38,276 nt of DNA. Origin: an uncultured Pelagibacteraceae bacterium. Lineage in GTDB: Bacteria; Pseudomonadota; Alphaproteobacteria; Pelagibacterales; Pelagibacteraceae. The notes under the pieces were generated by a model. That model was not told the origin of the DNA, searched no databases, and was given only the letters and a program-made list of their open reading frames with translations. This document shows positions 1-38,276 of this stretch, piece by piece. The first letter of the stretch is position 1; the number at the start of each line of letters is the position of its first letter. Made by a program: the position numbers and the translations under genes. Location: assembly GCA_902554035.1 (NCBI GenBank), contig CACDMX010000008.1, forward strand, positions 1-38,276, given 5' to 3'.

Positions 1-97
1 AAAAAAAATTATAAGGTGGTAGACTAAAGGAAGTAATTGAACCTAAAAAAATTGGAATTATATAAAACAAAAAATTGTTAATTATATTTTTTTTCAC
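1..97 (-). CDS. lnt: Apolipoprotein N-acyltransferase, N-terminal fragment
   Basis: Only the first 32 codons are in the window; the gene runs off the left edge. The visible peptide is a hydrophobic first membrane segment followed by GSITSFSLPPYNFF, which resembles the N-terminus of Lnt, the inner-membrane enzyme that adds the third acyl chain to lipoproteins. The reading frame opens with GTG at 97-95, two bases after the ybeY stop codon. An ATG at 99-97 is followed at once by TGA, so GTG is the only sensible start here. Position after ybeY fits the ybeY-(corC)-lnt order of many Proteobacteria, with corC absent. The call rests on a short peptide plus synteny and is moderately sure. Confidence 0.6.
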   Translation of the reverse strand, partial: MKKNIINNFLFYIIPIFLGSITSFSLPPYNFF

Positions 98-99
98 AT

Positions 100-540
100 T
101 TAGTTATTTAAATAATTTAATATAAGTTTTTCTTTTTTATACATCTTTTTATAATCATTATTTCTCTTATGATCATAACCTAGTAAATGCAAATAGCCAT
201 GTATCCACATTTTATCAAATTCATAATTAAAATCTGAGGATAAGGATCTTTTTTCTATTATTTCAAAACTTATTGCTATATCGCCTAAATAAATATTATC
301 TTTTAAAACATTTTTTAAAGGAAATGAAAGGACATCTGTACTTTTATTTTTTTTACGAAATTTTAAATTAAGTTTTTTCATTTCTTTGCTATTTGTTAAT
401 AAAACAGAAAATTCATAATTTTTATTTTTTAATTTTAAAAATTTTTGTAACTTTCTCAACTTCTTATTAAAATATTTTACAGGATTTTTAATTTTTTTTT
501 TCCATCTTGGAAAATTAACTAGTACGTTTGCCTTTAACAT
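100..540 (-). CDS. ybeY: Endoribonuclease YbeY (rRNA maturation factor)
   Basis: YbeY is a zinc-dependent endoribonuclease that helps mature 16S rRNA and control ribosome quality in the cytoplasm. The 146-residue product has the family's usual length and carries the H-x3-H-x5-H zinc motif as HGYLHLLGYDH (His114, His118, His124), preceded by the conserved FRKKNKSTDVLSFP block around residues 61-74. The N-terminal third is unusually rich in lysine, as is common in this AT-rich genome. Its ATG overlaps the 3' end of phoH by 7 bases, so translation is probably coupled. Its TAA lies two bases before the GTG of lnt. The phoH-ybeY pair is a widely conserved operon unit. Confidence 0.95.
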   Translation of the reverse strand: MLKANVLVNFPRWKKKIKNPVKYFNKKLRKLQKFLKLKNKNYEFSVLLTNSKEMKKLNLKFRKKNKSTDVLSFPLKNVLKDNIYLGDIAISFEIIEKRSLSSDFNYEFDKMWIHGYLHLLGYDHKRNNDYKKMYKKEKLILNYLNN

Positions 541-1547
541 TCATCTCTATTTTTATCAGAATAGGCTTTAACAATTTTAGAAACAAGTGGATGTCTAACA
601 ACATCTTTATGATCAAAATCTACAATTGAAATTTCGTCCAAATGTCCCAGTAATTTTTTAGACCTAGTCAAACCAGACAAAGACTTATTTGGTAAGTCAA
701 TTTGTGACGGATCTCCGTTTATTACAATTTTTGAATTTTCTCCGATTCTTGTTAAAAACATTTTAATTTGAGTATCTGTTGCGTTTTGAGCTTCATCCAA
801 AATAGCAAAAGAATTTTTTAATGTTCTTCCTCTCATAAAAGCTAGTGGGGCAATTTCTATATCTCCAACCTCAATTTTTTTTTGAATTTTTTCAAAATCT
901 AATAAATCATAAAGTGAATCGTAAAGAGGTCTTAAATATGGATCTACTTTTTCTCTCATGTCTCCTGGTAAAAAGCCCAGCCTTTCCCCTGCCTCAACTG
1001 CTGGCCGTGATAGAATTATTCTCTCAATTTTTTTTTCTAATAACATAGTTAAAGCTACAGCTACTGCTAAAAATGTTTTTCCAGTTCCTGCAGGTCCAGC
1101 TGAAATAATAATCTCACTTTCTCTTAAAGCGCTGACATATTTTTTTTGTTTTTCTGATCTTGGAATAACTGACTTTTTAGGAGTTTTAATAATATATTCT
1201 ATATTTTTTCCTGTATTATTTATTTTTTCATTAATCATAAACTTATTTATTGATGAAATTATATCTTTTTTTTCTATTGTGCCATTAATTTTAAACTGTT
1301 CTAGTAAAAACTTAATAGCATTTTTAATTAATTCATTCTTTTCGGGGTGGCTTTTAACTAAAACTGAATTTCCTCTAGAATAAATTTTAGTTTCAGTAAT
1401 TCTCTCTAGTTCCTTTATATTATTATTAAATTCTCCAACCACTCCTCTTAACATATCATTATTTTGAAATATTATACTTAATGTATTATTATCGGAATAA
1501 ACGTATTTCAGATCAACATTTAAATTTTTATGTGCAATATCACTCAA
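534..1547 (-). CDS. phoH: PhoH family ATPase (YbeZ)
   Basis: A cytoplasmic P-loop ATPase of the PhoH/YbeZ family, thought to act with YbeY in RNA metabolism. Walker A is GPAGTGKT at residues 151-158 and Walker B is FAILDEAQN around residues 248-256. An N-terminal region of about 100 residues resembles the KH-like segment of YbeZ proteins. The 337-residue length is normal. The frame has no ATG near its beginning: the plausible start is TTG at 1547-1545, one base after the miaB stop; the first internal Met (about residue 32) would remove part of the N-terminal domain. It sits between miaB and ybeY in one tightly packed minus-strand run, the same order as in E. coli. Confidence 0.94.
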   Translation of the reverse strand: MSDIAHKNLNVDLKYVYSDNNTLSIIFQNNDMLRGVVGEFNNNIKELERITETKIYSRGNSVLVKSHPEKNELIKNAIKFLLEQFKINGTIEKKDIISSINKFMINEKINNTGKNIEYIIKTPKKSVIPRSEKQKKYVSALRESEIIISAGPAGTGKTFLAVAVALTMLLEKKIERIILSRPAVEAGERLGFLPGDMREKVDPYLRPLYDSLYDLLDFEKIQKKIEVGDIEIAPLAFMRGRTLKNSFAILDEAQNATDTQIKMFLTRIGENSKIVINGDPSQIDLPNKSLSGLTRSKKLLGHLDEISIVDFDHKDVVRHPLVSKIVKAYSDKNRDEC

Positions 1548-1548
1548 A

Positions 1549-2883
1549 TTATGCAGCTCTCATATTTTTATTAACATTTTCTCCAAATAAAATTTTTTGA
1601 TTACAATTTTCTATTTTAACTTTTATAACTTTTCCAATATTTTTTTCATTACCCTTAAAAATAACAGAATTTAAATACTTATTTCTCCCAAACAATTTAT
1701 TTTGACCCTCAATTTTGTTTTCTACTAAAACATCAATTAATTTATTTTTAAATGCATTATTTTTCTCCAGTTGATAAGAAAATAAAATTTTTTGTATTCT
1801 GGTTAGCCTATCTTTTGATATTTCCTCATCAATTAATTTTAGTCCTGCTGCCTTTGTTCCTGGTCTAGGGCTAAAAATAAAAGAATAAGAGTTTAAAAAT
1901 TTTATTTTTTTTACAAAATTAATTGTATCGTTAAAATCTTGATCTGTTTCGCCTGGATAAGAAATAATAAAATCACTTGAAAATTCAATCGCAGAATTTA
2001 TTTTTTTTAACTTTTCATAAACATTTAAGTAGTCTTCAACTGTGTGTTTTCTATTCATTAATTTTAATATTTTATTTGAACCACTTTGAATTGGTAAATG
2101 AATAAAAGGCATCAATTTTTTACTTCTTGAATAGCAATCAATCAAATCATCTGTCATGTCTTTTGGATGTGATGTTGTATATCTAATTCTTTTTAATTCT
2201 GAAAAGTTTTCTAATTCATTAATTATATCAGAAATTCTATAAGTTCTGGCATTTTCTGTAAATGAATACGCATTAACGTTTTGTCCTATCAATGTAATTT
2301 CTTTTACACCATTTTTAGTTAACTCCTCTGCCTCACTAATAATTTTTTTAAATGGTCTAGAGTATTCAGGTCCCCGCGTAAAGGGAACAACACAAAAATT
2401 ACAAAATTTATCACATCCCTCTTGTATTGTTAAAAATGAAGAAACTTTATTATTAGTATTTTTTATTTTATCAAAATACTCAAATTTTTGAATCGTATCA
2501 AAATCAGTTTCTTCCTCTTTTTGTTTCGCAGTAAAATTTTGAAGTACTTGATTAATCTTATGATAAGATTGTGGACCTATTACAATGTCGATATATGGTT
2601 CTCTCTTTATCATTTCTTGATTTTCAGCTTGAGCCACGCAGCCAGCAACGACTAATATAGGTTTTGCTTTATTATTATATAGCTTTTTAACTCTTCCTAC
2701 CTCGTGGTATACTTTCTCCTTAGCTTTATCTCTTATATGACAAGTATTTAATATATAGCAATTTGCGTCTTCACGATTATCTGTTTTTACAAAACCAATT
2801 TTTTTTACTGCATCATAAATACGATTAGAATCATATTCGTTCATTTGACAACCGAATGTTTTAATAAATATTTTTTTTCCCAT
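1549..2883 (-). CDS. miaB: tRNA-2-methylthio-N6-dimethylallyladenosine synthase
   Basis: MiaB is a radical-SAM enzyme that adds the methylthio group to i6A37 of tRNAs. Counting from the start used here, the N-terminal UPF0004 domain has cluster cysteines at about 12, 48 and 82. The radical-SAM triad is CDKFCNFC (157, 161, 164), and a TRAM-like domain closes the protein. I start at ATG 2883, giving 444 residues, because the sequence MGKKIFIKTFGCQMN aligns with the usual MiaB N-terminus and the codon lies five bases past the fur stop. An upstream in-frame ATG at 2910 would add nine residues and overlap fur. Neither start has a clear Shine-Dalgarno. The gene is followed by phoH after a one-base gap. 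Confidence 0.95.
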   Translation of the reverse strand: MGKKIFIKTFGCQMNEYDSNRIYDAVKKIGFVKTDNREDANCYILNTCHIRDKAKEKVYHEVGRVKKLYNNKAKPILVVAGCVAQAENQEMIKREPYIDIVIGPQSYHKINQVLQNFTAKQKEEETDFDTIQKFEYFDKIKNTNNKVSSFLTIQEGCDKFCNFCVVPFTRGPEYSRPFKKIISEAEELTKNGVKEITLIGQNVNAYSFTENARTYRISDIINELENFSELKRIRYTTSHPKDMTDDLIDCYSRSKKLMPFIHLPIQSGSNKILKLMNRKHTVEDYLNVYEKLKKINSAIEFSSDFIISYPGETDQDFNDTINFVKKIKFLNSYSFIFSPRPGTKAAGLKLIDEEISKDRLTRIQKILFSYQLEKNNAFKNKLIDVLVENKIEGQNKLFGRNKYLNSVIFKGNEKNIGKVIKVKIENCNQKILFGENVNKNMRAA

Positions 2884-2887
2884 TAAG

Positions 2888-3298
2888 CTAGGTTTTTTTT
2901 TTAACACCATACAATTCTAGCTTATGGTCAACCAATTTATATCCATATTTTTCTGCAACTTTTTTTTGTAATTCTTCAATTTCATTATCAACAAATTCTA
3001 TAATTTCTCCTGATTTAACATCTATCAAATGATCATGATGACCTTCGTTCAATTCTTCATATCTTGCTTTGCCACCTTTAAAATCATGTTTTGCCAAAAT
3101 TCCGCTTTCCTCAAAAAGTTTTACTGTTCTATAAACAGTCGCAATACTAATTTTTTGATCAATTTTAGAGACTCTGTTATATAATTCATCAACGTTTGGA
3201 TGATCATTAGCATCAGACATTACTTTAGCTATAATTTTTCTTTGATCAGTAAGCTTAACACCTTTTTCTTTGCACTTTTTTTCAATTGTTGATGACAT
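2888..3298 (-). CDS. fur: Fur family metalloregulator (alphaproteobacterial Fur/Mur type)
   Basis: A 136-residue Fur-family repressor with an N-terminal winged helix (residues about 15-80, containing TVYRTVKLFEESGIL) and a C-terminal metal/dimer domain with HHDH at 87-90 followed by LIDVKSGEIIEF. The CxxC structural-zinc motif of E. coli Fur is absent; the equivalent place reads DVKSGE. That is normal for alphaproteobacterial Fur/Mur proteins, several of which sense manganese rather than iron, so the metal cannot be decided from sequence. Zur and Irr are less likely because the spacing around HHDH and the QRKIIAKVMSDANDHP block match the Fur/Mur branch. It lies downstream of tsaB with a nine-base gap and just upstream of miaB. 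Confidence 0.88.
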   Translation of the reverse strand: MSSTIEKKCKEKGVKLTDQRKIIAKVMSDANDHPNVDELYNRVSKIDQKISIATVYRTVKLFEESGILAKHDFKGGKARYEELNEGHHDHLIDVKSGEIIEFVDNEIEELQKKVAEKYGYKLVDHKLELYGVKKKT

Positions 3299-3307
3299 AT
3301 ATTTATT

Positions 3308-3751
3308 TTAACTCAAATAAAGTGGTTTAATCAAATTTTTTTTAATTTTATATTTATTACACAATTCAGGGATTTTTTCATATTCAATGTTAAAATATTG
3401 AGACAAAAGGGTCGGATTTTTGATAATTTTATTTTTAATGGACCTTTTTTGATTAATAAAATCCAAAAAACTAAAACAATAATAATCAATATTTTTAGAA
3501 ATATGATAGCCTTTTGCAATAGAAATAGAGCTCCTAATTCCTGCAAAACTACCAGGACCTCTATTCACATAAACACTATTTAGGTTTTTTGTTAAAATTT
3601 TATTTTTATATAACAAATCATCAATTAAAATTACCAATTTATCAAAATTATTTTTACTATTTTCATGCTTACTAGTATAAATATTTTTGTTATTTTTTAT
3701 GAGACTTAAAAAAACTTTATCTGTAGTTGCGTCTATAATTAAATCATACAT
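3308..3751 (-). CDS. tsaB: TsaB-like tRNA threonylcarbamoyladenosine biosynthesis protein, short form
   Basis: TsaB partners TsaD in making the t6A37 modification of tRNA. The start used (ATG at 3751, MYDLIIDATTD) gives 147 residues; an upstream in-frame ATG at 3802 adds 17 residues that do not look like the family. The diagnostic motif GPGSFAGIRSSISIAKG is present around residues 68-84, and the tail IKPLYLS resembles the PLYLR end of typical TsaB. The usual length is about 220-230 residues, so most of the second ASKHA lobe is missing or strongly compacted while both ends are kept. rimI, often found next to tsaB, is absent. The 5' end overlaps the divergent deacetylase gene. Confidence 0.8.
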   Translation of the reverse strand: MYDLIIDATTDKVFLSLIKNNKNIYTSKHENSKNNFDKLVILIDDLLYKNKILTKNLNSVYVNRGPGSFAGIRSSISIAKGYHISKNIDYYCFSFLDFINQKRSIKNKIIKNPTLLSQYFNIEYEKIPELCNKYKIKKNLIKPLYLS

Positions 3752-4757
3752 AATATTAATTTTGTTATTAACCAATTCTAAGGCAGCAGAAAATAATATC
3801 AAATATTATTCTGAAGATTTAGGTACTCTATCATTAATGTATCATAGATTTAATGAAAATGAATATCCTTCAACTAATGTTAAAATGGACATTTTTGAAA
3901 AACAAATAAATATTATTAAAAAAAAAAAATATGAGTTTGAGAATCCTGAGAATTTTGACTTAAAATTTAATAAACCTAAATCCAATAAAAAAATTTTAAT
4001 TACTATTGATGATGCCTTTACCTCCTTTTATGAAAATGCATGGCCGTTTTTAAAAAGAAATAAAATTCCTTTTATATTGTTTGTATCTACAGAGCCTGTT
4101 GGAAAAAATGGGTACATGAGTTGGGATCAAATAAAAGAGATAGAAAAAGAAAGCTTTGCGTTTATTGGTAACCATTCACATACACATGAATACTTGATTG
4201 ATTTTAAGTTTAATGACTTTAAAAATGATATTGACACTTCAATAAAAATTTTTAATGAAAAATTAGGTTACAATCCAATATTCTTTTCATTCCCTTTTGG
4301 TGAGTATAGTTTAGAACAAATTAATTTTATTAAAAAAAAATTTAAATATGCATTTGGTCAACATTCTGGAGTTATTGATTTAAATAAAAATCCCTACGAA
4401 CTACCAAGATTTCCTATTAATGAAAAATATGGTGATTTAAACAGATTTAACTTTTTGATAGATCTTTTGCCTCTTCAATATAAAAATATTGTACCAGAAG
4501 ACAAATATATTCAAAATAATAACCCTCCAAAGTTGACTATTCACTTCTTTAAAGATCAAAAAAATTTAAAAAATATAAATTGTTTTTCTGACGAGGGAAA
4601 TAAATGGGATAAGTCAAAAATAATGTTTAAAGAAAATAAATTAACTATAAATTTTAGGGAGAAATTTAGTTTTAGAAGAGGTAGAGTAAATTGTTCTTTA
4701 CAAGATACAGAAGGCTGGAGATGGTTTGGCTTACAATTCTCAGTTAAATTAGATTAA
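3699..4757 (+). CDS. Polysaccharide deacetylase (NodB-like), exported
   Basis: A carbohydrate esterase 4 family protein that would de-N- or de-O-acetylate an envelope or extracellular glycan. Seen in the sequence: an N-terminal basic-hydrophobic segment like a signal peptide (cleavage plausible near SKA-AE), the metal/base motif TIDDAF at about residue 105, the metal motif HSHTH at about 155, the FSFPFGEYS motif at about 195 and LPRFPIN at about 230. The last ~110 residues are a beta-rich extension ending in a Trp-rich stretch. The start is uncertain: ATG 3699 (352 residues) is used, ATG 3687 is possible, and both overlap the 5' end of divergent tsaB. The 3' end overlaps the convergent glucosaminidase gene by 9 bases. 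The substrate is unknown. Confidence 0.82.
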   Translation: MRLKKTLSVVASIIKSYIILILLLTNSKAAENNIKYYSEDLGTLSLMYHRFNENEYPSTNVKMDIFEKQINIIKKKKYEFENPENFDLKFNKPKSNKKILITIDDAFTSFYENAWPFLKRNKIPFILFVSTEPVGKNGYMSWDQIKEIEKESFAFIGNHSHTHEYLIDFKFNDFKNDIDTSIKIFNEKLGYNPIFFSFPFGEYSLEQINFIKKKFKYAFGQHSGVIDLNKNPYELPRFPINEKYGDLNRFNFLIDLLPLQYKNIVPEDKYIQNNNPPKLTIHFFKDQKNLKNINCFSDEGNKWDKSKIMFKENKLTINFREKFSFRRGRVNCSLQDTEGWRWFGLQFSVKLD

Positions 4758-5885
4758 ACTTTTGAGTTTTTTACTAGTAGGAAGTAGTTTAGCGTCATCA
4801 AATTCTGTTAAACTATTTTGTTTAATAATCTGCTTTAGTATTTTTACATAGTTTTTTCCTGTTTCTGCATATTTATCCAAATAATTTGCGAGAATTAAAC
4901 TATCTAATTTCATTTTATTATCTCTCAATTCTGCTCTTGCTAGTCTAAAATTTTTATAGCTTGAATGAGTATTTAAATTTCTTTGATATGCTCTTACTGA
5001 TGACTTTAAAATCTTAAATTTCATAACTTTATGAGTAGCATCACTATCTGCACCCGCAGGTTTAATACCCTCACCTGACCAAGTCCACTGACCGTACAAG
5101 GCGTTCCCTTCTAAAGCAAATCTCGATGTTCCCCATCCTGTTTCTTTCGCCGCTTGAGCAATTGCTAATGATACTGGTATCTCATCCATTCTTACTTTTA
5201 AAGTTGACAAATCTTTATTAAGAACACCGTATTGTTTAAATTTAAGATTTAGCCATTTTTTTTCAGCATCTGTATTTTTGTTTTTATTCAAAATACTAAA
5301 AAGTTTAATTCTATCTAGCTTAATTCTATTATTTTCTTCCAAAACTAAAGGTAGAATTATTTTTATAAATAAGTTTTTCTTTCTTGTTGAGCTTTCTATC
5401 ATTTTCATTTCTTCTGGAAGAAGCGATAAAGTTATAGGTTTTACTAGTTTTGTTTTTCTTACTTCATCTAGATTATAATTTGTATCTTTAAAAAGTTGTT
5501 CAATTGTTGAAGCTGTTAACCTTACAGTATCAGTTGGAAGTTGATCAAATTTAAAAACATCCTCTAATAAATTCTTAATATTCAATCCTTCGTCAACCTG
5601 GGTGCTATTGTCTAAAGGTTGTCCCTTCAAAACTTTCTCTAAATTACTTTTAGACTTATTTTCAATTTCCTTAGATGCGAGAATGGTATTCTTTTGAAAA
5701 TCTATAAAACTAGGAAGCGAAAAGAAAAATAAAATTACAAAGATACTTACAGCTAATGTTAGATAAAAACTTTTATATTCTTGGTTTAAAGTAAATAATT
5801 TTGAATGTTTTTTTTTGGATATAGTAAGACCTTTTTTCTTTAAAATTTTTTTAATATCTTCTAAATCAAATTTTTTTTTAATCAT
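4749..5885 (-). CDS. Bax-type glucosaminidase domain protein, membrane-anchored
   Basis: This 378-residue protein has a cytoplasmic N-terminus of about 35 residues, one membrane helix at roughly 38-62 (ending in SLPSF), a charged stalk, and a C-terminal glucosaminidase/Bax domain from about residue 225. The Bax signature is clear in AIAQAAKETGWGTSRFALEGN followed by YGQWTW, with the presumed catalytic Glu in the KETGWG segment. Family members cleave the glycan backbone of peptidoglycan (FlgJ/LytD-like), so a role in wall remodelling in the periplasm is likely. The start ATG overlaps the nfuA stop as TAATG, implying translational coupling. It converges with the polysaccharide deacetylase gene; both act on envelope glycans, but a joint function is only inferred. 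Confidence 0.82.
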   Translation of the reverse strand: MIKKKFDLEDIKKILKKKGLTISKKKHSKLFTLNQEYKSFYLTLAVSIFVILFFFSLPSFIDFQKNTILASKEIENKSKSNLEKVLKGQPLDNSTQVDEGLNIKNLLEDVFKFDQLPTDTVRLTASTIEQLFKDTNYNLDEVRKTKLVKPITLSLLPEEMKMIESSTRKKNLFIKIILPLVLEENNRIKLDRIKLFSILNKNKNTDAEKKWLNLKFKQYGVLNKDLSTLKVRMDEIPVSLAIAQAAKETGWGTSRFALEGNALYGQWTWSGEGIKPAGADSDATHKVMKFKILKSSVRAYQRNLNTHSSYKNFRLARAELRDNKMKLDSLILANYLDKYAETGKNYVKILKQIIKQNSLTEFDDAKLLPTSKKLKSLI

Positions 5886-6430
5886 TATTGAGTTGCTTCA
5901 ACATCCTTAATTTCAGGAATATAGTGTTTTAATAAGTTCTGCACTCCTTGTTTTAAAGTCATAGTAGAGCTGGGGCATCCAGAACAGCTTCCTTTTAATT
6001 GAACTTTAACAATGCCTTGTTTGTATTCTATAAACTGAATATCCCCTCCATCACGAGCTACTGCAGGTCTAATTTTAGTATCAAGCAAACTAATAATTTT
6101 TTTTTCAATCTCTTTAAAATCTTTTTTATCTTTAAAATAATTCTGTTCATCGTAAATAAATTCTTTACCATCTGAATAAAATTCTCCAATTAAAGATTGG
6201 GCTATATGTTTGATGTCTTCCCAGTCTACATTTTGTTTTTTATTGATTGATAAAAAATCTTTTCCTAAAAAAACTCCTGTTACGCCATTTATGGACAATA
6301 AATTTTTTACTAAATCGTTATCAATTTGATTTTTTTTTGTAACTTCTAATTGTCCACTTTTAGAAACTATTTTTCCAGGTATGAATTTTAGAGAATTAGG
6401 ATTAGGAGTTGTTTCTGTTTGTATAAACAT
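5885..6430 (-). CDS. nfuA: NfuA/NifU-like iron-sulfur cluster carrier
   Basis: A cytoplasmic scaffold/carrier that passes 4Fe-4S clusters to target enzymes. The 181-residue product has the Nfu N-terminal domain (starting MFIQTETTPNPNSLKFIPG) and a C-terminal NifU domain with the cluster-binding CxxC in KGSCSGCPSS (Cys149, Cys152), preceded by RPAVARDGGDIQF. This two-domain form is the eukaryote/alphaproteobacterial Nfu type. It lies 17 bases downstream of trpS and overlaps the next gene by one base (TAATG), so it is part of a murJ-trpS-nfuA-glucosaminidase transcript. Iron-sulfur enzymes encoded nearby (MiaB, Nth) are possible clients, which is inference only. Confidence 0.93.
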   Translation of the reverse strand: MFIQTETTPNPNSLKFIPGKIVSKSGQLEVTKKNQIDNDLVKNLLSINGVTGVFLGKDFLSINKKQNVDWEDIKHIAQSLIGEFYSDGKEFIYDEQNYFKDKKDFKEIEKKIISLLDTKIRPAVARDGGDIQFIEYKQGIVKVQLKGSCSGCPSSTMTLKQGVQNLLKHYIPEIKDVEATQ

Positions 6431-6447
6431 ATTTTTAATATAGTAAT

Positions 6448-7455
6448 TTATTCACAAAATCCTATGATTTTTTTCATTTCTTTTATTTTTTTTGAGGCTA
6501 ATTCATTAGCTTTTTTTGAACCCTCTAGTAAAATTTCATTTAAGTATTTTTCATCATTTAATAGCGCTTTAATTTCATAAGAAATTGGTGCAATTTTTTC
6601 AACTAGCAATTCGGAAAGGTTTTCTTTAAAAATAGAAAAATTTTTTCCACTAAATTCATTTTTAGTTTTTTCTATACTTTGATTAGATAAACTTGAAAAA
6701 ATTTCTAATAAATTTTTTACCTCAGGTCTATTTTTTAAGTTTTCCTCTTCGCTTGGCATTGGCAGCGTATCCGTCTTGGCTTTTTTAATTTTGTTTATTA
6801 TCTGATCTTTATCGTCCATAAGGTTTATCCTACTTAAATCTGAAGGATCAGACTTGCTCATTTTTTTTGTACCATCTTTCAAACTCATAATTCTAGAAAA
6901 ATTTTTTTGTATCAAAGGTTCAGGAACTTTCAAAAAATTTTTTGTATCGAAATCATTATTAAATCTTTGGGCAATATCTCTAGATAATTCTAAATGTTGT
7001 TTTTGGTCATCACCTACTGGAACATGTGAAGTATCATAAAGCAATATATCAGCTGCCATTAATACTGGATAAGCATAAAGCCCAATGCTAGCTTTTTCTT
7101 TATCCTTGCCGGCCTTTTCTTTAAATTGTGTCATCCTGTTAAGCCAACCCATTCTCGCTACGCAGCTCAAAATCCAAGCAGCTTCTGAATGAGCTGGCAC
7201 TGAAGATTGGTTAAAAATTATACTTTTTTTAGAGTCTAATCCACTAGCAATAAATGCCGCCAGAGTTTCTCTTATATTTTTTCTTAGTTCTTTTGGATTT
7301 TGTTTAACGGTAATTGCATGCAGATCAACAATGCAATAAACACAATCAGTATCTTTTTTACTTTGAAGTTCAACAAAGTTTTTAATTGCACCCAAGTAAT
7401 TTCCCAAGTGTAAATTGCCAGATGGTTGAACCCCTGAAAAAATTTTTTTAGACAT
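6448..7455 (-). CDS. trpS: Tryptophanyl-tRNA synthetase
   Basis: A class Ic aminoacyl-tRNA synthetase that charges tRNA-Trp. The HIGH-type motif is [12 protein letters not shown] at residues 11-22 and the KMSKS loop is at 198-202, both intact; [15 protein letters not shown] lies between them as expected. The length of 335 residues is standard for the bacterial enzyme. The ATG start immediately precedes [11 protein letters not shown], the usual N-terminus. It follows murJ after four bases and precedes nfuA after 17 bases on the minus strand. The murJ-trpS pairing is seen in many Alphaproteobacteria. Nothing unusual is visible. Confidence 0.97.
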
Positions 7456-7459
7456 TAAT

Positions 7460-8989
7460 TCAATACTTTAAATTAATATCACTTATTTTGAAAGCCTTGA
7501 TAAATAATGCAATTAATAAATAAGAAATAAGACCAACCAGCAAAATACCTATAAGAAAAATTGACTTAAAACTTTGTTCATATGAGAGATTCGTTTCAAA
7601 AAAAATAATTAAATAATAAATTAAAATACCCATGGCCCCTGAGGCAAATGCAATTTTAAAAGAATTTAGAAAAAAAAATTTGTTTAAACTTAAAAAATTA
7701 TCTTTTTTTAAGAATATAAATAATACTATTGAATTAAACCAAGAGGAAATACTGGTTGCAATTGGTATGATTATGAATCCAATTTTTTTAAAAAATATAA
7801 TACTTATTAATATATTTAAAATTACCGAAATTAAAGAAATATAAAAAGGTAGTTTAGTGTTATGTCTAGCAAAGTAAAAACTTGAAAAAACTTTTATTAA
7901 GGAAAATGCTGGCAAACCAATTGCAAAGAAAAAAAGTGCTTGTGAAGAATTTTTAACTGATTCATCATTAAACGATCCATACCCAAATAATGCTGAAATA
8001 ATTTCTTCAGAGGAAATCAATAAGCCTATGGTGGCTGGGATACTTAAAAACAAACTAAATTCCAAAGCTTTATTTTGTATTAAAGATATTTTTTCATCTT
8101 CCTTTGTACTTACATATTTTGATAATTGAGGCAAAATCACTGTTCCAATTGCGATGCCTGCTATAGCAAGATTTATTTGATAAATTCTATCTGCATAATA
8201 TAGATATGATACAGCGCTAGCTTGAAAAGAAGCTATAATTGTACCTACTAGTATATTTATCTGAGTTACACCTGATGAAAAAATACTAGGTAATAGTTTT
8301 GAAAAGAAAACTTTTATTTTTTCGTCAATAGAAAATTTAAAATTAATTTTTGGAATATAAAATTTTTTTACATATAAATATAAGTAAATCAATTGTGCAA
8401 TTCCTGCGAAAGTCACAGCATAAGATAAATAAAAAACTAGTTTGTCTCCTAAAAAACCCCCATAAAATAATACAGATATTAAAAAAAAATTTAAAATAAT
8501 CGGAGCAGCAGCTGCAACCGCAAACCTGTTATGAGAATTCATTATTGCTGAAAAGAAAGAGGCCAAACTTATAAAGAATAAGAAAGGAAAAGTAATTCGT
8601 GTGAGATTTATAGCTAAGTCCATTTTATCTTGACTTCCACTGAAACCGGGCGCGATAAGAAAAACAAAATATGGCATAAAAATTTCGACAACTAAAACTA
8701 AAAAAAATAAACAGAAAGTTAATAAACTAAATACATTTGTTGCAAACTTATCTGCTTGGTCTTTGCCGTTAGATAACTCAGAAGCATAGCTTGGAACAAA
8801 TGCAGCGTTGAAGGTTCCCTCTGAAAATAATCTCCTGAAAGTATTTGGAATTCTAAAAGCAACAAAAAAAGCATCTGCAAAAGGTCCAGCGCCAAGAAAA
8901 ATTGCTATCAATACATCTCTTAAATATCCAAGTATTCTACTAATTATAGTAAAAAAACTAAATGTGCCTGTTGACTTAATTAGGTTCAT
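7460..8989 (-). CDS. murJ: Lipid II flippase MurJ (MviN)
   Basis: An integral inner-membrane protein that flips the peptidoglycan precursor lipid II to the periplasmic side. The 509 residues are dominated by hydrophobic segments consistent with about 14 helices of the MOP superfamily. The N-terminus carries the conserved [10 protein letters not shown] motif, and [21 protein letters not shown] at residues about 47-67 matches the MurJ signature (quoted here as a motif, with the basic FRRL pair conserved). It is the first gene of the minus-strand run murJ-trpS-nfuA-glucosaminidase and is divergent from maeB, with 50 AT-rich bases between the two starts that must hold both promoters. Confidence 0.96.
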
Positions 8990-9039
8990 AAATCATATTA
9001 GTCTTAAAATTGCTCCATTTGTATATCTAATTATCTAAA

Positions 9040-11328
9040 ATGAAAAAAACAAAAATTGATCATTACACAGATAAAGAAGCCTTGGATTTTCATATTACCA
9101 ATAAATCAGGCAAGATTGAGATTACATCCTCTAAACCAATGACCACAAAAAGAGATTTGGCTCTAGCTTATTCCCCAGGTGTAGCTGCGCCGGTAAGAGA
9201 GATATCAAAAAATCCAGATGCTGCATACGACTATACAACAAAAGGAAATTTAGTGGCGGTAATAAGTAATGGTTCAGCAATTTTGGGCATGGGAAATTTG
9301 GGCTCTTTAGCTTCAAAACCTGTAATGGAGGGAAAGGCTGTGCTATTTAAAAGATTTGCTGATATTAACTCTATCGATATTGAGATAGATTCATCCGATA
9401 CTGATGAAATAATAAAAAGTATAAAAAGTATAGCTGGAAGTTTTGGAGGAATAAATTTAGAAGATATAGCTGCACCCGATTGTTTTACAATTGAAGAAAA
9501 GTTGAAAGAAATTCTAGACATACCAGTCTTTCATGACGATCAGCATGGAACTGCAATAATAACTACTGCAGCACTTATTAACGCGTTAGATATATCTAAA
9601 AAATCATTAAAAAAAATTAAAGTAGTTGTAAATGGAGCAGGAGCTTCAGCAATAGCTTGTACGAACTTAATAAAAAAAATAGGTGTACCTCAAAAAAATA
9701 TAATAATGCTCGATAGTAAAGGTGTAATATATGTAGGTAGATCAAATATTAATCAGTGGAAATCCGTGCATGCAATTAAAACAAATATTAGGAGTCTAGA
9801 TGAAGCAATTAAAGATGCTGACGTTTTTTTAGGATTATCTTCAAAAAGTATTTTATCAAAAAAGATGGTAAAAAAAATGGCAAAAAATCCAATCATATTT
9901 GCTTGTGCAAATCCGGACCCAGAAATTACACCTGAAGAAGTATATGAGGTACGTGAAGATGCAATTGTTGCTACTGGAAGATCCGACTACCCAAATCAAG
10001 TTAATAATTTAATTGGTTTCCCATATATTTTCAGAGGAGCCTTAGATGTTAGAGCAAAAACGATAAATGAAGAAATGAAAATGGCAGCTGCAAACGCAAT
10101 AGCTGCTCTTGCTAGAGAAGATGTTCCTGATGAAGTGGTTGCCGCAATGGGTGGTGAACGTCCAAAATATGGAAAAGAATATATTATTCCATCAACCTTT
10201 GATCCAAGATTAATTATAGAAATACCTGTTGCAGTCGCAAAAGCTGCTATGAAAACTGGCGTAGCTAGAAAAGAAATAAAAGATTTTGAGATCTATAGAG
10301 AACAACTCAAACAAAGGTTAGACCCTTCAGTAACAATTATACAAGGAATAAATAATCAAATTAAAAAAAATCCAAAAAGAATAGTTTTTGCGGATGGAGA
10401 AGATGAAAATACTTTGAAAGCTGCAATCGCTTTTAAAAATAGCAAGTTAGGAGTGCCTATACTTGTTGGTAAAAAAGAAAAAATTAAAGAGCAGCTTAAA
10501 AATATTGGATATAGTGAAAATCTTAACATCGAGATAGTAAATTCAACTGACAAAGAAAAAAGAGAGAAATATGCAAATTATTTGTTTAAAAGATTACAAA
10601 GAAAAGAGGGTTTACTAGAAAGGGATTGTGATCGAATGATAAGAAACGACAGAGTTATTTGGACTTCCTGTATGGTTTCATGTGGAGACGCTGATGGTGC
10701 AGTCACAGGAAATACAAGAAAATATGCTGCCTCTTTAGAAAAAATTAACAAAGTAATTGATTCAAGGCCTGGCGAAATAATGTTCGGATTAAACATGATT
10801 GTAAATAAAGGTAAAACTGTTTTTATAGGTGACACTAGTGTTCATGAATATCCATCTGCAGAGCAACTTGCTGAAATTGCAATTTCATCAGCTAGAGTTG
10901 TGAGATTATTTGGTTTTGATCCAAAAGTTGCATTTGTATCTCATTCAACATTTGGACAACCGGCAACATCTAGAACAAAGCATATAAGAGACGCAGTTGA
11001 AATTCTACAAGATAAAAAAGTAGATTTTCAATTCGACGGGGATATGCAGCCAGATGTGGCATTAAACGAAGAATATAGAGAATTATATTCTTTTTCTGGA
11101 ATTGTAGGTAATGCAAATATTTTAATTATGCCTGGTCAACACAGTGCAGCAATATCATATAAAATGATGAAAGAATTAGGTGGGGCAAAAGTTATAGGTC
11201 CATTATTAATTGGGCTTGGTCAACCAATAGAAATTGCTCCTTTAAGATCTTCAACATCAGATATACTTAATCTTGCATCTGTTGCAGCATACTCGGCAAG
11301 TGTAATTAATTATGGTAAAAAAAATTAA
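9040..11328 (+). CDS. maeB: NADP-type malic enzyme with C-terminal phosphotransacetylase domain
   Basis: Converts malate to pyruvate and CO2 with reduction of NAD(P), linking the TCA cycle to pyruvate and anabolic reducing power. The first ~430 residues are the malic enzyme: SPGVAAPVREI near residue 50, the metal-binding region DIAAPDCF then HDDQHGTA at about 165, and the dinucleotide fold VVNGAGASAIAC. Residues from about 440 to 762 form a phosphate acetyl/butyryl-transferase-like domain (VFADGEDENTLKA, ending near GLGQPIEIAPLRSS). In E. coli MaeB this domain is regulatory rather than a working Pta. Length matches the 760-residue family. It is divergent from murJ and its stop overlaps the convergent dolP stop by three bases. 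Confidence 0.95.
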   Translation: MKKTKIDHYTDKEALDFHITNKSGKIEITSSKPMTTKRDLALAYSPGVAAPVREISKNPDAAYDYTTKGNLVAVISNGSAILGMGNLGSLASKPVMEGKAVLFKRFADINSIDIEIDSSDTDEIIKSIKSIAGSFGGINLEDIAAPDCFTIEEKLKEILDIPVFHDDQHGTAIITTAALINALDISKKSLKKIKVVVNGAGASAIACTNLIKKIGVPQKNIIMLDSKGVIYVGRSNINQWKSVHAIKTNIRSLDEAIKDADVFLGLSSKSILSKKMVKKMAKNPIIFACANPDPEITPEEVYEVREDAIVATGRSDYPNQVNNLIGFPYIFRGALDVRAKTINEEMKMAAANAIAALAREDVPDEVVAAMGGERPKYGKEYIIPSTFDPRLIIEIPVAVAKAAMKTGVARKEIKDFEIYREQLKQRLDPSVTIIQGINNQIKKNPKRIVFADGEDENTLKAAIAFKNSKLGVPILVGKKEKIKEQLKNIGYSENLNIEIVNSTDKEKREKYANYLFKRLQRKEGLLERDCDRMIRNDRVIWTSCMVSCGDADGAVTGNTRKYAASLEKINKVIDSRPGEIMFGLNMIVNKGKTVFIGDTSVHEYPSAEQLAEIAISSARVVRLFGFDPKVAFVSHSTFGQPATSRTKHIRDAVEILQDKKVDFQFDGDMQPDVALNEEYRELYSFSGIVGNANILIMPGQHSAAISYKMMKELGGAKVIGPLLIGLGQPIEIAPLRSSTSDILNLASVAAYSASVINYGKKN

Positions 11329-11335
11329 TTTTTTT
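11318..11335. repeat. Perfect AT palindrome over two convergent stop codons
   Basis: Seven A, then TTAA, then seven T form an 18-base perfect inverted repeat. It contains the TAA of maeB and, on the other strand, the TAA of the dolP-like gene. It could act as a weak bidirectional transcription stop, but the stem is all A:T and such runs are expected by chance in this genome. Confidence 0.35.
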
Positions 11336-11918
11336 GAATTCTTAGATCTTCAATTAAAAATATACTTGCTATAACTTTTTCAACATCAAGTATAGCTTTT
11401 GCTTCCTCAATAACTTCTGTCCTCTCTTCTTTGGTTGTTGCAATTCCATAAATATAGATCTTCTTTTTGTATGTATCAATATTGTAGTTTGTACCTTTTA
11501 TATTTTTATTTAAAAAAATAGCTGTACGTAATTGTGAAGTTATTAATAAATCTTTAGCGGATTGTTTAAAATTAAAATCTTCTCTAATTTTTATATCATT
11601 TTTTACTGATCTCACTCCTTCGGTTTCCCAGGCAATTTTGGTAATTTGTAATTTTTCTTCAGGATTATCAACTTTACCAGTTAAAAATATTCTTCCATCT
11701 AGAACTTTAGTTTTGATGGACAAAATATAATTGCTATTCATCATTACAAGCCTAGCCCCAACACTTTTTTGCATTATGGAATCATCAATTTGTGTACCTA
11801 AAGACCTTGGATCTAAAGCAATACTTACTCCTGTGCCAAAAACACCTCTGGAGCCTGTGCCAGCACAGGAATTTAAAATAAATAGAAATAAAAATATTAA
11901 TATTAAATTATTTTTCAT
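11325..11918 (-). CDS. dolP: BON-domain outer-membrane lipoprotein (DolP/YraP-like)
   Basis: Start at ATG 11918 (197 residues) is preferred because it overlaps the rsmI stop as ATGA; an in-frame ATG six codons upstream exists. The N-terminus is a lipoprotein signal, MKNNLILIFLFLFILNSC, with lipobox LNSC-AG. Two BON domains follow (about residues 45-110 and 120-190), the arrangement of DolP (YraP), which supports outer-membrane integrity and BAM function in E. coli. Synteny strengthens the name: E. coli has rsmI divergent from lpoA with dolP in the same cluster, and here dolP is directly downstream of rsmI with the LpoA-like gene divergent. Confidence 0.82.
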   Translation of the reverse strand: MKNNLILIFLFLFILNSCAGTGSRGVFGTGVSIALDPRSLGTQIDDSIMQKSVGARLVMMNSNYILSIKTKVLDGRIFLTGKVDNPEEKLQITKIAWETEGVRSVKNDIKIREDFNFKQSAKDLLITSQLRTAIFLNKNIKGTNYNIDTYKKKIYIYGIATTKEERTEVIEEAKAILDVEKVIASIFLIEDLRIQKN

Positions 11919-12769
11919 TTTTTTATTTTTAAACAATAATTATAAATTTCTTTTTTTGAAATATTTTTATTTGAACTTACAAAATTTGTAATATCTTTTA
12001 AACTTAGATTTCCTATCATTTTTTTAATATATTTCTTATCTGATTCGGTTAGTTTATTCGAAATGTTTTTACTTTCCTTTTTTTCAGAAATAACAATAGT
12101 AAGTTCACCTTTCAAAGTTTTTTCAAATGGTTTTAGATTAACGACCTTGGTTCTTATATATTCTTCATAAAATTTTGACATCTCTCTACAGATTACTATG
12201 TCTCTATTAAAAAAAAATAAATTTAAAGGTTTGATTATTTTATTAAATTTTTTTGCAGATATAAAAAATACAATTGAGCAATTTAAATTAGATATTGAAT
12301 TCAGTTGTTTAATTTCTTTTTCTTTTTCAGGAAAAAAACCACAAAAATAATAGTTATTAGAAAAACCACTTATTGAGACAGCTGTTGAAACTGCGGAGGG
12401 TCCTGGAATTGGGTATACCTCAATTTTATTTTTTATACACTCATTTATTAAAATTCTACCTGGATCTGAAATAGCAGGAGTGCCAGCATCTGAAACAAGA
12501 GACACAACTTTTTGGGTTTTTAAAATATTTATTATTTTTTCTAAATTTTTCTTCTCATTAAACTTATGATATGAAATTAATTTTGAGTAAATTTTATACC
12601 TATCAAACAAATTTTTTGATACCCTGGTATCTTCACATAAAATATATTCAGAATTTTTTAGCACATCTATTGCTCTAAGGGTAATATCTGTTAGATTTCC
12701 AATTGGTGTTGAAACTAAATAAAGACCGTATTTTATTTCTTTTATTTTTGTCTCATTTTGTGGAGTCAT
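11915..12769 (-). CDS. rsmI: 16S rRNA (cytidine1402-2'-O)-methyltransferase
   Basis: RsmI methylates the ribose of C1402 in the ribosomal P-site using SAM. The tetrapyrrole-methylase fold is recognisable from LVSTPIGNLTDITLRA at residues about 18-33, CEDTR at about 49, and VSDAGTPAISDPG at about 85-97, followed by PGPSAV. Length (284) is normal. The C-terminal ~60 residues are lysine-rich, which is usual for RsmI C-termini. It is divergent from the LpoA-like gene with 32 bases between start codons, and it is translationally coupled to the downstream BON lipoprotein (ATGA). Confidence 0.95.
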   Translation of the reverse strand: MTPQNETKIKEIKYGLYLVSTPIGNLTDITLRAIDVLKNSEYILCEDTRVSKNLFDRYKIYSKLISYHKFNEKKNLEKIINILKTQKVVSLVSDAGTPAISDPGRILINECIKNKIEVYPIPGPSAVSTAVSISGFSNNYYFCGFFPEKEKEIKQLNSISNLNCSIVFFISAKKFNKIIKPLNLFFFNRDIVICREMSKFYEEYIRTKVVNLKPFEKTLKGELTIVISEKKESKNISNKLTESDKKYIKKMIGNLSLKDITNFVSSNKNISKKEIYNYCLKIKK

Positions 12770-12801
12770 TAAAATATAAATAATATAATAATAACATTAA
12801 A

Positions 12802-13953
12802 ATGAAAATATTATTTAAAATTATGCTTCTGGTAATTTTATTTAATTCTTTAAATTTAAGTAATGCAATTGCACAAAATAAAATTAAAATAGGTTTGTTG
12901 GTTCCAATTAGTGGTGAATTTAGCGAAATAGGAAAATCAATAGTAAGATCAACTTTACTCGCTACAAGCAAAATCGATAATCCATTAATAGAGATAATTC
13001 CTAAGGATACAGAATCAAATCCTGATATTACTTATGAGAGAGCAAAAGAATTACAAAAAATTGGTGTCAAAATAGTTATAGGTCCAGTTTTCAATAAAAA
13101 TTTATCCAGATTAGAAGAATTAAGCGATATGACCTTTCTATCACTAACAAATAAAATTATTGATAATCCAAAAAATATTATAAGTGCCGGTATAAATGCT
13201 GGATCTCAACTTAATACAATTGCAAAATTTCAAAAAGATAATGAATTAGAAAAAACAATATTTTTAATACCCGATAAAAATTATAAAAATGAAATAAATA
13301 AAGCAATTAAAAAATCAAAAATTAAAACATTTAAAATACACTTTTATGATTCCGAGCCAACTAAGCTAACAAAACAAATTGAAAAAATTACTAGATACCC
13401 TCAAAGAAAACAAAATGTAATAGATGAAATTTCAAGACTCAAAAAATCAGATGATCCGAACAAAGAAAAAAAAATAAAAATATTAGAAAAAAAGGACACC
13501 ATTGGTAAAATTAATTTTGATTCTATAATTATTGCTGATTTTGATGAAAGTTTGAAAAGTATTACAACCTCGCTCATCTACACTGATGTATCACCTAAAA
13601 AAATTTATTTCATAACTTTAAATCAGTGGTTTGATCAGTCTTTGATTAAAGAAACTGTTTATCAACCAATTTACTATCCTTCTATAAACAAGGAAAATTT
13701 TGATATTTTTGCTACATCATATATTAAAAAATTTGATGAATATCCAAACCAACTATCTTTTTTAAGTTATGACTTAATTGGATTAGTTTATTATTTAATT
13801 TATAAAAATGATTGGAATATAGATGACAAAATTTTTTTAAAAAAAAATAAATTTAAAGGTAAAGTAGGTATATTTGAAATAAAAGATAAAAAAATAAATC
13901 ATATCCTTAATTTTTATAAAATAGAAAATAACAATATTAAAAAAATTTTTTAA
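12802..13953 (+). CDS. LpoA-like periplasmic binding-fold protein (penicillin-binding protein activator family)
   Basis: A 383-residue protein with an N-terminal signal peptide (hydrophobic to about residue 20, then SNAIAQ) and a type 1 periplasmic-binding fold: IKIGLLVPISGEFSEIGKSI near residue 30 and VKIVIGPVFNK near residue 95. Its place, divergent from rsmI, is the place of lpoA (yraM), whose product activates PBP1A in gamma-proteobacteria. No lipobox cysteine is visible, so it may be a soluble periplasmic protein rather than a lipoprotein. An amino-acid ABC-type binding protein is the alternative, but no transporter genes are near. The 3' end overlaps convergent rdgB by 17 bases. Confidence 0.75.
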   Translation: MKILFKIMLLVILFNSLNLSNAIAQNKIKIGLLVPISGEFSEIGKSIVRSTLLATSKIDNPLIEIIPKDTESNPDITYERAKELQKIGVKIVIGPVFNKNLSRLEELSDMTFLSLTNKIIDNPKNIISAGINAGSQLNTIAKFQKDNELEKTIFLIPDKNYKNEINKAIKKSKIKTFKIHFYDSEPTKLTKQIEKITRYPQRKQNVIDEISRLKKSDDPNKEKKIKILEKKDTIGKINFDSIIIADFDESLKSITTSLIYTDVSPKKIYFITLNQWFDQSLIKETVYQPIYYPSINKENFDIFATSYIKKFDEYPNQLSFLSYDLIGLVYYLIYKNDWNIDDKIFLKKNKFKGKVGIFEIKDKKINHILNFYKIENNNIKKIF

Positions 13954-14539
13954 TTTTTTTATAAGCATTAAACCTGTGATCAACTTTATATTTTTTTTTT
14001 GGGTTCATTTGACCAAAAGTAAGTCTGCTTTTTAGAGGTATAAAAATTGGGTCATATCCAAATCCATTTTTTCCTTTTTTTTTGTTAGATATAAATCCTT
14101 CAACTTTGCCTTCTGAATTAATAATTTTTCCAGACGGCCAATAGATTGTTAAAGCACATATAAATCTAGCTCTTATTTTTTTTTCCATCCATTTTTTGTC
14201 TTTTCTGTAGAGTTCCCTAAAAACTCTAGAAATCGCCTTATTGAAGTTATTATTTTTTCCTCCCCATCTAGCAGAAAAAATTCCTGGTTGACCATTTATT
14301 AAATCAATTTCGAGACCTGAGTCATCAGCTAAACAAATCTTTTTTGTTTTTTTTGAAAAATGCTTAGCTTTTATTTCAGAATTTTGTCTGAATGATTTGC
14401 CATTTTCCTTTGGACTTTTTAATTTAAAATCTTTAGTTGAAAAAATTTTTACCGAATTTGGTAATAAATCGCTAATTTCCTTAAGTTTTCCAACGTTGTT
14501 TGTGCCAATTAAAATTTCTTTTATTTTTTTATTTAACAT
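13937..14539 (-). CDS. rdgB: XTP/dITP diphosphatase (Ham1/RdgB)
   Basis: A house-cleaning nucleotidase that hydrolyses dITP, ITP and XTP so they are not built into nucleic acids. Motifs: GTNNVGKLKEI at residues about 12-22 for substrate binding, CLADDSGLEID at about 69-79 with the catalytic acidic residues, PGIFSARWGG just after it, and GYDPIFIP around 157-164. Length of 200 is normal. The start (MLNKKIKEILIGTNN) is the only sensible one. It is divergent from grpE across a 36-base gap. In many Alphaproteobacteria rph and hrcA lie between rdgB and grpE; both are absent here. Confidence 0.95.
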   Translation of the reverse strand: MLNKKIKEILIGTNNVGKLKEISDLLPNSVKIFSTKDFKLKSPKENGKSFRQNSEIKAKHFSKKTKKICLADDSGLEIDLINGQPGIFSARWGGKNNNFNKAISRVFRELYRKDKKWMEKKIRARFICALTIYWPSGKIINSEGKVEGFISNKKKGKNGFGYDPIFIPLKSRLTFGQMNPKKKYKVDHRFNAYKKIKKFF

Positions 14540-14575
14540 CTAGCAATTATAAAATTTCTTACCATATAAGTCTTA

Positions 14576-15214
14576 ATGGAAAAAGAGCAAAACGTTAAGA
14601 AAGAAGAAAATACTGAAAAAGATAAATTGAAAAATAATCAGGAAGGAAGCAAAGATAAAGAATTAGGTCCTGAAGAAAATAATGATAAAGAGTTAAATCC
14701 TGAAGAAAAAGTCTTAGAATTAGAGGATAAGTTAGCCAGAACATTTGCTGAAATGGAAAACCAAAGACGAAGATTTGAAAAAGAAAAAGATGAAGCTTTT
14801 GAGTATGGTGGCTTTTCTTTTGCTCGCGAAACTTTAAATCTTATTGATAATCTAGATAGAGCAAAAGAGTCTTTAAGAAATGATGAAAGTTTAAAAAATT
14901 CTGATAGTTTACAAAAAACCCTTGATCACTTGGAAATTATAAACAAAGATATTTTATCAATTTTTAAAAAAAATAATATAGAACCAATTTCTTCTATTAA
15001 TAAAAAATTAGACCCTAACTATCATCAAGCAATGATAGAAATAGAAAATGAGGAAAAAGAACCTGGAATTATAGTACAAGAGATTCAAAAAGGTTTTACT
15101 ATGAAAGATAGATTGTTAAGGCCTGCTTTAGTAGGTGTTTCAAAAAAAATGATAAAAAAAGAAGATAAGAACATGAAAAATGAGGAAAATAAGGAAAAAA
15201 ATGAGACAAAATAA
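14576..15214 (+). CDS. grpE: Nucleotide exchange factor GrpE
   Basis: GrpE releases ADP from DnaK and so drives the chaperone cycle. The 212-residue protein has a long acidic, disordered N-terminus (about 1-45) with an imperfect duplication (DKELGPEEN, then DKELNPEEK), then a coiled coil beginning near LEDKLARTFAEMENQRRRFEKE, and the C-terminal beta domain with the GrpE signature around NYHQAMIEIEN to GFTMKDRLLRPALVGVSK. A lysine/glutamate-rich tail follows. It heads a heat-shock cluster grpE-dnaK-dnaJ, with 60 bases before dnaK. Its own promoter is not obvious in the 36 bases upstream and may reach into the divergent rdgB. Confidence 0.95.
   Translation: MEKEQNVKKEENTEKDKLKNNQEGSKDKELGPEENNDKELNPEEKVLELEDKLARTFAEMENQRRRFEKEKDEAFEYGGFSFARETLNLIDNLDRAKESLRNDESLKNSDSLQKTLDHLEIINKDILSIFKKNNIEPISSINKKLDPNYHQAMIEIENEEKEPGIIVQEIQKGFTMKDRLLRPALVGVSKKMIKKEDKNMKNEENKEKNETK
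14654..14710 (+). repeat. grpE: Imperfect 27-base direct repeat in grpE
   Basis: Two 27-base units (14654-14680 and 14684-14710) separated by AAT differ at only a few positions and encode the duplicated acidic peptide DKELGPEEN / DKELNPEEK in the disordered N-terminal tail of GrpE. This looks like a recent slippage or duplication within a region under weak constraint. Confidence 0.8.
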
Positions 15215-15226
15215 GAGTTTAATGAA

Positions 15227-15257
15227 CTTGTACAATAAAAATTAACACTTATATGAA
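15227..15257 (+). promoter_or_regulatory. Putative heat-shock (RpoH, sigma-32) promoter for dnaK
   Basis: CTTG at 15227-15230, a 17-base spacer, then CTTATATGAA at 15248-15257. This matches the published alphaproteobacterial heat-shock consensus CTTG-N17-CYTATNTNNG at all specified positions except the final G. It lies in the 60-base gap between grpE and dnaK, about 18 bases upstream of the dnaK ATG, so dnaK-dnaJ could be transcribed separately from grpE. No CIRCE inverted repeat is present. Pattern match only. Confidence 0.6.
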
Positions 15258-15274
15258 ATCCAGAGAATAAAATT

Positions 15275-17200
15275 ATGAGTAAAGTAATTGGTATAGATTT
15301 AGGAACGACAAATTCATGTGTTGCTATCATGGAAGGAACACAGGCTAAAGTTTTAGAAAATGCAGAGGGTGCAAGAACAACCCCTTCAGTTGTAGCTTTT
15401 ACAGAAGAAAATGAAAAATTAATTGGTCAACCTGCCAAAAGACAGGCCGTAACAAACCCCGAAAATACAATTTTCGCAGTAAAAAGATTGATTGGAAGAA
15501 ACTTTGATGATTCAACTGTAAAAAAAGATATTGAGTCAGCACCTTTTAAAATAGTTAATTCTGAAAAAGGCGATGCTTGGATAGAAGCAAAAGGACAAAA
15601 ATATTCTCCATCACAGATATCAGCATTTATTCTACAAAAAATGAAAGAAACTGCAGAAAAATATTTAGGTCAAGAGGTTTCCAAAGCGGTTATTACTGTG
15701 CCAGCTTATTTTAATGATGCTCAAAGACAAGCTACAAAAGATGCTGGAAAAATTGCAGGCTTAGAAGTGTTAAGAATTATAAATGAGCCAACTGCAGCAT
15801 CATTAGCTTATGGCCTAGACAAAAAAGCAAATAAAAAAATAGCAGTTTATGATTTAGGAGGAGGAACCTTCGATGTATCTATACTTGAATTAGGTGATGG
15901 AGTATTTGAGGTAAAGTCTACAAACGGCGATACTTTTTTAGGTGGAGAAGATTTTGATAATACTATTGTAAATTATTTAATATCAGAATTCAAAAAAGAT
16001 AACGGTATTGATTTAAAATCAGATAAACTTGCACTTCAAAGATTAAAAGAGGCTGCTGAAAAGGCAAAAATAGAATTGTCATCCGCAGAGCAAACAGATG
16101 TAAATTTACCTTTTATTACTGCAGACAAAACTGGTCCTAAACATATAAATTTAAAAATGACTAGAGCAAAATTAGAAGCTCTTGTAGAAGATCTAATTAC
16201 TAAAACATTGCCCCCATGCAAAACTGCATTAAAGGATGCTGGTCTAAGTGCAAATGATATTAACGAAGTTGTAATGGTTGGTGGCATGACTAGAATGCCT
16301 AAGGTTATTGAAGCTGTCAAAAACTTCTTTGGAAAGGATCCAAATAAGAGTGTAAATCCAGATGAAGTAGTTGCTATGGGAGCAGCAATTCAGGCTGGAG
16401 TTTTACAAGGGGATGTTAAAGATGTTCTTTTACTTGACGTAACTCCACTTTCTCTTGGAATTGAAACACTTGGCGGAGTTTCAACAAAACTTATTGATAA
16501 AAACACAACAATACCTACTAAAAAAAGCCAGGTGTTTTCTACTGCTGAAGATAACCAGCCGGCAGTATCAATTAGAGTTTTACAGGGTGAAAGAGAGATG
16601 GCAGCAGATAATAAGGTCCTAGGCAATTTTGAGCTTGTTGGTATCGCTCCAGCTCCAAGAGGTGTGCCGCAAATTGAGGTAACTTTTGATATTGATGCAA
16701 ATGGAATAGTTAATGTTTCTGCAAAAGATAAGGGAACTGGTAAAGAACAAAAAATTCAAATTCAGGCTTCTGGAGGACTGAGCGAGGAAGAGATTAGCAA
16801 AATGGTTAAGGAAGCAGAGTCAAACAAAGAAGCAGATAAGAAAAAAAGAGAAGCCGTTGATTCAAGAAATCAGGCTGATACGTTATTACATTCTACCGAA
16901 AAAAACCTTAAGGAACATGGATCAAAAGTTTCAGAGGCCGACAAAAAAGCTATTGAAACAGCATCATCTAATTTGAGAAACTCTTTAAAAGGAACTGACG
17001 TAGAGGACATAAAAAAGAAAACACAAGAACTAGTACAGGCATCAATGAAATTAGGTGAAGCAATTTACAAATCTCAACAAAGCGCTAAGCCTGGTGATGC
17101 ACCAAAAGATGCGAAAAAAGAAGAAGGAAAAAAAGACGATAACGTTGTTGATGCAGACTTTGAAGAAGTGAAAGACGAAAATAAAGAAAAAAGCGCCTAA
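15275..17200 (+). CDS. dnaK: Chaperone DnaK (Hsp70)
   Basis: The ATP-dependent Hsp70 chaperone. The 641 residues begin with the phosphate-1 motif [15 protein letters not shown]; phosphate-2 is [13 protein letters not shown] near residue 195 and the adenosine motif [13 protein letters not shown] is near 333. The linker is [19 protein letters not shown] and the substrate-binding domain and lid follow. The C-terminus ends in a charged tail with [12 protein letters not shown], equivalent to the EEV-type end of bacterial DnaK. Length is normal. It sits between grpE and dnaJ behind a likely sigma-32 promoter. Base composition is less AT-rich than the neighbours, in keeping with a highly expressed conserved gene. 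Confidence 0.98.
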
Positions 17201-17228
17201 GCTAACAACAGTTTGTCTATAATTAGTT

Positions 17229-18353
17229 ATGGCAAAAAGAGATTATTATGACGTCTTGGGTGTAAGCAAAAGTTCTAACGCAGATCAAATTAAATCAGCA
17301 TACAGAAAACTAGCTGTTAAATATCATCCAGATAAAAATAAAGGAGATAAGGCTGCTGAAGAAAAATTTAAAGAAGCATCAGAAGCTTACCATGTATTAT
17401 CCAATTCTGAGAGAAAACAAAATTACGATAACTTCGGTCATGCAGCATTTGAGAATGGTGGAGGTGGAAGAGGTGGATTTGGTAATTTTGACTTTTCAAG
17501 CCATTTTTCAGATATATTTGAGGATTTTTTTGGTGAGGGTTTTGGTGGTGGAAGAAAAAACAGAAGATCAAACAATCGAGGTTCAGATCTAAGATACGAT
17601 TTATCCATCACACTAGAGGAAGCTTATGGAGGAAAAAAACAAGATATTAAATTCTCGACATCTGAAAAATGTGATGTTTGTAAAGGAAGTGGTTCTAAAC
17701 CTGGACACAATGTAAGCTCATGCTCTATGTGTGGTGGTCACGGGCAAGTCAGGTCAAGTCAAGGTTTTTTTACCGTACAACAAACATGCCCACAATGTTC
17801 TGGTTCAGGAGAAGAAATTACGAATCCATGTTCTGGTTGTAGTGGACAAGGTAAGAAACAAGCTACAAAAAGATTGTCTGTAACAATACCAAAAGGTGTA
17901 GACGATGGAACAAGAATAAGACTAGCCGGAAAAGGCGAGGCTGGTTCAAGAGGCGCAGGAAATGGGGATCTTTATTTATTTATAAATGTTTACTCTCATG
18001 AATTATTTAAAAGATCTGAAGAAAACTTATTTTTTGAGTGCCCAATTTCAATCGCTGATGCAGCCCTAGGAACCTCAATTGAAATACCAACAATTGATGG
18101 TGGAAAAGCAAAGATTAAAATACCTCCAGGCACACAAAGTGGAAAACAATTTAGACTAAAATCTAAAGGTATGCCTTTTATGCGTGGAGGAGGAAACGGT
18201 GATTTATATGTACAACTCAATACAGAAATTCCTATATCTTTAAATAAAGAACAAAAAGAGTTACTTGAAAAATTCAGAGAAATTGAAAATGAAAAATCAA
18301 ACCCAAGTATTAAAAAATTCTTCCAAAAAGCTAAGAGTTTTTGGAAAAATTAG
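17229..18353 (+). CDS. dnaJ: Chaperone protein DnaJ (Hsp40)
   Basis: Co-chaperone that delivers substrates to DnaK and stimulates its ATPase. The J domain (residues 1-70) holds the HPD motif in YHPDKNKGD; a Gly/Phe-rich linker follows (about 75-112). The zinc-finger region has four CxxCxGxG repeats: CDVCKGSG, CSMCGGHG, CPQCSGSG and CSGCSGQG, all intact. The C-terminal substrate-binding domains complete a full-length type I DnaJ of 374 residues. It follows dnaK by 28 bases. Downstream, only three bases separate it from a small membrane-protein gene that leads into dapB. Confidence 0.97.
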   Translation: MAKRDYYDVLGVSKSSNADQIKSAYRKLAVKYHPDKNKGDKAAEEKFKEASEAYHVLSNSERKQNYDNFGHAAFENGGGGRGGFGNFDFSSHFSDIFEDFFGEGFGGGRKNRRSNNRGSDLRYDLSITLEEAYGGKKQDIKFSTSEKCDVCKGSGSKPGHNVSSCSMCGGHGQVRSSQGFFTVQQTCPQCSGSGEEITNPCSGCSGQGKKQATKRLSVTIPKGVDDGTRIRLAGKGEAGSRGAGNGDLYLFINVYSHELFKRSEENLFFECPISIADAALGTSIEIPTIDGGKAKIKIPPGTQSGKQFRLKSKGMPFMRGGGNGDLYVQLNTEIPISLNKEQKELLEKFREIENEKSNPSIKKFFQKAKSFWKN

Positions 18354-18356
18354 AAA

Positions 18357-18527
18357 ATGGGATTAGAGGAAATTGTCCCAGCAATCTCTTTAATAGCTGT
18401 TTTGATATTGATTCTTCCAGCCTTTCTAAGTACTAACTCAAAATTGAAACAGTTTTTAACAAATATATCTATTTGGGCTATAATTATTTTAGTTGTTATG
18501 ATAATTTCATATCTTATCTTAAAATGA
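18357..18527 (+). CDS. Small two-helix membrane protein, function unknown
   Basis: A 56-codon reading frame fits exactly between dnaJ and dapB: its ATG is three bases after the dnaJ TAG and its TGA overlaps the dapB ATG as ATGA. The product has two hydrophobic stretches, roughly residues 6-24 and 37-55, separated by a short polar turn with STNSKLKQ, so it should be a helical hairpin in the inner membrane. I do not recognise the family. The tight packing with both neighbours argues strongly that it is translated. dnaJ-dapB adjacency is known in Alphaproteobacteria; the intervening small gene is easily missed by gene finders. Confidence 0.75.
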   Translation: MGLEEIVPAISLIAVLILILPAFLSTNSKLKQFLTNISIWAIIILVVMIISYLILK

Positions 18528-19300
18528 CAAAAATTAATTTAGCTGTAACTGGATGCTTAGGTAGAATGGGTCAGCAGATCATCAAATCTGCTAAATCTGA
18601 TAAAAATTTCAAATTAGTCACTGTTACAGAAAATAGAATTATTAACAAAAAAGTCGCTGGAATTAAGCCTAGCTTGAATACAGAAGATGCTTTTAAAAAG
18701 GCTGATTTAATTATAGATTTTACGGTTCCCAAGTGCACATTTGAAATTTTAAAAATTGCATCAAAAATAAAAAAAAGTGTTGTTATTGGAACAACCGGAT
18801 TTTCAAAAAAAGAGGAAATTTTGATAAAAAAGTATTCAAAAAAAATACCTATACTTAAAGCTGGGAATATGAGCTTGGGAATAAATTTATTAATGTACCT
18901 GACAGAGATTGCCTCAAAATCTCTTGGTAATAATTTTTTAAGTAAAATTTTTGAAATTCATCACAAACACAAAAAAGATCATCCATCTGGAACAGCTCTT
19001 ATGCTTGGAAAAGGTATAGCTGTAGGAAAGAATAAAGATTTTTATAAATTAATTGGTAAAAAATACTTAAACAAAAAGTCATTTCCTTATGGAAAAAAAA
19101 TTAATTTTAATTCACTTAGAAAAGGAGAGATTATTGGAGAACATGAAGTAACTTTTTCTAGTGGCAAAGAAGTCATAAAATTAAATCATGAGGCTTTTGA
19201 TAGAGCCCTCTATTCTCAAGGGGCTTTCACAGCAGCGAAATGGCTGATGAAAAAAAAGCCTGGATTATACTCTATGAGAGATGTTTTAAATTTTAAATGA
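18524..19300 (+). CDS. dapB: 4-hydroxy-tetrahydrodipicolinate reductase
   Basis: DapB catalyses the NAD(P)H-dependent step of the lysine/diaminopimelate pathway after DapA. The start at 18524 (MTKINLAVTGCLGRMGQQI) gives 258 residues and overlaps the preceding small gene as ATGA; the frame is open further upstream, but that part belongs to the small gene's region. The dinucleotide motif VTGCLGRMG is at residues 8-16, VIGTTGF in the middle, and the active-site signature EIHHKHKKDHPSGTAL is at about 145-160. The product feeds both lysine and peptidoglycan synthesis. It overlaps nth by four bases (ATGA). Confidence 0.96.
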   Translation: MTKINLAVTGCLGRMGQQIIKSAKSDKNFKLVTVTENRIINKKVAGIKPSLNTEDAFKKADLIIDFTVPKCTFEILKIASKIKKSVVIGTTGFSKKEEILIKKYSKKIPILKAGNMSLGINLLMYLTEIASKSLGNNFLSKIFEIHHKHKKDHPSGTALMLGKGIAVGKNKDFYKLIGKKYLNKKSFPYGKKINFNSLRKGEIIGEHEVTFSSGKEVIKLNHEAFDRALYSQGAFTAAKWLMKKKPGLYSMRDVLNFK

Positions 19301-19950
19301 ATGAAGCTCAAAGGGCAAAAATCGTTTTTAAAATTTTAAATAAATTTTATCCAAAAGTTAAAGTTCCTTTAAATAGCAGAAATACATTCACTTTATTAAT
19401 TTCTGTTCTTCTTTCTGCACAATGTACAGATTTAAATGTTAATAATGTTACAAAAAATATATACCCTAAATATAATAGACCAGAACACTTTGTTAAATTA
19501 GGTAGAAAACGAATTGAAAAATTGATCAGAAGAATCGGAATTTTTAGAATAAAATCAAAAAGTATTTATAATTTATCAAAAACTCTTATTAAAAATTATA
19601 ATGGCAAAGTTCCAAAAACTTTCAAAGAACTGGAAAATTTACCTGGCGTTGGTCATAAAACTGCTAGCGTAGTCATGGCTCAAGGATTTGGTCATCCAGC
19701 TTTTCCCGTAGATACACATATTCATCGCTTAGCTCAAAGATGGGGTCTAACCAGTGGTAAAAGTGTTATTCAAACTGAGGAAGATTTAAAAAGAATTTTT
19801 AATAAAAAATATTGGAATAAGCTTCACTTGCAAATAATTTTTTATGGCAGAGAATACTGTAAAGCCAGAGAATGTTACGGTTTAACTTGTAAAATATGTA
19901 CTTCTTGTTATCCTGATAGAAAAAAACCAATCAAAACAAAGAAAGCGTAA
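19297..19950 (+). CDS. nth: Endonuclease III (DNA glycosylase/AP lyase)
   Basis: Base-excision repair enzyme removing oxidised pyrimidines. The helix-hairpin-helix LPGVGHKTA holds the catalytic Lys121, and the catalytic Asp139 is in FPVDTHIHR; both align with E. coli Lys120 and Asp138. The C-terminal iron-sulfur loop is CKARECYGLTCKICTSC: cysteines at 188, 193, 198, 201 and 204. The canonical spacing is C-x6-C-x2-C-x5-C, which would need Cys at 188, 195, 198 and 204; position 195 is Gly, and 193 and 201 are extra cysteines. So the cluster is either ligated in a shifted way or altered. Length of 217 is normal. Coupled to dapB by ATGA. Confidence 0.95.
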   Translation: MNEAQRAKIVFKILNKFYPKVKVPLNSRNTFTLLISVLLSAQCTDLNVNNVTKNIYPKYNRPEHFVKLGRKRIEKLIRRIGIFRIKSKSIYNLSKTLIKNYNGKVPKTFKELENLPGVGHKTASVVMAQGFGHPAFPVDTHIHRLAQRWGLTSGKSVIQTEEDLKRIFNKKYWNKLHLQIIFYGREYCKARECYGLTCKICTSCYPDRKKPIKTKKA

Positions 19951-19951
19951 T

Positions 19952-20893
19952 ATGAAAATTTTAGGAATTGGAAATGCGATAGTTGATGTTATTTGCAAAG
20001 TTGAAGATAATTTTATTTCTCAAAATAATTTAACAAAAAGTACCATGAAATTAATTTTTGATGAAGGTGAGTTTAAAAAATTGTTAACAAATTTAAAAAT
20101 AGAAAAAACTGTATCTGGCGGATCTGTGGCGAACTCAATTGTAGGATTGTCTCAACTAGGAAATAAAGTAGGATTTATTGGCAAAGTAAATGATGATGAA
20201 TTTGGGAGCAAATATGAAGAAGGTTTAAAAAAAGAGAAAGTAAAATATATTTATTCAAAAAAAAAAGAGGAATTGCCAACAGGAACATGTTTAATTTTAG
20301 TTACACCTGACTCTGAAAGGACGATGTGTACGTTTTTAGGAACCGCAGGAAAAATTAACGAAAGTGATGTTGATGTGGATGCTGTCAAAGAAAGTGAGAT
20401 AATATTATTAGAGGGTTATCTATGGGATGAGGGTGATCCAAAGAAAGCATTTGAAAAAGCAATAACTAATGCAAATAAAGTTGCAATGTCTTTATCTGAT
20501 CAATTTTGTGTTGATAGACATAAACCACATTTTTTAGACTTGGTAAAAAATAGACTTGATGTTACTTTTGCTAATGAACAAGAGATAACTGCTTTAATTG
20601 ACGCAAAAAACTTTGATGAGGTAATTAACTTCTCAAAAGCACTTGGTAAATTATTAGTGATTACTCGTGGTGAAAAAGGAGCAGTTGCCATAAAAGGAGA
20701 GGAAGTTGTTGAATGTGGTATTAAAAAAAATATTAAGTTAGTTGATTTAACTGGTGCGGGAGATTTGTTTGCAGCAGGTTTTTTACATGGACATGTCAAT
20801 AATTTACATCTAGCTGAATGTCTCAAGAAAGGTACAGAAATGTCATCAAAAGTAATTCAACAAATTGGTGCAAGATTAAATCCAAATGAGTGA
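19952..20893 (+). CDS. PfkB family kinase, probable adenosine kinase-like
   Basis: A cytoplasmic ribokinase-family sugar/nucleoside kinase of 313 residues. N-terminal GIGNAIVDVICKV and GGSVANSIVGLSQLG at about residues 52-66 form the substrate pocket, and the C-terminal PfkB signature DLTGAGDLFAAGFLHG (about 268-283) carries the catalytic Asp and anion hole. The N-terminal pattern is that of the alphaproteobacterial adenosine kinase-like group rather than fructokinases, but the substrate cannot be fixed from sequence. It starts one base after the nth stop and overlaps the next gene by eight bases. Confidence 0.86.
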   Translation: MKILGIGNAIVDVICKVEDNFISQNNLTKSTMKLIFDEGEFKKLLTNLKIEKTVSGGSVANSIVGLSQLGNKVGFIGKVNDDEFGSKYEEGLKKEKVKYIYSKKKEELPTGTCLILVTPDSERTMCTFLGTAGKINESDVDVDAVKESEIILLEGYLWDEGDPKKAFEKAITNANKVAMSLSDQFCVDRHKPHFLDLVKNRLDVTFANEQEITALIDAKNFDEVINFSKALGKLLVITRGEKGAVAIKGEEVVECGIKKNIKLVDLTGAGDLFAAGFLHGHVNNLHLAECLKKGTEMSSKVIQQIGARLNPNE

Positions 20894-21509
20894 CAAATTT
20901 ATACACAAACTTTTTGCTACTCCAGTTTTTCAGTTTAAAATAAAAGACTATGAAAAACTCAATTTAGAATTAACAAGATATATTTATGATCTTTATGAAA
21001 ATGATAAGGAGGGCATTCAAAGATCCAATGTAAACGGATGGCATTCAAAAAATTTTAAAATTCAGAAAGAAAGTGCACCCTATAATTTTATTAAATCAAT
21101 TCATGGATATGTAAAGGAAGTAATGGTCGATGGTTTTGGATGGAAATACAATGCTGAGAAAGTTGGAATTACTGAAATATGGGCAATTATAAACAAAAAA
21201 AATACTTTTAATCAAATTCATAACCATCCTAATACATATCTAAGCGCAGCATACTACGTCAAAGCTCCAAAAAATTGTGGAGATATTCAGTTTCATGAAC
21301 CTAATGAAGTTAAAAAGTTTCGTCATCCTGTTATTGAACAAAAAAATGAATTGAATTCATCGGGCTTCAGTTTGAAAGCTGAAGAAGGTAATTTATTAAT
21401 ATTTCCGGCTTATCTTTATCACTCAGTCGGTAAAAATTTATCCTCAGAGGATAGAATAGTAATAAGTTTTAATGTTGATATTATTACATATAAAGACGCA
21501 AAATATTAA
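20886..21509 (+). CDS. Putative 2OG-Fe(II) oxygenase family protein (TIGR02466-like)
   Basis: A 207-residue protein resembling the TIGR02466 family, common in SAR11 and marine phage genomes and assigned to 2-oxoglutarate/Fe(II) dioxygenases. Seen: FATPVFQFKI at the N-terminus, QIHNHPNTYLSAAYYVKAP around 110-128 with candidate metal His112/His114, GDIQFHEPN at 132-140, and EEGNLLIFPAYLYHSVGKN with His179, then Arg190 in a position suited to bind 2-oxoglutarate. The substrate is unknown. The eight-base overlap with the kinase gene suggests co-translation and a possible shared pathway. It converges on the ArfA-like gene, with a 14-base AT palindrome (21501-21514) across both stop codons. Confidence 0.75.
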   Translation: MSDKFIHKLFATPVFQFKIKDYEKLNLELTRYIYDLYENDKEGIQRSNVNGWHSKNFKIQKESAPYNFIKSIHGYVKEVMVDGFGWKYNAEKVGITEIWAIINKKNTFNQIHNHPNTYLSAAYYVKAPKNCGDIQFHEPNEVKKFRHPVIEQKNELNSSGFSLKAEEGNLLIFPAYLYHSVGKNLSSEDRIVISFNVDIITYKDAKY

Positions 21510-21512
21510 TAT

Positions 21513-21620
21513 TTATTTTTTTCTTCTCTTAAAACTGCCCTTCCCCTTTTTTGGTTTAACTATTCTATTTCTAAATTTTTTATTTCTAAGTTCTTTTGCT
21601 ATTAAATTTATTTTTTTCAT
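21513..21620 (-). CDS. arfA: ArfA-like alternative ribosome-rescue factor, 35 residues
   Basis: A 35-codon frame, ATG at 21620 overlapping the upstream regulator stop as ATGA, TAA at 21515-21513. The peptide is strongly basic. Its core KKFRNRIVKPKKGKGSFKRR lines up with the E. coli ArfA segment PLFRQRVEKNKKGKGSY, including FRxR and the invariant KKGKGS. ArfA recruits RF2 to ribosomes stalled at the 3' end of non-stop mRNAs, as a backup for tmRNA. The hydrophobic C-terminal part of full-length E. coli ArfA is missing, so this resembles the short active form. The N-terminal INLIAKELRN matches the ArfA helix that precedes the core. Confidence 0.8.
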   Translation of the reverse strand: MKKINLIAKELRNKKFRNRIVKPKKGKGSFKRRKK

Positions 21621-22213
21621 TTTAAATAATAACCATCTTTACTACTTAAAATAAATTTTTCATCGTTGAAGTACTCTCTAATTTTTTTTCTAAGTCTATA
21701 AATATGTGTTTCAACAGTATGTGTTTCAAGTTCAGACGAATAATGCCAAATTTCATTTTGCAAAATTTCTATTGTCTTAGGCTTTGTTTGTTTTTTAAGA
21801 AAGAGTATTATATCGATCTCTCGTTCTGTTAATTTTAAGTTTTTATTTTTTGAAGAAATTATCCTAGAGTTCAAATTTAAATTATAGTTTTTTATATTTA
21901 TTTTTGATTGAAAATCATATCTTTGTTTAATTAAATGAACATTAATTTTATCAACTAATTTATTAAATTGAGCTGGAAAATTATCAATAACTAAAATATT
22001 TCTAATATCTATTTTATTATTATAATTTATAAAATCATGCGAAGAATTAGTTACGATTGTTGCTTGTCTTAAATTGTTATCTTTATTTAACTCGCTAAAA
22101 AAATCATGATGATTTTTATAATTTTTAATCTCAAATGATAAATAATTCTTAATTTCATCAAAAATATTATATAATTCAGTTATATTTACAAAATTTATAA
22201 CTTGTTTATTCAT
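21617..22213 (-). CDS. Winged-helix response-regulator-like transcription factor with degenerate receiver
   Basis: Start chosen at ATG 22213 (MNKQVINFVNITELY, 198 residues); the frame is open upstream, but that extension is antisense to the divergent gene. The C-terminal ~70 residues are an OmpR/PhoB-type winged helix: LTEREIDIILFLKK, then LETHTVETHIYRLRKKI as the recognition helix, and FILSSKDGYYLK as the wing. The N-terminal ~120 residues contain a short beta strand NILVIDN but I cannot find the phosphorylatable Asp/Lys set of a working receiver. It lies 13 bases from the divergent L,D-transpeptidase gene and is coupled to the ArfA-like gene, so it may control either. No histidine kinase is nearby. 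Confidence 0.78.
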   Translation of the reverse strand: MNKQVINFVNITELYNIFDEIKNYLSFEIKNYKNHHDFFSELNKDNNLRQATIVTNSSHDFINYNNKIDIRNILVIDNFPAQFNKLVDKINVHLIKQRYDFQSKINIKNYNLNLNSRIISSKNKNLKLTEREIDIILFLKKQTKPKTIEILQNEIWHYSSELETHTVETHIYRLRKKIREYFNDEKFILSSKDGYYLK

Positions 22214-22226
22214 AAAATAAAACTTT

Positions 22227-22715
22227 ATGCTATTAAAAATAAAAAATAAAGAGACATTAATAATAGATGATTTTAAATTTAGATGTTCAGTTGGAAAGAA
22301 AGGGATAAAAAATAATAGAATTGAGGGCGACAAAACTACTCCCAAAGGTCTTTTTACTTTGGGAAAACTCTATTATAGAGCTGATAGGGTAAAAAAACCT
22401 CAAACAAATTTAAAAGTAAATAAGATTAAAAAAACTATGGGTTGGTGTAATGATTCAAAAAGTAAATATTATAATTCTGAAGTCAAAATTAGTAAAAAAA
22501 TTGGATACGAAAAACTATACAGAAAGGATTATAAATATAATTATATTTTAGTAATAAATTATAATTCAAAAAAAATTCCGTACAAAGGGAGTGCCATTTT
22601 TTTACATTTAACAAAGAACTATAAACCGACTTTGGGATGTATCGCCTTAAAAGAAAAAGATTTTTTAATTATGCTGAAATTAATAAATAAAAAAACCAAA
22701 ATTAAAATATACTAG
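22227..22715 (+). CDS. L,D-transpeptidase (YkuD) family protein
   Basis: A 162-residue protein with the YkuD fold features: EGDKTTPKGLFTLG at residues 33-46 and the catalytic HLTKNYKPTLGCIAL with His127 and Cys138, corresponding to the family's H-x-S/T-x-G-C motif. YkuD enzymes make 3-3 crosslinks in peptidoglycan or attach lipoproteins to it. No signal peptide is visible, as in the short alphaproteobacterial subgroup, so the site of action is uncertain and a different cytosolic role is possible. Very lysine-rich. It is divergent from the winged-helix regulator (13 bases between start codons) and overlaps the convergent yggS by four bases. Confidence 0.82.
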   Translation: MLLKIKNKETLIIDDFKFRCSVGKKGIKNNRIEGDKTTPKGLFTLGKLYYRADRVKKPQTNLKVNKIKKTMGWCNDSKSKYYNSEVKISKKIGYEKLYRKDYKYNYILVINYNSKKIPYKGSAIFLHLTKNYKPTLGCIALKEKDFLIMLKLINKKTKIKIY

Positions 22716-23356
22716 CTCCTAGAACCAAATATTTTTGATCCTATCCTTAAATAAGTTGATTTAAATTTTAATGCTTCAATATAATCATTGGTCATTCCCA
22801 TGCTTAATTCTTTAAGATCCGTAGTTTTTAGTAATTCTAACATCTCCGAAAAATAAATATTTGGATTATTATCATTTGGTGGTAGGCACATTAAACCAAC
22901 AATGTCCAATTCATATTTTTTTTTACAATCTAAATAAAAATTTTCTAAATTTTCTATATCAATTCCATTTTTTTGAACTTCTTTTCCTATATTTATTTGT
23001 ATAAAAATTTTAGGCTTGATTTTTTTTTTTATTTGTTCATTAGCGATTTTTTCAGCCAATTTGATACTATCTAAAGAGTGGATGTAATCAAATAATGGTA
23101 GGGCAAATTTTACTTTATTTGTCTGAAGTTTTCCAACAAAATGAAGCTTAATACTTTTGAAATCATTTTTAACATCCGTCCATTTCTCAACTGCTTCCTG
23201 GATTTTATTTTCACCAAAGTGTTTATGACCAAAATTTATTAATGGTAATATTTTACTTAATGGAAAAGTTTTTGATACAGCTACAATTTCAGCTTTACTA
23301 TCATTTGACTGTATCTCATTTTTGAGTGATATTAAATTGTCAATAACATTATGCAT
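22712..23356 (-). CDS. yggS: YggS family PLP homeostasis protein
   Basis: A PLP-binding, alanine-racemase-fold protein without known catalytic activity that buffers pyridoxal phosphate and affects amino-acid balance. The PLP lysine is Lys29 in IVAVSKTFP; FGENKIQEAVEKW follows, LHFVGKLQTNK is near residue 76, and the C-terminus GSKIFGSRS is the phosphate-binding IG(S/T)xxFGxR motif. Length of 214 is typical. Its ATG abuts the ATG of the divergent TenI-like gene in the palindrome ATGCAT (23351-23356), so each gene's promoter must sit inside the other. The 3' end overlaps the L,D-transpeptidase gene by four bases. Confidence 0.93.
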   Translation of the reverse strand: MHNVIDNLISLKNEIQSNDSKAEIVAVSKTFPLSKILPLINFGHKHFGENKIQEAVEKWTDVKNDFKSIKLHFVGKLQTNKVKFALPLFDYIHSLDSIKLAEKIANEQIKKKIKPKIFIQINIGKEVQKNGIDIENLENFYLDCKKKYELDIVGLMCLPPNDNNPNIYFSEMLELLKTTDLKELSMGMTNDYIEALKFKSTYLRIGSKIFGSRS

Positions 23357-23917
23357 AATTTATTCAAAATCTACTACTTTATAGATGAATTTAACAGAGA
23401 AGAAATTCAAAAATTAAATAAAAAAATTATACTCATTTATAGAAATTATAAAGAAAACAATAATTTAAAATTAATAAAAAAAATAAAAAATATATGTAAT
23501 AAACAGAAACGAAAACTTTACATTTCTAATAATTTAAAGTTAGCACTTAGTTTAGATTTAGATGGATTGTATATACCCTCATTTAATAAACATTGTAACT
23601 ACCGTAATCTTAGTTCAAAAAAAAACTTCGAAATAATAGGATCTGCTCACAATTCAATTCAGATAAAAAATAAAGAAAAACAAGGATGTTCAACTATTTT
23701 TGTAGCACCAATATTTAAAACAAAAAAAAGCAGTTACTTCTTAGACATTTCAAGATTTAATTTGCTAACAAAAAATACAAAAAAAAAAGTTATTGCTCTT
23801 GGGGGTATAAATCACTCAAATTATAAAAAATTAAAATTAACCAATATTTCTGGTTTTGCTTCTATATCCTGGATAAAAAAAAACCGGCCTAAAAATATAG
23901 GCCGGCTTTTTAAATAA
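23351..23917 (+). CDS. Thiamine phosphate synthase/TenI-like protein
   Basis: A 188-residue protein with a TIM-barrel ThiE/TenI fold as far as can be judged: LYISNNLKLALSLDLDGLYIP near residues 56-76, IIGSAHNSIQIKNKEKQGCS at about 95-115, FVAPIFKTKKS at about 118, and VIALGGINHSNYKKL near 148. It is somewhat short and lacks several diphosphate-binding residues of true ThiE, so a TenI-like or specialised role is possible. SAR11 cells have reduced thiamine pathways, which makes a pathway assignment unsafe. The last twelve codons overlap a strong hairpin terminator, and the start codon is fused head-to-head with yggS. Confidence 0.65.
   Translation: MHNLFKIYYFIDEFNREEIQKLNKKIILIYRNYKENNNLKLIKKIKNICNKQKRKLYISNNLKLALSLDLDGLYIPSFNKHCNYRNLSSKKNFEIIGSAHNSIQIKNKEKQGCSTIFVAPIFKTKKSSYFLDISRFNLLTKNTKKKVIALGGINHSNYKKLKLTNISGFASISWIKKNRPKNIGRLFK
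23875..23911. terminator. Bidirectional intrinsic terminator inside the 3' end of the TenI-like gene
   Basis: An 8-bp GC-rich stem, CCGGCCTA (23884-23891) with TAGGCCGG (23898-23905), loop AAAATA. On the minus strand the stem is followed by nine T (from 23883 down to 23875), a textbook terminator 26 bases after the porin stop. On the plus strand it is followed by C and five T (23907-23911), so it may also stop the TenI-like transcript, six bases before that gene's stop codon ends. This is the only strong intrinsic terminator I found in the window. Confidence 0.9.
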
Positions 23918-23931
23918 TCTTAAAGTACTAA

Positions 23932-24975
23932 CTAGAATGCGAAAGATACAGATAATTCTGTTTCTTCGTATTTACCAGTTGTTCCTTCTGGATTGTCTGT
24001 TTCATACATAGACATACCTAACGTCATAGCTCCCATTGTATAAGTAGCTTGTATCGCAGTCATTTCAGTCTCTGCTTCTGTAACACCTGCAATATCTTGA
24101 ACTTGCTCAGTTACTTCAGCATATGACACTGAAAGATTGTCTTGTGTAAATGCAAATGCCATACCATCACTTTGAATGTCAGGTGCTTGCGTTGTGCTGT
24201 GACCTTTATTTTCAGTGTTTTGGAATGTTTCTTGGTAACCAATTGATATTGGGCCATTTGAATACAATAGGTATCCAGTGTTTCTTTCTAAGTCAGCTGC
24301 ACCAGCTGCAGTAGCTGCTGTGTCAACTGTCTCATAACCTAGACCTAATGTTAATCCCATACCTGATACTTTTGCAGTATAAGCTTCACCACCGTTAGAG
24401 TTTCCTCCAACACCACCAGCTGAAGCAGGACCTGCTCCACCGTTAGGGTCATAAGTTGCAGTTAAACTTACAGAAATATCTCCAATAGATAGAGCTGGAG
24501 TTCTGTAGTCTACTGAACCTGACTGAGTTGATGAACCAAAAGAATGGAAGTTAGATGAGTGAGTAGTACCATCCCATGCTTCTTCGTATGCTTTTGGAAG
24601 AACGTCGTCGATTGCATTTGCAGCAGAACCAGAAACGTCGTTAAACTGAACTGTACCTAGTGATCCCATTCCGATAGTCATTTGCGCAGAAGAGTTTAAT
24701 CCACCAGATGTAGCAGTGTTAGCTTGCTCCATGTCCATAGCAGAGAATACAGATACAGTAAAACCGTTATCTAATTCACCACTTGCTGTGAAATAAAGGT
24801 CAGTATCAACACCGATCCCTTTACCGTTTGATCCTACAGCACCTGCTTCATTACCTTGAGCAGATGACCATACAACCTGAGTATCTCCTGTTACAGAGTA
24901 ATCAGATGCATTTGCAGAAACAGCAGCAAGAGAACCAGCTAATGCTGATAAACCAACTTTTGTTAATTTATTCAT
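23932..24975 (-). CDS. Outer-membrane porin (SAR11 abundant type)
   Basis: A 347-residue exported protein. Start at ATG 24975 because a strong AGGAG lies at 24986-24982; an in-frame ATG at 25002 would place that site inside the gene. Signal peptide MNKLTKVGLSALAGSLAAVSANA, with cleavage plausible after ANA. The mature part is a series of short amphipathic strands rich in Gly, Ser, Thr and aromatic residues and ends in VSFAF, the C-terminal Phe signature of outer-membrane beta barrels. It would be a 16-strand general porin for nutrient uptake. The coding sequence is clearly less AT-rich than the neighbours. Followed by a strong terminator; divergent from a lipoprotein gene. Confidence 0.9.
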   Translation of the reverse strand: MNKLTKVGLSALAGSLAAVSANASDYSVTGDTQVVWSSAQGNEAGAVGSNGKGIGVDTDLYFTASGELDNGFTVSVFSAMDMEQANTATSGGLNSSAQMTIGMGSLGTVQFNDVSGSAANAIDDVLPKAYEEAWDGTTHSSNFHSFGSSTQSGSVDYRTPALSIGDISVSLTATYDPNGGAGPASAGGVGGNSNGGEAYTAKVSGMGLTLGLGYETVDTAATAAGAADLERNTGYLLYSNGPISIGYQETFQNTENKGHSTTQAPDIQSDGMAFAFTQDNLSVSYAEVTEQVQDIAGVTEAETEMTAIQATYTMGAMTLGMSMYETDNPEGTTGKYEETELSVSFAF

Positions 24976-24981
24976 AAATTT

Positions 24982-24986
24982 CTCCT
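24982..24986 (-). promoter_or_regulatory. Strong ribosome binding site of the porin
   Basis: AGGAG, six bases before the ATG at 24975 and within AAAGGAGAA. Most genes in this window have no recognisable Shine-Dalgarno, so this one stands out and decides the start. It fits very high translation of the porin. Confidence 0.85.
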
Positions 24987-24995
24987 TTATTAAGT

Positions 24996-25009
24996 TATTC
25001 ATATGAATA
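24996..25009. repeat. 14-base perfect palindrome upstream of the porin
   Basis: TATTCATATGAATA is its own reverse complement. It lies about nine bases upstream of the porin Shine-Dalgarno, within the 165-base gap before the divergent lipoprotein gene. It could be a repressor or activator site or a small hairpin in the porin 5' leader. No known regulator consensus is matched. Confidence 0.5.
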
Positions 25010-25140
25010 GGCGCTTTTTTATCAGCTTAACCCCTTCAAAAGCTCTTTTTTCTTTAAAAAATGGTATTTTTTTATCTATTGTTGCATAAATATCACACTA
25101 AATTAGTCTTTTGAATTAGCCATTTATTACGCTAAACACA

Positions 25141-25734
25141 ATGATTGTGATAAATTTTTTAAAAATCCTCAGATATTTATTAATTATAGTAATTGTTAGC
25201 TCTTCAATAAGTGGGTGTAAAAAAATTGATTGGGATGGTGAATTTGAACCTGATGGAAAAAAAAGGGCTAGAAAAAATGTTCAAGAAGGTAAAGGCTTTG
25301 GTACTGGTGGTCTTTTTAAAAGAAATAAGGGTGGTAATTTTGAGTTTGCTTCATCCAATGAACTTTGGAGAGCAAGTCTGGATACTTTAGATTTTATGTC
25401 TTTTTCAAATGTTGATTATTCAGGTGGTTTAATAATTACAGATTGGTATTCAGAAAGTGAAAATAATCAATCAATAAAAATTACTGTAAGATTTTTAAGT
25501 AACGAAATAAGAGCAGATGGAATAAAAGTCTCGCTCCATCAGAGAATTTGTGGCTCAAATAATTCTTGCTCAATTAAAGAAGTAAGAAGTTCTTTAAATG
25601 AAGAAATAAAAGATAAAATTTTAAGAAAAGCTGCATTATATAAGGAAATCAAAGACGAAAACGATCCCGACAAGAACTATAAGAACGAAGATGGTGAGAT
25701 AGAGTGGTGTGGAGACGGTAGAACTATTTGTTAA
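25141..25734 (+). CDS. DUF3576 family lipoprotein
   Basis: A 197-residue protein with a lipoprotein signal: hydrophobic segment to about residue 24 and lipobox SISGC. The body matches the DUF3576 family: GTGGLFKRNKGG, then SNELWRASLDTLDFMSFSNVDYSGGLIITDWY around residues 75-106 (described here by its key WRASLDTLDFM core), and RFLSNEIRADGIKV. The function is unknown; it is presumably in the periplasm, anchored to a membrane. In Alphaproteobacteria this gene commonly precedes leuS-lptE-holA, exactly as here, which supports a link with outer-membrane or LPS assembly by position. The C-terminus is charged and ends with two cysteines in the last 10 residues. Confidence 0.85.
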   Translation: MIVINFLKILRYLLIIVIVSSSISGCKKIDWDGEFEPDGKKRARKNVQEGKGFGTGGLFKRNKGGNFEFASSNELWRASLDTLDFMSFSNVDYSGGLIITDWYSESENNQSIKITVRFLSNEIRADGIKVSLHQRICGSNNSCSIKEVRSSLNEEIKDKILRKAALYKEIKDENDPDKNYKNEDGEIEWCGDGRTIC

Positions 25735-25783
25735 ATCAATTTATTGTTTATGACAAACAAATAAATTTTAAAAAAATTCTATA

Positions 25784-28333
25784 ATGGACAGATATAATTT
25801 TAAAACTACTGAAACTAAATGGCAAAAATATTGGGAAAAAAATAATACTTTTAAATCTAAATTAGATAAAAAAAAAAAGAAATTTTACTGCCTTGAAATG
25901 TTTCCATACCCTTCTGGAAAAATACACATGGGACATGTAAGAAATTATACAATAGGTGACGTTTTAGCTAGATACAAGTTAATGCAGAATTATAATGTAT
26001 TACATCCTATGGGATGGGACTCGTTTGGTATGCCTGCTGAAAACGCAGCAAAACAAAATAATTTAGATCCTAAAGATTGGACTAATCAAAATATTTCGAT
26101 AATGAAAAAACAACTTAAAAAACTTGGACTATCAATTGATTGGGATAGAGAAATTTCTACCTGTTCCTCGGATTATTATAAGCACCAGCAATTATTTTTT
26201 TTGGAACTCTATGAAAAGGGGCTTGTCTACAGAAAAGAAAATTATGTTAATTGGGATCCCATTGATGAAACTGTGTTAGCTAATGAACAAGTAATTGATG
26301 GAAAAGGTTGGAGATCAGGTGCAATTGTTGAAAGAAAAAAATTAAATCAGTGGTTCTTTAATATTTCAAAATTTTCTGAAGAATTATTAGATGGTCTTGA
26401 TAATTTAAATGAATGGCCAAAAAAAGTTACTACTATGCAAAAAAACTGGATAGGAAAATCATTTGGTTGTGAAATAGATTTCAAAGTAGAAGGCAATAAG
26501 GCAATAGATAAAATTAAATGCTTTACGACCAGGCCTGATACTTTATTTGGATTTTCATTCTTAGCATTATCAATTGATCATCCTATTTCTAAGTTTTATG
26601 AAAAAGACGATAATTTTATTAAATTTAAAGAGGAATGCTCAAAAACAGGTACAACAGAAGAATCAATTGCTCAGGCGGAAAAAATCGGTTTTAAGACTGA
26701 GTTAATTGCAGTAAATCCCCTTGATGAAAAAAATAAAGTACCAGTTTATTTTGCAAACTTTGTTCTTATGGATTATGGATTTGGTGCAGTTTTTGGCTGC
26801 CCCGCTCATGATCAGAGAGATTTAGATTTTGCAAAAAAGTATAAATTGAAAATTACACCAGTTGTCAAACCAATAAATTTTGATGGAGATTTTAAAATTA
26901 AAGATAAAGCTTATACTGATAAGGGTGTAATTTTCAATTCCAGTTTCTTAAATGGCTTAAAAGTGCCAGATGAGTCAATTATTAAAACAATTGAAATACT
27001 TGAACAAAAAAAATTAGGAAAAAAAAAAATTAATTTTAGATTAAAAGATTGGGGTGTATCTAGGCAAAGATATTGGGGTTGCCCTATACCGATTGCGTAC
27101 GATGAAAATAATAATATTGTTAAAATTCCAAAAGAAAATTTGCCTATTAATCTTCCAGAAAAAATTAAGTTAAATACTAAAGGAAATCCTCTTGATCATC
27201 AAAATGAGTGGAAAAACATAAAAATTAATGGAAAAAAATGTATAAGAGAAACTGATACATTAGACACGTTTGTAGATTCTTCATGGTATTTTTTAAGATT
27301 TTGTTCACCTAAAAATAAAGATTATGGTTATGATATCGATGAAATTAATTACTGGATGCCAGTAGATCAGTATATTGGGGGTGTTGAGCACGCAATTTTA
27401 CATTTACTTTATTCAAGATTTTTTATGCACGCAATAAACTATAAAAACGAAAACTTTAATTATAAGGAACCTTTTAAAGGGCTTTTTACACAAGGCATGG
27501 TTTGTCACGAAACATATAAAGACGAAAAAAACAACTGGCTAAGTCCGGATGAAGTTTTAAGCAAAGATGGAAAAAATTATTTTAAAAAAAATGATAATAA
27601 TGAAAGAGTAAAAGTGGGACCTAGTGAATCTATGTCAAAATCAAAAAAAAATACTATTGATCCTGAAAATATAATAGAAAATTATGGTGCTGATGCAGTA
27701 AGACTATTCATTCTTTCTGACAGTCCTCCAGAGAAAGATGTTCAGTGGTCAGAACAAGGAATGGTTGCATCTTACAAATTCTTACAAAAGTTTTGGATAC
27801 TCCACAAAAAAATTAAAAATTTTTCGTCTAAAAATACAAGCGATCAAAAAATCAATTCTTTTGAAATAAATCGTTTTACCAATGAAATAATAAAAAAAAT
27901 CACTCAGAATTTAGAAAGATTTCATTATAACGTTATTGTAGCTAATTTATATGAAACTTATAATTTTCTTATTAAATTCCTTAATAAACCATCAGATAAA
28001 AATAATCTTATTAAAAATTATATTAATATACTAAAAATTATGTCACCTATAATTCCTCATTTTGCAAGTGAATGTCTGGATGATTTAGGAGAAAAAAGTG
28101 AAAAAAGCTGGCCAAAAATAAATGAAGAATATCTTATTAAAGAAACTGTAAATATCGTTTTACAAATTAATGGAAGAAAAAAATCAATTATAATTAGTAA
28201 AAAAAATGTAGATAAAGATACATTAACTAATGAGATAAAAACAAACAATCAATATAATAAGTATTTGGAAAATAAAAAAATAAAAAGAATTATATATGTT
28301 AAGGATAGATTAATTAATTTAATTATAGAATGA
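25784..28333 (+). CDS. leuS: Leucyl-tRNA synthetase
   Basis: Charges tRNA-Leu and edits mischarged products. The 849-residue class Ia synthetase has the HIGH motif in [15 protein letters not shown] (about residues 42-56), the CP1 editing domain with TTRPDTLFG near residue 247 and the conserved [14 protein letters not shown] region near 335, and the KMSKS loop as [10 protein letters not shown] near 620. The anticodon-binding and C-terminal domains follow. Length is normal and all key motifs are intact. Its TGA overlaps the lptE ATG (ATGA). Confidence 0.98.
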
Positions 28334-28779
28334 AAAAAACAGCATTAATATTAAGTTTTTTATTGTTAGTAAATTGTGGTTATCAACCCATATTTTCAAG
28401 TAAAAATTCAAATTTTCTAATTGAGGAAATATCTTTTAATCAAAATGATAAAATCAGCTATAAAATTAAAAAAAACTTAAACTATTTAACTTCGACAAAA
28501 AATTATACGGAAATATATAAATTAAAATTAAATTCAGAAAAAAAAATAAGTATATCAAGTAAAGATTCTAAAGGAGACCCATTAATTTATAAAATGTCAA
28601 TAAATACAAATTTGGAAATTTATTCTGAGGGTAATATTATTAATCGTAAGAATATTTCAAAAAGTTTTAGTTATAAAAATACTTCCAATAAATTTGACTT
28701 AAAACAGTATGAAAAAACTATAGAAGATAATTTAATTGAAACAATTAAAGAAGAAATAATATTAATGTTATATAATTAA
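28330..28779 (+). CDS. lptE: LPS-assembly lipoprotein LptE
   Basis: A 149-residue lipoprotein: signal [16 protein letters not shown] with lipobox LVNC-GYQP, the GYQP(L/I)F motif after the lipid Cys being typical of LptE. LptE plugs the LptD barrel that inserts LPS in the outer membrane. The rest is poorly conserved, as in the family, and the size is right. Position between leuS and holA is the conserved location (leuS-lptE-holA) in Proteobacteria, which carries much of the identification. Translationally coupled to leuS by ATGA. Confidence 0.88.
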
Positions 28780-28782
28780 AAA

Positions 28783-29778
28783 ATGATAGTAAAATCTTTT
28801 GAAATGAACAAGATAAATAACTACAAATGTTCATTTTTTTTAGTTTATGGACATAACGATGGTTTAAAAAACGAAATTACAAAAAAATATTTTACCGATA
28901 AGTTTAAAGGAGAAATTTTAAGATATGAGGAAAAAGAAATTTTGGAAAATAAATTAGATTTTTTTAATGGTATTCTCTCAAAATCTTTTTTTGATGAAAA
29001 AAAACTATTTATTGTCTCTAGAGTAACTGATAAATTGAATGATCTAATTGAGGAAGTTCTAGAGAAGGAAGTAAAAGATATCACAATTTTGCTTAATGCG
29101 ACTAATTTGGAAAAAAAATCAAAACTTAGAAGACTATTTGAAAAAAATAAAAATACTATTTGTATTCCGGTATACGAAGATAACCTTCAAAGTTTGAGTA
29201 TAATAGCAAGAGATTTTTTTAGAATAAATAAAATTGCAATTTCCCAAGAAATAATAAACTTGCTTATTGAAAGATCTAGAGGCGATAGAGGAAATTTGCA
29301 AAATGAATTAGGAAAAATTCAATCATATTTGAAAACTAATAAAAGCATAGGCCCCGAGGAAATTTTAAAATTAACTGATCTTGCAGAAAACTATAACGTA
29401 TCTGAATTATTAGATAGTTGTCTTAATAAGAATTCAAAAAAAACAATTCATATACTTAATGAAAATAATTTTTCTTTAGAGGATTGTATTTTAATGATAA
29501 GATCTTTTGCAACAAAAGTGAAAAGGCTGCATAAAATTCATAGCGAATTTAATAAGAATAAAAATCTAGACTACGTAATTTCGTCATATAAACCTCCTAT
29601 ATTTTGGAAGGAAAAAGATATAATTAAAAATCAAGTGAAAAAAAACAATTTAAAACAAATTGAAGAAATGATTTTTCAAACAAATGAAATTGAGCTTTTA
29701 ATAAAGAAAAATTCCGCTAATGCTTTAAATATAATTTCAGACTTTATAATTAATGCATCAAAAGAAGTTAGTAATTAG
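28783..29778 (+). CDS. holA: DNA polymerase III subunit delta
   Basis: The delta subunit of the clamp loader, which opens the beta sliding clamp. The 331-residue protein is of normal length, with FFLVYGHNDGLKNEITKKYF at residues 18-37, the middle AAA+-like domain (LLNATNLEKKSKLRRLFEK near 101-119), RDFFRINKIAISQEIINLLIERSRGDRGNLQNELGK near 145-180 (key part ERSRGDRGNLQNELGK), and the helical collar domain. It begins three bases after lptE. It overlaps convergent parB by 11 bases, and an 8-bp AT hairpin (29770-29789) spans both stop codons. Confidence 0.93.
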   Translation: MIVKSFEMNKINNYKCSFFLVYGHNDGLKNEITKKYFTDKFKGEILRYEEKEILENKLDFFNGILSKSFFDEKKLFIVSRVTDKLNDLIEEVLEKEVKDITILLNATNLEKKSKLRRLFEKNKNTICIPVYEDNLQSLSIIARDFFRINKIAISQEIINLLIERSRGDRGNLQNELGKIQSYLKTNKSIGPEEILKLTDLAENYNVSELLDSCLNKNSKKTIHILNENNFSLEDCILMIRSFATKVKRLHKIHSEFNKNKNLDYVISSYKPPIFWKEKDIIKNQVKKNNLKQIEEMIFQTNEIELLIKKNSANALNIISDFIINASKEVSN

Positions 29779-30616
29779 ATTTAATTACTTCGATAATTTT
29801 ATTTAATTGATCCAAATCTTTATAGTTAAAAATTATACTTCCAGAATTATTTTTTTTATTTTTAATCAAAATATTTAGTCCAAGTTTTTCTGAAATTGAT
29901 AGCTCAAGTTGAGATAAATTTGGATCTTTAGATGAAGCTTTTCTTGATTTCTTTCTTTTAAAAATTTTAGCTAAACTTTCTGCTTGTCTTACTGATAATT
30001 TTTTTTCTATAATTTTTTTGGCAATAAATAAGGCGTTTTCTAACCCAACAAGAACCTTGGCATGGCCTTGGGTTAATTTGTTACTTTCAATCAGTTTGAC
30101 AACATCTTCGGGCAAACTTAACAAACGTAAACAATTTGCAACATGACTTCGACTTTTACCTATAAATTTTGAAACCTTTTCCTGATCGTATGAGAATTTA
30201 TCTATTAGTTTTTGATATCCTTTTGCTTCCTCAATTGCGTTTAAATCATGCCGCTGCACATTTTCTACAATGGCGAATTCAAGTGATTTAAGATCATCAG
30301 CTTCTGTTACAACAACTGGCACTTCATGAAAACCTGCATTTTGTGCTGCCAGCCATCTTCTCTCTCCTGCAATAATTTCATACTTGTTTTTTTGTTCATC
30401 TGATCTTCTTACAATAATAGGCTGAATGATCCCTCTTTCTTTAATGGAGTTTGTAAGTTCTTCAAGATTTTCTTTATCAAAAGTTTTCCGGGGTTGATAT
30501 TTATTTCTTACTAAATCACTTATTAAAACTTTATTTGTATTTTTTTCAGTTTTTGTCTCTCCTATCAAAGAAGATAAACCTCTGCCTAATCCTTTTTTTA
30601 ATTTAGAAGTATCCAT
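29768..30616 (-). CDS. parB: Chromosome partitioning protein ParB
   Basis: ParB binds parS and, as a CTP-driven clamp, spreads to form the partition complex. Seen in the 282 residues: the ParA-contacting N-terminus with LGRGLSSLIGE, CTP-domain boxes QPRKTF and IIQPIIVR, the C2 box AGERRWLAAQNAG (84-89 is GERRWL), the C3 box ENVQRHDLNAIEEA, the parS-reading helix-turn-helix near KVSKFIGKSRSHVANCLRLL, and a C-terminal dimer domain. The C2 consensus is GERRxR; here the last Arg is Leu89. The ATG overlaps the parA stop as TAATG. Its likely target parS lies 1.4 kb away in rsmG. Confidence 0.95.
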   Translation of the reverse strand: MDTSKLKKGLGRGLSSLIGETKTEKNTNKVLISDLVRNKYQPRKTFDKENLEELTNSIKERGIIQPIIVRRSDEQKNKYEIIAGERRWLAAQNAGFHEVPVVVTEADDLKSLEFAIVENVQRHDLNAIEEAKGYQKLIDKFSYDQEKVSKFIGKSRSHVANCLRLLSLPEDVVKLIESNKLTQGHAKVLVGLENALFIAKKIIEKKLSVRQAESLAKIFKRKKSRKASSKDPNLSQLELSISEKLGLNILIKNKKNNSGSIIFNYKDLDQLNKIIEVIKSNY

Positions 30617-31410
30617 TACGCAGCACTTTCAAATTCTTTTTCTTGATTAATAAATTCATCGGTAAAATTGAAATAAGATATACTTCCAGGACAATTTTTA
30701 TCGTATATTAAAACGGGAACTCCGTGCGATGGGGCCTCTGACAATCGAACATTTCTTGGAATAATTGTATTATAGACCTTTGATTTAAAGTAATCTCTTG
30801 CTTCTTTTTCTACTTGAGAAGAAAGTTTGTTTCTCTTATCATACATCGTTAAAAGAATACCTCTTATTTTGAGTTCCTTATTTAAATTTGCTTTAATTCT
30901 ATCAATAGTTTTCATTAGTTGTGTTAATCCCTCTAAAGCAAAAAATTCAGTTTGAAGTGGAACAACAAGAGAAAACGAAGCAACGAGTGCCATTACTGTT
31001 AGTAGACTTAATGATGGAGGACAATCAATGAAAATATAATCATAGTTATGACTAGAATCCTTTAAAAACGACATTAATTGATCTTTTAAAATAAATGCCC
31101 TTTTGCTATCCCCCGCTGTCTCTACTTCTAGACCAGATAAATCAACATTAGAACTTATCAAATCCAAATTATCAAATTCAGTCTTCTTGATAACTTCACT
31201 TATTAACTTATTTCCGTTCAATACTCCATATATGGTTTCACTTGAGTTTTCTGTATTTGATAATCCTAACCCTGTTGTAGCATTTCCTTGAGGGTCAAGA
31301 TCAACTACTAAAATTTTTTTTCCTTTTTTTGACAAACCAGCAGCAAGATTAATAACTGTTGTGGTTTTTCCTACCCCACCTTTTTGATTTATTATAGAGA
31401 TAATTTGCAT
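30616..31410 (-). CDS. parA: Chromosome partitioning ATPase ParA
   Basis: A deviant-Walker ATPase that segregates ParB-parS complexes on the nucleoid. The P-loop is NQKGGVGKTTT (signature Lys plus GKTT, residues 8-18), VVDLDPQGNATTGLG follows near 36-50, and IFIDCPPSLSLLT near 126-138 is the Walker B region. Length of 264 is standard for the chromosomal Soj/ParA type. It is four bases downstream of rsmG and overlaps parB by one base, giving the classic rsmG-parA-parB order next to chromosome origins. Confidence 0.97.
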   Translation of the reverse strand: MQIISIINQKGGVGKTTTVINLAAGLSKKGKKILVVDLDPQGNATTGLGLSNTENSSETIYGVLNGNKLISEVIKKTEFDNLDLISSNVDLSGLEVETAGDSKRAFILKDQLMSFLKDSSHNYDYIFIDCPPSLSLLTVMALVASFSLVVPLQTEFFALEGLTQLMKTIDRIKANLNKELKIRGILLTMYDKRNKLSSQVEKEARDYFKSKVYNTIIPRNVRLSEAPSHGVPVLIYDKNCPGSISYFNFTDEFINQEKEFESAA

Positions 31411-31414
31411 TATT

Positions 31415-32059
31415 TTAATTTTTCTTTTTAATATTTTTTATACTTAATAAAAAAGAATCTTCATTAGTAAGACTCCTTTTTTCCTTATACTCAAAATCCC
31501 AATGCTTTAAAGTTTGGGTTAATATTTTTTTTCCACTTTTGCCCATAAATAAAATTAAATTTTTATACTCTTTAAAATTTTTATAAACTAAATCTAAAAC
31601 TATTGGCATTGGCTTAAACGCTCTTGCCATGATTGTTCCTGAGTTTATTTTACTAATTTTAAAAACATCTTCTTGGATTATTTCTGTTTGCAAGTTTAGT
31701 TCTTTTGACACCTCTTTTAAAAATGAACTTTTATGATAACTTTTTTCAAATAAATTTATTTTAATTTTTTTTTTTAAATTTTTTGCGATTATTGCTATGA
31801 CAATGCCAGGCATTCCACCACCAGTTCCTAAATCACAGGTTGTATTTGCATTTAAATCAACAAATTCAATGGCTTGTGCGCTATCTATTATATGCCTTTT
31901 ACGAATTTCGCCATTTATTGGGTTTTTTCTGCTTATTATATTAATATTGTTATTTTTTGATTTTATCATTGATATGAATTTCTCAAAATCTAAACACGTT
32001 TCACGTGAAACATTAAATCTATCTAATATAGAATATTTTTTTAACGAATCATCTTCCAT
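31415..32059 (-). CDS. rsmG: 16S rRNA (guanine527-N7)-methyltransferase
   Basis: RsmG (GidB) makes m7G527 in 16S rRNA; its loss gives low-level streptomycin resistance in several bacteria. The SAM-binding motif CDLGTGGGMPGIVIAI is at residues about 76-91 and LFEKSYHKSSFLKEV at about 109-123. The N-terminus reads RFNVSRETCLDFEKF; codons for NVSRET are the parS palindrome. Length of 214 is normal. The ATG overlaps the mnmG stop as TAATG. This is one of the best conserved gene orders in bacteria (mnmG-rsmG-parA-parB). Confidence 0.96.
   Translation of the reverse strand: MEDDSLKKYSILDRFNVSRETCLDFEKFISMIKSKNNNINIISRKNPINGEIRKRHIIDSAQAIEFVDLNANTTCDLGTGGGMPGIVIAIIAKNLKKKIKINLFEKSYHKSSFLKEVSKELNLQTEIIQEDVFKISKINSGTIMARAFKPMPIVLDLVYKNFKEYKNLILFMGKSGKKILTQTLKHWDFEYKEKRSLTNEDSFLLSIKNIKKKN
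31997..32012. promoter_or_regulatory. parS centromere site inside rsmG
   Basis: CGTTTCACGTGAAACA matches the universal parS consensus TGTTTCACGTGAAACA at 15 of 16 positions, with the inner 14 bases (31998-32011) a perfect palindrome. It lies in the rsmG coding region at codons for NVSRET, about 600 bases upstream of parA. I saw no second copy in the window. Confidence 0.93.
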
Positions 32060-33930
32060 TAAGCTATTTGCTTAATAGACTTTCTTTTAACGTGTGACAA
32101 CAAAATATATACTGCAGCTGGAGTAATTCCGTCAATTCTTAGGGCCTGACCTAGTGTTTTAGGGCGAATTTGCTTAAATTTAGACTTAACTTCATTAGAT
32201 AAACCACTAAAAATATCATAGTTTATATTTTCTGGTATTTTTAGGTTTTCATCCTTTTTAAAGGCCATTATATCAGCGTTTTGCTTCTTAAGGTATCCTC
32301 TATAATGTGAGTTTATCTCAATCTGTGAGTCGATTTCTTTTGAATAATTGTCAATTTGAGGCCAAATATTTCTAATTTTACTCATATCAACACCTTTTTG
32401 GGACAGTATTTGACTTGCAGTTCGTGATATACCATCCTTTGCAATATTAATACCAAATTTTAATGCTTTAGAAGGTGTTATCTTAAGATTTTCCATTTTT
32501 AATGATAATTTTTTTATTTTAGATGCTTTATCTCTAAAAGATCTTAATCTTTCATCACTAACAAGGCCAATACTTATTCCTTTTTCAGTAAGTCTTAAAT
32601 CTGCATTGTCTGAACGTAAGGTAAGTCTATACTCAGCCCTTGAGGTAAACATTCTGTATGGCTCAGCAACACCTTTTGTAACAAGATCATCAATCATAAC
32701 GCCGATATAAGCCTCTGATCTGTCTAATATGAAGGGTTCTTGTTTTTTAAAAGATAAAGCGGCATTGATACCAGCAATCAAACCTTGTGCAGCAGCCTCT
32801 TCATAACCTGTAGTGCCGTTGATTTGACCAGCTAAGTATAAATTATGAATTTTCTTAGTTTCTAAAGTTAAGAACAACTCAGTAGGGTCAATATAGTCAT
32901 ATTCTATCGCATATCCGGGTCGAATAATCTTTACATTCTCTAAACCGTTGATTTTATTACATATTTCTGCTTGCACGTCATACGGGAGCGATGTTGATAT
33001 GCCGTTAGGGTAAATTGTATGATCATTTAGACCTTCTGGCTCTAAAAATATTTGATGTCTACCTTTTTCTGAAAATTTCATAACTTTATCTTCAATAGAT
33101 GGGCAATACCTGGGACCAACTCCTTTTATACTGCCCGAGTACATCGCGCTTCGGTTTATATTTTTTAAAATTATTTTATGAACTTCTTCGTTAGTGTAAG
33201 TCATCCTACAAGAAACTTGTTTGTTATAATTCTTAGTAGACATGAAAGAAAAAAAATAAGGATCTTCATCTGCTAATTGTTCGTCTAGATTCTCAAAATT
33301 TATTGTTCTTGCGTCTAGTCGAGGGGGCGTACCTGTTTTAAGCCTACCAACTCTAAAATTATATTTTTTTAATTGATCACTAAGACCTGTTGTTGGTTTC
33401 TCATTATACCTACCTGCCGGAGTTTGTTTTTCACCAACGTGTATCAAACCATTCAAAAAAGTTCCGGTTGTCAGTATTAGTTTGGATGTTTTAATTTTTC
33501 TTCCAGACTGAGTTATAAATCCATTTACACTATTTTTTTTAAAAATAAACTCAATTACAGAGTCTGAAAAAACGCTTAAATTACAGTAGTTTAGAAGTTT
33601 TTTTTGCATAAATTTTTTATACAAGGATCTATCACTTTGTGTACGAGGGCCTCTAACTGCCGGTCCTCTGCTTCTATTTAAAAGCTTAAATTGTATACCA
33701 GACTTATCAGCTACATCAGCCATAACTCCATCTAGAGCATCTATCTCTCTAACTAGGTGTCCTTTTCCTAATCCGCCTATAGCAGGATTACAGGACATTT
33801 CTCCAATCGTTTCAATTTTATGAGTAAATAAAGCAGTATTAATACCAAGTCTTGCTGAAGCAGCAGCAGCTTCACATCCTGCATGACCTCCGCCAATTAC
33901 GACTACATCGAAAGATAAATCATTTGTCAT
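32059..33930 (-). CDS. mnmG: tRNA uridine 5-carboxymethylaminomethyl modification enzyme MnmG
   Basis: The FAD enzyme (GidA) that with MnmE installs the cmnm5 group at U34 of tRNAs. The N-terminal Rossmann motif is [13 protein letters not shown] at residues 9-21, [22 protein letters not shown] is near 46-67 (core [12 protein letters not shown]), and [26 protein letters not shown] and [14 protein letters not shown] lie further along. The C-terminal helical domain ends with [17 protein letters not shown]. Length of 623 is full. It lies 81 bases downstream of mnmE and is coupled to rsmG; the 81-base gap is AT-rich and shows nothing I can name. Confidence 0.97.
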
Positions 33931-34011
33931 AATCTCTATATCTCTATGTTTACCAAATTAATTTTTAGTAAGAAAATTTATATTAAATGGTAAAAAAGTA
34001 CATGATAATTT

Positions 34012-35337
34012 TTATTTTCCTATGCAAAAATCATTAAAAATTGAGCCTAATATTTCCTCTACTTCAACTTTTCCAACTATTATTCCAAGATGTTTTGTGG
34101 CTAGTCTTAAATCTTCCGCACCTTTATCGAAATCTCCTTTTTGATTTTTAAAATTTATTAAATTTTCTAAGCATTGCTCTAAATTAACTCTGTGCCTTTC
34201 TCGAGTTATAAAAATTTCTTCAGTTCTAGTGAATTTTCCTTTTAACTTTACTTTTATTTTTAAAATTAAATTTTCAATGTTTGTGTTGTTCTTTACAGAA
34301 ATAATTACATGATCTAATTTTTTCATTTGCTCGGTTAAATAAACTTTTTCGATATCGCACTTATTTATTACTAATATTGAGTTCGGATTTATTAAATCCT
34401 TCAAAAAGCCAGTAAAATCAAGGCTTTTTGGCTCGATAACTATTAGATTTAAATCGGCCTCTTCAGCTTTTTTTAAAGCTAATTTAATTCCTTTCTGTTC
34501 TATTTCGTTTTTAGCATCTCTTATTCCTGCAGTATCAGAAATTATGACTGGATACCCATCAATATTTAGATGTGTTTCCAATACATCTCTCGTAGTACCT
34601 GCTATTTCAGAAACAATCGCTACATCTCGATTTGAAAGATGATTCAAAAGGCTTGATTTGCCAGCGTTTGTTGGTCCTACAATTGCAATTTTAAATCCCT
34701 CTCTTATTCTTTCCCCAACCTTTTGATCATTAAGAATTTTTTGTATTTTTTCAATTACTCGATCAACATTTTTCTTAGTTTTACTAAGTACTTCCTCAGA
34801 TAATTCTTCATCAGGGAAATCAATTTTTGCCTCTATATTTGATAATGCTTTTAATAATAAATCTCTCATTTCATTAAAAATTTTAGATGTTTTGCCGCTC
34901 ATAATTGCTAAGGCTTGTTTTCTTTGAATTTCAGTTTCAGATGAAATTAAATCTGCTATGCTTTCAGCTTTTAGTAAATTTATTTTTCCATTTTGAAATG
35001 CTTTTTTAGTAAACTCCCCAGGTTCAGCGATCCGACATTTTTTTGTATCCTCCAGTGCTTTATGAATTGCTTTTATAACCGCCATACTTCCATGAACATG
35101 AAACTCGGCCATGTCTTCTCCAGTGTAACTGTTGGGTCCTGGAAACCACAAGACTAAAGCTTCGTCAATTAATTCTGAATTATTTAAATTAATTATTTTA
35201 CTCAGAGTTGCTACTCTGGGACTTGGTAGCTCTTTTTTTGTAAGAAGTTTTAATATTGATGGAGTTTCTTTTCCTGATATTCTTATTACAGCAACACCAG
35301 ATAATCCCGGTCCCGAGGAAAGGGCATAAATAGTCAT
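34012..35337 (-). CDS. mnmE: tRNA modification GTPase MnmE
   Basis: Partner of MnmG in wobble-uridine modification; binds 5-formyl-THF and GTP. The N-terminal domain (1-120) begins MTIYALSSGPGLSGVAVIRISG (key part SGPGLSGVAVIR). The embedded G domain has P-loop GPTNAGKSS near residue 221, the switch with GTTRD near 247, DTAGIRD near 265 and NKCD near 330. The C-terminus ends in the catalytic motif CIGK. Length of 441 is normal. It lies downstream of rho, as often in Alphaproteobacteria, with a 66-base AT-rich gap between them. Confidence 0.97.
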   Translation of the reverse strand: MTIYALSSGPGLSGVAVIRISGKETPSILKLLTKKELPSPRVATLSKIINLNNSELIDEALVLWFPGPNSYTGEDMAEFHVHGSMAVIKAIHKALEDTKKCRIAEPGEFTKKAFQNGKINLLKAESIADLISSETEIQRKQALAIMSGKTSKIFNEMRDLLLKALSNIEAKIDFPDEELSEEVLSKTKKNVDRVIEKIQKILNDQKVGERIREGFKIAIVGPTNAGKSSLLNHLSNRDVAIVSEIAGTTRDVLETHLNIDGYPVIISDTAGIRDAKNEIEQKGIKLALKKAEEADLNLIVIEPKSLDFTGFLKDLINPNSILVINKCDIEKVYLTEQMKKLDHVIISVKNNTNIENLILKIKVKLKGKFTRTEEIFITRERHRVNLEQCLENLINFKNQKGDFDKGAEDLRLATKHLGIIVGKVEVEEILGSIFNDFCIGK

Positions 35338-35403
35338 AACTTATTATACCTCCAATAGATATAAACACAAAATTACGATGAAATTGTACTTTTTTTTTGT
35401 TAC

Positions 35404-36672
35404 TTAAGCTGGTTTATTCATAGAGTTAAAAAACTCTGCATTATTTTTAGTATTTTTTAATTTTGAATTAATAAATTCTATAGCGTCCATTGTGCCCATT
35501 GGAGCTATAATTCTTCTTAATACATTCATTTTTTGCAAATCGTTTTTGTCAAAAAGCAATTCTTCTCTTCTTGTGCCTGATTTTGTTATATCTATTGCTG
35601 GAAATATTCTCTTTTCTGAAATTTTTCTATCTAAAATAGTTTCGCTATTTCCTGTGCCTTTAAATTCCTCAAAAATAACTTCATCCATTCTGCTCCCTGT
35701 ATCTATTAAAGCGGTCGAGATTATTGTTAATGAACCTCCTTCTTCAATATTTCTTGCTGCACCAAAAAATCTTTTTGGTCTTTGTAGCGCGTTAGCATCT
35801 ACACCGCCAGTTAAAACTTTGCCAGAACTTGGAATAACTGCATTATAAGCTCTTCCTAGCCTTGTGATTGAATCTAGGAGAATTACAACATCTTTTTTAT
35901 GCTCGGTTAATCTTTTCGCTTTTTCAATCACCATTTCGGCAACTGCAACATGTCTCTGTGCTGGTTCATCAAATGTTGAACTTATTACTTCTCCTTTTAC
36001 AGTTCTTTGCATATCTGTTACTTCTTCTGGTCTTTCATCAATAAGCAAAACCATTAAATAGCATTCCGGGTAATTAGCAGCTATAGAATTAGCTATACTT
36101 TGTAAAATCATAGTTTTACCAGCTTTAGGAGGAGATATAATTAACGATCTTTGTCCTTTGCCTATTGGACTGACCAAATCTATTAGTCTCGGAGTTAAAT
36201 CTGGTTTTTTTTCAGTTTTATTGCTTTCAACCTCCATTACCAATTGCTTGTTTGGATAAAGCGGAGTTAAGTTGTCAAATGCAATTTTATGTCTAGATTT
36301 TTCAGGGTCTTCAAAATTAATCTTGCTGACCTGTAGTAATGCGAAATAACGTTCTCCATCTTTTGGCGCTCTAACTGGTCCTTCAACTGTATCACCAGTT
36401 CTTAGACCAAACTTTCTAATTTGACTTGGACTTACATAAATATCATCTGCTCCAGGTAAATAGTTTGATTCCATTGCTCTAAGAAATCCGAACCCATCTT
36501 GGAGCAATTGTAGAACGCCTCCTCCAGTGATTTCTTCTTTTTCTGCAAGTTTTTTTAAAATTGCAAAAACTATTTCCTGTTTTCTCAAAGTGCTTGCATT
36601 CTCTATGCCAAGCTCCTCTGCTTGGTTTATCAGATGCTCAGACGATTTTGTTTTAAGTTCTTGTATGTTCAT
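35404..36672 (-). CDS. rho: Transcription termination factor Rho
   Basis: The hexameric RNA helicase that ends transcription at Rho-dependent sites. The 422 residues comprise the Rho N-terminal helical region ([15 protein letters not shown]), the RNA-binding cold-shock domain ([21 protein letters not shown], residues 62-82; core GFGFLRA), and the RecA-like ATPase with Walker A SPPKAGKT near 187, [13 protein letters not shown] near 213-225, the Q/R loops and [13 protein letters not shown] near 270. It is full length. With so few intrinsic terminators visible in this window, Rho probably does much of the termination work in this genome (inference). Confidence 0.98.
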
Positions 36673-36738
36673 GATTGGGAGTTAAATTATGATTAGTAAG
36701 ATATTTTTAATATATATACTCTTTAAAAAATTTCAATA

Positions 36739-37173
36739 CTAGATTGGCTTAAAAACCACAATAAAAACTATTAAAACTAGTAAAATAGTGGGTACTTCAT
36801 TAAAAATTCTATAAAATCTTGAGGAGTAAGTGTTTAGATCTAAACTAAACTTTTTAAGACAAACACCTAAGAAAAAATGATAAACGGTTAAAACGATAAC
36901 CAAAAATAGCTTAATTTGAAGCCATTTATTGGCCATTTGATCAAATCCAATACTGCCAATTAGTAATAACCCAAATATCCAAGAAAGTATCATCGCCGGC
37001 ATCATTATAAAATTATATAATTTTCTCTCCATCACCTTAAAAGTCTCACATGTTCCTAGGCTATTCTTATTTTCTACATGATAAACGAAAATTCTTGGTA
37101 AATACAAAAGTCCAGCCATCCAAGAAATTACAGCTATTAGATGCAATGCTTTAAGAGTTAAATAAATATTCAT
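36739..37173 (-). CDS. hemJ: Protoporphyrinogen oxidase HemJ
   Basis: HemJ is the membrane-bound oxidase that converts protoporphyrinogen IX to protoporphyrin IX in many bacteria lacking HemG/HemY. The 144-residue protein has four hydrophobic segments, the conserved LKALHLIAVISWMAGLLYLPR (His11 and the SWMAG segment) at the N-terminus and NKWLQIKLFLV with the conserved Lys near 87. Size and motifs match HemJ (formerly UPF0093). Context is strong: it starts one base after hemH, and hemE is just upstream, so three late heme-synthesis steps are in one operon leading into rho. Confidence 0.92.
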   Translation of the reverse strand: MNIYLTLKALHLIAVISWMAGLLYLPRIFVYHVENKNSLGTCETFKVMERKLYNFIMMPAMILSWIFGLLLIGSIGFDQMANKWLQIKLFLVIVLTVYHFFLGVCLKKFSLDLNTYSSRFYRIFNEVPTILLVLIVFIVVFKPI

Positions 37174-37174
37174 T

Positions 37175-38170
37175 CTATAGAATAAAATTACTAATGAGTT
37201 TTTTTATTAAATTTATGTGATCGTCATTATCATTTAGACAGGGAATAACATCGAAATTTTTTCCGCCAGATTTCATAAAACTTTCCTTTCCCTGTATTGC
37301 AATTTCTTCCAATGTCTCAACACAATCTGAGGAAAATCCTGGACAAATAACTAAAATGTTTTTTTTGCCCTCTCTTGGTAAATTTTCTAAAGTTTTATCA
37401 GTATAAGGCTGTAACCACTCCTGTGGCCCAAAACGAGATTGGAACGTCGTTTTGATAGGAATTTCTTTATATTTTTCTGACATCAGTCTTGAAGTTTTTT
37501 GACAATAACAATGATAAGGATCACCTTTTTCAAAATATTTTTTAGGTATTCCATGGTAAGAAGCTATTATTAAATCTGGTTTCCAATTTAATTCTGAAAT
37601 TTTCTTATTAATGCTGTTTACTAATGCATCTATGTATAAGGGTTCAGATTCATAATGAGGTACAATTTGTAAGCTAGGCTGCCATCTCATTTTAAGCAAA
37701 GTCCTATATACTTCATCACAAACAGTTGCTGTGGTTGGTGCAGCGTATTGAGGATATAGTGGTAACACTATTATATTTTCACATCCTTTTTTGTGAAGAT
37801 TTGTCATTATGCTTTTTATACTTGGGTTGCCATATCTCATTGCATAATCGACAATTATTTTGTTTTTATCTAATTTTTCTCCTAACTTTTTTGTTTGCAT
37901 CAAAGTATAATATCTTAATGGAGACATATTTTCCTTTTGCATCCAAATTTCTTTATAGGCTTTTGCAGTTTTTGATGGTCTAAAAGTCAAAATAAAAAGA
38001 TTTAAAATTATTTGCCAAACAAAAGGGTTTACTTCAATAACTCTTCTATCAGAAAGAAATTCTTTTAAATATTTTCTTATATCCCACCAGGTAGTAGAGT
38101 CTGGTGTACCAAGGTTTACTAAGAGGACTCCTGTTTTTCCGTGCTGTATTTTTGGATGGTCTTCGTTCAT
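37175..38170 (-). CDS. hemH: Ferrochelatase
   Basis: Inserts Fe2+ into protoporphyrin IX, the last heme step. The 331-residue protein starts [23 protein letters not shown], where [12 protein letters not shown] is the family N-terminal motif. The ferrochelatase signature is [21 protein letters not shown] near 203-223 (catalytic His in SYHGIP), [16 protein letters not shown] is near 239-254, and the catalytic Glu is in CVETLEEI near 283-290. CxYC-type cysteines are present, but no C-terminal iron-sulfur motif like that of mammalian enzymes. Its ATG overlaps the hemE TGA. Product of HemJ (next gene) is its substrate. Confidence 0.97.
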
Positions 38171-38276
38171 TTAAAATCTTTAACTAAATTAACTAAGTAT
38201 TTGACTTTTTCTGGATCTGTTTCAGGAAGAATTCCGTGTCCTAAATTAAATATATATGGGTGATCTTTAAAAATCT
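38167..38276 (-). CDS. hemE: Uroporphyrinogen decarboxylase, C-terminal fragment
   Basis: The last 36 codons of a gene entering from the right edge. The visible peptide contains [22 protein letters not shown], of which [16 protein letters not shown] is the conserved C-terminal motif of HemE. HemE decarboxylates uroporphyrinogen III to coproporphyrinogen III. The TGA at 38169-38167 overlaps the hemH ATG, so the two are coupled. In several Alphaproteobacteria hemE borders the chromosomal origin. Confidence 0.9.

Follow-up and report, generated by a model that had tools for sequence, protein, structure and literature searches.

A GC-rich hairpin lies in the last codons of a TenI-like gene in an uncultured member of the Pelagibacteraceae, facing a convergent porin gene. 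It is most probably (we put the chance at roughly 0.84, judging from comparison of sequences) the porin's intrinsic terminator, taken up into the tail of the TenI-like gene: an overlap that comes and goes among relatives and that looks like ordinary genome compaction. The window, by which we mean the whole stretch of DNA analyzed, is 38,276 nucleotides long and contains the following features of relevance.

21513–21620, minus strand: ArfA-like gene, 35 amino acids with the frame at 21516–21620 (Pfam ArfA, 27.1 bits, over the Pfam cut-off)
23351–23917, plus strand: TenI/ThiE-like gene, 188 amino acids (Pfam TMP-TENI), with its stop codon TAA at 23915–23917 and its last codons crossing the terminator
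23875–23883, minus strand: T9 tail of the predicted porin terminator, read as A9 in the TenI-like reading frame
23884–23905, minus strand: stem-loop of the predicted porin intrinsic terminator, 8 pairs (6 of them G-C) and a loop of 6
23906–23914, plus strand: CTTTTTAAA, 3′ of the stem, a weaker T tail and the probable site of any plus-strand 3′ end
23932–25002, minus strand: porin gene (Pfam Porin_4), 26 nt from stop codon to stem

The arms of the stem, CCGGCCTA and TAGGCCGG, occupy positions 23884–23891 and 23898–23905 and enclose a loop of 6 nt. Read on the plus strand the order is A9, stem, CTTTTTAAA (which includes a C followed by TTTTT) and then the TAA of the TenI-like gene; in minus-strand RNA it is stem and then T9. 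A check of the letters agrees with the sequence-only reading, which had described an 8-bp stem with nine T on the minus strand inside the final TenI-like codons and, on the plus strand, CTTTTT ahead of the stop. Predicted folding energies are −22.4 kcal/mol (z −4.8) for the minus-strand RNA and −17.2 kcal/mol (z −3.8) for the plus-strand RNA, and in neither case did any of 200 shuffles fold equally well or better.

The hairpin had also been called the only strong intrinsic terminator of the window. A strict scan of the entire window, which required 6 or more uninterrupted pairs with 5 or more of them G-C and then 6 or more T within the next 8 positions, likewise returns a single site, the hairpin at 23884–23905 on the minus strand only, and 20 block shuffles return none. 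A looser scan of positions 15000–34000 finds 6 sites, against 7.2 expected by chance; the hairpin is among them, there listed on the plus strand, as the site with 8 pairs and 6 G-C. No Rfam family reaches its gathering score in the window, and a literature search, judged by titles and abstract openings, returned no description of a SAR11 porin/TenI-like terminator site. The A9 run before the stem may also be a slip site, judging by its letters: after a one-base shift, reading on through 23875–23892 would meet a TAA where the 5′ arm ends, ahead of any plus-strand 3′ end.

The question of which gene the hairpin belongs to was addressed by a survey of loci. TenI-like relatives at E ≤ 1e-20 occur in 296 of the 399 genomes of the genus; 156 loci were fetched from genomes with a TenI-like gene, and further relatives were added as the best 80 of 529. 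The 236 loci so gathered were reduced to 200 by removal of L011, the contig of which ends before the stop, and of 35 exact duplicates. Source records are nearly all named Pelagibacteraceae, Pelagibacterales or Pelagibacter (SAR11), one bin being named Flavobacteriaceae, and the named source genomes are mostly single-cell or metagenome assemblies. The hairpin is present in every one of the 174 distinct loci at which a porin was detected adjoining the TenI-like gene, and the distance from porin stop to stem is confined to 21–30 nt, with a mode of 25. In 24 loci neither an adjoining porin nor a hairpin was found after the TenI-like gene. The other 2 of the 200, L053 and L121, are less clear: they carry the hairpin although no porin was scored. 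By eye, the sequence beyond the hairpin reads like the end of a porin gene in both, the contig of L121 stopping 50 nt further on.

In 22 of 155 loci (L163–L184) neither a porin nor a hairpin was detected next to the TenI-like gene. The porin is located elsewhere in 21 of those 22 genomes, at 22 places: some 1.6 kb past the TenI-like gene in 20 genomes, which leaves space for one gene, and some 3.1 kb past it in G188. At 21 of these 22 porin loci the hairpin stands 23–29 nt past the porin stop, where a different gene now ends; at the remaining one, L164, there is an imperfect stem with two C.A pairs that was passed over by the hairpin finder and was found by eye. Since it is kept at the porin even where another gene intervenes, the hairpin belongs to the porin, as the sequence-only reading had held. 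In porin RNA it has the make-up of an intrinsic terminator, a GC-rich stem with a direct T run soon after the porin stop, and it is conserved with the porin whatever the neighbor.

In most genomes of L163–L184 the porin hairpin lies at the end of a frame of about 480 amino acids in place of the TenI-like gene. Among the 21 such loci with a scored hairpin the stop of this frame precedes the stem in 19 and falls in the 5′ arm in 1, and 1 has no frame; the frame in L178 is of 125 amino acids only.

Substitutions within the stem carry information on which strand's RNA is folded. Where one base of a G-C pair has undergone a transition, the RNA of one strand has a G.U pair and the RNA of the other a C.A pair. 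Among the 174 loci, and limiting the count to pairs flanked by Watson-Crick pairs, the interior exceptions give G.U in porin RNA 13 times and in TenI RNA not once; true mismatches number two. On a tree of the TenI-like proteins (FastTree, tails cut off) these exceptions need at least 11 changes, and were the strands equal the chance of 11 out of 11 falling one way would be ∼0.0005. In a second set, the porin loci with another neighbor, the wobble count is 4 to 0 for the porin strand. The T run is similarly lopsided: on the porin side its median is 9 (range 6–10), on the TenI side 4 (range 0–8), and it is the longer on the porin side in 173 of the 174 loci.

The edge of the loop is less clear. 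Ten loci, all of one stem type (CGGCCCGAGTAT...ATACTGGGCCG), have a G opposite a T at the inner end of the stem, which makes G.U in TenI RNA and C.A in porin RNA; counted plainly, they oppose the one-sided porin pattern. We read this G as a one-base bulge that keeps the adjacent A-T pair in both RNAs, and the case as ambiguous. Three other loci have A opposite C at the same edge, in the porin direction. Among the 71 loci whose loops have 5 or more bases, the pair just inside the stem points in the porin direction 24 times and in the TenI direction 11 times; most of these cases come from one stem type and some are chance loop bases, and we place no weight on the count. On balance, from the interior wobbles, the loop edge and the T runs together, porin RNA would seem to be the main target of selection.

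The strongest competitor, which we nonetheless consider unlikely, is a true bidirectional terminator selected for both genes, with the TenI stop loosely placed. The stem is symmetric, the plus side commonly has a T run of about 4, and the ten loci with the loop-edge G.T pair could favor the TenI direction. Predicted cases between convergent genes are known, as described in parts of PMC3027695 and PMC1852404. However, dual selection sits poorly with interior wobbles that fall in the porin direction only and with a plus-side T run that is almost always the shorter one; nor is there a hairpin after the TenI-like gene in the 24 loci that have no detected porin beside it. Furthermore, by the E. coli rule given in part of PMC4824070 the TenI stop is too near for effective termination.

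If the hairpin is the terminator of the porin, the remaining question concerns what happens to the TenI-like gene, and here the position of its stop codon is instructive. Of the 174 stops, 89 follow the stem and 35 precede it; the other 50 fall within the stem-loop (5′ arm 7, loop 25, 3′ arm 18). They range from 7 nt before to 27 nt after the stem, with the caveat that an indel error in an A run of an assembly would shift the apparent stop. In the window the stop lies 9 nt past the stem. Intrinsic terminators in general suggest a plus-transcript end ∼8 nt past the stem, and this end was assumed. By this measure a complete stop would be missing at the 3′ end in 35 of the 174 loci, the window among these. 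Were the same DNA read in its two unused frames, a complete stop would be missing in 44 and 74 of the 174; since the real frame has 35, non-stop ends are not enriched. The first 131 loci had hinted at avoidance of such ends, with a stop complete by 8 nt past the stem in 107 loci versus 87 and 70 for the unused frames; this shrank to 139 versus 130 and 100 in the 174, related sequences being counted repeatedly in both sets, and we claim no more than the lack of enrichment.

On the tree, which is a FastTree of short proteins, the non-stop state needs at least 20 changes; 200 shufflings of the labels gave a mean of 32.3 and a minimum of 27. Given 20 changes against 32.3, the state is passed on for some time before it switches. 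Such turnover is evident close to the window: of its six nearest relatives, 3 are non-stop-prone and 3, among them L198 at 74% identity, have the stop in the loop.

These data bear directly on the proposal of the sequence-only reading that the hairpin might be a device for keeping the TenI-like protein low. In the form considered here, a terminator inside the gene would generate stop-less mRNA, and trans-translation would then hold the protein down, as for arfA and brfA. In the window the hairpin and T tract do precede the stop, and tmRNA, SmpB and an ArfA-like gene are all present. Three of the six nearest relatives likewise have their stop beyond the probable 3′ end, and the state is in part inherited. 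Nonetheless, the state is confined to a minority of loci, is no commoner in the real frame than in the unused ones and changes often, and L198 already has its stop in the loop; the 24 TenI-like genes without a detected porin neighbor have no hairpin beside them, and the interior wobbles favor the other strand. A conserved control of this kind is rejected on the number of loci, the number of changes and the lack of enrichment over unused frames, and a selected one is very improbable. The same reading had held that a hairpin outside the gene in close relatives would tell against control. A stop wholly before the stem does occur, in the 35 loci counted above, and there is none among the 25 nearest relatives listed, so that the point stands for the wider set of loci and not for close kin.

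A local form of control has a slim chance: co-option in this species and some lineages, such that lagging translation of the TenI-like gene would give stop-less mRNA and tmRNA-tagged protein, while translation that keeps up would give porin antisense, the translation of one gene thereby tuning both. The poorest candidate, a palindrome that acts at the DNA level (in protein binding or as a cruciform) and has no part in RNA termination, draws on the conspicuousness of a GC palindrome in AT-rich DNA but does not predict the one-sided interior wobbles, a T9 on one side or the tight distance from the porin stop, and we give it next to no weight.

We return to the porin terminator absorbed by compaction, which had been offered in the sequence-only reading as the alternative to control and is the one backed by the comparison of relatives. 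The hairpin would end the porin mRNA on the minus strand. The TenI-like gene would be packed against this terminator, and because it is so packed its frame would end at whichever in-frame stop comes first in or around it. The encoded tail (about RPKNIGRLFK) is probably dispensable: the TMP-TENI match covers residues 28–175 of 188 (E 5e-18), and the hairpin thus encodes tail residues outside the TenI domain.

On the plus strand the hairpin could serve as a weaker, reverse-direction terminator. The effect of ribosomes on such elements has been measured in E. coli; in the parts of Li et al. (PMC4824070) that deal with distance from the stop, a terminator 5 bp after a stop drops from ∼90% to <10% efficiency, full strength is regained beyond ∼30 bp, a terminator placed within a gene's final stretch, 38 bp ahead of the stop, drops to 40% of its value, and terminators within the first 100 bp of a gene still work. 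Because ribosomes in E. coli repress terminators near stops, most plus transcripts would run through, if SAR11 is alike. A translating ribosome would, by analogy, mostly keep the hairpin open; most TenI-like mRNA would continue into porin antisense, with translation ending normally at the TAA, and a minority, poorly coupled to translation, may terminate at ∼23911–23914 with no stop codon and be removed through tmRNA. Some non-stop TenI-like mRNA, at a low level, is possible by this analogy. The genes for such clearance are at hand: an alpha-type tmRNA and SmpB are encoded in this genome. No ArfB was seen in the genome, at 86% completeness, because both RF-1-domain frames (352 and 359 amino acids) have lengths that fit RF1 and RF2.

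Several known systems resemble the arrangement in part. According to the introduction of PMC4824070 certain terminators extend into the gene upstream of them, and any that work inside coding sequence would yield non-stop RNA. The terminators treated there share with the present one the placement of hairpin and T tract, inside the end of a frame or directly after it; unlike them, the SAR11 terminator belongs to the facing gene, and the overlapped TenI-like gene is a bystander. The pairs RP703–RP704 and RP826–RP827 of Rickettsia prowazekii, as presented in part of PMC3027695, are likewise convergent genes of a reduced genome that are separated by a single hairpin flanked by an A run and a T run. 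Those runs are equal (7 and 7, 5 and 5), and one region measures 1910 bp, whereas in the SAR11 window the T run is 9 versus 5 and the hairpin is in or at the coding end.

Bacillus subtilis brfA and E. coli arfA also have a terminator-like hairpin ahead of the stop codon (parts of PMC6881298 and PMC8012679). For brfA, PMC6881298 describes in part how a coding-region terminator makes non-stop mRNA, internal termination and tagging being shown with reporters; for arfA the same control is described in the relevant part of a review (PMC8012679). In contrast to both, the SAR11 hairpin serves the opposite strand, its overlap with the gene is not conserved (a terminator before the stop is found in 35 of the 174 orthologous loci, with at least 20 changes), and the product, a TMP-TENI family protein, is no rescue factor.

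The TenI-like protein scores under the NCBIfam cut-offs for both ThiE and TenI. A second, distant relative (35% identity, in a frame of 242 amino acids) is encoded at 85192–85683 on contig C2 of this genome, which totals 1,070,742 bases in 28 contigs. It is perhaps the housekeeping ThiE; if so, the gene in the window would be a divergent paralogue.

Together these analyses would make the site an instance, in a streamlined genome, of a terminator that shares its DNA with the final codons of the gene opposite. The comparative approach used here (swapped neighbors, one-sided wobble pairs, unused frames) shows which of two convergent genes a hairpin serves. Moreover, the drift of the stop around a fixed hairpin across species provides a natural series in which stop position could be compared with reverse termination and non-stop mRNA.

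The ArfA-like gene, ∼2.3 kb from the hairpin, is real: its 35-amino-acid frame has six matches in the PDB, all to ArfA chains (E 0.002–0.006). ArfA family matches occur in 53 of 73 genus genomes, above the cut-off in 34. Its proximity, remarked on in the sequence-only reading, proves uninformative: the TenI-like and ArfA-like genes lie within 4 kb of each other in 47 of the 48 genomes with both listed, and the 48th, G044, has a contig end at the start of its TenI-like match. Nearness that is near constant in the genus cannot explain a non-stop trait that varies. No stable hairpin is predicted in the window's copy, 193 of 200 shuffles folding at least equally well, and a tblastn search with its frame, short for tblastn at 35 amino acids, returned no match in a phage collection; part of PMC12753301 describes an ArfA-domain gene carried by pelagiphage HTVC027P. 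In the part of the review that treats its distribution (PMC8012679), ArfA is confined to some beta- and gamma-proteobacteria. The 12 ArfA-like loci that were read all have short frames of 35–43 amino acids closed by an ordinary stop, and one frame, as listed, has no ATG: a compact ArfA-like gene with a normal stop is thus found in an alphaproteobacterium (SAR11), beyond the range stated in that review.
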